From Ceratodon purpureus (Eukaryota > Streptophyta > Bryopsida > Pseudoditrichales > Ditrichaceae): a stretch of DNA of 64,000 nucleotides. The position numbers and the translations under genes are program-made. Each line of letters begins with the position of its first letter. Positions within the stretch are counted from its first letter, which is position 1. Location of the stretch: positions 10,508,583 to 10,572,582 of the forward strand of contig CM026428.1 of the NCBI GenBank assembly GCA_014871385.1, written 5' to 3'. The notes beneath the pieces are model-generated. The model saw nothing but the letters and a program-made list of their open reading frames with translations, ran no database searches and was not told the origin of the DNA. Shown one piece after another: positions 1 to 64,000 of this stretch.

Positions 1-16
1 AAGGTAAAGGGGGCAT

Positions 17-487
17 ATGGATATACTCCATTCACGTTTAGAGATGGGAGTAAACTTGAGTAAATTCTTGTTCACAAATTTCAAAGGCTCACTTCATCAC
101 CTTAGGACTAATCATGAAAGCGATGGGCCTTCTTCCAATTTTTCCTATACTTCGGCAGATGTAGAAGGAGACGGCAAGTGGAAACCATGGAAGGCTAGTG
201 AGTCGGATACAAAACATTTCTCAGCAACAAAATGTTACTCAGATGCAAAATGCTCCTCGGATACAAAACATTTCTCAGCAACAAAATGTTACTCAGATGC
301 AAAATGCTCCTCGGATACAAATTTACAAAAATGTTTCTCGGCACAGCCTGAGGGGCATGAAAAGCCGCTCTCTTTCCACCGAAAAGGCCTGGGCAGCTGT
401 GTAGACATAGAAGCTCGTCGGAATCGCCCAAAAACTAGGCGGCATCGATCTTGGCACTCCGATGTCCTCTACTCTACCCGATCATGA
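17..487 (+). CDS. Doubtful 156-codon ORF containing a tandem repeat
   Basis: An open frame from an ATG at 17 to a stop at 487. It is rich in Ser, Lys, Cys and His, and its middle is an 18-residue unit (starting SDTKHFSATKCYSD) encoded by two identical 54-bp repeats. I recognise no domain and see no supporting splice sites or neighbours. It could be part of an exon of a gene lying left of the window, or chance. The repeat is the only firm observation. Confidence 0.2.
   Translation: MDILHSRLEMGVNLSKFLFTNFKGSLHHLRTNHESDGPSSNFSYTSADVEGDGKWKPWKASESDTKHFSATKCYSDAKCSSDTKHFSATKCYSDAKCSSDTNLQKCFSAQPEGHEKPLSFHRKGLGSCVDIEARRNRPKTRRHRSWHSDVLYSTRS
203..320. repeat. 54-bp tandem direct repeat, two copies plus a partial third
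   Basis: The unit beginning TCGGATACAAAACATTTCTC starts at 203 and again at 257 without visible change. A truncated third start (TCGGATACAA) is at 311. Because 54 is a multiple of three, the repeat keeps the overlapping frame open. Confidence 0.9.
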
Positions 488-1027
488 GATACTCGATGGA
501 CTGAGCAAAGAAGATGGCGATATGCCCAATGCCGAACTCTGAACTGTAGCCACAACCTGGAGGCACTAGAATCGGAACTAGAACTAAATTTGTAATCAGC
601 ATTTCCTAGGCCTGCATTGCCGGCATTCTAACTCATGCTCTCATTCGGAGGCTTCTCAGCTTTGACTTGTGTCATTAGAGTTGAGCTCTTGCAATAGGCT
701 CGTGTTGTTGCATCTGATTCAAAGATGATGATTTTAAGAAGAATGATGTCTAACTAGCTTGCAGGATCTCTAGTTGCAACTGCTTAATAGCAGTGGCTCT
801 ACCAGAAGCTCATTCAACACCTTTCGCGATGATCGACAACGTTCACCGGGGTGCCTGGGCGATGCAACCGGCTCCTACATGAACCTCGACTGAAAGTAGA
901 CGGAGTCGCTCAGAACAAGTTGTGTAGCGTTGTGGAATATTGGCGAACGACTTCGGGGCGATGTTTAAGGTGCAAGTTTCGAGTAGAGCAGTAAATGCGA
1001 GTCATTTGTGTAGATTTTGTCTACTTG
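488..1027. other. Gene-free stretch
   Basis: No open frame of note, no RNA gene and no clear repeat was seen here. It would be the 3' flank of the minus-strand membrane-protein gene that ends at 1028. Confidence 0.4.
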
Positions 1028-1876
1028 TCAGACTTTGCATTCTGCTCTGTGAGCCTCAACCGGGATAACTTGGGCCACACTGCCATGCTGCCCATGGTAT
1101 ACCACTGGGTTGGTGGCATCCATCACGGACTGAACCACCCATCTGCACACCCCAGAGCTCTGCACCCGAGGCCAGCCGCTAATTGTCACACAAAACTTAT
1201 GGATTCCAAGCATGCAAGGCGCCACCACCGCCACCGTGGCGAACGTCGCGAACCACCGAGGGTCCCCGCCCAGCGCGGAGAGCGGCACAATCATCCCGAA
1301 GATCCCCGCATACGGCAGCGAGACGCTGTAGAACAAGTCGTACGACCCCGCATCCTGCAAACTTGAGCTCGTAACCAGAACGAACAGGTAGATGAAGCAG
1401 CGGACCCACACGAAGGTGCTGACCCCGCACCACAGCAGCAGGAACTCGCGCTCGCGCTCGCCGGCAGGCGCGTCCAGGAGCCAAACCGCGCGGCAGACGT
1501 TGTAGACCGTGACCATCACGTAGACGGGCACGTTCAGGAGGCGCGTCCCGGGGATCTTACGCAGGAGCGGGAGGTTGGAGGCGCTGTGCAGGATGGTGGC
1601 GGCGGCGAGTGTAGTGGTGGCCCAAGCTGGTACGGTGGGAGTCCATTCCGCTTGCAGAGCGAGCCAGAGCGCGCTCCCGCCCCAGATAACAATGCTGCCG
1701 CATAGAACGTGGAACGCTATGACGATGATGCTGGTGGAATCAACGTGGTGGCGAGTGGCCGGGTAGGAGCCGGAGACGAATCTCTGAGCGGCGGCGAGGA
1801 AGACGTAGCTCACGTCCGCCGCGAAGACTGCCCACAGGAAGCTGGTAATGTCCATGATTGCCTCCTGGTGAGCCAT
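1028..1876 (-). CDS. Multi-pass membrane protein, family not recognised
   Basis: Single-exon frame of 282 aa; a second Met at residue 8 could also be the start. Hydrophobic segments lie at about residues 8-25, 47-71, 80-97, 113-135, 146-168, 183-203 and 205-228, giving about seven membrane spans. The C-terminal 50 residues are soluble and carry several Cys. The coding region is clearly more GC-rich than its flanks, as expected of a real gene, and the frame is long and unbroken. I find no signature motif of a named transporter or receptor family and give no function. Nothing nearby suggests an operating partner. Confidence 0.6.
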   Translation of the reverse strand: MAHQEAIMDITSFLWAVFAADVSYVFLAAAQRFVSGSYPATRHHVDSTSIIVIAFHVLCGSIVIWGGSALWLALQAEWTPTVPAWATTTLAAATILHSASNLPLLRKIPGTRLLNVPVYVMVTVYNVCRAVWLLDAPAGEREREFLLLWCGVSTFVWVRCFIYLFVLVTSSSLQDAGSYDLFYSVSLPYAGIFGMIVPLSALGGDPRWFATFATVAVVAPCMLGIHKFCVTISGWPRVQSSGVCRWVVQSVMDATNPVVYHGQHGSVAQVIPVEAHRAECKV

Positions 1877-2470
1877 CGCGCGCAGATTAACTTACTTCGA
1901 TTCCAATTCAACGACTATAGGGGCGTTCTCTACTTTCAAATGATACCTGGATGATATTCAGGTGCTGCCCGGGACGGTGTTCGAGATGGAACCGTAACTC
2001 ACTCAAGGACCATAGCGATTTCCGCTCACTCTGTGACAGTGTCGACAAGTACCACCACTCTTATGAGAATTCTGTAAGCAATGGCATGGTTTCGTCAATC
2101 GGCAGCAACACTTGCACAGGGTTGAGCAAGTTGATGATTATGGTAAGCAAGTTGGCCACAATTTAAGTCGACATACTGGACAGAGAAAGTGTTCTAGAGA
2201 TGAAGCAAGATCAATTTGTGCTCAATTTGGACTATTACCTGTCCGGAATAATATCATTGATACATTCTCTGCAACTGAGGGATTGTAATCATGGAGAGAA
2301 AAACTGGTAAGCTAGTTGCATAGTTTACTTGAAGCATGTGGAGCTGGTCATGCATATCGTCTTCTTCGAAAATGTCAGCGCCTTCTTTCCTCCAAGTGTC
2401 AGAGAATGTAAAAGAGACCACTTGCCCTTTGGAAACATACCATATTATTCTGTTTCTGTCAAGAAATGCT
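1877..2470. other. Gene-free stretch up to the copia insertion site
   Basis: Probable upstream region of the minus-strand membrane-protein gene, then ordinary intergenic DNA. It ends in ATGCT, the left copy of the copia target duplication (2466-2470). No supportable gene was seen. Confidence 0.4.
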
Positions 2471-2611
2471 TGTTGTCACAGAGAAAGTGGCTCTGAAGAG
2501 AGCTTGAGATTAAGAAGCAAGAGGTTATATACATGGTGTAGCCGGCGACTACATTAGGGTTAGAATAGGTTTACTAAATAAAGCTGACCTAATTATCCTA
2601 ATACTTTAACA
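2471..2611 (-). repeat. Copia 3' LTR (left copy)
   Basis: 141 bp from TGTTGTCACAG to CTTTAACA, matching the right copy at 7606-7746 except for one visible substitution. On the minus strand it is the 3' LTR, directly after the polypurine tract. Confidence 0.96.
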
Positions 2612-2620
2612 CCCCCTCTC
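2612..2620 (-). other. Polypurine tract of the copia element
   Basis: Read on the minus strand, GAGAGGGGG directly abuts the 3' LTR. This is the expected plus-strand priming site for reverse transcription. Confidence 0.85.
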
Positions 2621-2668
2621 AGACCGACGCTCGGTGTCGGGCTGGTTTTATCTTGCTTCGCAATTGGA

Positions 2669-3231
2669 ATGATGGCGACAAGCGAAGGGGACAGGAATCT
2701 TTGTCGGAGAAGTGAGCCCACGTGGTTGGATTACGTGGTGACGATCGCCTGGTCGGTTGTAGGATTGTTGCGGTGTGTTCTCGATGCGATCTTCAGTTGG
2801 CTCGAGGTGCGGTTAGCGGGGAGACGCAGACAGTTGTCGGTACGGAGTGTGGATGAGCAATTGCCGGTCGGTGACGCCGAGGTGAAGCACCTGCGAGGAG
2901 CTGCGGAGCCAGGTAAGGTTATTGGGTTTTCTAATTGTATGTAAGTAGTGTCACTGCTTGAAGGGTTTTAATAAGGTTTGTTCTATGTGTAGGGAGTACG
3001 GCATTACTGTCGCGGATTGTGAAGACCAAGGGAGGAGACGATCAACGGAGTTCAGCGGATCGAAAGGACTACCCTAGGGTTTCGAGTAAACTGTACGCGG
3101 TTTGCAAAGGGAGATGTACAGGGATTTTTCGCAGTTGGGAGAGTTGTAGAGCCCAGGTTGACAGGTACTGAGGAGCGGAGTTTCGTTCTTTCGGTACGAT
3201 TGTAGAAGCGCAGGAGTACTTGGCAGGTTAG
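2669..3231 (+). CDS. Antisense gene in copia: hydrophobic helix plus RNase H1 hybrid-binding (viroplasmin-like) domain, one in-frame stop
   Basis: Runs opposite to gag-pol inside the element. Exon 1 (2669-2912) starts ATGATG and encodes a hydrophobic helix (about residues 17-45) followed by an Arg-rich stretch. A GTAAGG donor at 2913 and a TAG acceptor ending at 2992 join it in phase to exon 2 (2993-3231). Exon 2 ends in a domain with the RNase H1 N-terminal (Cauli_VI) pattern: YAVCKGR, TGIF, SWESC, AQV, then GAEFRSFGTIVEAQEYL. A TGA at 3169-3171 interrupts it, but the same frame continues the domain to TAG at 3229-3231. That stop overlaps the gag-pol stop (3228-3230) on the other strand. The family binds RNA:DNA hybrids. 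The intron and antisense layout suggest a captured host exon pair or a long-standing accessory gene; this copy is probably broken. The gene model is my own reading. Confidence 0.72.
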
Positions 3232-6200
3232 GTTTTTGAGGAACCTGCTTTGAGAAAGGAGAGAGAGAATAGGTTTAGGCTATGTCGATGTTGCTCGAAT
3301 TTGATTCGGCCCAGGGGTTTTGTGAGAATATCCGCCGGTTGAAGTGCGGTACTAATAAATTTTAATTCGATTTCCCCCTCTGTAACGCGCTCTCGAATGA
3401 AGTGGTGGTGGATTTCGATATGCTTTGATCGGGCATGGAACACGGGGTTCTTGGCTAATTTGATCGCGCTCTGGTTGTCACAATGTATGCTAACTGCGGG
3501 TTCTAAGTCTGACTTAATTTGGCTTGTTTTGTGTCGAATTTGGACACTGGGATGCGGGAGAACTCGGAGCTCTGTCAGAAGGCGAGAGATCCATACCCCC
3601 TCTTGGACCCCGTCATTGAGGGCGCGGTACTCGGATTCTGTAGAAGACCGCGAGACCGTGAGCTGGCGTTTGCTCTGCCAGGAGACCGGGGAGCCTGCAA
3701 TCTGGAATAGGTACGCTCCCACACTCCTGCGTGTATCGGTGCAAGAGCCCCAATCGGCATCCGTGAATCCCGAAATGGAGAGAGGTTTGGCTTTGTGGTA
3801 GAGGATTCCGTGGTCAGGAGTAGTCTTGAGATACTGTAGAACGTGGATAGCGGAATCGAGGTGTTGCTGTTGAGGCTTGGCCATGAAGGAAGCTATTCGA
3901 TTTACGGCATAGGAAATGTCCGGGCGCGTGATGGTTAGGAAAATTAGTTTTCCAACTAACTGGGAGTAGTATGTAGAATCTACAGCGGGCGTCCCGGTTT
4001 CAGAGCTCAAGATCTGGCTAGCGGGTAGGGGAACCTTGGAGGGCTTAGAGTCAGCTGGAAGAAAATCGCGGAGAATTGACAAGGTATACTGAGTTTGGTG
4101 GAGTAGAATGCCGTCTGGTAAATATTCGAAGATGACCCCGAGGTACTTCTGTATCTTGCCCAAGTCAGTCATGTCGAACGTGGCTGTGAGGTATGACTTA
4201 ATCCAGTTTATCAGTGTGAGCGAACTACCTGTGATAAAAAGATCGTCCACGTAGAGCATCACTAACAAAATCTGATCGTCTTGATGCAGGTAGTACAGGT
4301 TGGGGTCGTATGAGCTGCGTATGAGATTCACCTGGCGGAGGGAGGAGTCAATTTTCTCGTACCAGGCACGGGGAGATTGCTTTAGTCCGTAGAGGGACTT
4401 GAGCAGGTGACAAACCTTGTGCTCGTGCCCAGGAGTTACAAAACCGGGAGGCTGGGACATGTAGACGTCCTCTTTGAGGACGCCATGGAGGAAAGCGGTG
4501 CGGACGTCCATATGATGGACGTCCCACTGATTCGCTGCTGCAAGTGCGACCGTGGCACGGATGGTCACCCATTTGATGACAGGTGCGAAGGTTTCCTGGT
4601 AATCTAAACCAGGTTTTTGCTGAAATCCCCGGGCTACCAGTCGTGCCTTGCGAATGGGCGGGAATCCAGGGGGGCCAGGCTTGGTTTTGTAAACCCATTT
4701 AGAGCTGATAGGTTTTATGCCTACCGGTAAGGTTTCCAATGTCCAGGTCTTGTTTTTGTGAATACTCTGCATTTCCTGTTCCATAGCTGCGGTCCAATTC
4801 GGGTCTTGGATGGCTTGTTGGAATGTGGGTTCTAAGTCATCATCTGGTTCTGTCTTGGTCGCAGGATGAGGTGAATTGAGGACGGGATAGCAGTCAGGCG
4901 AGTCCTGGGACAGATAAACGAAATAGTCTCCCAGCTTAATGCTGGGAGCTCGCGAGCGGGAGCTTCTGCGGAGGCCTGGTGGACTGGTCGTCAGTGTTTC
5001 TAACTGCCGCGGGTTGGATGGTTCAGGTGCGGAGGATAAAGGAAGAGCAGGAGAAGATGGAGGCGATATAGCAGGATAGTTGGCAACAGGTAACTCGGGT
5101 TGGGTGTTATCAGTGTCTGTGTCTGTTGTAGGTAGAGTAGGTTGAGTCTGGAGCTGTAGCGGGGAAAGGTTGATAGATTCTAACAGAGAAGTTGGTTTTG
5201 TAGGAGGAGGATCGAGAACAAAGAGAGACTCCTCGAACGTCACATCACGACTGAGAAGAACTTTTCGAGACAACGGGTCATAACAACGGTAAGCCTTTGC
5301 GGACTCATCGTATCCTACCAGTAGCGTAGCAACAGCTTTAGAATCCAGTTTGTTGCGTTTTTCCTTGGGAATATGACAAAAGGCAAGACATCCAATAACA
5401 CGGAAGTGGGAAATATCTGGTTTCTGACCTGTGAATGTTTCTTCAGGTGTCTTGCGGTTGAGAGCGCGACATGGCAGGCGGTTCTGGATGTGATTTATCG
5501 CACGCGCGACCTCGTCCCACAGAAAGCGTGGGATGCGGGTACCTGAAGCAACACTCCTTATACCCTCAAGAAGGTAACGATTTCTTCTCTCAGCTACCCC
5601 GTTTTGTTGTGGGGAATAGCGTGCGGTAAATTGATGATGGATGCCGTGTGAACTGCAGAACTGCTCGAAGTCAGAGGAGATGTATTCGCCCCCGCGATCA
5701 GAGCGAAGGCTCTGTATTTTTCTGGTAGGTGTCTCTACCAGATTTTTGAAGTGGATAAAGTAGCTGAGGGTTTGGGACTTAGCTTGTAGAAAATAAATCC
5801 ATGATTTTCTGGAAAAATCATCAATGAATGTTAAGATGTACCGACAATTCTTGAGGGTGGGTGTTGATAGAGGGCCACAAAGGTCGCTATGCACGAGCTG
5901 GAGTGGAGCAGCGGAGAATGAGGTGCGTGATTTGGGAAAGGGCTGCCGGTGCGATTTCCCAAATATGCAGCTAGTGCAAGGGCGTTTGAGGTACGGTAAT
6001 CTTGGTATACCATTGACAAGGCCCTGGTTAGATAAGTGATAAAGACTTTGTCGATTAACATGGGCCAGGCGTTGATGCCAGAGGTTGATAGTTTCGACAG
6101 AAACTTTCGGTTGGATGCTAACAGTAAGCATTGTGGGTTGTGGCAGGACCGGTTTGGCAGAGAGGCGATACAGTTTTGTGCGAGAGTCACGGTAAGCCTC

Positions 6201-7541
6201 AAGGAACACCCTGTTTGGATTCTTAGTGTCATAGATGAGACACTGGTTTGAGTTAAACACAATCGTGTGCCCTAGATCAGCGAATCTTCCCACAGATAAG
6301 AGATTTGTTTTTATGCCAGGAACATAGAGAACGTCTTTCACAATCTTTACTTCATGAGTGGAAAAATCAATGTTTCCTTTGTGTGATACAGGAAGGACCT
6401 GACCTGCGGCTGTCCGAATGCAGGTAATTGAGGAATGAGACTTATCCGTAAGCATGTGGGAATTGCCGGTAACGTGGGAGCTCGCTCCTGAGTCAAGGAA
6501 CCAGGGCTCCTCATCGACCGTGAACGCCGACATGCAAGCATTTAAGGCTGCTTGCGTGTCCTCGCAGTCGGAGTCGTCACTAGGTAAGGCATCAATCGAG
6601 ACATAGGATGTAGAGTGACTTGAGGATGTCGAGTTGTTGGTTTTGAACTTCGAGAGTTGAATCTGTAGGTCGCGGATCTGCCGTTCGAGCTTAGTGGCCT
6701 CACAGTCTGCTTCGGTATGTGTGGTGCTTCCACAGCGTTTGCAGGTACGGTGAGACTGAAAGCTGCGGCCACGCCCTCGTCCTCTTCGACCAGAACGTCC
6801 GCCGCGGGAGGAAGGGTGTCGATACTGCCCGGGAGAGTGCTGCGTGTACAGTACGTCGTCGGACTCTCTTCTCTCAACGATGCGGCTGCTCTCTTCGTGG
6901 AGCAGTGACCCCTGAAGTTCGGCGAAGGTGGGGCTGCGTTCTCGACCCTGCTGGATAGCCTTGAAAGTGTTCCAACTCCTCGGTAAGCTGGATAAGACTT
7001 GGTCTACCAAGTCTTCGTCTGGGATAGATACCCCCAAACTTGCTAGCTGTGTGACTATAGCATTTACATCTTGTAAATGCGAGTCTAAGGTTTTCCCTTC
7101 TAGCATGCGTAATGAATACAGTCGCTCTTTCAATGCTAAACGACGTGATGGTGACTGGACATCATACATAGTGCGTAGCTTGTTCCAGATCTCTAACGGG
7201 TCTGTTAAATGCAAAATGTGGAGAATGATATGATCCTTAACTGTGGAGATGATAATTCTGCAGGCCTTGATCTTGCGTTCTGCTTCATCGGAAGGAGGAG
7301 ATGCAGGTGTGTTGGCAGCTGGTGCAGCTGGTGCGGATGAAGTCACTCTAGTGTTGGAGGTGTCGGTTGCTGCAGAATTCGCGCTAGAGCTGCTTGCTGA
7401 ATGGGCGCTCACAGGTACCTTGATATAGCGCCATAAACTTTCCTGCATCAATATCATCTTAGTACGGTAGCTCCATAGAAGGTAGTTACCCTGTCCCTCT
7501 AGCTTCGTAGAGTCTGACATATCTCTGAGAGAAGAATCCAT
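3228..7541 (-). CDS. Copia gag-pol polyprotein
   Basis: Single frame of 1,437 aa from the first ATG at 7541; the frame is open upstream to 7586 but without ATG. Residue positions below count from that upstream point, so subtract 15 for the ATG. In order: UBN2-type gag (about 20-235); CCHC knuckle CKRCGSTTHTEADC (about 282-295); protease DSGA (365); GAG_pre-integrase His-His-Cys-Cys zinc region (about 503-541); integrase with D in HSDLCGP, D in RSDRGGEY and E in GVAERRN; reverse transcriptase (about 930-1180) with YVDD near 1112; RNase H with DADWG (about 1276), TESEY and the conserved HCDNQSAI and KHIEIHHHF motifs. The integrase-before-RT order is diagnostic of copia. No stops or frameshifts were found. 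Confidence 0.97.
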   Translation of the reverse strand: MDSSLRDMSDSTKLEGQGNYLLWSYRTKMILMQESLWRYIKVPVSAHSASSSSANSAATDTSNTRVTSSAPAAPAANTPASPPSDEAERKIKACRIIISTVKDHIILHILHLTDPLEIWNKLRTMYDVQSPSRRLALKERLYSLRMLEGKTLDSHLQDVNAIVTQLASLGVSIPDEDLVDQVLSSLPRSWNTFKAIQQGRERSPTFAELQGSLLHEESSRIVERRESDDVLYTQHSPGQYRHPSSRGGRSGRRGRGRGRSFQSHRTCKRCGSTTHTEADCEATKLERQIRDLQIQLSKFKTNNSTSSSHSTSYVSIDALPSDDSDCEDTQAALNACMSAFTVDEEPWFLDSGASSHVTGNSHMLTDKSHSSITCIRTAAGQVLPVSHKGNIDFSTHEVKIVKDVLYVPGIKTNLLSVGRFADLGHTIVFNSNQCLIYDTKNPNRVFLEAYRDSRTKLYRLSAKPVLPQPTMLTVSIQPKVSVETINLWHQRLAHVNRQSLYHLSNQGLVNGIPRLPYLKRPCTSCIFGKSHRQPFPKSRTSFSAAPLQLVHSDLCGPLSTPTLKNCRYILTFIDDFSRKSWIYFLQAKSQTLSYFIHFKNLVETPTRKIQSLRSDRGGEYISSDFEQFCSSHGIHHQFTARYSPQQNGVAERRNRYLLEGIRSVASGTRIPRFLWDEVARAINHIQNRLPCRALNRKTPEETFTGQKPDISHFRVIGCLAFCHIPKEKRNKLDSKAVATLLVGYDESAKAYRCYDPLSRKVLLSRDVTFEESLFVLDPPPTKPTSLLESINLSPLQLQTQPTLPTTDTDTDNTQPELPVANYPAISPPSSPALPLSSAPEPSNPRQLETLTTSPPGLRRSSRSRAPSIKLGDYFVYLSQDSPDCYPVLNSPHPATKTEPDDDLEPTFQQAIQDPNWTAAMEQEMQSIHKNKTWTLETLPVGIKPISSKWVYKTKPGPPGFPPIRKARLVARGFQQKPGLDYQETFAPVIKWVTIRATVALAAANQWDVHHMDVRTAFLHGVLKEDVYMSQPPGFVTPGHEHKVCHLLKSLYGLKQSPRAWYEKIDSSLRQVNLIRSSYDPNLYYLHQDDQILLVMLYVDDLFITGSSLTLINWIKSYLTATFDMTDLGKIQKYLGVIFEYLPDGILLHQTQYTLSILRDFLPADSKPSKVPLPASQILSSETGTPAVDSTYYSQLVGKLIFLTITRPDISYAVNRIASFMAKPQQQHLDSAIHVLQYLKTTPDHGILYHKAKPLSISGFTDADWGSCTDTRRSVGAYLFQIAGSPVSWQSKRQLTVSRSSTESEYRALNDGVQEGVWISRLLTELRVLPHPSVQIRHKTSQIKSDLEPAVSIHCDNQSAIKLAKNPVFHARSKHIEIHHHFIRERVTEGEIELKFISTALQPADILTKPLGRIKFEQHRHSLNLFSLSFLKAGSSKT

Positions 7542-7593
7542 TCTCGAGAGTTTGGAAGAGAGTCTAACTTTCGAATCTGTTTTCAACAGGTTC

Positions 7594-7605
7594 GCTCTGA
7601 TACCA
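7594..7605 (-). other. Primer-binding site (initiator Met tRNA)
   Basis: Minus strand TGGTATCAGAGC, complementary to the 3' end of plant tRNA-iMet and typical of plant copia elements. It touches the 5' LTR with no spacer. Confidence 0.93.
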
Positions 7606-7746
7606 TGTTGTCACAGAGAAAGTGGCTCTGAAGAGAGCTTGAGATTAAGAAGCAAGAGGTTATATACATGGTGTAGCCGGCAACTACATTAGGGTTAGAA
7701 TAGGTTTACTAAATAAAGCTGACCTAATTATCCTAATACTTTAACA
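7606..7746 (-). repeat. Copia 5' LTR (right copy)
   Basis: 141-bp partner of 2471-2611, followed by the right ATGCT target duplication at 7747-7751. As the 5' LTR it should carry the promoter for the genomic transcript, although I see no convincing TATA box in so short a repeat. Confidence 0.96.
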
Positions 7747-7751
7747 ATGCT

Positions 7752-8203
7752 TGTAGCGTGGAAACGGTCCTTGTGTTGACAAACTTGTGGAAGAAAGGGC
7801 AAACTTGTGGAAGAACGGGCAAACTTGTGGAAGAACGGGAAGGTGGTGCGATGCGGCTCCGAGCGAAGTCTGTCAGGGGCAGGGTGATCGAAGCGTGCCA
7901 ATGTGCACACATTGCGTAAACCACCGATCGGATCCTCTTGCTCAATGAGAAATCGATCAAGGTAGTTTTCCCGGACGTCGGTGGACGCGATCCCGATCTA
8001 GGAGGCCATTGATTACTGTGGAGGAAGTTTTAGGGTTTCTCCAATCCCCGTCCCTCTCTTTGTTTTAGGTTCCGTGGATTTCTTTGTAGTTCCGTGTGGT
8101 AGACGTACCTTGTTAGGCAGGACGAGGTGAGTGTTTTCGCGGGTGCCACGAAAACCTGCGTCTGAAATCTGATTTATGGTTTAAGGTTTGGTGATTGCTT
8201 CAG
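7752..8203. other. Gene-free stretch with a short direct repeat
   Basis: Contains near-identical copies of AACTTGTGGAAGAA (about 7780-7840, three copies about 20 bp apart). Otherwise no gene or RNA was recognised. Confidence 0.4.
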
Positions 8204-8922
8204 GCATACATCCTCAATTGAAACTTAATTTGACCACTAGTTCTAAATCATGAAAATGAACTTTTCCAAAGTCTTAATTTCTTCATGTGGTTCCTTCTAT
8301 TGTCTTTAGAGGATGTTTTTTTCAATTTAAAAAACAATGTTCGGTGAAAAAAAACGCTCAAAAAGTACCGCAGAAGTGACCCTCTTAAAAAGCATCCTTG
8401 CGGTACTTTTGGAACCCTAAACCAATTAATGAGTATATGAATTGACTATTTTAGAATACCTCTTAAACATACAGAGGGCATCACTTAATTAAAAGTGATT
8501 TTTTGATAGTTTTTGATTCTTTTATAGCCACTTTTTCAAATGACTGCATTCACTTTGCTTGAATTAAAAGCCCCCATACAATAACTTTAAAGTGTCTACT
8601 TTGCACAGAACTTTTCCAAGTTGTAGAAAAACAAGTTGAAAATCCATATTAGCAAAAATAATTGACTTCAATTTGTTCTTTCCATCACTTTTGTACACAT
8701 TTTGTAAAAGGGTTGAAACTAGCAAATAGCTAAGCATTATTTTGGTCCACTTTATTGTGCTTTTTCCCTTATAACATCTTGGGAAATGACTAAAATGCTC
8801 AAAAACTACACCGAAATGCTCAAAATCACCTTTGAGCTTTGAAAAACAGCACACTTTAGATTCACTTCTTAATAATTACATGTTGCACTTTGTGGTCTAC
8901 TTTATTATGCTCTCCCCCACTT
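8204..8922. mobile_element. Truncated or rearranged copy of MITE-like family A
   Basis: 8204-8500 matches 9398-9690 with few differences (starts CATCCTCAATTGAAACT). The copy runs to an end reading TTGGTCCACTTTATTGTGCT at 8743-8762. It is followed at once by 8788-8922, an inverted copy of the other family end (GACTAAAATGCTCAAAAACT to TATGCTCTCCCCC). So one body with a missing left end is joined to a second end in opposite orientation. It has no coding capacity. Confidence 0.7.
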
Positions 8923-9232
8923 TTGTTTAAGAACTAGAGGAGGTTGAGTGGTAGATACAGGCAATGAAAACCTCCATGTTTCATACTTAAGTCCGCACCT
9001 AGGAGATTCCAAAAACTTGGCCTACGTGGGAACCCTTGGCTTCATCTTGGCCGATGTGAAGGCCATCTTGAACCCAATTCAGTAACCACTTCTTGAGAGA
9101 AGTTGTATTTTTATTTTGAAAGTGATAAAGAAGAGGCCTTCAACAGCCACTTAATATCATCAGCCATATTGGTTGCCCTCCATGGCCTTGAACTTCAATT
9201 GATTCATTCCCCATTTTAAATTTTTTCTTTCT

Positions 9233-9957
9233 GTGGGAGAGCACAATAAAGTGGACCACAAAGTGCACAATGTGACCACTAAGAAGTGAATATGAAGTGT
9301 GTTGTTAGTTGATTTTGAGCATTTTGGTGTATTTTTTGAGCATTTTAGTCACCTTCTAGAGTGTCATAAGGTATCTTTTATATATCTTCATAAAAAGAAA
9401 CATCCTCAATTGAAACTAAATTTGACCACTAGTTCTAAATCATGAAAATGAACTTTTCCAAGGTCTTAATTTCTTCATTTGGTGCCTCTATTGTCTTTAA
9501 AGGATGTTTTTTTCAATTTAAAAAACAATGTTCGGTGGAAAAAAACGCATAAAAAGTACCGCGGAAGTGACCCTCTTAAAAAGCATCCTTGCGATACTTT
9601 TGGAACCCTAAACCAATTAATGAGTATATGAATTGACTATTTTAGAATACCTTTTAAACATACAGAGGGCACCGCGAAATTAAAAGTGATTTCGGACAAA
9701 CCCTAAACCGTTATGCTCACTTTTTCAAATGACTGCATTCACTTTGACTGACTTCGATGTCTCCGTTTTCCATTGTAAACTCAATGTCTTTTCTCGCAAC
9801 TTTGGGAAATTGAAGAAGATCAAGTCTACTTTCGGTATCCCAAATTTAATTTTGCATCGACATAACGTAGATCCCACTTTCTCTAGTGTTTACGGAAGGG
9901 GCTGAAATTGGGGAAAAGATAATCACTTTTTTGGTCCACTTTATTGTGCTTCCCCCC
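9233..9957. mobile_element. Complete MITE-like element, family A (725 bp)
   Basis: The left end GTGGGAGAGCACAATAAAGT is matched by the reverse complement of the right end (GGGGGGAAGCACAATAAAGT). The 8-bp sequence TTCTTTCT flanks both sides (9225-9232 and 9958-9965), although it is low in complexity. There is no coding capacity. An 8-bp duplication would fit a hAT-type parent, but the TIR start is not the usual C/TAGGG, so the class is uncertain. Confidence 0.75.
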
Positions 9958-9965
9958 TTCTTTCT

Positions 9966-11258
9966 TTTCCTTTTTGATTGTCCTTGTTAATTAGGGGTAG
10001 ACATATAGAAGGATGTCCCACCGGAGCCCTAGAACAGGAGCTACTAAACTACATAATCTATCTCACGACAATCTAAATCCAGCTCACGTTCCCTATTATT
10101 TTAAAATCTCTAATTATTTGGATTATTTGAATTGATTTGGACAGAAGTAGATATAGTGAAAGTTACATTCATTACTCCGTGAAAATGTGACAAACTTGTA
10201 CTGAAACCCACTGGAGTCTGATAGGTAATAAGTGGAATTTCTTTCTGTTGTATGACACATTGAATGTAAAGTACATAATTTGAAAATCCAAACCACCATT
10301 CTTTGAAGCGTTGCATGCACAGTACACATGATCTGACAACTTAAACCAAACACACACTTTGGCCTTCATTGCTGGTGTACAAGCATATCTACCATGTGTC
10401 ATGTTTCAATTCATCTCATTATTGTTTTATATTTATCTAACTTGAGTCTGGAACTGTGTAGATGCACCTTAATTTGAACCGACCAATATTTCTTTTTCTA
10501 TGTTAAAGTCTTGCAAAATCAAGGTTTTTAAATATTAGTTCTTTATATCAAACAATGCTTAAATTTTTACTTTTCATTTTGCCTATTTCATTTTTTTTTT
10601 CCGTTGGTGATTATTTTAGCTAGTGCCATTTTTTTATTATTATAATAATCATCATAAATTTCTTTAAATTCTATCACTTATAGATTTTTCTTTTTTAATC
10701 ACATCAAGTTTTAATTGATATGAAAGTGGTATGTAATGGTGTTGAATGAGGAGAGCACAAAAGAGCCCAATACTTCAATGCAGTCATAAACCAAGAAAGA
10801 AATAATAATTTTAAAAATAGCTTTTTAAAACATGTTGTTTTGAATTGACTACAAGTCACCAAAAATAAAAATATCAACATGCAAACCAATATCATCTTTT
10901 CATTGTTATACAAAATCAATGTAAGAAAAATTTAAAATTTAAAATTAACCCTTCAAAAATCCATGTCATTCTAGTCCATTGACCGTGAGTAGTTAAAGAA
11001 TAGTATTAGGTAAACAAGTATTTTCACTTTAGTGTAGCAAAACCCGGTGGAAACATATTAAAAATAGTAAAATATATAAATCTTTGAGAATAAACCTTAT
11101 ATTATGGCACCATCAGAATAGACACTTTACTCTATTATGGTTGCAATAAATTAAATCATCATCAATGAAGCTCATGACAGGTGAAAGAACTGAATATATA
11201 GTTAAAGTATATGATTGATATGATGTAATACAAATCTCTAAGAAGGGAGCTTAATGAA
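9966..11258. other. AT-rich gene-free stretch
   Basis: AT-rich DNA with only short chance frames. No TIR pair, RNA gene or splice-supported exon was seen. Confidence 0.4.
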
Positions 11259-12280
11259 GTGGGGGGAGCACAATAAAGTGGACAGAAAAAATGCTTAACT
11301 ATTTGTCTGTTTTAGCCTTGCTACGCAAATTACACAAAAGTTATTGATAGATGAAATTGGATTCAATTTTTTTGCTAATATAGATTAGCAACTTGTTTTT
11401 CTACAACTCTAAAAGTTTTGTGCAAAGTAAACACTTCAAAGTTATCATATGAGGCCTTTAAATCCAAGCAAAGTGAATGCAGTCATTTGAAAAAGTGGCT
11501 AGAAATATATCAAAAACTATCTAAAAATCACTTTTCATGGAGTGCTGCCCTTTATATTTTTGGGAGGTATTCTAAAATGGTCAGTTTATATACTCATTGA
11601 TTCGTTTAGGTTTCTAAAAGTATGGCAAAGATGTTTTTTGGAAAGGTCACTTTTGTGGTACTTTTTGTGAGTGTTTTCCACCAATTATCGTTTTTCAAAT
11701 TGAAAAAAAAAAAAACATTCTCTAAATATAATAGACGGCACCATATAAAGAAATTAAGACTTTGGAAAGGTTTGTTTTCATGATTTAGAACCAGTTGTCA
11801 AATTAAGTTTTAATTTAAAATGCCAAGATAATGTGCATCAGGGTTGTAATAACGGACGGACATGGGCCAAATCTAGCGGACATGACGGCACTTCGGACGG
11901 ACGGACCGGTCGGTCCCCGACATTTATCGAACATAGCGGTCTGCTAGAAAATAATTAATAGGTACATATCTTAAATATGTGCAAGATTGGGACGGTCAAC
12001 CGTGAGTTGACCAATAACGGACTGGACGTGATCCTTAACGGACGGACATGCGGACCGGATGGACGGTCTAGTCCTCAGGTCCTGCGAACAATCCTAATGT
12101 ACATGCTTGAAAATTAACTAATGACACCCTAAAAAGTGACTAAAATGCTCAAAAACTACACCAAAATGCTCAAATTCAATATTGAGCTTTGAAAAACATC
12201 AGACTTCATGTTCACATTTTGCACATGTTGCATCTAGTGATCACATGTTGCACTTTGTGGTCCATTCATTGTGCTCTCTT
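11259..12280. mobile_element. Inverted copy of MITE-like family A carrying a nested hAT-like MITE
   Basis: Begins GTGGGGGGAGCACAATAAAG and ends in the inverted other end (12139-12280, GACTAAAATGCTCAAAAACT to GTGCTCTC). Without the nested 258-bp insertion it is about the size of the 9233-9957 copy. Its interior is the reverse complement of the family body, with clear divergence. I could not find a matching target duplication. Confidence 0.72.
11839..12096. mobile_element. 258-bp hAT-like MITE rich in CGGAC repeats
   Basis: Starts CAGGGTTGTAATAACGGAC; the reverse complement of its right end starts TAGGATTGTTCGCAGGAC, an imperfect inverted repeat of hAT style. It is flanked by ATGTGCAT (11831-11838) and ATGTACAT (12097-12104), 7 of 8 bases equal. 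It contains many copies of CGGAC and GGACGG, probably subterminal transposase-binding motifs. It sits inside the family A element. Confidence 0.8.
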
Positions 12281-14008
12281 CCTAGATAATTTTAAGGTCA
12301 GAACTCCATATAAATTGAAAACAAGCTAATCCAAGCAAGTCTTAAAGAGGAAGTCAGGGGTGCAGATTGGAGTTACTCCATTTTGTATGTTAAAAATAAC
12401 TTGACTGGGCATGTGATTGGAGAGATAGCTTTAACCCTTAAACGTTCGGCCTATGGCCATGGATTTAGAATGGTCATAGGGACTGTTTTGTTTTCTCTAT
12501 TTCTCACTCAAATTGACTGATATCATTTTTGAAATATTTTTCCTAAATGAAATCTTATATTTTCTATGTGTAGTAATTTGTTTATCCTTTTTTTAATTAC
12601 TATGATATTTTAAGGAAATCCTTAAGAAAATTCATATAAATTAGAAAATATGCTAAAAAATTCTAGTTATTTTTCCATAGATTGGACTTACATTGGAGTA
12701 CATAATGATGGATGAAAATCATCCGTATCTCTAAAAAAGTAAAAGGTACCTCCATGATAATAAGTGTTGAACTTGCAATTGTTATAAAAGACTTAACTTT
12801 GGTAATTTTATAAAAATTCAAGTCGGAGTCAAAAATGGACTTGATATACTTCATGTTCTTAGTTGAGCTCATATACAACAAATGCTATCTTCATGGTTTA
12901 ATCTAAACTTTTGTAGAGAAGGTCAAATAATTCAAATAACATTACATGGAGATCTATTTTAACTACTTACTTTTCTAAGAAGATTCCAAATTAAGTCCCA
13001 TAGTGGATATTTACCATGCACGTGTTCTATAAAAGAGTATCAAAGCGGTGCATAGTCATAAATGGATGAAAATCCGCTATACACCTAACATTTTGTTCGT
13101 TAGATATATATATACATAGAAGCGCAAATGGAGACAACTTCAGTCTCCACGAATCATGTAAAACTTATGATAACTGCAACGACTACTTGAAACAAAAAGA
13201 ATGTTGTTAATCGTGCCCTGCTGCCATGCGTTGTAGCCAAGGTCTACAACACTTGGGTTGATTCCCACGGTCGTTATTCACTTGATAAGAGCCGATTCTT
13301 GATCTGTTTTCCATACTACAAACAAGCTGACACCACAAATCAAGCAATGTCAATTGGTAAGAAACAAACGATAGATGTGACATGCAATTCACTGTCACTT
13401 GAACATGTGCAATGTGGACCTTTCCGGGGACCTCTTCAACGTCCGATTTCTCCTCCCAACTAGCTAGCACTGCTTCACTGATGCACTCGGATGTTACTTA
13501 TTACCGTTACAGACCTCTGAAGCTTCATGTGTCTAAGTGCGATTACGATCATGGGAAACTAGGAGTGGAAACAAGATATCTGAAATGCCGGGAGTGATGA
13601 TGGAAAGGGTCAAAGGTGAAGTGCCACCGCTTCGCCTCACAATGGACTCACACCGAATGCAAATGGAGTCCGAGGCACTATGGGTGACATATTACACCAC
13701 TACCTAGCGTAACATAAGGTGTCAACGATAAGTAGAACTCGAGATCGAAGATGTGTAAAGTGTAGAAAGATGAAATCTAGAATGAAATCTAGAATGACTG
13801 CTTCACATTATAATTGGAATCAGTTGCTAAAGTTAATTCCATATAGATTCATATTTTACAGATCTTGCAATACGACAAAATTTCCAACTTTCCCATCAAA
13901 ATAAAGAGTTTAAATGCCAAGAAAATCAGATTATGACATCTACAGATTGACTCAAATTTGTTCTCAATACGGTATACTGTAGTTCCAACAGATAGTAGTC
14001 AATTCAGT
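12281..14008. other. Gene-free stretch
   Basis: AT-rich DNA followed by the 3' flank of the germin-like gene. A short direct duplication (GAAATCTAGAAT at about 13770-13795) is the only repeat noticed. No gene is supportable. Confidence 0.35.
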
Positions 14009-14623
14009 CTACATGTTGAAAGGAAGCTGAAGCTTGTCGACGACATAGCCATCAACCTTGAAGGCCGCCTTGTGCACATCATCTGGGATGCCGGACCCGA
14101 ACAGAGTAATCGGCAAGGACACGGTGCCCGGGTTGGAGCTGCTGAACGCGACATAAGCGGAGGCGGGCTTCTTGCCGAGGTTGATCTGGTAGTGCACCAA
14201 GCCTTTCGGGAAAACGAACACATCGCCCGCCTCCAGCACCTTGGTGAAGAACTTGTTGGTGGTGTCGACGAGGCCAACCGTGAGAGTGCCCTCGAGCAGG
14301 TACAGAATCTCGGTTCCGCGGGGGTGGGTATGGTGGGGGTTGATCCCCCCGGGCAAGTACTTGATCAGGGCAGACGAGACCCCAAGACCCGTCAGCGACG
14401 GCAGGCTGTCGAGCGCGGAGGTGATGCGCTTCACGGCGATCTTGGCGGGGGCAACGACAGTGACGCCGCCGCGGAGCACGGTGGAGGTGAAGTAGTCGGC
14501 CGTGAGAGTCGTCTTGTTGACGCCCTCGGGCACAAAGAAGTCGGTAGTAAGCTCGGGGTCGGACGCTTGCGCAACGAGGATTACAGCGAATGTGACCAGA
14601 ACAGCGAACGCGAAGCGTGCCAT
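14009..14623 (-). CDS. Germin-like protein (secreted cupin)
   Basis: 204 aa from ATG at 14623. Residues 1 to about 20 form a signal peptide (hydrophobic core ending AQAS). Germin box 1 reads HHTHPRGTEILYLLEG and box 2 GDVFVFPKGLVHYQIN, supplying the Mn ligands His98, His100, Glu105 and His144. The length is normal for the family. Such proteins form extracellular beta-barrel hexamers; some have superoxide dismutase or oxalate oxidase activity, which cannot be decided here. The protein has no Cys, so the N-terminal disulphide of classical germins is absent, as in some GLPs of early-diverging plants. The coding part is one exon and much GC-richer than its flanks. Confidence 0.93.
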   Translation of the reverse strand: MARFAFAVLVTFAVILVAQASDPELTTDFFVPEGVNKTTLTADYFTSTVLRGGVTVVAPAKIAVKRITSALDSLPSLTGLGVSSALIKYLPGGINPHHTHPRGTEILYLLEGTLTVGLVDTTNKFFTKVLEAGDVFVFPKGLVHYQINLGKKPASAYVAFSSSNPGTVSLPITLFGSGIPDDVHKAAFKVDGYVVDKLQLPFNM

Positions 14624-14648
14624 CGTCAATCAAGGAAAATTTCTAACC

Positions 14649-15119
14649 CTGCGCAATGCGCATTGTAATAAAAAAACTTCAAGTTAAACCTCACCCGGGC
14701 TCTGACTCAGAAAACATTTAGACAAAGATTTCATCCTCTTTTGGATCCCGAAGAGATGGTGCCAAACCCGTGCCACTGGATCCAACTAGCGCTTGACATA
14801 ATGAAAGACATCTGACTTGCTCGAAGGAGCATTTATCCCTGGAGTATGCAATCGCAAAGCAATAGTTCTACAGATCCAGTGCTAACTTAATGATCCTACA
14901 CTGACCAAGAGGAGAGGATCATCGTCTTCCAGAACCATCAGCGTTAAATGAAATCATGATCCTACTCGTGACCCGATTCGGCCAGCTACTCAAATCTTTT
15001 CGACTGTAACTGCTGAAGCCAAACAACACTAATTTCGAATATGAAGTTCTCAAAAGTAATTACGAAATCGGAAAGCATTCAAGGCAAGTTCAGTGACAAG
15101 AAAGTGTGGTGCACGTTAC
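14649..15119 (-). other. Probable 5'-UTR intron of the germin-like gene
   Basis: On the minus strand CACCAG|GTAACG at 15119 is a good donor, and TTGCGCAG|GGTTAG ending at 14649 is an acceptor 25 bases before the ATG. Together they give a 471-bp leader intron between the promoter and the coding exon. Inferred from splice signals only. Confidence 0.45.
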
Positions 15120-15214
15120 CTGGTGAAGGGGAAGATCGAAGCGAGAAGACGACTAATGATCAAATTCTTGCTTGTCGTCACTGAACGTTGGTGGAGGTGG
15201 TGAGCCGAGGCCCG

Positions 15215-15222
15215 ATATATAG
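15215..15222 (-). promoter_or_regulatory. TATA box of the germin-like gene
   Basis: Minus-strand CTATATAT followed by CGGG. It lies about 95 bp before the presumed 5'-UTR intron donor, predicting a start of transcription near 15185. Confidence 0.55.
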
Positions 15223-16474
15223 CTGTCAACCATCTTTCCAGCCGAATCTAAACTGGGCTAGTTCTGACTTGCAATAATGCTATTTTACTCGCTGCTGATC
15301 TACCGAGTCTGTACTACAGCCCTGATTGAAGTACAAACGTGTTCAATCTACAAGGTGAACTACATGTGTCAAAGCATTCTGTTATTTACATGTGGGTAAG
15401 GTAGTGCACAAATTAATTCTTCACGTGGTGTGCTGGGAAGGAAAAGGTCCACCAATTTCACTCGTTTTCTACAGTGTACCCAAGGGATATTCCCCTTCAA
15501 ACCAGCTCTTGGAATGGAATCAATCCGCCAATGCAGACGAAGTCGATATTGATAGCCAGAGGCCGTTCCGAACAGACGCTGCAATGAGTTGACTTTACTC
15601 CCAGCGTAGTAGAGTATTCTAATTGAGTGCATAAATTGTCGGGAATTAGTTACTGCTTGGATTGAATCACCGTATCCCTCTCTGTGACTCCCGCTTACAA
15701 AGCAAACCACTTTCTGTAGATTAATGTCGTTAATTTGACCATGTAAGTCCATGAAACGCTCGAAGGAACAGTAGCACGGTTGACGGAACAGTGAGTAGTC
15801 ATGAAATTTATCCTACAGTGCCGTAATCTCCCTGCACCAGTGCGCGAATTTGCATGGAAAAGCGTGTGACGCGTTAACCGGTTGAAACTTAAATTCAATT
15901 TCTATCAAAAGCATGAACCCTGTATGTCATGATCCATTTCGCTCCGATGAGCACCGGCAGTCTTCTTCCTTTCTTTTTTTTTCCCTTTTTTGAAACTACC
16001 ACCGGTAACTTAGTCTTCAGCTCCTAGTTCGTATTCGGCGTATTCCGAAATTCAATCTCCTTGTACAGTACTGTTGCAGCTGCTTTGACTAGCAAAGGGA
16101 CTTCCTAGGGACATCGAGACAGGCTTCTCCCAGGTCGGGTACTTACCTCAACGCCTTTCTATCCTTCCCGTATATTTTCGAACTTTAATACTAGCATAGG
16201 CTTGATTAGTAACTTACTGATTGACAAGCACATTGCCAATCCACAAAGAATGTAAGTATCACGATGTGAACAATAATAAACAAGCAAACTTATTCGAAAG
16301 TGCTGCCTCTCGAAGTCAATGGAAGGACATTATTCAAAGGATTTGTATTATGTATGGCAAAAAGCTACCATCACTTGCACATTGTTTCAAGGCTCTGTTG
16401 TTGGTTGCTGGTGAATCAGCATGGATAGTAGGATTCTACTCCTTCTGGCAGGTCTCTCCTGTTTCATAAGAATT
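15223..16474. other. Intergenic stretch between germin-like and PF20 genes
   Basis: Upstream region of the germin-like gene and 3' flank of PF20. Only short frames occur and no RNA gene was recognised. Confidence 0.35.
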
Positions 16475-19400
16475 TCAAAATGTATCATGGTTAGAGGTTG
16501 AATAATTGCAATCACAAATAATAATTAAAAAACAAAAACTAAGAGCCAATTTATACCAAAGAAATGGAGAGTTTTTCTTGGTATCTAGCTTTGAATTTAC
16601 ACCAGGGAAAAGTTGGTTTAGAGTCCATGATTTTTTATAGATGACAAATCTAATTGAAATTCTAAATTGAAATTCTAAATGGCAACAGTGGATCAAGTTT
16701 TTATTGGGCTCCAAGCCATTAGAGTTTGCTATTCCTTGAGTCCACCCGGATACTTTGGTCCCATGATTCTTGGAAAATATATTGAGACAGTTCAAAATTT
16801 TGGAATTTAGTTTCAATATTTTTTGTGATAGTGTTCTTATTATTATGATTATTTTACAATGGGCCAGAACGCACTTTAAATTCCCTTCTTTCAAGGATGG
16901 TACCTTGCTTACAATGCTCTCATCCAAAAACAAGGTACCCTTTGGGTTGGAGACTAATTTTTTTATGTAAACCGGCCCTAAGCATAATTGAACCGGATTC
17001 TGGTTCATAAAAACGTACTCTGGTGGCGTTTCTTCGAGGTCGCCCCAAACACGGAACGTGCTGTCTGAGCTGCCAGACACCATGAAATTGCCATTGGGGT
17101 CGAACACCACAGCTTGCACAGCATCGTCATGGCCCCTCAACTCAGCCACCGGTACCACCTCCGTGTCAATTTGGAAGCTGCGGATCATTACCGGTTTTAG
17201 AATCCATGCATTTTACAGTGAGCTGCATCCAAGTAAAACAAACATATTCAAAATCATTGCACGATTGCTAAGTGCATTGTAGGGGCTCACCATTTGATGC
17301 GTTGGTCATTGCTGGCGATAGCAATGACAAGGCCGCTAGGGTCAAAGCAGCACCGGTTTGCAGACTGAGGTCCAACGTTGATTGTTGCATATTCAGCGAC
17401 TTTCCTCACATCCCACAGCTTCACAACCCCATCTGCATCCACAGAGGCTATCATAAATCCCTGCCATCCATGAAAATGCCCAACTTGTAAGTATTTTCCG
17501 TAAAGATAAGCCATCATCTGTCCTCCCCTATCAAACTCGGGCTTTCATTTAACAATCGTCGTTAATTCGTAAACTGAGGTAAGTACAGTAGATACGATAC
17601 CTTGTTGTCAAAGCAAGCATGGTTGCAGGAAGCTTTATGACCATAGAAGGTTTGCACACACAGTGCAGATCTTGCATCCCATAGGCTGACAGTCTTGTCG
17701 CTGCTTGCAGTAGAAATTATACTAGTGTATAATTGCCAGGTTATAGAGTTCACTGAGTCCACGTGGCCCCGTAAGGTGCCACGACATTTCATCCTGCTCA
17801 CGACAATCCAAGCCCACAGCCCCACATAACACCAATTAACTCATCTATTGCAAGTTCTATTGACCAGATTTGACACTTCTAGTTGGAAAGTACTGAAGGG
17901 TCATGCATGCAGCTCACAGCTTAGAATTTGGAAAGTTGTAGCCTGTCAATCAGGTATGCAAGATCTACAGATTTCAGATTGACCAGTTTTAATTAACATG
18001 GTAAAGCAAGAACGACGAATAATTCTTACGCGTAAAGGTCCCAAAGACGTGAAGTATGGTCGAGAGATGAGCTTGCGAGAACATCACCGCTCGTATGATA
18101 TGATACTGACCACACAGCCTGTTCTCAATACATTGAAAACCAAAGTAGGAGGTTGCAAGTAAGAAGAGTTTCATAACATGCAGCATAAGCATGTCAGGTA
18201 ATACCAACTTATCAGATAGTCGTGCTGCTAGAAAGGTTAACTGTGTATTACGTCAGACTTATATTCACCTTTAGAACGAACAGAGTAGTGTTAGATCTTT
18301 GATACTGTAACATCATATACGTATAAGATTCGAACCTGTGTGTGGTCTGAGAATGTATGAATGCAACGCGATTTCTCAAAACTCCACAATTTCACCGTGC
18401 AGTCCCCGGATGTGGAAGCCAGATGCATGCCTCTATTGAACCCATCCAATTTCTAAGAACACAACACAACAACTCTGCAACATGATCAAATGAAATTGAA
18501 TGAAACGAAATGACGCAGTGTTAAGGACAAACTTTGGATGAAAGTCGAGGCCAGACACCCAATCCTTGTGACCTTCCCCAGTCATGATAAGGTCACCGGC
18601 TGGCAATCCCCACATCCGCCAGGTTGAATCATCGGAAGCAGTGACAACGACCGGCTTCTTCGGGTGGATAATGATACTGCAAATTTGCAATAGTAGATGA
18701 ACAAATTATCTCTACTAACTCTGCAACAAGACCTTGTATCATTTTTAAGACCCACTTCCATATGCTCGGCTAAATTGAAAATGTGTGAACTCATCAATTA
18801 GCAGCAGTTTGCAAGGGTTGTGATCACAACTTACTTGCTCACAGACATCATGTGTCCTCGGAAAGTAGATTTGAGCATGTATGCTCGGACATCTGTAAGT
18901 GGTATTCTTGCCTCGTGAAAGGGATTTATTTTGCACGCAGAAACCAAAGGATCTGCCTTCGGCAATGGTGTCATAGAGCCCTTGCCGTACTTCGGGCCTT
19001 TGAAGGTAGGTGACAGAGGATTATCATCTGTGAATAGTTCTGCCTTCTCCACCTGAAGGAAAAAATTTCCTCATGATTCAAGACCATGCGTCCAAAGATT
19101 TTAAGGTTTGATGTGAATGATGAAAAAGTGAGATCTACCATGGTTCGCAATTTGTCCCTCTCCAGTGCAATCAGTGCTTTGGCCTTCACAGCTTGCTCGT
19201 ACTTCTTCTTCAGCTGTTCAAGCAGGCCATCGTACTTTCCAAAGTGAGCCCGCAACCTCTGCACATTTCGAAGTCACTGATGTGACGTTTGTCCTCAAAT
19301 GCGGAGATGAAAGTTTCAGAAGCATTCGAGCTGTTAAGGAAAATAATGAACAAATGATGCAGAAATTCACCTTAATATCGGTGACTAACTTGTTCTTCTC

Positions 19401-20512
19401 TTGCGCAATCCGATTGTGGTGCATCCTGTGCAAGTTTCGTTCCTTCCGAAACTTTTCCAGCATCTCTGCTCGGCATCTGCCCATCTGATTGTATCCTCGG
19501 TCACCACTAAGAAAGCCTCAAACTTGCTACGTCAAATCCAACTAACATATCCACTACAACTGGTCTGTTCTGAACACACCCCAGTGTTTTATAACTCACG
19601 GCAGGATCCAGAAACCCTAAAAATTACGGTAATCGAATTTGCGTCGATTCTGAGTCCTCACAGCAGTGGTGAAGGAAATGTAAAAAAAGATAAGCGTCAG
19701 GGGAAAAAATAGAGTATATACTGAGCAACGACGGTTTGCTGTTCGAGTTGGTCTTGAAGGCGCTTCAAAATGTTGGTGAGCTGCAAGGAGCGACCATACT
19801 CATCTGGCACCATTATCAGCTTGCTGTCTATCACCTTCCCCTTCTCTTTCGCTTCAAACCACTCCACCTTTCCCATGGAGCCGAAATGCCAGCTTAACAC
19901 ATGTGAATGAAGATACCAAGTCTCAACGATACTCTTGCAGACAATTCAAATAAGAGTAAAATTAGGTCAAAGCCTGCTCTTACTTCAAACACTTCGAGCG
20001 TTTTGTGTAGACTGTACGTCATACAGAAGTTGCGCACAAAATCATCCAGAACCTCTCTCTGCCGCCGTATGTCCGGGTACGCAACGCTCTTCTGTCCTTT
20101 ACCTGAAGCCTCACAAAAACTCACCAAAAAATCCTTCAGCAAGAGAATTTCTTCAACCACCCGCCGAACATTAAATTGTAAGAGTCCTCCAGGCCAAGTT
20201 CTCACCGAGGAGAAAGGAGAGCTTCTGCAGGGACCGAAGGGTGGCTTCGAGATCTTCAGACTCGACATCACCTTCCGATTCAAATTCCTCATCAATGGCC
20301 ACTTCTTCATACGTATACTCGCTGTCGTCAAAGCTATCATCTGCACCAAAATCCTTTCAATAAGCTATTCATCCTCGCCCGCTCGCACAATCTTCTTTCT
20401 CTACAATTGAAGTTCACAAATGAGAAAAGCAGGGAGTATATGTACCTGGAAGAATGAGAAGCTCATCGTCAGGCCCTCCCACGCTTGGACAACTAATCGT
20501 TTCCGACGACAT
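16475..20512 (-). CDS. PF20: SPAG16/PF20 homolog, WD40 protein of the axoneme central pair
   Basis: Thirteen exons, all phase-consistent: 20512-20446, 20340-20206, 20102-19984, 19921-19722, 19506-19371, 19258-19139, 19052-18835, 18676-18533, 18432-18336, 18118-18030, 17793-17601, 17460-17291, 17177-16475. The N-terminal half is acidic, then coiled coil, with the family motif HRMHHNRIAQEKNKL. From about residue 320 come WD40 repeats (WSFEKSRCIHTFSDH, LWDLYA, SLWDARSALC, KLWDVRKV, ending FRVWG near residue 612). PF20/SPAG16 sits on the C2 microtubule or central-pair bridge and is needed for flagellar motility, so in a plant it acts in sperm. Family length is about 600-630 aa; this frame gives 796 because a MITE in the last exon removed the natural stop. 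Exons 3-5 were chosen by phase and family likeness and need cDNA support. Confidence 0.9.
16543..16978. mobile_element. Tourist-like (PIF/Harbinger type) MITE in the last PF20 exon
   Basis: 436 bp flanked by TAA on both sides (16540-16542 and 16979-16981). Its left end GAGCCAATTTATACCAAAGA matches the reverse complement of the right end, GGGCCGGTTTACATAAAAAA, at most positions. A 3-bp TWA duplication and a GGGCC start are typical of the PIF/Harbinger group. It has no coding capacity of its own, but the PF20 reading frame happens to stay open through it. Confidence 0.75.
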
Positions 20513-22763
20513 GATGTCAATTCGGTTTGCCAAACAGTGCCAAATTTACGACACCGATTGCTCACTCAACAATTCAGGTTTCGTTAGCCTACACAATGAT
20601 GAAGGTTCGAAGACCATGATTTCCTGATTACGATTAGCGGTCTGTTCATGGTTGTGCACCAGAGATTCAACCCTGCTTCAAGTAATCTCATTGTGCACTA
20701 CAGCGGTTACATTCTCTTTGTTCTTTCCGATTGCAATTTCACATGACATTGCATTTCATGTAGAGACTGCTGCGAGAATGCTCGAATAGTGACCACCCCA
20801 TTCAGTTTTGGCACCAATCGAGTACAATGTAAGGGTTGCAAATTGTACTAAAAATGGTATTACGACATGCATTAGATTGCCATTAGCTTGCCAATAGCTT
20901 GCTCCTAGGACAGAACAATTGAATATGAAGAAACAGAGAGAGAGGCAAGTCGGGCACGAAATCAAGGATGAAAATTGAAAAGCTCGTTTTGGGGATGTTT
21001 AGAGAAGATTAAAGTGAGTGGTTTTGGGTCGTTGTAGTACCTCCTATGATTGCGTTATGCAATGTACTGTAGTGAATTCAAAAGAAAATAACCCATGAGA
21101 GATACAGTAAGTGAAAAATAACAAGTAGCAAATACACTAACCAATCTTGGTGTACATTAATTTAGAACTGTTTCTGAAGACAACTCCAAATAAATTTAAA
21201 AGTTGTTTTTTCCTCAGTGATTTCGTTCAGTACACACAAACTAGCCACTTATGGCTACTTGAATTATCCACGTCTGTCATGGACACCCTCTGAGTCTTGA
21301 AGTGAAACACTCCAAAAGCTTTCAGTTACCTGCAGCGCAAAAATCTCCCCACTTACGCAATATCTTCAATTAGGCTCAGGCATGTGTTTGCTAGAGGATC
21401 TACAGAATATCGTGTTGATCCCTGCAATGAAGAATTCCTCCGAAGCAGGGCCATTTCAAGGCTCTATCATGGCAGAGGACGCATTGCTCAAAGGCACGGG
21501 CATATAGTTCCAACAAGACTGCACCACACGTGTCCACAGTTCACAAATTAGCGGAAGCAACTTGGCACACGGCCGGGAAGCTCACATCCTACACATACGA
21601 CATCAATGCCAGACTGAAATAGAGTATCATATATTCACGATTTTCAGCCACTTCGACTAAGACAGTGACACTGTAAGAGGAGCTTGCAAAATGGCACTCA
21701 CAGTACTTGCAACCTTTGGGAAATTCAGACATGAGATGTTCATAGCAGAACATTCAGGGTGACCCCCACACTACGGTCAAGCAATTTATAAGATCATGCA
21801 CGGCAAGCAGGGGTCGGCTCTTCAGTGTGGATGTTAGCACTTCAAACTTGAGAAGGGGTCAGTGGAATGTCCCATTGAATCTACACTGATCTAAGAGGTA
21901 CAGAAATGTACCTCGTACTAAGTGTGCACTGCACAGATCGTGCCATTAATTTTCAGCTCCAAGACGACTTTCAGCTCAAGTGAGTAGGAAAAGTTCCTAC
22001 GTGAATCCCGGAAATTGCGGAGCACACAACTGTTACGTGCATGATGAGTTCTGTTTAATCAGGAAACAGGAGGCATGGTTAATGTTAGGAACATGCAAGG
22101 ACTCCAGCAACATTGGTGAATGCACACGGGGTTTCCAAGAGTTAAGGAGCGAAAACAAATGTCAGCCTGGCAACTTCACGGACACAAACCATGACACATC
22201 GAACTATCAAGTAGGAGTACTCTCCAGTAAACGTTGAACACAAGATTGACAGAAAACAGGCTCCAAGGTCGTGTATGTGGTCCAAAGTGCCCCAACACAG
22301 AAGTAGGTTGCAGGTGCTGAAGAAAAATGTACAAAAGGAACACAAATCAGCCACTGCAAGAAAGACGAAGAGCTTTTCTGCAGATTTCAGGACACTACAA
22401 TAATCATAAAACTTAAAAGTTTTAACTCTCATCATTCCGTTTCAGGGCTCCGCAAACTGAAAAAACTGTTCGTTACATTTCCAAAATCCCACGATCTCTG
22501 CTATGATCCTAAATCTAGATTAGCTTAAGTGACACCTCGGTAATCCAGAGTAAGAGCTTGTACAAAAACTTTCGGTGATCGAGCCTGCACGTGCTCCGAA
22601 AGGCAAGCAAGGCAGCATATCAAAGTAAAGGTTCAAAACTAGACGCTTATTGCAATCACTAAAACCAAACTCATCAAATGACATGATTCTATGAACATGA
22701 ATTCTACACATCACTACCACGAACCTCTTGATCATATACCACCAAGGGAAATACATTGCAGAT
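20513..22763. other. Intergenic stretch between PF20 and the LBD gene
   Basis: Holds the PF20 promoter side (just right of 20512) and the LBD 3' UTR (left of 22764). No RNA gene, repeat or further coding exon could be supported. Confidence 0.35.
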
Positions 22764-24089
22764 TTACTGCAAAAGCGGCAGAAGTTGGCGGAAAGGTGGC
22801 GCCATGACTCCCATCTTCGCCGTCCACGCTGGCATCCTTGTAGGATCACGTGGTGTGCTGTCAAGACTGGTCACCGAGCCTTCTGAATTCACTGACTCGC
22901 TGGGGCTAGAAACTCTTTTGCTGCCCACAGTTTGGCCCACTTTCGTCCCTTTGACTTTCAAGGTCAAGTCCAGTTCGAGTTGATCAGCTTCTTGAGAGGA
23001 TATCAGATGCTCTTGCGTTCTCTCTCGAAGTCCTGAAGAGTTAACTGCGGCAAATTCCACTCTAGCCCTGACCCTTCGGGGGGATGGACAAACCACAGGC
23101 GTTCCGTAAAGATCCAGAAAGCTGGCCTCTCTTGGTTTGTACAAACTGTGCTCATGCCCGCCTCTTTGAGCACTAGCCATGAATTGATGTTTGATGCCGC
23201 TCTCGTGGTTCGCAACGTTTGGCCAACTAGGCGCTAAATTAGCATTTTGCTTTCGGACAGATTCTTCATGCCATCCTTTCATATCAGGATGGACTCCGTT
23301 GTCAACCTGTTTTTCGAGGTCCAGGCCTCGAGCTGGGGAAGACCCGATTCCAAGGGTGGTATTCTGGCGATCCGAGATGGATTCGGTGAAAGACCTGGAT
23401 GCAGGAGTGTTAGCTCCTTGTGTACCATCGTCGTCTCTAGCAGAGAGAGGGGTTGAAAACTTTCCGAGCGAATTGAACGCCGGAAAAGGCATGTCATCTG
23501 AACTTAGATTTGTAGGTAAGCAAGAGGAGGACAAAGATGCAGGAGACGGGGGTCGTAGGGAACCGCCCTTGAGGACTGTATCCACTGCTGTCTGACAGGC
23601 CTGCCAGTTTCCGCTCCAAAGAAGACCCACTGCCCCAAATACTGGATTCACTGTTCGTCCACAGGCTTCGTACAGTAATGATTGGAACAGCGCTGTCAAC
23701 ACAAAACCAAAACGCAGAAGATTCAGCCATTGAGTGATTTAAACTAAATTTAGCAATATCTATGTTGAAATGATCTATACACCAGTCCTCCAGTAAACTC
23801 TCCTGAGATGTAGATGTGAGCCTACTTCCCTCAGAAACATCTGTTTAATTGTTTCAAATCAAGGCCATTAAAAACATATAGGTAAGAGCAGCGGCGGACA
23901 CTAACCAGGGCGCTGTGTTTCAGGCACTGCACTGATGAAGCCCATTAGTCCAGCGCGGCCGAAGAACTTTGCCACGAACACAGTGGCATGTCCTTGGGCA
24001 TCCGAGCTTTCGATCCACTGCAGGCATGGACGGAGTATGCAAGTGTCGCTACAGCCTTTGCGCAAAACACGACAACCATTACAACTCAT
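22764..24089 (-). CDS. Class II LOB-domain (LBD) transcription factor
   Basis: Two exons, 24089-23906 and 23692-22764, joined in phase across a 213-bp GT-AG intron, giving 370 aa. The start [17 protein letters not shown] holds the zinc-binding C-X2-C-X6-C-X3-C block. It is followed by [14 protein letters not shown] (GAS block), and after the splice by [20 protein letters not shown] and LLWSGNW. The [13 protein letters not shown] start and the intron place are those of class II LBDs (Arabidopsis LBD37-42), which lack a full leucine zipper. In angiosperms that clade represses anthocyanin and nitrate-response genes; the role here is unknown. The C-terminal 250 residues are Ser/Pro-rich and end with LDLTLKVKG, close to the EAR-type repressor pattern LxLxL. 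Confidence 0.94.
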
Positions 24090-27017
24090 TTTTTACTACG
24101 CGACCCAGTCCAGTCCTGGACTCGTCCTCCGTCCCTCCTCTTGCTTCCTTGGTACTCAGAAAGATTTACTCACGAATTCTTTGACTACGTTGATAATTTG
24201 TAAGACTACTACACCACGCGATAGCCAGTCTCTTCCCTGGTTGCATCCAAAAACACAAGTCCCACCCATTAGATGCGAACAGCTCAGTCAATTATTATAC
24301 GGTCAGTGCCGTGGACTAACCATCAATAGGAACGCAAGTACTTGTCAAGACGCAGGTATGAGAAGGAGCGCAACCAAACACTTTTAGACTCTACTGATCA
24401 AGGAGTATGTCAGAGACTAGACGGTTAAATAACAGTCCCAGAAGTTGCAGCGGCGATGTAATATGATACGCTCTCAAAATGTCCTTGACACACTGGCCCA
24501 TAGGCGATCACGCTGAGTCATTCTCCTCTACACTCAGTTCAATGATCAGATCAGTTCGAAATATTTGCCGAGAGTAACCAAGCAAAAGTTTCACATTAGG
24601 AATGCATTATAGAGAATCTGAAACTACAATAACGTAAAGCATAATCAGTATGGCAGAGCTTTCAAAGGTTATACTCGTAGTACGCTAACTTGACTGAGGA
24701 CATCATAACCAAAAATCCACTCTAACTGCTGCTCCAACCACTTGAGCGAAGAAATTCCCTCTGAAATTCTGCTCTACGGGATCCAACCCTGCTTAACTGA
24801 ATGTGCGCACACTATGTAAAGTTCCCTGTATGAGGATAGCCATCATGGAGAACCTCACTTTCTCAGCGTAAGAGCGTCGGAGCACGTGTACCTCAAGTGG
24901 ACATCAGAGCTCACTTGAGGAACTCATTGAGAGACTCGGTTTCGGGACTGATGGTATCATACAGGCCGCAAACTAGTTCTCTTCCGTAGACATTAACATC
25001 AAAATCCCTCTACATCGCATTCGTCATCTGAAGCACTGCCAGTAAATTCGAGCATGTTGTAAATTCCCGAGCGAAGCGTCACAGCCAAACAAGATGTCAC
25101 AAAATGTGCATCACGTCACTGTGATCACTAGCAGCTCAGCTAAGAAGCTCAAAATCTAGAAGCTCGGACTCTTTTCAAAGACTAAATCTCAGCAGAGTAT
25201 TCAACCTGATAGAATGCCAAATGAGCTCGATTCCACCTCTCAACGGCAGGTAGAGATCAAATGTACGCATGGTTAAAACACAAAAAAACTATTTACTCTT
25301 CGCTTCGAAGAACTCGATGTTACCGCCGCAATTCCTCGGTGCACAACATGTATTTCAACCAACAAGCCTACCGATCGTCTCCAAAATACATCACACAACA
25401 CCAACATAACATAAACCACACCATTTATACGTATCGCTAGCGTCCAGGGAAGAGTTTCTCATACCTTCTGTCCCTGTGTCGAGAGCGTCTTGGCTGGCTG
25501 GCGAGGCGACCGCGTTTGGTGTACAGACACATACCAATGATGTTACTAAACGACGGGGACTATTTATGAGGATCCGACACACTCATTCGCAACTCGGATA
25601 ATCTCCCAGGATCACCCTGATCCGACCTCAAAGCGCGCAACTCCAACACTCCAAACTCAGCACCAGCCAACAAACTCTTCTCTGTGCAACTTGGCACCTC
25701 CCGGCCCCCTTGCACCTCCACTCCAATCTACATTCCCGGCGCTGTCCTCCGCCAAATTCCAATCCTAACTCCGCCTCTCCAATTCCAAAAAAACGTCCAA
25801 ATCCAGTCGACAACCACTCCACAACCTCCTCAAACCTTCACCTCCTTATTCAAATCATATCACCACCGCTTCAGAAACAAACAGCGCGCAACAATGACCC
25901 CGCTCCTCCTCGTACAGACACCGCGTAAAGCCGCTAAGTACCAAAACACTGCTCAACAAACTGATTGCACGATTTCGGCAGGCAGTCGGACAGCTCCGGC
26001 TCCAGACGTCCAAATCGGTGACGGAAGAACTCCCCGACACGAGCACGTCCCACTCGCAATAGTTGAAGACGATGTGACCTCCGTCAAGCGCTCCTCCGAT
26101 GCGTAATCACTCTACGAAATGGCAACACCACCAAACACTCCGCACAGCGACACTTCTCTCTTGTTTTGCTTCAAAGCTACCTCGTCGTCTGCCCCTGCTC
26201 TCTCTCTCTCTCTCTCTTCATCAAAATGACAACATGGTCCCGGGCCCACCACATCAGCCCGACTCACAGTCTGACCGCCCTGGCAGCTTGGAGTTGGCTG
26301 GTGGGGCCCAGCCTCTTTTCAACTTCAAGCCACTACCCAATGCGGTCTGCCCGTCTGCCCGCATAAGGCGGCTTGGCTCCTGGCTTGCTTCGGGGGCATT
26401 CAGGTTTTTCCCGAGGCCTGCCCGGGGCTGGTGCCGGGCAGCTTGGCTCTTGCCGCACTGAAACGACAAGGGACCGACGGCCGCCGGGCTCGCCTCGACT
26501 TCACCGACCGCGGTTCCGATATCTACGAGATGAGGGGATTAATTTGGTGAAAGGAGGATTGGGGCGCTTGGGTGGCGCTCGCGTGTGGGGGTGGGACTGA
26601 CGTACTGACGGGAGGGGGGGGGGGGCGTCAGTGAGAGGAGCGATGTGACATGTCAGAGCCTGGGAGCATCGACGGGTGGGAGTTGAAGTGCGTTGGAATG
26701 AGTGGGGGGCTTTCTCTCTGTCTCTCTTGTTCTGGTTCTTGGGCAATCTTTTGAGCCAACTCTGGAGATTTGCCATCATGTCCTCGTGTAGGGGGAGTAA
26801 TTCCCATCATGTTCCCTTGGTTAGCTGGGGTAATTGCCATCATGTAGTGGTTCTCAGAGGAGTCATGAAGTGATCAGTTGCAAATCTCTTGTACAACTCC
26901 CACTTTGTTGTTTCGGTTAATTAATTCCTCAGGAACCATCATAAAGTGCAGGGAGAGAGCCCCCACCTGTTAGGGGCTTACTGGCTGGAAGGGGTCCCCA
27001 AGGCTTAGGGCTGCTTG
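24090..27017. other. Upstream region of the LBD gene, no further gene supported
   Basis: Includes a (CT)n run at about 26197-26218, a G-run at about 26613-26626, and a GC-rich block at 26250-26670 that may be promoter or leader DNA. Two imperfect copies of a CCATCATGT...GGGGTAATT unit, about 37 bp each, lie at 26774-26845. Several short frames overlap here without domain or splice support. Confidence 0.35.
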
Positions 27018-27401
27018 TATACACACCTATGACCGATCACTTAAGCATTTCAGCATAGTAAATCTTGGGTATTCAATAAGGAGTTATTTTTCGTGCGTAG
27101 TATCATAAGGTTCATGAAGAATGAGCATTTTTTCAAAATTAATTCAGTAAAATTCAAATTACTACAATTTTTTTGGTCCAAAAGTGGCACTAACCCATGA
27201 GTGACATATAGGTGTACCAATGACCGACCATACTCAAATTAGTGAACAACAACATGTCCATAACACTCACAGAGGCATTCTATTGGAGGATGCATTCTAA
27301 ATCTACTGTTCATCAATTATCGGTCACTGGTTTCCCATTGCTCTAGAATGGGGAAGCCTACATATCAGTCATGGGTAAGTGATCCCTCATGGGTGTGTAT
27401 A
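27018..27401. mobile_element. MITE-like element, family B
   Basis: The left end TATACACACCTATGA matches the reverse complement of the right end (TATACACACCCATGA) at 14 of 15 bases. The left subterminal part (ACTTAAGCATTTCAGCAT) and an internal block (ATTCTATTGGAGGATGCAT) recur, inverted, in the element at 63045-63516, so the two are relatives. Non-coding. Confidence 0.6.
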
Positions 27402-28429
27402 CCTTAGAGGCCGGGCCAATTCTCTTGGAGGTTGATTGAATGAAATTTCAGCCAAATTTGGGGTAGAGGCAGGCCTTAAATAAGGCGGATAAACCAAAAA
27501 TCGTGGAAATAAGGTAATTGGACAAGATGGAATGGAGTTAGAAATTAGGTGAAATTTTTTGAGATGAAGAAGAAGAAATGATGAAGAATGCAAGTTGATT
27601 TGTATTTTTATTCCCTGTAAATAGCTATCTATAATTTTTCAAAGTGGGAAGTTTGTCAAACTTCCTTCTTGTATACTAAACTCTTCCTAAACTGAATGTG
27701 GTGGTATCCTTTTCAACACATAAAAACACTTAAAATAGATAACTAATATCACCAAAAACCGCACTCAAGACTACTTTAAAAAAACCACAACTTCACATTG
27801 TGTGGCACTGCAGTCCACCAAAATTGGCTCTCAATCAGCCAAAACTAGCTCATAGTCATGCAAAAATTCTACATTTTTTGTTCACCACCTTCTTGTTTTA
27901 TTGCAACTTTACATTATGCCTTGAGGGCATTAACGATTTTTTGTTTCTCTACCTTATCTAAACAATAAGAGTATAACCGGGGTCGATTTTCCCATATGTT
28001 AAGGCCTTGAGGCCAAGAAACTAGGTCGATTCAATAAACTTAAAAAAAATTAGTTTTTTCTCTTTTTTTTATTGCCAACTGTACAAGATGGATGAAAAAG
28101 GGCATAAGATTTTTGTAGATATCATGTGTTCTTCATAGCCGTGCTCTTCATAGTCGTGCGACATATAATGACAATTACTCCATTATTGCAAAGTTTGATT
28201 AAGTTAATGAGTATGTAGCCTCAACCAAGTATCCACACTTATTCATCACCTACATGGACCAAAAACATAGTAAAAAGTGAACTTGAGCTTCATTTGGCCT
28301 CCACGTTGTGCTTGAGCTAAAAATTCCACCAATGAATTGGCCACAAAAATGATAAATTGCGTTGGATAGACATGAAGGAGAAGAAAGAAAGAGGTAAATC
28401 AAATCTGTAGAGACTTCCATGAAGTAGAG
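27402..28429. other. AT-rich gene-free stretch
   Basis: No coding exon, RNA gene or paired repeat was recognised. Confidence 0.35.
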
Positions 28430-28530
28430 GTCTCAAGTCCATCAGGGTTTGAACCCGGACCACTTACATGAGACAAACGCTCACTACCACCAACAATGAG
28501 CTTGTGGCTTGGTGTCCAAAACCATATTTC
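28430..28530 (-). mobile_element. tRNA-related SINE-like fragment
   Basis: On the minus strand a box-A-like TGGTAGTGAGCG (28478-28489) is followed about 25 bases on by a good box B, GGTTCAAACCC (28445-28455). This is the spacing of a tRNA-type Pol III promoter. The surrounding bases do not fold as a full tRNA, so a SINE head or decayed tRNA is the better reading. Ends were not defined. Confidence 0.4.
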
Positions 28531-30271
28531 AATAAACCTTAAAAGCTAACCATCACTGTTTCTTTTATTGGTTACTTGTGACTAAAGTGTTTACTCTCAA
28601 AAGGAGGGAGTAGATCTTTACTTCCATACCTTTGTCATGTGGGCATTGGATTGGGGGTGGATCGAACAAACACTTAATTTACATTGGTCTCCTCCGGAGA
28701 CCAAAGTTTCTTTCTCTCCAGGGGTCTCAATTCCCCACAACTTCTTAAATGGATTTGAATGACTGAAAAAGAATATTTTTTAATAAAAATGTTTTTTTTC
28801 CAATTTTGACATTGGCCCCGAGGATAGTTCTTGGCTTTCTATTTTTGATGCACCCAATTCACCATACTTGGGCCATGTCAAAACTTGCATTTTTGTATTA
28901 AAAATTTTGTATAACTAAATTGGCTCGTTTTCTATGTATAAAGGGCTTGGATTGATTTCAATACTTTAGCCAATCACAAGTATTTCAGCCCTTATATACA
29001 ACAAATTGCTACGGCCTCTTGATGTAAAGCACTTGTTAGGGCAAGTGTAAAGTCTGGTCTCAACCTTCATTATATACTAGAGTTGTTAGGGTAAGGGTGA
29101 AGTTCGGTCTTAACCTTCATTATATACTAGATTTTTTGCAGAGTGGTATTTTTTACATGGAGTCTACTAAGGGAGTTATTGAATACTATCAAAAAACAAA
29201 CTTAAGCAGGAGTTACGTAAATAGTGCATGTTCACCAACTTCATTAATCTTAAATACAAGTGAAGTGAAGAAATAATTAACATCACGCAACAATCTATAG
29301 TTTTTATCTTTTTATAAAGCCCAATGTCACCTTCAAGAATCTTCTTTGTAATTGGATGATGGAAAAAAACTTTAAAAAAAAAAAAATTCTTTCGTCACTT
29401 CTTAAAACTATATCTACAAATTTAAAGTCAACAAAATTAAAAAAATAAAAGTTTACATATTTTAGCATTTTTTAATAATTTTTAAAAAAGTTTTTAAATG
29501 GATTTTAAAATATTGAGCTGCTACTAAGGGTGTTTAAACTAAAGGAAGCAAAATTTTGGCAATTTATTTTTAATATAATTATCTTTTATTTAAGTCATGC
29601 TAATAAAGGAAAACAACCTTTTTCCACTTGAAAATAGAAATAAAAGCAAATTCAAGAAGCAATAGTTTGAAGTAGAAGCATGAGTTTGGAGCACAATGTG
29701 ATGAATATTTTGAAATCAATAGTTTATAAATGAAGGTTATGTAGAAGTTAGAAGTAGGAAGTAGAAAAAAACATTGCTAGTGGTTGTATCAATACTCTAT
29801 AGTGTTAATGACCCTATAGTTTGCTTCGAATACCTATATTAAAAGTGATAAATTGTTGAGGGTTAGGTCACAATTGAAATTAAAGGTTGTTTTGTTCCTT
29901 TGTGCACTACCACTGTAATGTCTTTGGTGTAAGTCCATACATTATGAAAATAGTTTCTAAGCATTGATCATTGTTTGAAGAAGAGTTTCATTTCTAATCA
30001 ATAATGTTGCAATTATTTGTTTAGAATTGACAAACAATGGATTTTTCCGCCGTAGTAAAAAACATATCTAACACACATTGCTTAGAAAACTATACATTAT
30101 TTTTCTAACATAATTTTTCACTAACATAAGCCTTTACAATACATGAACTACATTTTGACCCACATGATTTTGACCTATATGTGAATACTTAAAAGAACAT
30201 GGTTTGACTAAAGTGATCACTTAGAATATATTCTTGTAAGTAATCACTACACAATTAAAACCACACTACAT
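28531..30271. other. AT-rich gene-free stretch
   Basis: No gene seen. It contains a 50-bp direct duplication annotated separately. Confidence 0.35.
29033..29132. repeat. 50-bp direct duplication
   Basis: Two adjacent copies (29033-29082 and 29083-29132), each starting TTGTTAGGG and including AACCTTCATTATATACTAG, with about five differences. Confidence 0.8.
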
Positions 30272-30603
30272 TAGGGGAAATATGGGGTCTGCAACGAGCC
30301 TTTTCTTGAAACTTGTGCCTCAAAATTTGGCCATGCCCGTGCACTTTCCTTTCTGGCACCAATGGTGCCAGCAGGTCATCAAATCGGCGTTTGGGGGGTC
30401 GAGCCAATCGCTGGCAGCGAAGGCATGTGCCCACTGTTGCCACCTCTTGGACAGTAGCGGATTCTGTTGTCAGCGGGGCTAATTGTATTGTCAGCGGGCA
30501 GGATATCCACCAATGAGATAACTAAGAGAGGCATGCGTGGGCAACAGTTCACCTACCTTTGGGCTGTCTTGCAAGGCCCGTTGCAGACCCCATATTTCCC
30601 CTA
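30272..30603. mobile_element. MITE with near-perfect 29-bp terminal inverted repeats
   Basis: Left TIR starts at 30274 (GGGGAAATATGGGGTCTGCA...) and the right end at 30601 is its reverse complement with one mismatch over 29 bases. TA at each side (30272-30273, 30602-30603) fits a TA duplication as in Tc1/mariner-like MITEs. The 328-bp body is non-coding. Confidence 0.8.
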
Positions 30604-33600
30604 ATGATTGAGATTACAAAACATGTTCAATGTGTGCTCTTCTAATAGAGCATCCCAGATTCACAATATTTGATAGTTCATCAAAGCTGAATTGAAAGTG
30701 TGTTGAATCATGTTTAATTTGTGTCCAACAATAAAACAAAAACAGAAAACCAAAAACCATCTTCTATTATTATCATGTTGTCTGCCAACTCATTGCGTTC
30801 CAATTCTATAGTGTCGTTATTCTCATTCTATTCCTACCATGCTAGACAGCCTTTTCAGAATCTACATCATTAGATTCTGGACAATTTGTTAATTCTATTT
30901 TAATTCTTGTCCTGAAATATTCAAAAATTAGATAAGTTATTGGTTTTCTTGACGATCTTAGGCTTATATCAACAATTTGTTGAACTACGCATTAGCATCT
31001 TACAAAGGATATAGAATATGCCGATCAAAAGTGCCCCTCCAAAATGAGTACACTATCGTATAAATATTGTATACTATGTTGTATAATTGTAGTATTATGA
31101 TCACATATTATTATGCTTAAAGATGAAGCCAATTTTGGGTACACTACATGGCGTTGTGTGGATGGTACAAACCACTAATAGAAAAACTATATATGATCTC
31201 TCCAGATACACAATTTATTGAAAATGAACTGCCACTAAGGGCATTGTAATTTGTCACCCATGACACAATGAAGCATCCCTTCAAAAGCCCCTCGGATGGT
31301 GACCAAGTACCATAAGTCCAATTGTTTTTCCTCTAAAATCAGCCACTAACACCATTGCATACTCCTCATGTTTTGGACCACTACAAAGACCCCCACTTCT
31401 GAAGTGTAGTCAAAAGTTGTGTACAAATGCTCTCCAACCATGGTTTGGTCCAAAAATATGACAATATAAGCATCTTGTGATGTTGTCTTAGTGGAACTCA
31501 AAATGCAAGCTACAGGGCCAAAACTTATTGTGTCTTGAAGTGATGTCTTGTGTTCCAAATCTCTCTACCATGTGTAGTGGTGTCCGTAGAATAAGGTTGG
31601 CAGCTTGGAACGACTAGTTATATTTTGCATGCTTATTTAAAAAATAAAAAATTAGTCAAATTGTGCTAGAAGTTCCATTGAGTAAATGGTCAGAGTACAT
31701 TGTTGCAAGACCTAGAAAGGAAATCATCACCGGCAAAGAAACAAATTACACAACATTACACAAGATAATTTCAGGCCAATCCCCCTATCCGCTCTGCTTC
31801 TAACTAGAGGTGTCTTGGGTTGGGAGATTCTGGATCCTCCTAACCTTGTGATCATCTTCTCTACAAAGAATTTGATGATGATCGAAGAGAGAAGAAAATT
31901 TGCGTTGCATATAGGATTGGGCTTAAGTAGATGTAGGGCGCTGTATAAAATCCTTCCTATGAAGTTCATGTTAAATCATCCAAGTATCCCACAAGCTACA
32001 TTTATTATGCATGTGAGGACACTTGTCTAATTAAGTAAAAACCAAGGTATTCCTTTGTAGTTGGATAATCGAGAGGATAGCCCCCTAGATCGAAGAGCGG
32101 GAACAATGCCACTATGTGTTTGTTTTTAGCCAACGCCTTATCAATGAGACAATGCTTCTAACCTTATCAAGTCCACGAAGGACCCGAGAAAGTGCTGACA
32201 AGCAAGTATAGCATTGTCTCACCTCAGTCTAAGGTATGAGAAGTTATATGGCACTTGTAAAAGCAGTGCACCGACATCTTTATAACAAGCCGTACACAAC
32301 GACGTATTGAGCTTGATGTCACCGCTTATTATTATGCAATAGCTTAATAGCAAAAATTCTATATGAATGCAACTTCCTTATGATGGCTTGTTGCGGTGTC
32401 GACGTGACGCTAATCCAAAGTAAATCGTGCAAAAGTTTGCCTGAATCATTTGACATTAAAAGCTAACTCAATGTGTCACATGAATTTTGCCACTTGTGGT
32501 CCTTTTATATCAAATAAGAGTAGAGAGGGACACATAGATACGATCTAAATCATATGTTGAACATGAGACTCACTCAAGGTATTTTCCAATTGCGACTAGT
32601 GTCCTTTGCTCAATGTGTAGTGATGATCCGCATTGGTCACAGTCAACTATGGTGCATTCATGGGCTAGCCTGGTTGGGCGAAGGTTTTGATGCGTTGATA
32701 GTAGTTTTTAAATCCGAAAGGTAGATACTAGAATGGCAACTATCTAAGTTTCATGTGCTAAGGTGGAGGTCTTATTATTTTCCCCCTACGAGTGTGGCTC
32801 CGTTGCCATATTGGTTAGTTCCAATCTTCTACCCCTTTTTGTTTTGGGGTAGACATATATTTTTTTGGTTTTTTTAAACTAAATTTGAGGCTAGATGCCT
32901 CAAATAACTCTATAGAGATCCCCCTGAGATCATTAGGGCCCTACTCAAACATAATGATAAGTGCAGAGATTTGCCCTTACCACTCCCACCTCTCGTGAAC
33001 CTAGCCTCTGACTCACGTTAGTGTGGAGTATTTAGAAAGTTCCTCAAGGTGGATGTCGCTTGGAAGGTTGAGATCACTCTGAATACCACGACACAGTCTT
33101 CAAAGAGGTCCCCTAAAAGATTGCAAGTCATTCACCAATCAATCACGATTATGCACATGTATTCGCCATAGCCAACTATGATGTTGGGACATGTTGAAGG
33201 AAGTTATTAATGGCGGGTCTTTCTCCATCAAACAAACCATAGGTAGCTTGGAGGTCCGGCCATAGACGCATATAAGTGGTATGCAGTAATCATAAATCGC
33301 TAGGAGAAAATGTATGTTTTTATATATTTCAAATAAAATGTCTTCATTTGTACAAATATAGCTATCTATAGTATATATTTGTTTAAATTATATGTATATA
33401 TGTATAAGTATATAAATATATTCATTGTTTTTGGTGTGCATATAATATAGTTAAACTATTCATATAATGAAGTTTTTATTTTATAATTACTTATTTTATT
33501 TAGCCCATGACGAATGCATCCATATGGTTAAATAACAAGTCTTTATCATGTGGATATTAATAGAATGTATTTGACTAAATATCACCTAAGGCAACTTTCT

Positions 33601-33895
33601 AAATAGGCGACATGCCACTGATTTTTAAATTTGAACATAAGAAAATATAGTTTTTAATTTAAAAAATTACAAAAAGCTAACATACTATAACACACTATAT
33701 AGAAGAGATAGTGGTCTTCGATTCTAGGGGATCCAAGAAATTAGTTGCAACCATGTCATATTACTTTAGAATATAATATCTATCCAATAGAATATAATAT
33801 CAATGCATTAAAATATACATATTGGTTGTCTTGGCTCGCTTGTGCGACGGGGTACTCTTTTTTATTGCAATGGATTTTTTTATTTTAATTTTTAA
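30604..33895. other. Long AT-rich stretch without a supportable gene
   Basis: Only short frames lacking domains or splice support. No tRNA, rRNA or paired TIR was recognised in 3.3 kb. Confidence 0.35.
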
Positions 33896-34014
33896 TTTTT
33901 TGAGTCAAATGGTGAAATTCCATTGCAGAAAAAGAACATACACCGTTGCAAAACCAATGCAAGAAACTTACCTGGCGGGAATTGCAATGGATTTTCACCA
34001 TTTGACTCAAAAAA
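33896..34014. repeat. Long hairpin: 32-bp inverted repeat with 55-bp loop
   Basis: Left arm 33896-33927 (core GAGTCAAATGGTGAAATTCC) is the reverse complement of right arm 33983-34014 with one mismatch. AT-rich flanks extend the pairing weakly. It could be a small MITE or a small-RNA precursor. Confidence 0.8.
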
Positions 34015-34782
34015 ATATAAAAATATAAAAATATATACATATTGAATCTCAGCCTTTAGAACATATGTGTTCTTCTCCACCAATTGTATGTCTGAACTCT
34101 TCTACTCCACTACACACTCATGGCTCTTTGTTCATGTGGAAGGCAGCCCTTAATTCATGCTTGTCCCTTTAAAAAGGATCTAAGTTCTTCTTCCTTCCTC
34201 TTAATTTTTGGTTGGTTGTCCCACTGATGATAAGACATGGCAATAAGTTACAGTGCAAAATTTCAGTTCTTGCGTCAACTGGGTGCTGCTAAGTGTATGG
34301 TGTCTCTTCCAAACACTAAAGGGTCCTGAACAATAGTCTTTCTTCTTCTCTCTAATTATGTGGTATGAAGATAAGTGATAGTGCGCAATCCACATCATCA
34401 GGACTTGGTATCCATCGCAATGGCTGACTCCTGGTAGATGTTGTCCTGCCAGTGTATCTATCGTGGACATACAGCGGGAAGAGTGCGATTTCATTTTATT
34501 CACAGTACCCACTTCCTGGTGGCTCTCTTGATTATGTTGTTGTAAATCTGCTGTGTAAATTGGGGCGTACCAGGACCAACAACATTAGTGGAGTAGTTAA
34601 GTAATTAGATTGTTAAGTTAGCTTTAGAGCTACAAGTTGTACGGCAATAATCCTGTAACTTGGGGTGGCTCTTCAAAGAGGCAGGAGACTCCCGGACTGT
34701 AGTACAGAAGAATGAAATGTGGGTATGGGTCAAGCTTTGAGGTTTTTAGTTCAGTGTTTACAACTTAAAAACCAAAAGTGGG
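34015..34782. other. Gene-free stretch
   Basis: No gene, RNA or paired repeat supported. Confidence 0.3.
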
Positions 34783-35079
34783 TAAGGTAGAGACACCTAT
34801 AGTCGACCAGGTACCCATAGTCGATCTGGCCTGATTTCTAGATTCTGAAAGTACAGATGTACTCAATTTGTACATTAAAGCAGATTATCGACTTCTGGGT
34901 CGGAAGCACTTTTCACTTTGAAAAATTGTACAAATTTCAATATTGCTCAAAAATTTATTTTTAAATGACCATACGTTGAGAACCCTATTTCTCTGTACAG
35001 GAAAATAACCTCATAATATTCCGCCCCAAAAATGTCTGAAAAATCGCTTAAATGGTCGACTTTAGGTTCCTCTACCTTA
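34783..35079. mobile_element. MITE-like element with TAAGGTAGAG inverted ends
   Basis: The left end TAAGGTAGAGACACCTATAG and the reverse complement of the right end, TAAGGTAGAGGAACCTAAAG, match at 17 of 20 positions, and GTCGACC follows in both. The 297-bp body is non-coding. The end motif TAAGGTA is shared with the 63045-63516 element, suggesting one superfamily with TA duplications. Confidence 0.65.
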
Positions 35080-35779
35080 CTGCAGTGCATCACAGTACTC
35101 AGGGTAGGCTTCCATGGCTGGACAAAAACTCTAGTTCATAAGTTCCACCCAACGTGGGGAGTGCCAAAAGTGGAAATTACGTCATTTTGCACACATCCGT
35201 GATCAACTGGTAAGTAGGCCATGTGATTGGTTGTTCTTAGGATATTTTCCAATCTGTTCTCCTATATTAGTGCACTTGGGTTTGTGTGGAAGTGTTTTGG
35301 GTCTTGAATCGGTGGAAATGGCTTTCAACTTTGGGTCAACTTATTGTGAAAGTAGGCCCTTGGAACAACCTTTGAGCCCCTGATTTGCATCATGCAGAAC
35401 AAAACAAAATGATAAAGTAGAGGCACCCTTTTTGTGCCAACTACCCATTCATGCTCTTGTCATTTTACTAGAAATAAGTTGATTATGGATGTGACATTGA
35501 AAGAAGTTGATCATTGATGTGAAGCTGCTGGAAACTTCACAATTTTTGGAACAAATGTCCCACTATTTGGGACATATGTCACACATGAATTTAATGTCAC
35601 CAAAATTCATGTGGTATTCAATATGAGTAAGTATTTGGCTTCATACATGTGTCTATTGCACAACAACTCCAGACTTCATTCATTCATAAACAATATTTGG
35701 TCTCCACCACAATAACTCATCCTCACATTTGTCATCATTTTTATACTTCAAATACATTTAGCATTCCCACACAAGGTAC
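35080..35779. other. Gene-free flank of the LINE insertion
   Basis: No gene supported. A solitary AAAGTAGAGGCACCC near 35416 resembles a MITE end of the TAAGGTAGAG group. The stretch ends at the left copy of the LINE target duplication (35780-35795). Confidence 0.35.
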
Positions 35780-35793
35780 CAAACTTATTGTTG

Positions 35794-35819
35794 TTTTTTT
35801 TTTTTTTTTTTTTTTTTTT
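35794..35819 (-). other. LINE poly(A) tail
   Basis: 26 T residues on the plus strand at the 3' end of the minus-strand LINE, directly next to the left target duplication. Confidence 0.93.
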
Positions 35820-35865
35820 GTCGAAAGGACGGTGTTCAATAAAAGAAAAAGGAAAAACAAGGGGA

Positions 35866-38800
35866 TCAGCCCGGGTCCCAGGACAGGGTCGACAGATCAG
35901 AGTGGGAGGGGGAAAGCTTCCACTTCGGTGAATGCAACCCCCCAGTACAAAAAACCTCATTCACGCACCAAGTAGCGATGAATTGTTTCTCAAGTATCTC
36001 TTTACGCTTCTCCCCGAATTTCTCATAAAAACTCATGACGTGGGATCTGAATGCCATACCGGCGAAAATAGTCTCTCTCCAGGCAAGCTGGCTCACAAGA
36101 AAAACGTCCAAAGGGGTGTTGGAAAAAACTAATCTACACCTAGCGCACCAGATCTGCCAGCAAATCGAGGCGCGGAGGACGTCTCCAGCAATGCCGGGGG
36201 TCCTCGTCGAAGGGGAATAAGTACTTGCAGTCCAAGTCCTCGGGGGGATCCCAGTGATAATTTCTCTCCACAAGAGGGCACGAGGGAGATCCAGAGCATG
36301 CCGAATGGAGGAGAATTGCCTCCATACTTGGGCTGCATTGCCACAAGAATGCAGGCAGTGGGCAGGCGTCTCCCGGGTGAGCAGGTCGCAGCATTGACAC
36401 TCACTGGGGAGATTCAAGACTTCGCACCAACTTCCCGAAGGGAGACCGCCTGAGTTGAGTAACCACATGAAAGTTTGGAGTTTCGCAGGCTTCTGCTTGC
36501 ACCACAAGAGTTTGATGGAGAGGGCTGTTTCGTCTTCAGTCAATCCGAGGGCTTGTTGTTTAACATGGAGCCGAGACACTTGCGGTTTGTCCGCGAGAGT
36601 GATGCGGTATCCGTGTTTTGTAGAGTAGTTGAAAAAGCCGGCGGCTTTGACTGGAAGAACCTGCCTCCATTCCCATTCGAAGGGATCAAAAATCAGGTCT
36701 CGGACTTTCCCCAGAACATAGACCGCACCTTCATATGCAGTGGGAGGGTTAATCTGAGTGGACCGAAGATCACCGCTAGGGGTGATGACGCGGATGCGTG
36801 TAAGGTTGAGGCTTGTAACATCAATAAGATCACCAGAAAAAATAAAAAGGTTTTCATAAACAAGGGTGAAAGAAGCTCCCTGCGAGGGGCCGCAGAGTTG
36901 AAGCACTTGCATCATCTGGCCATCATCGCCAAACTCAGCCACCCACTCGTTCAGTGCGAAGGCCGGGCTTTGGATCATGCTCCAGCTACCTGGGAATGCC
37001 TCCAGGATTTCTTCTCTGCGGGTTGCCGTGGAATAGTTGCCCACGCGAAGGGATAGTTCCGCGGCGGAAAGCCAGGAGTGTCGGCCTTCATGCCAGAGGT
37101 CCTTCAGTTGGCTCACCCCCTTCTGCATCCATCTGCTGCCGAAGGAGTATGGGGAGTCGCCAAGCATTTTGTCATTTTCGTCATAAAGTTCTGCGTTCCA
37201 GAAAATGCATTGACGGGCAGTGGCGTCTGCGTTCAGCGGTTGCTGGAAGTTCAGACCGTGGCGAGTATTGACCCAGGCTTTCCAAGTAGCCCACCACAGG
37301 TCAGAGCCAGTGCCGTGCACTTGATTCGCGAAAAGGATGAAGTGGGAGAAGGGAGGCCACATGCCTCCTCGCTTGGAGCGGAGAGAATTGATTCTGTGTC
37401 TGATGAGGACCTTCCACGGCGCATCACCTGGCATCAGTCCTCGTATGAAGAGCTTCGTCATCAGAGCTTGCATCTGCATAAGGGGATCCAGGACCTTGAG
37501 GCCACCAAATTTAACTGGGAGAATGAGAGAATCCCATGCGACTTTGGCCCTGCAAGAGCGTTCCCCGTTCTCGCCCGACCAGATGTAGTTTCGTATGAGT
37601 GCCGTGACCTTGCTGATTGATCGAAGGTGTGGGCACCAGCATGAAGCTATGTACCACACCGATGCCAGCAATACTTGATTGGCAATGAACACTCTGCTCG
37701 CCAAGGAGAGTTTCACCGTGCTCCAGTAGCTAAGCTTCTTTTTAAGGGAGTTCAATGCAGCTTTGAACCTGTCCTCGGCAGTGATTTGGAAACCGACTTG
37801 GAAGCCAAGGTACCTCGTGGATTCTCCGGGGCCTAACCATCGAAGGTTCTCCTCTTCTCCCCACAGAAATGGCTTCGGAGTATGCGCTACCCATATAGCG
37901 TAAGACTTATTCCAGTTTATTTGGCACCTGCAGCAAGGGCAAAGATGCCGAGGGCTCTTTTAGCTCTGTCAAGATTTTCCAGAGTGCCTTTCAGGTACAG
38001 GTTCGTATCATCGGCAAACTCTTGGTCTGTTACACTGCTTTGGTTGCCTGGTAGAAGAATTCCTTCCACCCCTTCGTCGCTTTCAAGCAAGTAGCCCAGG
38101 CAATCCGCAATGAACAGATACAGGAAGGGTGCCAGGGGGCACCCTTGCCTGACAGATCGTGTCAACTTGAATGGGGCACTTGTGAGTCCGTTGATCCCGA
38201 CCGAGCACCAAGAGTCTTGATATAACGCACGAGTCCAGTGAATCCATTGGGCATCAAATCCCATAGCCAGCATGGTGCCCTCGAGAAATTTCCATTCTAC
38301 GCGATCGTATGCCTTTTCAAAACCTAACAAGAGCATAACCATGGGCTGTTGTGATTCAACCGCCCAATCCATCAATTCAAAGGCTAGAAAAACATTATCA
38401 ATAATGCTGCGGCCTTTGATAAAACCTGTTTGGCTTGGCCTGATGATGGAATTGAGCATGGGCTGAAGTCGACGCGCCATTGTTTTTGCCAGGAGTTTGT
38501 AGATAGTTCCCAGTAAAGTGATTGGCCTCCAGTTCTTTAGATTGGTTTTGTCCCCGCCTTTAGGTAGGAGACAGAGCAGGCCGGTGTTCAGCTCTTCGCA
38601 GAGGGTGCCCGTGGTGACCGCTTCTTGGAAGACTTCCATGAGATCCTCGCTAAGCCAATCCCAGCATTTGATGAAGAACTCTGCCGGTAGGCCATCTCGG
38701 CCGGGGGCTTTCCCTGTAGGAAGAGCTTTCAGGGCTTCGAACACCTCGTCCGTGGTCAAAGGAGCCATGAGCTCTTCGTTCATGGACGGAGTGACTCTTT

Positions 38801-39996
38801 TGGGGACCTTGCTCCAGCAAAGTTCCCGAGCTGCTTCGATTTCGGGTGAGGTTCCTTGGCTGGTGAAGAGGCTCTGATAGTATGAAGTGGCATACACGGC
38901 CATGTCCGCGTTGGTTGTGAACTCCTGGCCTGTATTAGGGTCTCTGAGGAGTTGGATAGGAGGGGCTGATGAGACCTCCCGAACCCCGAGAAAGAAATCT
39001 TTCTTCATACGCCCATCAATTTGAGCCCATCGGGCTGAGGCTCGGATGGCGTTCCATTCAGCGTTCTTGATTTCCTTCTCCTTCAATTCCTGCGAAGCCA
39101 GATTTTTAGTTTCTAAGAGAAAGCTGTCTTGGGGGTTTTGATGCAGGAGGCGTTCAGCGGAGGCCTGGGTGGCCCGCAGTTGCGTAGCTCTCTCCCGGCG
39201 AGCCTTGGCCCGAGCAATGCCTTCCTCCTGGCAGAAGATTCTAATGCGGTGCAGTGCAGCTGCCACCCAAGGAGACCATCCGATGCTGCCTGCGGTAGGT
39301 TTGGGCTCTAGTTCCCACCTCTGTTTCATTTTTTCGATCAGTTGAGGGTCTTCCAGAAAGCTAGTCTTAAATTTGAATTGACGATCCTCTGTTTCTGAGT
39401 GTAACTTGTTTCGAAGCGTCAGGAGAACTGGGAGGTGGTCTGATAATGTATCATAACCGTCAAGAATTTTAATCTGACCTCCCCTTTCTCGCCCCCAGTC
39501 TCCAACGTAGAAGCGATCCAGCCGGGCGAGAAGGTGTTGTTGGTGAGTCTGGTGGTTGGACCAGGAGAATGGGAGCGAGCCTCGATGATGGAAATCGTCT
39601 GATAACCATGTGTCTTGGAGGCCTAGACGTAAGGTCAGGATATCCCAAGAGTCTTGTTCTTCAGCCGACAGTTTCTTTGGCGGGTTGCCACTTCTATCCG
39701 TTTCGTTTTCTACCATGTTGTAGTCTCCCCCGAGTACCCAAGAGGAGGCGTCGGGTAAGCCATTACATACCTCTGTCCAAAAGGTGGACCTCTCCCTTGC
39801 TCTGTTAGGGGCATAGAGGTTGAGGAAGCCTATCGTCTGCTGTTCTATGCTACACAGTATCCACTGTGCTCTACCTTGAATGATTATCCCTTGGCCTATA
39901 ATGTTATGTTTCAGCCTAGAGTTAACCAGGATTCCTGTACCTCGTCTATGCCGATTGGTTTCGGGGTTCAGAACTCCACCGTTCCAAAGGGCTTGG
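35866..39996 (-). pseudogene. LINE ORF2, 3' part: endonuclease end, reverse transcriptase, zf-RVT
   Basis: From the CACTA junction the endonuclease continues (NGGVLNPETNRH, GFLNLYAPN, then GGDYNMV, FSWSN and SDHLPVLL, the EN metal and catalytic blocks). One base too many near 39785 shifts the frame. The RT (39716-37917) has GKAPGRDGLPAEF, NWRPITLL, QTGFIKGRSI, GFEKAYDRVEW, VRQGCPLAPFLYLF and the active-site FADD in QEFADDTNLY. A missing base at about 37916 shifts the frame again into WNKSYAIWV and the C-terminal region (37755-35866). That ends in a reverse-transcriptase zinc-binding domain (LWCKQKPAKLQTFMWLL, CLHSCG). Confidence 0.92.
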
Positions 39997-39999
39997 CTT

Positions 40000-41888
40000 C
40001 ACTATAAGAAACCTGTGTTTTTGGAGATGTTTTCCAAAAACATGGTCGTGTTTTTGTCATGTCTTTGTGTCGGTCAATCATGTCTTGAGGATCGTGAGGA
40101 CGTTAACGCGTTTTTTGAGATAAACTGGGCTTATTGTGCCCAGACATGGACATGCTACCCTAAAAACGCGAAGACGTCTGGAAAAACGTCCGCATCTATG
40201 GGGACGTGGCAGAGGACATCCCTTTTAACACAAAATTGCCCGATTGACAAGGGCCTCGTTTTGACGGACGGTAAAATGGGCCCGAACTTACTGGGCTGCG
40301 AGGTAACTTCCTGCCCGAAGTGAAAAAAACCAGAAGAAGGGCAGGGTCAGCCAAGGGAGCAAAAGAGGCCGAGAGGGATTGAAGGACCTTTTTTTATTTT
40401 TTCTTTGTAAATGAAATTTACAATATCAAATTTCTTCTCTATTTTTTTTTCAAAGACGTTCGCATGTCTCGGAAGATGTCGAAAAAGACATCTGTCGAGA
40501 CATGGTGACGTTCATTCATCCATTTTTTGTTCATTGGCGGCAACATTCATCCTTAGATTAGGGCTTTGAGCCTTGGTAGGGTTAGGGTGAGCCGCCACTT
40601 TGGCGGCTTCTAATCTTGTATTTGAGAGCTTTGTTTCAAGCTTTTTGTGTCTCCATGGAGTCTCTCCCGTTTGTTTCCCTATCAGTCCGTCGTTTCTTGT
40701 CCAAGTAGAGTGAGAATTAGCATGGTTGTAGATCTCTTGTAGAGCTTTCCAATGGTAGTAAGCACGTCCAATTCCGAGTTATAGGGAGTGAGATATGGCC
40801 TCCCGAAGTTGGGGTTGTCAAAGGAGTGCGGCTGGAGGAAGGGTGTCGGATTTTTAGCAATCAGTCCTAGGGTTTTGTTTCTATGCTTCTGAAATTTTTA
40901 GGGTAGATGCAAAATTAACTCAGCTTTCCAATAAGCTAAGGCACGCCCCAATCCAAGCTAGGATGGAGGAATGGCAACCTAAAAACTGAAAGGTACTTCA
41001 AAAAACTCTGAGGGGGGTGTATTTTCCCAACTTTATTCTTGCTCTCCATCTTCTTCTTTTCTCCTTTCCTCCCTTGTTCCTTTCTTCATGTGATCTTCTT
41101 TCCTTCACTTCATTGTGATCAAATGCCACCTTCATAGCTGCAGAAACACCTCTGTGGTTGCAAAGACACCTTCATGTCTGCAAAAACACTCGCATGTCTA
41201 CAAAAAACACCCTCATGTCTGCAAAAAACACCCTCATGTCTGCAAAAAACACACTCATGTCTGCATAAACACATTCATCTCAGCAAAAACACCCTTCCAC
41301 ACATCCTGTACACGTTGACATGGCCATGTCAGCCATGTTAAAGTTTACAGCATGGAGATGTTCACTATAACAAATGCCGGACATAGTTCATGTCCGCACA
41401 GACATCGGCGTGGACATCACGTTGTTACCAACAGACGTCTCGAATACCACAGTGATGTCCCCGGTGACGTCTTCAGTAACGCATTTTGAAGTCAATAATC
41501 TCCGAAAACTATGCTTACGTGGCAGGCCACGCTAGACTTTCGCGGCTGACACGTCAGATTTTCCCGCGGCCACGTCAGAAAATGGCGGGTCCACGTTGTC
41601 CGCCACGTCACCATGGCAGCGGTGACATCCTCCGCCCATGTGGCACTGCCCGGAAAATTTCACTGCTGATGTGTCATGACGTGGCGTCCACGTTGCAGAC
41701 TTTGCCGGCCCTCGAAATCACCCGGAGACGCGCGTGCTATGGCGATGTCTACATGTTTTTTCAGATGTCCGCATTTGTTTTCCCTGCGTCTTAGATGTTT
41801 CCATGTCTGCACGACATCCTTTCTAGCGTCCACTTGTTTTTTTCAACATGATTCGGGATGTCTTCAAAAACACGGGTTTCTTATAGTG
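40000..41888. mobile_element. Non-autonomous CACTA (EnSpm) element
   Basis: 1,889 bp starting CACTATAAGAAACCTGTGTT and ending in the reverse complement of CACTATAAGAAACCCGTGTT, flanked by the 3-bp duplication CTT (39997-39999 and 41889-41891). These are the defining marks of the CACTA superfamily. It lies inside the endonuclease region of the LINE. There is no transposase frame; subterminal DNA is rich in ACATG/CATGT words that could be binding motifs. Confidence 0.95.
41137..41300. repeat. About 21-bp tandem repeat inside the CACTA element
   Basis: Roughly seven imperfect units of AAAAAACACCCTCATGTCTGC. They keep a short His/Lys/Cys-rich frame open by chance. Confidence 0.8.
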
Positions 41889-41891
41889 CTT

Positions 41892-42082
41892 CTTCTCCAG
41901 CCGAGGTTCCCTATTTTATCACATTGTGTCTGGGGCATCTTGTGTTCTTGGATAAAGACTATGTCAGGTCGGGGAGAAATAGATTGGAGATGGGTACGAA
42001 ACCTTCTCCGTTTCACCTTCCCTGTTGAGAGACTCGAGAAGCCTCTCACATTCCATGACAATATGGTAAGTTTCTCAGACAT
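41892..42082 (-). pseudogene. LINE ORF2, 5' part: start of the endonuclease
   Basis: Starts ATG at 42082, overlapping the ORF1 stop by 8 bases. It encodes LTILSWNVRGFSS and VFIQEHK, the N and E blocks of apurinic-type LINE endonucleases. It is then cut by the CACTA element, and the join to the rest also needs one base to restore frame. Confidence 0.88.
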
Positions 42083-43074
42083 GAGGAGCTGAGGAGGGGG
42101 AGGGCTCGATTAGATCCCATCCAGGAGTTAAGAATGTGTTTGATTTCAGCAGATGGGGTGCCAAAAATTGGAGCCCCGAGAGCCATTTCAATGTGTATGC
42201 GGTGAAGAGCGATGATAACTGAATCACCACCGTGTGTTGGCCGTCCATGACCATCATCTTGCTTATAGATAGGTGATGTATCTTAAGCAGCGGAGCTTTG
42301 AGTGCCGCATCCTTGAGTGGGAGCCAGGGAGTAAGTTCATCTAGGAGTGCCCCTTTGAGGATCTTCTGATCGCTCCAGGCGGCAATCGGAACCTGAGCCA
42401 TCGGCCAGAGAAGTCTGTGCTCGTCTTTTTTGATTAAGATACACTCTGAGATCTGTCTCGGAGCGATTCTCAGCACCACGTTGATCCATATGGATGGAAA
42501 CGCTCGCTGTGATGCACGCGGTATCCCCGACTGTGAAGCCGGGGCTGGCGAGGAGGATGCCAGAGGAGTTGGCATCGGGGCCGAAAGAGGCAAGGAAGCG
42601 ATCGAAAGGCCTTGAAGACTTGAGGACAGCCTGTTCCTCAGACCTGGAGTCGAGGGAGAAGCTTGGGAGCAACGAAGAGGGCTCGGTTGTTCGATGCCCG
42701 TGCCGTCGCTTACCGCCTGTTTCTTCCTGTGGGGTCGGTGAGGGGATATTTTGTCGTCTGTGTTGCCTGCCTTGAACAAGACCATGTCGAGGCCGGAGAG
42801 GGGGGCGTCTTCCAGTTCGATTTTCCAATGCCGAGCCAGCAGGCTGAGTGGGTACCGATCGGAAGGGTCCATCTCCCAATCATTGCTGAGCCAGACCTTC
42901 AAGTATTCGACATCTGTCCATTGGTGAATTGCTTCATTGAAGTAAAATGAATCGTCCGAGTCTAGGACTTCCATCATTGCTAAGATCTGACAGATGTTCT
43001 GACCGTCTGTTAAACGTTGCCACTGGTCGACCCAGACAATGGAGTCCGAAGATCGTTGGGTGATACTTTTACAG
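42075..43074 (-). pseudogene. LINE ORF1, 3' part
   Basis: Continues ORF1 from the other side of the 18-kb element. With one copy of the 12-bp duplication counted, 61375-62693 plus 42075-43086 is 2,331 bases, exactly 777 codons, and the codon split at the junction (ACA GG|C TGT) reads through. This half is Pro/Ser-rich in the middle and has no named domain. It ends at a TGA overlapping ORF2. Confidence 0.85.
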
Positions 43075-43086
43075 CCTGTTTCGATG

Positions 43087-43150
43087 GGACGTAGCTTGTA
43101 CGTGAGCGGAGAGCGTAGAGCGGAGAGCGGTGAGCGCAGATTTGGAGAGC
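43087..43150 (+). repeat. Left terminal inverted repeat of the 18-kb element
   Basis: Starts GGACGTAGCTTGTACGTGAG and carries repeated GAGCGGAGAGC words. 43102-43130 is identical to the reverse complement of 61321-61349. Likely transposase binding sites. Confidence 0.9.
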
Positions 43151-43616
43151 GGAGAGCACAGAGTGGGGGACAGAACCTAAAAATAGCACTTTTTTTACTA
43201 AAAATAAAATATAAAATTAGAAGATTCGAATATTCTCAGTATATTTTTGGAAAAATACTAATTTTAGTAATTTTATTGACCCTATAACCGTGGAATAATT
43301 ACAGTGTTTTCATTGAATTTGTAGTTCGTTTTCTTTTTTTTTTGATGATTAATTTTTTAACGTGCACCAATTACTATGCTCCAGCTCCTTCTAACTAGTT
43401 TAGGCATACATTAATTCCCTTTATCTCCTCAAATTTATATGCAAATTACCGCATAAAATGTATTGGTATTAAAGCTCTTAAGAGGGATAAAGTAACATTT
43501 AATATCGTAACAATTTCTTAACATTGTTAGAAATCATCCGCCATGGTCTACATGGTTTATTTCTTTTATTCTTCATATTAACTTCCATTACTCTATCTAT
43601 CTTTCCTTTCCTTTAA

Positions 43617-43975
43617 TTCTCTTTCATTTTCTTTTCTCTTTCATTTTATTCTCTCTTTCATTTTATTTTTTCTTTCATTTTATTTTCTAGTTCCTTTTAT
43701 TTTCTCTTTCATTTTATTCTCTCTTTCATTTTATTGTCTCATTCATTTTATTTTCTCATTCATTTTATTATCTCATTCATTTTATTTTCCTTTTCATTTT
43801 ATTTTCTCTTTCATTTTATTTTGTCTTTCATTTGATTCTCTCTTTCATTTTATTGTCTCATTCATTTTATTTTCTCATTCATTTTATTTTCTCATTCATT
43901 TTATTTTCTCATTCATTTTATTTTCTCTTTCATTTTATTTTGTCTTTCATTTTATTTTCTCTTTCATTTTCTTAG
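43617..43975. repeat. 17-bp pyrimidine-rich tandem repeat
   Basis: About 20 imperfect units of the type ATTCATTTTATTTTCTC inside the left arm of the 18-kb element, followed by T- and A-rich DNA. No coding sense. Confidence 0.85.
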
Positions 43976-44276
43976 TCGCCTTCATATTATTTTCAATCTT
44001 AATATTTATTTTTGCTTTTTTTCCTTTTTGCTTTTATTATTTTTTTTTTTAATTTTTTTTATTATTTTTTAATTTTAAAAGCTAAATGACTTCTGCTCAA
44101 CCCTCATCCTTTTTCATTCAGTTGAGGAAGATGCAACTTCCAAATGAATGAATATCCGATTTTCAAGGGCGCCAAGCATCTCCTTCACGGATATTTAAGT
44201 TAGGATTATGGAATGTCTCTTCCTCTTTTCTGTTGGTGTTTTGTGAAGCTGTTTTCTGTAGTGCGGGACAGCAGTT

Positions 44277-44729
44277 ATGGAAGACGTCAGAGATATTGTT
44301 GTTTCACTTGCTGACGATGTTTGTCCATTTCAACCATATGTTGAGGTGGAGGACGAAGAAGAGGTGATGGCCAGCAGCCAAGGGCGTCCTTTAACAACGG
44401 ATGTTGACGTGCAACCGGATGTTAGAGCTGACCCTCCACGTTCAGAAAATTCGGATGATATCAGAGTGCTGGAGGAGGACGCAGATGTGCCTTTGCAACC
44501 TCATGCATACTCCAAGGTTGGAAAGATCCCAAGGGGAACCTATTCCAGGGAATCAGTGAATCGGAGGCGGGGAGGTGGGCCATTGCTGAAACGATCATAC
44601 CAAGGACACGCTCCAAGTGTGGGAACGAAAGTGAATGCGAATGTAGTTTGTCCTGTAGTACAGTCAGAGGTTCGCAATCCTGCTGATAGTGTAGTGGGCA
44701 ACCCTAAACGTGTTAGGTTCGAAGATTAG
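44277..44729 (+). CDS. Unknown 150-aa protein of the 18-kb element
   Basis: Intact frame from ATG at 44277. The N-terminal half is acidic (VEVEDEEEVM); the C-terminal half is basic, with NRRRGGGPLLKRS and a final NPKRVRFED that could serve as a nuclear localisation signal. No known domain. It is convergent with the transposase gene, whose end lies 255 bp to the right, and is the first gene inside the left TIR. A small accessory or DNA-binding protein is possible, but nothing shows it. Confidence 0.5.
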   Translation: MEDVRDIVVSLADDVCPFQPYVEVEDEEEVMASSQGRPLTTDVDVQPDVRADPPRSENSDDIRVLEEDADVPLQPHAYSKVGKIPRGTYSRESVNRRRGGGPLLKRSYQGHAPSVGTKVNANVVCPVVQSEVRNPADSVVGNPKRVRFED

Positions 44730-44983
44730 GACATCTAATAACAAGTATATGTTTGCTGTAATAAAGGGTACATGTCAGAGGATACGAGGTATATAGTGCA
44801 CTTCTTTAAGATAGAATGTATTGAAATAGAATGCAATCAATGTGAACGACAAAGCCTTTAATATAATGAAAAAGTCAATACAGCTTCTGAATAGCTGACT
44901 TAGTACATGGTATATTACTAAAATCATTCACTACGTGACAAATGGCCATTGTGGAAATGGCAGTTCTAAAGTAGGAGGGCTAC

Positions 44984-47900
44984 CTACTTCTTCGCCAAGG
45001 GGTGACGCAAGATTCCACTCTCTAGGAGAAGCTTGACCTCGTTGAAGCTAAAGGTAGGCGCATGGATGAAAAGCTCGGCTTCGGGATCACGGTTGCAGAC
45101 CTTCAAGAGTATGTAGTAAAGGTGCTTACAATACGTGAACTGAGTCCTGCCTTTGAACGTAGTCATCGTCTTCTTGAATGCTGGGCAAGTGCAACCAGGG
45201 TAAGAACTGATGGTAATCTGGTAACGTGTGATGTGAGGAGCGACGCCCGAATCCAGCCCAATGATGCAACCGTGGCCCGGCTCAGGTATCATGGTGACGG
45301 AACGGAGGCGCGCTTTGAGAGACTCGGAGGAGCCCATGGATAGTCGCTGCGCCGGATTGGGACGAGTGGCAGTGCGCTTCACCATCTTGCCGTCTCTCTT
45401 GCCTGGGTAGCGGTCAGCGTCTGCAGGGACTGGCACAGAGTTGAGATTCGCAGGGGGCGGGGCAGAGGAGAAGAGGCGTCTTGGGGAGACCGGCTTTTTA
45501 GGCGGAAGTTGAAAGCCTGCTGCTTCGAGGGCAAGAATCTCAGTCAGTTTTAGATTAGTACCTAGTTTCACTGGCCAGACCTCTGGAATGGAGGGGAATT
45601 CCTGGTCCTTTGAGTAGTGCGCTACCCACTTCCGCTTAGAGCCTTTCACGCAGCGCTCAATATCGTCGGAGCAGAAGAAGAACTCTGTCTTCTCAACAGT
45701 GTTCCTGCGATAGTTAGTCCAGAGCCCAGTGTAGGTCGGTGCAGCTGTGCAATGGGGCCCCCTCACGATTCTCTCAGTGCACTTCTTCTTCGTTTCAGCT
45801 CTCTGGGCCCAGCAGCACTTTGCAGAAAGTTTGTGAAGTCTCGAGATGTGCCACTCCTTCACGTCCACCTTGGTTTCTTCAACCGCGTTGACATGGCGAA
45901 TGCCGCTCTTGTTCAGAGGTGAAGGTACAGGGGAATCAGCATTCTGGGTAGGAGGTTGGGTACATTGTACCTCGGTGTCGTGTTCGGAGTCGTCTTCCAC
46001 AATGACTGGCATCTGCATAGGGCGAGCCCTGACGGCACGTCTTGGGCCTCTTGGGCGTGAGAAGTTTGTCTTGTCCGGGCGATGAGACTCCTCGTCAGCT
46101 CCGATGGGGACGTCGGCTTTTCGCTTCTGTGAACCGAAGACTTCCGCTCCAGGCATGATAGGCTGACGGGTGCAGAACTCATCCGCGCCTGGCATATCGA
46201 GCATGGGCTTATCAAGCAGTGTAGGATTTCCCCATTTCTTCGCGTTGCGTTCAGCCATCCGGAGTCTGAGTTCCTTTTTGGACGGTCCTGTTCCGCCGAC
46301 GTCACCTTTGAGGAATTGGTAGTAGTTAACAACTTGAAGAAAAGCCCGAACGAAATCGTCCACGGTAGCAACGTAGAGGTCGTTCCCGTTGTTTCCAGAA
46401 GCCTGGAGCCACTTGTTGTGAACTGTTTCGGCGAGGTTACAGGTGGGCATCTCTGTGAGTTCTTCTTCCGTGAATTTCTGCAATTTTGACAGTAGGTGCC
46501 ATTAGATTCACGGATTAGAGTTTTGTAGGTTAGTGCTAGGAAACCAATATGAAAAACATCAAAACAGAGTTCAGAGATAATACCTCGGTCATGAATCCCC
46601 CCCATTGGCGGAAGCGGTGGTGCCAGAATGACAGCCACTGATCGAGTTTGATGAGCCCGCTTTCGCCAACGACCCCGGTGGATGCCCACCATGCTCGCAA
46701 CGCGTGGTACAGAGTTTCCGCCTCTGCCATGCTGGTCGCATTCTTGTACTGAGTGCACATCTTCTTGTGCTGTTCCCAGAGTTCTTCGGGGAAGTGCTTC
46801 TGCGTATACGCCACCATGTTCTGAGTCCAGTGGAACAAGCACGACCTCTCCCGGTCCTCCATTGGGTCCTCTTTGTTGCCATTGCCGTAAAGGATTCGCA
46901 CTGCATTCCAATTCGCCTGTGCGTTATCCGCCATGAACCCCTTGAAGTTCGGCGCTGCAACGCCATTGATCTCCATGACCAGGTTCAGGTTTTTCCAGAA
47001 GACGAGCTGGGCGTCCGTGTCCTCGGACTGCATGTCGCAAGTGGCGATTGTCATCACGCGGCAGTAGGTGGCGTCGTACACATGGCACGCCATGGTCGAC
47101 CAGTCTTTGACGCGTTTTACATGGTCGAACATGATCCATGCGTTCTCCAAGTCGCCACCAGCTTGCATTCGGCTGACCAAGTCGACACCACTTCCCGGCC
47201 CAACCTCCGACATCTTGAAGAGGAAGACTTTGTCACGCATCGATCCCTGACCAGGAAACCTATTTTCCTGGACATACGCCCAGAGACTGTTACCACGGAG
47301 CTTGGTGATACCGTCCATGATTCCGTACCTTTTGAATCTTTTGAAGGTGGCGACTTTGTTGCGGATGTTCGGCGATGCCATATCTTTGCATCGATCCAGA
47401 ACAGGAACCAGCTCCTCCATCGTCAGCTTCCTCGGTGGTGCATCCTCGGGCTGTAGAAGGTAGCTGCCGATGAGGAGTTTGCTCGCCTCCAGGACAACGG
47501 CGCTCTTTGTTGCTTTGTTGTTCATCTCTACCTGCTCTTCTATTAAGCTACTAATCTCTGCTTTAGAGTCTCTGTAGTCTCCTACTTTCACTGGATGATC
47601 ATGTGTTCCTATGTGAATACAAGCTCTAGTCTGATTCGGTTTGCCCACAACGTAATAAATCTTAGCCTCGCATGTAGCTACACATGATGGAGGTTCTTTA
47701 CATACCTTGCACACTAGCGTGGAGTCAGATGGAGGAGGCTGGTCCATGACAAAAGCTTGCAGGGTACAGCCTTCGAACTCAGTCTCGTTGACCTCGAAGA
47801 TCTTGGGAACACGCTTCAGGAAGTCACAATCCTCGTTCGTGCAACGCAGCCATCCGACGCAGGTGGAACTTCGAAAAGAGAGTCCGAAGTCGTTTTTGAT

Positions 47901-48665
47901 GTTTGTTGTGATGGTCTTGGTCCACAAGTGTCCGTCGTATCGTTTGTCCATTCCCTGCATAGACTTGGCGGCGAGCTTAGAGGAACCTGCAGCAGCTGGG
48001 GGCAACTCAAAAAGAACCGGACCATCAAACTTCGCAGGCAAGTACTCTACTCTCTCGTGTCTAATAGTGGAATAGTCTATCTTCTTCAAAATGTTTTTGG
48101 ACCCACGCGTCTTAGCAATCTCTTTAAGGAGCGGAACAATGCTAACTGTGACCTGGGACAATGGAGGAGAGACATTGGAAGGAGGAGCATCTGCATGGAT
48201 CTTAGGCACCAACTTCACGGGACTGACTTCGTCATCAGAAGAGAGAGAAATGACTGTCGGAGGAGGAGGTTTTTCTACATCTGAAGTCTCAGTACCAGGC
48301 TCGACTTTGACCTTGACATCACGAGGTAAGGGAGTCTGAATTGTGCAAGTAGAAGAGCGACGGGGGGTTAGTATCTCAGTGGATGCAGCCATCAGAGAAT
48401 CAGTAAGACCGTAGACTCTATAGGATCCAGGGAGGAGTCGCCACTGCAACATATTATTCTCATCTCTCATTGAAGGTTGCCCGAGGGTGTGGGTAACCTC
48501 GGCAGTAACGTCATCAAAGATCTCCTCCTCTATACTGATGGAATCCTCACGAAAATGGAATCTGAGACTGAGGCGAAGAGAGGAGACTGTAGCAAGACCA
48601 TCGTCATCTACACGAAACCTAAGAGGGATGCCCATGCCTTGGGCGTACAGGCAGACCATTCCCAT
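44984..48665 (-). CDS. Mutator-like (MULE-type) transposase with SWIM zinc finger
   Basis: Exon 1 48665-46584 and exon 2 46477-44984 join in phase 0 (ACC GAG|GTATTA ... TTGCAG|AAA), giving 1,191 aa from the first ATG. In order: a Ser/Pro-rich N-terminus; a Cys-rich zone (CVGWLRCTNEDC, CKVCKEPPSC, CIHIGTHDHP) resembling the zinc-binding region before MULE cores; an RNase H-like core with VYDATYCRVMTIA, FMADNAQANWNAV and CLFHW as likely catalytic and structural blocks; and near the C-terminus a SWIM finger with CTC...YCKHLYYIL (C-X-C...C-X-H). It would cut and rejoin the element at its TIRs. No stop or frameshift was seen, so it may be functional. A KDZ-type transposase is the alternative to consider. 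Confidence 0.82.
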
Positions 48666-49287
48666 GTTTGCAGACGCAGAGACTAGAAGAGTGTGTGAAC
48701 TAGCGAAGCGATAACGAGAGAGCAAAGTGAGAGGAATGATTCATTGCTGTTGATCATTTTATTCAGGTTGGAATGCCCATGTTAACAGCTGGAGAATGAT
48801 TCATTCTGTTAGGTAACGAATGTACGATTTAAGAGAGACGGCGCTAACTAATTACAATGCCACTTTTTGCAGGTCTAAGTATATGAGGTCAGAATTTTAG
48901 AACTATACTTTATTAATTTGAATCGTGAAGAGGATTCTATTTGTTATGATGTATTATAATAGTAGAATGAGCCGTCTTTTATATTCTACATTTAAGACAA
49001 TGAATAAAAAAAGGAGCATGCATTGAAGTGCTTGATTCAAATCTTTTAATTTTTAGTGTGCTTGGATTTTTTCTTGGTAATTAAAGGATGATATTTTAAA
49101 TTGTACTTTAATTATAGAGTTGTTAATGGTACTCTTAATATAAAGACTGTAGAAAATGTTTAAGTGGTTAATATTTTATATGTATTTAGGGTTGTATTAA
49201 ATTAGTTGTGCGATATAGGTATTTAAGCAGGTAGGAAGTTCTCCAGAGAGCCTTTTTTTTGAGTGAGTCATTCTTTTGGTTAGACAC

Positions 49288-50263
49288 ATGAAGCAGAGTG
49301 GAGGTCCATCTCCCTCTACTTATGTCACTCCTAAACCTAGAAGAAAACCAGGTCGAACAGATTTTACGGATAGAAGAGCGAGGAAGAGGAGAGAGTCACG
49401 TAAGAAGGTATGTTTGAAAGTTGACCATTTGAATGCACCCGTTAAAGGGAGAGGAGCAGGACTGCCTGTAGCTTTGAAGTTCTCTAGCATTCGCAAAGTT
49501 ATTCTAGACTCAATAGAGGAGGAGAAGGAACAGTTCTTTGAGAGCAACGTAATCGGTAATCACGAGCAGGAAATGGAGGTACTTGGAAGTAGAGATGCAC
49601 GTGAGGCCATGACGGAAGAATTAGTCTTTAATTGTAGTCAAAGAGTAGAGTCTCCGCAACCTTCTATTTCATTCAATGAATTTTCGACAGGGGAGCCGGA
49701 TTCTCAATCAGATCTATATGTCGACTCCGAGCAGGTAAGCTTTTCTACACCGACTTGACTGCACTTCATTCGTTCAATTAATTAAGTGTTCTAAAGAGTA
49801 GAAGCAATACTAATTACAAAATGTATATTAATTTTGGGAATGTACCGAATGATCTGCCTTATCTCACGTAAATGCCGCGGAACTAAAATGGTTGAAAATT
49901 TCGTATAAATATTTGTAGAATAACCAGAGGATAAGGGTGTTGGGAAAGTCGAGTAGAGGTTCAGTGGGTGCCGAGCTCGACCATCTGCTGAAAATTGCGA
50001 GGAGGGCGAGGAGTGACATTCTGGGAGCAGGAGACGGAGGCGAGGCTATGGCTGCGAGGGAGGAGGAAGTGAGGGACATGCCGGTACAGGTGGACGGAGA
50101 GGAGGCCGCAAGGCAGGAGGAGGTCGGAGAAGAGATGGCGGCGGAGGAGGTCGGAGAAGAGATGGAGCAGCTCGAGCTTCCTATGGACTCGAATGAGGAG
50201 CAGGAGAGGACAGACGGGGACAACGGGGAGGAAGACCGCGAGGAGGAGGTACGGAGCTTGTGA
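49288..50263 (+). CDS. Unknown basic/acidic protein of the 18-kb element
   Basis: Exon 1 49288-49734 ends GAG CAG|GTAAGC; exon 2 49919-50263 begins after TTTGTAG; phase 0, 263 aa. The N-terminal 50 residues are strongly basic (PKPRRKPGRTD, RRARKRRESRKK), a plausible nuclear or DNA-binding tail. The C-terminal part is highly acidic, mostly Glu with Ala and Gly. No known domain. The layout, basic head and acidic tail, resembles chromatin-associated or viral-type accessory proteins, but that is only an impression. It is divergent from the transposase gene and lies just before the palindrome array. Confidence 0.55.
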
Positions 50264-50815
50264 CAGAACTTTATGTAGATCTTGAGTTATGAGTTGAGGC
50301 TGTACGGATCTTGGGTTACGAGTTGAGGCTGTACGGATCTCGTTGTACGGGTCGTTTGGGTTTGACTTGGAGTCAGTCCATGTTGATAGAATGCGTAATC
50401 AAGTGTTGGGTGATTATGGATTGGGGGTTTGCTTGTCTGGGTTTCTAAGGGTTTGCTTGGATTTCTCATGGCTTGCGAAGTTTAGTTGGTTGGGGGTTGG
50501 AGGTTGAGAGAGTGGGGGAAGAAGTGAGGAGTGAGATGAAGTGAGGAAGAGCTGATCCGCATGCACTGATGAAGAGGCATGTTGGATTAAATTGAGTTTT
50601 CGGTATTCGGGATTGCGTGCGGATTGGATGGGTGTTGGTGTGCTTGCCTGCCCTCATGCATTTCGGCTTCTGTGCAATGGAGAGCTGCTTGCCGCCGCGT
50701 AGAGAGCATGTTTGCTTGCTCTTGGATTTCTTGGAGCTTTTTGTTTGGGATTTAAAAGTGTTCCGGTCGTACTACAGTTGCTCAACATTGGGAATGGACT
50801 TGTGCCGATTCTGTG

Positions 50816-53800
50816 ACGAGTTGTGTGAATGGAATGCTTCGGTATTCACTTAACATGAATTAAATGTGAAGCTGCTTGAGAGCTTTCGGTTTTTTATTTG
50901 TTTTTTTTTTAATTTTCCAAATTTTAAAAACCGGCCCGCCTACTGTCGTGAACGACAGTAGGCCGCGACCTTGGTGTCATGTTTGGGGATTTTGATATTG
51001 CTTCTTTTTTTTTTTTAATTTTGTGAGGAGTTGTGTGAATGGAATGCTTCGGTATTCACTTAACATGAATTAAATGTGAAGCTGCTTGAGAGCTTTGGAG
51101 TTTTTATTTGTTTTTTTTTTAATTTTCCAAATTTTAAAAATCGGCCCGCCTACTGTCGTGCACGACAGTAGGCCGCGACCTTGGTGTCATGTTTGGGGAT
51201 TTTGATATTGCTTCTTTTTTTTTTTTAATTTTGTGACGAGTTGTGTGAATGGAATGCTTCGGTATTCACTTAACATGAATTAAATGTGAAGCTGCTTGAG
51301 AGCTTTCGGATTTTTATTTGTTTTTTTTTTAATTTTCCAAATTTTAAAAATCGGCCCGCCTACTGTCGTGAACGACAGTAGGCCGCGACCTTGGTGTCAT
51401 GTTTGGGGATTTTGATATTGCTTCTTTTTTTTTTTTAATTTTGTGAGGAGTTGTGTGAATGGAATGCTTCGGTATTCACTTAACATGAATTAAATGTGAA
51501 GCTGCTTGAGAGCTTTGGAGTTATTATTTGTTTTTTTTTAATTTTCCAAATTTTAAACACGGGCCCGCCTACTGTCGTGAACGACAGTAGGCCGCGACCT
51601 TGGTGTCATGTTTGGGGATTTTGATATTGCTTCTTTTTTTTTTTTAATTTTGTGAGGAGTTGTGTGAATGGAATGCTTCGGTATTCACTTAACATGAATT
51701 AAATGTGAAGCTGCTTGAGAGCTTTGGAGTTATTATTTGTTTTTTTTTAATTTTCCAAATTTTAAACACGGGCCCGCCTACTGTCGTGAACGACAGTAGG
51801 CCGCGACCTTGGTGTCATGTTTGGGGATTTTGATATTGCTTCTTTTTTTTTTTTAATTTTGTGAGGAGTTGTGTGAATGGAATGCTTCGGTATTCACTTA
51901 ACATGAATTAAATGTGAAGCTGCTTGAGAGCTTTGGAGTTTTTATTTGTTTTTTTTTTAATTTTCCAAATTTTAAACACCGGCCCGCCTACTGTCGTCAA
52001 CGACAGTAGGCCGCGACCTTGGTGTCATGTTTGGGGATTTTGATATTGCTTCTTTTTTTTTTTTAATTTTGTGAGGAGTTGTGTGAATGGAATGCTTCGG
52101 TATTCACTTAACATGAATTAAATGTGAAGCTGCTTGAGAGCTTTGGAGTTATTATTTGTTTTTTTTTAATTTTCCAAATTTTAAACACGGGCCCGCCTAC
52201 TGTCGTGAACGACAGTAGGCCGCGACCTTGGTGTCATGTTTGGGGATTTTGATATTGCTTCTTTTTTTTTTTTAATTTTGTGAGGAGTTGTGTGAATGGA
52301 ATGCTTCGGTATTCACTTAACATGAATTAAATGTGAAGCTGCTTGAGAGCTTTGGAGTTTTTATTTGTTTTTTTTTTAATTTTCCAAATTTTAAACACCG
52401 GCCCGCCTACTGTCGTCAACGACAGTAGGCCGCGACCTTGGTGTCATGTTTGGGGATTTTGATATTGCTTCTTTTTTTTTTTTAATTTTGTGAGGAGTTG
52501 TGTGAATGGAATGCTTCGGTATTCACTTAACATGAATTAAATGTGAAGCTGCTTGAGAGCTTTGGAGTTATTATTTGTTTTTTTTTAATTTTCCAAATTT
52601 TAAACACGGGCCCGCCTACTGTCGTGAACGACAGTAGGCCGCGACCTTGGTGTCATGTTTGGGGATTTTGATATTGCTTCTTTTTTTTTTTTTAATTTTG
52701 TGAGGAGTTGTGTGAATGGAATGCTTCGGTATTCACTTAACATGAATTAAATGTGAAGCTGCTTGAGAGCTTTGGAGTTTTTATTTGTTTTTTTTTTAAT
52801 TTTCCAAATTTTAAACACCGGCCCGCCTACTGTCGTCAACGACAGTAGGCCGGGAGGGTATGGACGGATTTGGGGATTTTATCGATTTATTTTTTATTCT
52901 CTTTATTCTTTGATTTTTGGTGTTATAAGAATTGCATTTTGCTCCCAAAATCTGAATATTCTTTACATTTTATTCAATTTTCAATGGTTTTATTATAATT
53001 TTTAATAGGAATGTCAAGCTTTTGAAGTTTTTTACATATTTGAATGATAATTTCAGTTTTTTAAATTTTTTGAAAAATTCTAGACCTACTGTCGTCAACG
53101 ACAGTAGGCCGAGGGAGGGGCATGGAGTTTGGGGATTTTTGAATTGTTTTTTTTTTAAATTTTTTTGGAGTTCTTTTGTGTAATAAAATAGCATGAAAGC
53201 TTAGAGAAAATTAATAGGAAATAAAAGCTTTTCAAGTTGTATACTTAGTTGAATGTTATTATTTTTTTTTTAAAATATTTTGAAATTCCCCAGACCTACT
53301 GTCGTCAACGACAGTAGGCCGAGGGAGGGGCATGGAGTTTGGGGATTTCTGAAGTGTTTTTGTTTTTAATTTTGTTGGAGTTATTTTGTGTGATAAAATA
53401 GCACGAAAGCTCAGAAAAAATTAAAAGGAAATGGAAGTTGTATACTTATTTAAATGATATTATTTTATTTTTAAATTTTTTTGAAAAACCCCAGACCTAC
53501 TGTCGTCAACGACAGTAGGCCGAGGGAGGGGCATGGACTTTTGGGATTTTTGAAGTGTTTTGTTTTTTAATTTTTTTGGAGTTCTTTTGTGTAATAAAAT
53601 AGCATGAAAGCTTAGAGAAAATTAATAGGAAATTAAAGCTTTTCAATTTGTATACTTCGTTGAATGTTATTATTTTTTTTAAAAATATTTTGAAAAACCC
53701 CAGACCTACTGTCGTCAACGACAGTAGGCCGAGGGAGGGGCATGGAGTTTGGGGATTTCTGATGTGTTTTTGTTTTTAATTTTGTTGGAGTTATTTTGTG

Positions 53801-54790
53801 TGAGAAGCTGCTTGAGAGCTTTCGGATTTTTATTTGTTTTTTTTTTAATTTTCCAAATTTTAAACACGGGCCCGCCTACTGTCGTGAACGACAGTAGGCC
53901 GCGACCTTGGTGTCATGTTTGGGGATTTTGATATTGCTTCTTTTTTTTTTTTAATTTTGTGAGGAGTTGTGTGAATGGAATGCTTCGGTATTCACTTAAC
54001 ATGAATTAAATGTGAAGCTGCTTGAGAGCTTTCGGATTTTTATTTGTTTTTTTTTTAATTTTCCAAATTTTAAACACGGGCCCGCCTACTGTCGTGAACG
54101 ACAGTAGGCCGCGACCTTGGTGTCATGTTTGGGGATTTTGATATTGCTTCTTTTTTTTTTTTAATTTTGTGAGGAGTTGTGTGAATGGAATGCTTCGGTA
54201 TTCACTTAACATGAATTAAATGTGAAGCTGCTTGAGAGCTTTGGAGTTTTTATTTGTTTTTTTTTTAATTTTCCAAATTTTAAACACGGGCCCGCCTACT
54301 GTCGTGAACGACAGTAGGCCGCGACCTTGGTGTCATGTTTGGGGATTTTGATATTGCTTCTTTTTTTTTTTTAATTTTGTGAGGAGTTGTGTGAATGGAA
54401 TGCTTCGGTATTCACTTAACATGAATTAAATGTGAAGCTGCTTGAGAGCTTTCGGATTTTTATTTGTTTTTTTTTTAATTTTCCAAATTTTAAAAATCGG
54501 CCCGCCTACTGTCGTGCACGACAGTAGGCCGCGACCTTGTTGTCATGTTTGGGGATTTTGATATTGCTTCTTTTTTTTTTTTAATTTTGTGAGGAGTTGT
54601 GTGAATGGAATGCTTCGGTATTCACTTAACATGAATTAAATGTGAAGCTGCTTGAGAGCTTTGGAGTTTTTATTTGTTTTTTTTTAATTTTCCAAATTTT
54701 AAACACGGGCCCGCCTACTGTCGTGAACGACAGTAGGCCGCGACCTTGGTGTCATGTTTGGGGATTTTGATATTGCTTCTTTTTTTTGAG
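50816..54790. repeat. Satellite-like array, about 209-bp unit, 19 conserved palindromes
   Basis: Unit about 209-210 bp, carrying GAATGCTTCGGTATTCACTT, T-runs, and a 24-base palindrome with arms CCTACTGTCGT and ACGACAGTAGG. Palindromes start at 50939, 51149, 51359, 51568, 51777, 51987, 52196, 52406, 52615, 52826, 53085, 53295, 53496, 53705, 53875, 54085, 54295, 54505 and 54714. Both arms are identical in all 19; only the central two bases vary (GA, CA or GC). Units 11-14 (53000-53790) have largely different flanks but keep the palindrome. It is not CRISPR: the long part of each unit is itself repeated. Confidence 0.95.
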
Positions 54791-54955
54791 TTCCTTTTTG
54801 TGTAAAGTCAATGCATGGTTGATAAAATAGTTTTAATTGAATGGTAAAAGTCTTGATGAGTGTTGATGAGTTCTTAAGGTTTTTTTGGGAGCTTCTCGAG
54901 GTTGTGGTTTGTTTCATTATAGTTGCTGTTTTTTCTAATAATTAAAAAATTGTTT

Positions 54956-55611
54956 ATGATTAAGGACTCTGATGGAGATCATCTAGGTAGCGAGCGTCAA
55001 GACCCGACTCCAGCAGAAACTGAGGTATTTCATTCAATTTTCAATTTATATTGTTTTCTTATGTGTTTGATTTTGAGTTCTATTCGCCTCAAACACATGT
55101 TCGTTTCCTTCATTTTAAAAAATTGAAGTTAATCCTCACTTCATTTCTGCTACTCTAGGTATCATCCGATGCTCCTGAGATGTCTGCTACTTCCCCCATT
55201 TCTGTGATCAATGTTTCCGATCTTTCGGATTCATTTGATCAGCCTTATTGTACCTGTGATGTAGCCAACCCTGTAGGTGTGGAAAGTGGACCTCTCGAGG
55301 TCCACTCTCCTCAATACATGCCTACCTCGCCAGTGTACATGCCTACCTCTCCAGTGTACATGCCTACATCCCCGGTGTATGAGCCAACCTCCCCGGGCTA
55401 TATGCCCACGTCTCCTGCACAGGGCTCCCCGCCGATGTCTCCACCCTCTCCTTCGTCGCCGATTAGAGTCAGGAGGCCAGCCCATGTGGTCTTTGCTCTG
55501 CCGGCTATTTTGCCGTGCCCTGTCCAACAGACCAGGCGATTTTGGAGGAGGCGCCGTCACTGGAACTGTAGACAGTCTAAGGAGTACTATAGTCGATCCT
55601 CACGTAGATAG
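54956..55611 (+). CDS. Protein with five RNA polymerase II CTD-like heptads
   Basis: Exon 1 54956-55024 (ATG ATT AAG ... ACT GAG|GTATTT) and exon 2 from 55159 (TACTCTAG|GTA) join in phase; the frame stops at 55611, giving 173 aa. Codons at 55315-55419 encode five heptads in a row: YMPTSPV three times, [14 protein letters not shown]. They follow the YSPTSPS pattern of the Rpb1 tail, with Met or Glu in place of Ser2. The C-terminus is Arg-rich. A protein with such repeats could be a target of CTD kinases or recruit CTD-binding factors; this is inference. It lies just upstream of the ParB/methyltransferase exons and could be their N-terminal exons, but I found no phase-matching donor. Confidence 0.6.
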
Positions 55612-55756
55612 TTTTATCAATCACAGATGATGATTGAGTTGTTAAAAGAGAGGTTACAGTATGAAGATATATTGTTACTTTCTTTTACATAATTGTCTAC
55701 TTTGCATGACCTTCTTCGATTGTGCTTGTTTTCCTAATTTGCGCACCTTCTCGCAG

Positions 55757-58700
55757 GTTACGCAAACACAAGATCTGTTGGTGAAACCATCTTGTCCGTT
55801 AAACTTGAAGACTGCCACAGAAGGGGAATTGGAACATCAAACCAAATACAAGGTGAACACCAACGCCGTCATCAACAAGCTCAGGATCAAGCCATCGCAG
55901 AAGTCCCGAATGTCGGTGCCCCTGTGCAGGATGATTCCAATGGCAAAGGTCAGACCAGTGGGCGAAGTGGGTGTGCAGCATTTGGAGCGGGAGTTCGTCA
56001 AGGGGTATAGAGATGGCGACCGCGTCATGTACATCTCCATGTACAACAACGAAGAGCAGACACGAGATGTTACGGATGAGGTCATGGCTAAATGGAGCCC
56101 ATTATGGAGGGACGCGAATGATGCCTTTGAATTTGAGCTTCAAAGTGACGAGGACTGGTCGCATTTCTCGGGGAAGATGTTTTTTGTCTGGGAAGGTAAC
56201 CATCGCCTCTCAGCATGGCTTCGGCATATCAACAAGCATCATGCAGAGGACCCGTCATGGCACATATCAGTGAACTGCATAGTACTCGATCCCCGTGGCC
56301 ATGTTGGCAATCTTCTTCACGCAATGCATGACATCAACTGGTAAGTACTTGTTTCTTTTCTCCTGTTTTTCATTTGTTACTTAATCTCATCTCTTTTATT
56401 CATCATACGTATTTTGGTTTCTTTTCAGGTCGACTGAGAATGACCACGTGAAGAGTAATCTCCCTGCAAAACTATTTCGAATCCGCTCTTTTGGAATGAT
56501 GAAGCTTGAGGAATTCAAAGACCTCCTAAGTCCTGAAGAGTATGACGCATGTTTGAAGAACAAGCCACCTAATCCCTCCTGGTTTCCCTTGACAACTAAA
56601 GTTTTCATCGCATTTCTCTACCGAGTAAGTCCTACCTCCTCTCTCTATTTGCTTTTTATTCTTCAATACTCATGGAATTTCCTAAGCCTGAATTATCTAT
56701 CTACAGCGGGAACTTGCTGCGGCCTCCGATGAAGCAGCAAATGCCTACCGCATGAAGACACCCGTGGAAGAGCAGTCTGCAAGTGCAGTTTGGGACGTCA
56801 TGAATGAGGCATCAGAGAGAATGGTCGAAGCCATCAAGAAGAAGGACTTCACCAAGTACTTGGCCATTGCAAATCCCAAGAATGGTGACGACTTCCTCAA
56901 TGAGGTGACTCACTGATCATTGTTCAATTCACAATTTCGTACGACTTCATTAATTTTTGTATTTATCTTTTTCAAACTTCCTTGCTTCTTGCAGATTAAT
57001 CGCCATTTCAGTCTCAACAATAAGCCTGAGATGTCAGTCGATAAGCTTCAGAAGGTTGTTCCTGCGGCCGTTGAGCCCAAATACAAGGCTCGTTGGTTGA
57101 AGTGGTGGAACTCATCCCCGACTGCTCGAACATCTTACAGATTTCTGCCATCTGAATTCAAAGACACCGAATTCGACCCATGGTTGAACAAAGCTTCATT
57201 CTGGGCTGGGGTAATTTTCATTAAAAATTTCTTTCGATTTCCTTGTTCCTTTATTTTTTTACTGTATTCCTTCTTCGCTGCTACTTATATGAATTCTGTA
57301 TTACAGTTGGAGGAAGCCGTCATCCACGAAGTCGAGGACATATTCAAGTCTGAGAACCTCGATATCAATTGGATGGCATTTCCTGATGTCCAACAGCCGG
57401 GCGATTTTGTGGAAAGTTCACGTATTCTCTTGTGGGAGAAGGCCTTCCCTACGTTCATAGGAAAAAAAGCTGTGAAGCACTTCGACAAGAAGTCCAACTT
57501 CGCTAAATTCCCTGGAACCGCTCAAGTTGTCAAGCGGGTTATTTACCGGTACATTACCAAACTTAATCGCATTTCCATTTCATAGTTCTCATTGTAATTA
57601 TTTCTTATACTTACCTCCTTTGTGTCTTCCCATAGGTACTTCAAGCGAGAGCTTCTTTTGAAGGGGGCCATCAGCGTTCAGCAACTCCCCATGTACTTCA
57701 AGCTTTGGACGCAGACAACCTCGGACCAGTGTATCTATTCTCCCCAGCAGATAAAAAGGTACAAAGCTGCTCACCTAGACGCTGGATGCTGGTATCTTGA
57801 TTGTATTGGTGGTTTCACCATTGACTCCGAGGCGGAAGTCAAGATGCTGCACGATGGAGGTGCAGTTGTCGTGGAGGACTCCGTGGATGATGCAGAACGT
57901 CCTGAAGGAGAGCAGGATCAGTCTTCTGCTCCTCCACCGAAGAGAGGGAGAGGAAGGCGACTAAAATCTCTGGGTTCTCGGTCAGAGGCATCACAGCAAA
58001 CTGGTGCGGAGTCTTCCGCGCCAAGTGAGAAGGCACCAGAGCCCTCTCCGGGTATTGTCGTTACGAACCCTTCTCCAGCTTCTTCACCGGCTCCTTCCTC
58101 GATCAGTGCTTCGGAGATCACCAGAGGTCTCCTTCAGCAGAGGAAGGCCAAACTATATCCTCAAACAACTTCTTCCGCTGGAGCTTCGATTTCCACACAT
58201 GTCTCAGTCTTCAACTCATCTGTGGATTCCATGTTACGGCGAAATAGGAGACAGGAGAGAAAAGGTGGCGACCCGGATTGGATCAAGACTCAAGACTTCA
58301 TTCGCAAGGTTTGTTCCTATATTTTGACATTTCCTGGATTCTGCCACCTTTACTCGCTAAGCAGTTACTAACTCTGCTTTCTTGTTTCCTCAAGTTTGGA
58401 GCAGGCCGCGAAAACATAGTTGGGGACCGTTGCAAACAAGAGGACCATCTGGGAGTCGACTTGATCATTGCCGACATCCCTGAGAATCTTCCCGTCCCAT
58501 CCGTTTCCGTTCCCCCCACGAGTATTCCGCCTTGGAACTCTCGCTACAAGGATTATTTGTACGACATCTTCCATTTTGCAGATGATTTCCTGCAGAAAGA
58601 TGGTGCCATCTGCCTCATCTACAACACTGATCAGAAGCTGGCTGAGGATATCGAGGTAGAAGCTGCTGGTGGTGGATACGTGCTGTTCAAGGACTGGTGG

Positions 58701-59710
58701 GGTGTCAATGTACTCGGCCTGACTTCTCCTACGAACCCCGAGAACTTGGTACTTTTCCTGAACATGCCCTTCTCTTTGCTTACTGATAACCCTTCCGCTT
58801 CATTTTTCTCACTAGTTTTGCTTGACTGCAGACTATGCGGTTCTGGATTCGCGTCTACGTTCGTAGTGGCAGTACTTTCTCCTTCCAGACGAAGAAGGAA
58901 GACCTGATACTTGGGCTCCTCAACATTACCGAGAGTGATGCCATTTTCAACTTCACCGATGCCGACTCTCAGCTCATGAATGGGGAGGTGCCGTGGAGAG
59001 GCCCAAGGGAGAAATCCCCTGAGATGATGCAGAGCATCATTGAGGAGCTGTCGAAGCCCGGCGACATAGTCTTTGACTGGAATGCTGGGACAGGTAACTC
59101 TCTTACATATCTCTGCTTCATTTTTCCTCTCGTTTTTTCCAAAGTTTCTCATTTCTTTGTTTCTCTTCGAGTTTCAGGGGCCTCCATCAAGGCCGCCCAG
59201 GCTGTTGGTCGTCACATTCTCGCTTTTGAGGATGACGAAGCCATATTCAACGCCCTTCTCAAACCATCCGCCATGGGCCCTCCTAAACATCCAAGGCCGG
59301 CAGCAACAGGCGAAGCGCCTCCAAAGAGAGCAAGACCTGACAAGTGGTGTACGTCTTCTATTCTTCGTTCACATTATCCAAGCATTTCTTCTCTTTCCAG
59401 CTCTACGTACAAGATCTAACCACAATCGGTTCTCTATTCCAGAGTAGTTTCTGCATCACCGCCACGTGTGCCAAGAGCAGTGTCCACTCCGTCGTGGCGT
59501 CTTCATTCCAGCCCGATTCAGCCTTTCATACTTCCGGACTACGCAGAGGGCTTAGCACAGGCGTTTCAATCTCGAGCCCTTACATATGTTCCTAGTCGGC
59601 CAACTACTTTTGATCCCAGGGCCCTTCAATTCGTCGATGACGAGGCGGTAGAAGGAGATACGGAGTCATCTAGTTCTGAGAGTGAAAGTAGCGACTGTAG
59701 CATGTTGTGA
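55757..59710 (+). CDS. ParB-like domain fused to a beta-class amino-DNA-methyltransferase
   Basis: Ten phase-consistent exons: 55757-56340, 56429-56624, 56707-56904, 56995-57210, 57307-57548, 57636-58308, 58395-58748, 58832-59093, 59178-59343, 59443-59710; 1,052 aa. The start is open: the frame also reads back without a stop to an ATG at 55661, or upstream exons may exist. Residues 45-194 look ParB-like (VGVQHLEREFVKGYRDGD, then WEGNHRLSAWLRHI, compare the G-x-H/R-R box). The middle has a Ser/Pro-rich stretch with PKRGRGRRLK. The C-terminal third is a methyltransferase in beta order: motif IV-like DLIIADIPEN (about 725-734), motif X KSPEMMQSIIEELSKPGD, motif I DIVFDWNAGTG (about 899-909), then GRHILAFEDD. 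Such ParB-methylase fusions are known in phages and bacteria, so a prokaryotic or phage origin is inferred. It would methylate adenine-N6 or cytosine-N4. Confidence 0.8.
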
Positions 59711-60224
59711 GGTTGAAGGACGCTTCGGTCTATTGTTGTTTTCATTTGATTTGATTTGATTTAATTGGAGTTCATTGGGTAATCCTTCGTCTACTCTACT
59801 TCACTGAACCTAAACTTGTTATAATTCTCATGTCCAATTTGTCTCCGTGTTTGTAAAGGATGAAATGTCACAACTGTAATGCTCAAAATATAATATGAAG
59901 AATGAAATGTTACAAAAGAAAAGCTCAAATGTAATATTGTGCTGTTATTTATATTTTACTCATTCAAAATCCCACATTTGCATAGCCATGTTACCTATTC
60001 TTGACTTGGTGTACATCTTGGTTTCTGCTACTCCATTATTGTACACGAACTCTGAAATTATCCACGACCTTTTAAGACCATTTCTTTTAGTTGGTTTCGA
60101 GTTCTCTTATTTCTAGAATCATCTATATTATCTTAAACCATCATGCTGGAATACTCGTATCTAGATCCAATGAATGACCAAATCTTAAGGATTGTATTCG
60201 AACACCCCACTAGACTTCACTGTA
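59711..60224. other. 3' flank of the methyltransferase gene
   Basis: AT-rich, with possible polyadenylation signals (AATATAATATGAAGAATGAA at about 59886). No gene supported. Confidence 0.35.
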
Positions 60225-60596
60225 CTAATCCTTCGAAGGATATACAGTCCAACTCTTGTCCATATCAAACCAGCAAGTTTCGCCATCCGATATGATCACT
60301 TCGGGCAGCTGAACAACTGGATTCTCATCGACGTTCGATAGCAAGGGATACGGGATTAGGGATAACTCCATAATACGGAGAAGCTCATTGGTACAAAGCA
60401 CTGTCCAACGCCATTCACCTTCACCAACATGGAGGCTTCCGATGTGCCTAAACGGTGGCAGGTCCATGCCTCGTTCCCTGGCGCGCTCCACCTCCAGCAG
60501 CCACGGCCGCAGCTCCTCATAACTCGCCGGTGCCTTTGGGGGCAAACATACAGCCGCTCTCGTCCTCCTGGATCTCGCATTACACACCTTCGGCAT
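60225..60596 (-). CDS. Unknown 123-aa protein near the right end of the 18-kb element
   Basis: ATG at 60596; the frame is open upstream to 60785 without ATG, so an upstream exon may exist. It begins basic (MPKVCNARSRRTRAA), then has a predicted helix (YEELRPWLLEVERARERG) and Trp-rich pieces (GEWRWTVLCTNELLRIMEL, CWFDMDKSWTVYP). No recognised domain. It is convergent with the methyltransferase gene. Coding status rests on the length and non-repetitive composition only. Confidence 0.45.
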   Translation of the reverse strand: MPKVCNARSRRTRAAVCLPPKAPASYEELRPWLLEVERARERGMDLPPFRHIGSLHVGEGEWRWTVLCTNELLRIMELSLIPYPLLSNVDENPVVQLPEVIISDGETCWFDMDKSWTVYPSKD

Positions 60597-61298
60597 CGCG
60601 CAACACACTGAATTCTCGTAGTCTTCAAACGTTACAGGCAAGCTTGCAGATTGACATCCCCGAACTCCTACGCTACCTTCGCAGACAGCACAGCATGCCA
60701 AGGACTGTGTCCATTCTAATACGCCACCTAAGAACAAGCTATAGAAACCAAGAGTGACCTCCTTCTCTGGAACCCAGCTTACCAAGTGCTGTTTGATGAT
60801 GAAAATCTCCTACTTGTATCACTCAAATGAAGATGCTTTGCTGCCTACGAAGAGAGAGTACTCTTCGATGAAGACAAGGACTCTAACAAGGTATATCTTG
60901 GTTTCAGCAGTTAAGATATTATACACAAATTTTGAAATATTCCAGGAAGTTTTCAAACCTTGCCTCCTTCATGTTCTGTGAAAGTTTTTTTTTTCCTTGT
61001 GCATTTACATAACCCTATGAAAGAATTATTTGTTTGATCTGAAACTCAACGCCTGATCATTGTATCTTGCCCAAACTCATGACAAATGTAAAGGACTGTA
61101 TGCATGACGTCATCATGACATCAGCCCTAATTTGTATCTAAGAGAACAAACGTAACAAATTCTTACCAGAGATAACCCTGATTTCCACGGTAATATACTC
61201 TTTTCCTAAAAAAAGTGTCAAAATCAAGCCTTAATTTAGTAATTTTCCACGGTTATAGGGTCTACTTTGCTTTTGAAAATTTTGCTAATTGTCAAATC

Positions 61299-61362
61299 TG
61301 TGCTCTCCATTCTGTGCTCTCCGCTCTCCGCTCTACGCTCTCCGCTCACATACGAACTTTCC
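61299..61362 (-). repeat. Right terminal inverted repeat of the 18-kb element
   Basis: On the minus strand it starts GGAAAGTTCGTATGTGAGCG, with the same GAGCGGAGAGC words as the left end. 61321-61349 is the exact reverse complement of 43102-43130. Confidence 0.9.
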
Positions 61363-61374
61363 CCTGTTTCGATG

Positions 61375-62693
61375 TTCAGGAGTAGGTCTGCTTGCAGTTG
61401 AGACCAGCATTGATCCCGAAGGCTCTCAAAGGACTGGGAGGTATTCACTGGAAGGGAGATTCGAGTACACTAAAGCTCACCTTGTAGGAGCGATAGGTAC
61501 CGTCGTTGGTTAGACTGAGAAACGGTGAAGATCACCGGCCATATCTGTAGACGTTTTTCTCCATCTAAGGGTGTGATGCGGAAGTTCAGAGTGTCCCACA
61601 CTTGCTGTTCCAGCAAGCTAGAAGCTATTTGCCGTTTCTTGCTTGGTGAGGGTAGTGATAAGTCGTTGGGCGGTTTGGTAACCTTCCCTTTCTTGCCCAT
61701 CAGCATCCATCCCTCCGAGTCTGAGTTGGGCGCCTGGGCTGAATCGCTGAGAGTTGAAGAGGTTGTGGTATACTCTGTCATTGTTTCCATAATCTCGGCT
61801 ACTTCTTTCTCGGCCTCTTGTGTAGAGAGAGGGGAAGAAGCTCGGGCCTCAGGAAGGGGAGCTCCGGTCTGTGGTAATTCCTCAGCTCAATTAGAACAGT
61901 TCTTGGATGAATCTGAAGTCTTCACCTCAGCTACCGGTTCGGTGTGGTGATGTTGCGCTCGTTTCTTCTTTTTCTTCTTTTTTGGACAATTCCTAGCGTC
62001 GTGTTCCAGCTCAAGGCAATGGCTGCACTGTCTGGGAATGCCTTCGTATTCCAAATGTATTTCTACTTCCGAGGAAGTCAGCGGCACTGGAAGAAAAATT
62101 GAAGAAGGCAGCATCTTGACGTCCGCCACGAGGACTCAGATCCTCGGTGTGGACGATTTCTTCAGGTATTCTTCTTGTTTGCCTGTCCAGATTACTTCGC
62201 CTATCTCTGCACAAATGGCAGGGAGAGCTCGGTAGTAAACGTCATCTAATTTGGGGAACCGTATCCAAATGGGAATGCTAATTCCAATTGGATCCTGCGG
62301 GTCAAATTGTGCTCTCCATGGTTGCAGGTAGAGCAGATGTGTCCCGAATGTGAGAGGACTCTGCTGAAGGGCTGCTCGCGCTCCGTCTTCATTGGTGAAG
62401 GTCAGAACGAAGTAACCTCTTTGCAACATACGGATCCTCGTAACCACCATGACAGGGTCGACTAGATTAACGTTCACCCATTCTTGGAGCTCTATTCTAG
62501 ATGGATGCTTCGTAGGGGCAAAGCCTATCAAGGCAATGCGGGAGAGGGAGAGAGCGTCCTCATGTATGAGGGCGAGGGTTTCTGTTGACAGCTGAGGTCG
62601 CAGAACAGGGCCGGAAGGGAGAAGCGTGGCCCGAACAGCCTTGGACACTTTGTTCCAAGGCGGGGATCGGACAGGTGCAGTGGTTTCCTCCAT
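61375..62693 (-). pseudogene. LINE ORF1, 5' part (DUF4283-like, zinc knuckle)
   Basis: Starts ATG at 62693. The DUF4283-like RNA-binding region reads RIALIGFAPTKHPS, GYFVLTFTNEDGARAAL, LLYLQPWRAQFDPQ and IPIWIRFPKLDDVYYR, followed by a CCHC knuckle CSHCLELEHDARNC and a Lys run. Stops in the same frame at 62136-62138, 61887-61889 and 61470-61472 break it. The frame reaches the insertion point at 61375 and resumes at 43086. ORF1 proteins bind LINE RNA in the RNP. Confidence 0.9.
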
Positions 62694-63008
62694 TGAGGTA
62701 ACCTCCGATCTCTATTCTATAACTCTGCTACATAACGCTGATGTTCATGGTCCTACATAAACGAAACAAAATTGCAAGAGAGCAAAGGAGATTTTAGGTT
62801 TAAGGTTTGGAAAATCTCGCCCGGTTGCTCGAATCAATCTTGAATCTCCGTCTGAGTTGCGGTGGCGGGTGGGCGATTGCAACGATTCCTCCTGCTCCCC
62901 ATGAATCCTCCGTCACTCCCCAGGCGCCCCAAATGGGCGCCTCTGGGTTTGCAAACTCGTTCGGTCTGCGTCCGCGAAATGCGGAGCGTCCGGCAGTCAG
63001 CTTTCAAG
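62694..63008 (-). promoter_or_regulatory. LINE 5' leader, presumed internal promoter region
   Basis: GC-richer 315 bp between the 5' end of the LINE (CTTGAAAGCTGACTGCCGGA on the minus strand) and the ORF1 start. Full-length L1-type LINEs carry an internal promoter here, and the presence of this leader suggests a full-length insertion. Confidence 0.6.
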
Positions 63009-63044
63009 CAAACTTATTGTTGTTGGTGATCTAAGTGTCTTCAC

Positions 63045-63516
63045 TAAGGTACAGGCACCCATGCCGGATAATTGCCCGATAACTAGGCTTCTTGGTCACA
63101 GAACAATGGAAAACCAGTAGCGGATAATTGATGAAACAATAGCTTCAGGATGCATCCTCCAATAGAATGCTTTTGTGACTGCAAAAGTGAATAAAGGAGG
63201 AATAAAACTCCATTTGTCTCAAAAAAAAGAAAAAAAAAGAAAAGAAAAAAAAAGAAAAAAGTGAGTAATGGAAGCTTTGTCCTTCACTATTCTTGTTGTT
63301 GTCCGTTATGGGTGAAGCTATATGTTGCTTGTGTGTCTCACCCACTTTTGCACTTAAAAATCTGTAGTAATTTCAATTTTGCTTAATTTAAAAATTAAAA
63401 AAATCTCATTCTTCCTAAACCTTATTTCTCTTCAAAGGAAAATACCTCTTTCTTCATAACCACAATCACACCATGCTGAAATGCTTAAGTTATCCATTAT
63501 AGGTGCCTGTACCTTA
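63045..63516. mobile_element. MITE-like element, relative of family B
   Basis: Ends are inverted: left TAAGGTACAGGCACCCAT, right reverse complement TAAGGTACAGGCACCTAT. Inside are GCATCCTCCAATAGAATGC and, near the right end, ATGCTGAAATGCTTAAGT, both shared in inverted order with 27018-27401. Non-coding; it contains an A/G-rich run at 63220-63258. Confidence 0.7.
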
Positions 63517-64000
63517 TGTCTACATCTCTTACATTGATGACATGAGACTTTTAAAGGATTTAAACCATGCTATTAATATTTATATTTTTGGCATAAATTT
63601 AAGACCTGGCCAATTTTTCATTCTACAATGCATAAGGAAAAAATAAAGAGGAAAACTCTTCCAACTTTTCACGTCATTTTCAAGAAAATAATTTTATAGA
63701 AGATGTAGACAATTTAATTATGTGGCAAGATTACAAGTAGAAATAAATTCTTTGAAAAAGTATATGTATAAACACACACACACACACAATACATGCACTA
63801 TGTGGTATGTCTTGTCTTGTTTTGATTTTTATGAAATATGTTCTCTTATTCATACTCTACAAATCTATATATTCTGATTTTGATCCATTAATCCATTAAT
63901 CGATTTTTAACGTATGATTTTTTTGGATCATAAACTGTAAATTCATGAGTCACTTTTATTTATAAAATTCGTAAGAACCACGTGTGAATTTATTCTTACT
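63517..64000. other. AT-rich gene-free end of the window
   Basis: Contains a (CA)n microsatellite at about 63772-63788. No gene seen. Confidence 0.4.

What the first reader, a model, noticed from the sequence alone, without database searches (positions are those of the whole stretch)
55757..59710. ParB-like plus amino-DNA-methyltransferase fusion carried by a eukaryotic transposon
Seen: ten in-phase exons encode a WEGNHRLSAW ParB-like box and a beta-class methyltransferase with motif X (KSPEMMQSIIEEL..PGD) and motif I (DWNAGTG). Known: ParB-N/methylase fusions are typical of phages and bacterial mobile elements. Inference: a prokaryote-derived gene gained introns and became transposon cargo, perhaps to mark its own DNA with 6mA or 4mC.
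Basis: partly seen in the sequence, partly recalled or inferred. Interest (0 to 1): 0.95.

Follow-up and report, generated by a model that had tools for sequence, protein, structure and literature searches.

The report
Plant jumping gene with methyltransferase-like cargo
An 18-kilobase plant DNA transposon carries, beside a transposase-like gene, a large spliced gene built from two bacterial-type parts (a ParB-like fold and a DNA-methyltransferase-like domain whose usual catalytic motif is changed) next to 19 copies of one palindrome, which suggests that the transposon makes its own DNA-binding regulator.

Summary
Ten GT-AG exons at 55757-59710 join in phase into 1052 codons. The C-terminal part matches Pfam N6_N4_Mtase (E 6e-8; motifs X and I only). 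The N-terminal exon matches no ParB profile, but its AlphaFold model (pLDDT 83) falls on ParB/sulfiredoxin structures. Unnamed relatives (51 for exon 3, 11 for exon 9) show a diverging, spliced family. The gene lies in an ~18.3-kb element, 43087-61363, with inverted ends and an exact 11-bp target duplication, with a 1191-aa transposase-like frame and 19 palindromes without mismatch in their 22 fixed positions. Ordinary 6mA/4mC catalysis is therefore doubtful. Preferred reading: a sequence-specific DNA-binding (pseudo)methyltransferase acting on the element's own palindrome array, working like the VANC anti-silencing proteins of VANDAL transposons (relatedness to VANC not tested). Binding, expression and copy number are untested; the source genome could not be searched.

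The parts
43076..43086 (.). left target-site duplication CTGTTTCGATG
   Evidence: exact 11-bp direct repeat with 61364-61374
43087..43150 (+). left terminal inverted repeat (GAGAGCG-rich)
   Evidence: core 43098-43150 pairs with 61353-61302, 48 of 53 alignment columns, score 79 against a maximum of 33 in 200 mononucleotide shuffles
44984..46477 (-). transposase-like gene, exon 2, with CxC..CxH SWIM-like end
   Evidence: splice join (inferred); SWIM PF04434 E 0.054, below cut-off
46584..48665 (-). transposase-like gene, exon 1 (from the first Met; DATY, DN..N, C..H motifs read by eye)
   Evidence: ORF, splice join 1191 aa; no Pfam match for the whole protein
49267..49758 (+). open frame of unknown relation between the transposase-like gene and the array
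   Evidence: ORF list and translation only
50808..54787 (+). tandem array, about 210-bp units (a second, about 201-bp type at 53002-53801), holding 19 copies of CCTACTGTCGTNNACGACAGTAGG
54956..55024 (+). candidate first coding exon, in phase with exon 3 (and with 55159-55611)
   Evidence: splice inferred
55159..55611 (+). alternative exon with five Y-x-P-T-S-P-x heptads, ends in a stop
   Evidence: splice inferred
55757..56340 (+). exon 3: ParB/Srx-like domain (most structural matches span model residues about 34-194)
56429..56624 (+). coding exon 4
   Evidence: also read through in relative P0012
56707..56904 (+). coding exon 5
56995..57210 (+). coding exon 6
57307..57548 (+). coding exon 7
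57636..58308 (+). coding exon 8, end of middle region and low-complexity linker
58395..58748 (+). exon 9: MTase half with motif IV region, DLIIADIPEN
58832..59093 (+). exon 10: MTase motifs X and I
59178..59348 (+). coding exon 11, end of the MTase domain
59448..59710 (+). last coding exon, acidic tail and stop
61302..61363 (-). right terminal inverted repeat
61364..61374 (.). right target-site duplication CTGTTTCGATG

Best explanation
This is an intact-looking, about 18.3-kb Mutator-like DNA transposon of a plant. It encodes a transposase-like protein and a second, spliced protein made of an N-terminal ParB/sulfiredoxin-fold domain, a long middle region and a C-terminal beta-class amino-methyltransferase-like domain. 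Motif I (SAM pocket) is kept, but the catalytic motif IV is fixed as DIPE instead of (D/N/S)PP(Y/F/W). Most likely it works as a sequence-specific DNA-binding, NTP- and/or SAM-binding regulator that sits on the element's own 19-palindrome array and alters its chromatin or methylation state, as VANC proteins do for VANDAL elements. Shown: gene structure in the DNA, homology of the MTase part, fold of the ParB part, the altered motif, the element ends and the array. Inferred: host group, transposase identity, splicing in the cell, SAM binding, palindrome binding and anti-silencing.
Confidence: 0.42

Rival explanations
1. Active self-marking enzyme: the protein methylates adenine N6 or cytosine N4 in the element's DNA despite DIPE, with ParB as targeting or NTPase module.
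For: Motif I intact; DIPE strictly conserved rather than decayed; a phage relative uses DIPY, so the second position tolerates Ile; 4mC is reported as a mark in bdelloid rotifers (PMC8885841, title and start of abstract in a listing).
Against: The fourth residue of motif IV, Tyr in all 7 phage relatives examined of 114 matching records, is Glu in 12 of 12.
Confidence: 0.18
2. ParB-domain nickase or nuclease auxiliary: the protein assists excision or replication of the element and the MTase part only anchors it to DNA.
For: The Bacillus cereus ParB-methylase is reported to nick DNA, and a conserved Arg in the superfamily's active-site pocket is described (PMC5512222 passages); the GNHR Arg is kept in 47 of 51 relatives (46 GNHR, 1 DNHR, 4 without the pattern).
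Against: No catalytic test possible; activities in the superfamily vary (recalled: CTPase, kinase, sulfiredoxin).
Confidence: 0.15
3. Captured passenger: a host gene family picked up by chance by one MULE copy (Pack-MULE style), with no role in transposition; the array is an unrelated satellite.
For: Only one copy of the element was seen; the relatives found carry no genomic context.
Against: Multi-exon gene with an uninterrupted joined frame, beside an uninterrupted transposase-like frame and inside the same TIRs; gene capture usually yields fragments (recalled).
Confidence: 0.17
4. The palindrome array is the binding platform or enhancer of the transposase, or a hairpin-RNA source, and the ParB-MTase protein acts elsewhere.
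For: The palindrome folds as a hairpin of -19 kcal/mol as RNA; no assignment of the binder is possible from sequence.
Against: The 11-base half site does not occur outside the array, TIRs included, at up to one mismatch.
Confidence: 0.25

Closest known systems
VANDAL21 / VANC21 anti-silencing system (plant MuDR-class transposons; PMC5735166, PMC10398659)
   Same: plant Mutator-class element, extra protein besides transposase, tandem-repeated short motif in non-coding DNA of the element
   Different: VANC was not compared by sequence here; the VANC21 motif is a 9-mer (YAGTATTAY), not a 24-bp palindrome; here the protein is ParB/Srx plus MTase-like
Fungal DNA transposons encoding TET/JBP dioxygenases (PMC12730594)
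   Same: DNA transposon with a DNA-modification-type enzyme as second protein, TIRs and TSDs
   Different: different host kingdom, enzyme class and transposons; its main text has 0 occurrences of ParB and of Mutator
DNMT-encoding retrotransposons of dinoflagellates and Klebsormidium (PMC5890265)
   Same: transposon-carried DNA methyltransferase, one case in a charophyte alga
   Different: C5-cytosine DNMTs in retrotransposons, shown by the authors to methylate CG de novo; described as host-derived
Bacterial and phage ParB-methylase fusions, e.g. Bacillus cereus Bce_0392 (PMC5512222)
   Same: ParB-superfamily domain joined to an amino-methyltransferase on one chain
   Different: no spliceosomal introns (recalled); the window protein has a region of about 550 residues between the parts, and DIPE
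METTL14 (recalled)
   Same: methyltransferase fold with altered catalytic motif kept for nucleic-acid binding
   Different: MT-A70 family, works with METTL3; no partner is known here

Membership tests
Mutator-like elements (MULEs) | TIRs and 8-11 bp TSD (recalled range) | tested here: met
   11-bp exact TSD, TIR core 48 of 53 columns
Mutator-like elements (MULEs) | MULE DDE transposase domain | tested here: inconclusive
   no Pfam match for the 1191-aa protein or the 134-aa core at E up to 10; SWIM E 0.054 below cut-off for the 81-aa end
ParB/sulfiredoxin superfamily | fold | tested here: met
ParBc PF02195 | profile match | tested here: not met
   0 of 52 members match
ParB/sulfiredoxin superfamily | conserved active-site Arg | tested here: met
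   R150 nearly invariant; HR in 47 of 51 relatives
ParABS partition system | ParA ATPase partner | not tested
   the window was not searched for ParA
beta-class N6/N4 amino-methyltransferases (PF01555) | profile match above cut-off | tested here: met
   33.3 bits against 26.7, model positions 163-217 of 221 only
beta-class N6/N4 amino-methyltransferases (PF01555) | motif IV (D/N/S)PP(Y/F/W) (recalled) | tested here: not met
   DIPE in 12 of 12
VANC proteins | sequence homology to VANC | not tested
   no VANC sequence was compared
VANC-like systems | protein binds the element's repeated motif and lowers its methylation | not testable with these tools
   needs ChIP/DAP-seq and methylomes

The most novel reading that the evidence does not exclude
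A plant DNA transposon has turned a ParB-methylase of the prokaryotic type into a pseudo-methyltransferase that reads a parS/sopC-like array of 19 palindromes inside the element, loading or spreading along its DNA in an NTP-dependent way to shield the element from host silencing: a partition-style clamp used as an epigenetic insulator.
Probability: 0.2. Interest if true: 0.92.

Novelty: new variant of a known kind. Interest (0 to 1): 0.72.

Why it matters
Transposons that carry DNA-modifying enzymes or anti-silencing proteins show how selfish DNA bargains with host epigenetics. A ParB/Srx-methyltransferase cargo in a plant DNA transposon did not appear in the listings I saw from ten paper searches (several lists were cut, e.g. 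12 of 572, and only open-licence PMC papers are held), so it may be new. A catalytic motif that was altered and then kept across a family, and a ready candidate target (19 palindromes), make its role directly testable.

Tried and rejected
Led nowhere: whole-protein homology search, none of 7992 scored candidates at E 0.001 or less; ParB exon in phages, no match, plasmids, one noise hit, IMG/VR, 38 pattern stretches, none confirmed, GTDB contigs, 98 pattern stretches, none confirmed; transposase ORF in IMG/VR, 39 pattern stretches, none confirmed; palindrome in IMG/VR and GTDB contigs, 0 and 0 exact matches; Rfam at gathering scores and tRNA, 0 and 0; profile of 52 ParB members against PDB sequences, 0; exon 9 structure model too poor to use; transposase core against PDB sequences, best E 0.5.

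Considered and rejected: that the exon chain is chance; that the MTase match is to a host MT-A70 or C5 enzyme (the matches are PF01555, CcrM and DpnA); exon 55159-55611 as the direct upstream exon of the ParB gene, since it ends in a stop and its GTAGAT donor is in the wrong phase for 55757 (read from the sequence; other joins were not tested). The 368-aa frame across the joined empty site is weak support only, as 31 codons lie on one side. CpG ratios were not informative. In one search I compared 13 type-A and 3 type-B inter-palindrome segments of 18; the other 2 segments were left out.

Full report
What the sequence is. The window looks like plant DNA: a LOB-domain match (PF03195, E 8e-6; plant-specific, recalled) at 22764-23738, a cupin frame at 14009-14629 and a full copia polyprotein at 3228-7610.

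The gene. An exon 54956-55024 with a start codon joins in phase 0, giving 1075 aa. The same exon also joins in phase to 55159-55611, which ends in a stop and encodes five Y-x-P-T-S-P-x heptads; that looks like alternative splicing but is inferred. Relatives support the gene model independently. Exon 3 finds 51 proteins among 66 candidates (E 1.6e-121 to 5.6e-35, 44-92% identity, none with an informative name). In 44 of 51 the motif at the exon end is followed by W and then the protein's end (33) or Y (11), as a TG|GTA.. donor would give; 2 end after N, 1 has W-L, 4 lack the motif. Relative P0012 reads on through the intron into exon 4.

Methyltransferase part. PF01555 matches at residues 879-933 with 33.3 bits against a cut-off of 26.7, 37.3 bits for the 270-aa piece; phage MTase families match too (best phrog_6952 E 3.4e-10), as do CcrM (E 0.0062) and DpnA (E 0.0083) in the PDB. 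These scores rest on motifs X and I. The motif IV region is in exon 9: DLIIADIPENL aligns with DLIFADPPYNL of CcrM, a stretch that scores only 1.5 bits by itself. In the window and 11 relatives (of 15 candidates) D-I-P-E is invariant. Of 114 phage records that match, I examined 7: motif IV is DPPY in 6 and DIPY in 1; an alignment with six of these seven puts DIPE and DWNAGTG at motifs IV and I. The change that matters is therefore Tyr to Glu. Loss of the aromatic residue that stacks on the target base (recalled) makes ordinary amino-methylation doubtful, but its strict conservation argues for a function rather than decay. A model of exon 9 alone was too poor to use (pLDDT 51.5).

The transposon. 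An 11-bp direct repeat CTGTTTCGATG (43076-43086, 61364-61374) abuts inverted ends whose core agrees in 48 of 53 columns (score 79; best of 200 mononucleotide shuffles 33; the ends are themselves repetitive, so this test is generous). Length 18,277 bp. On the minus strand a two-exon frame of 1191 aa ends in a CxC..CxH SWIM-like motif. Pfam gives no match to the whole protein and SWIM only at E 0.054 for the end piece, below its cut-off, so calling it a Mutator-like transposase rests on the ends, the TSD and motifs read by eye (DATY, DN..N, C..H). Joining the flanks gives a 368-aa frame across the empty site, of which only 31 codons lie on the right flank: weak support.

The array. Between the two genes lie about 4 kb of tandem units, mostly 209-210 bp. 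They hold 19 copies of CCTACTGTCGTNNACGACAGTAGG, all with 0 mismatches; none is expected in 100 shuffles. Two unit types have drifted apart (13 A segments against 3 B segments, 39 pairs: mean 131 matches, 23 mismatches, 59 gap columns), yet the palindrome is identical. Against over-reading this: where they align without gaps the types are still about 85% alike, and other short blocks are invariant too (for instance -17 to -14, +43 to +45 and +47 to +53). The half site is absent elsewhere in the window at up to one mismatch. The array ends about 170 bp before the start codon of the ParB-MTase gene.

How it may work. The parts fit a transposon that makes its own DNA-reading regulator: a repeated palindrome as target and a cargo protein with nucleotide-binding and methyltransferase-like folds. 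The nearest working precedent is VANC21, which binds clustered short motifs in tandem repeats in the non-coding DNA of VANDAL21 and lowers methylation there (PMC5735166, passages; PMC10398659, abstract and outline). [quoted passage not shown] That the ParB-MTase protein binds the palindromes is inference; the transposase or another product could do so.

Verdict. I file the element as a new variant of a known kind, transposons with epigenetic cargo.

Noticed in passing
window 55159-55611 (+): Open frame with five tandem Y-x-P-T-S-P-x heptads, resembling the RNA polymerase II C-terminal repeat (recalled); may share its first exon with the ParB-MTase gene.
   Followed up: partly
window 40000-41888: Short element with CACTATAAG..CTTATAGTG ends (28 nt arms, 93% complementary) and CTT on both sides: looks like a non-autonomous CACTA transposon.
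   Followed up: partly
window 3228-7610 (-): Uninterrupted 1460-aa copia gag-pol frame, so probably a young insertion.
   Followed up: no
window 35866-39998 (-): Two long LINE-like frames; the one at 35866-37959 has a zf-RVT match (E 1e-8), the other was read by eye only.
   Followed up: no
window 49267-50270 (+): Open frames with basic and acidic stretches between the transposase-like gene and the array, perhaps a further gene of the element; no relation known.
   Followed up: partly
window 62136-62711 (-): DUF4283 frame (E 9e-14) about 0.8 kb outside the right end of the element.
   Followed up: no
L001 1881-2696: Phage methyltransferase with motif IV DIPY instead of DPPY, which differs from the DIPE of this family by one residue.
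   Followed up: partly
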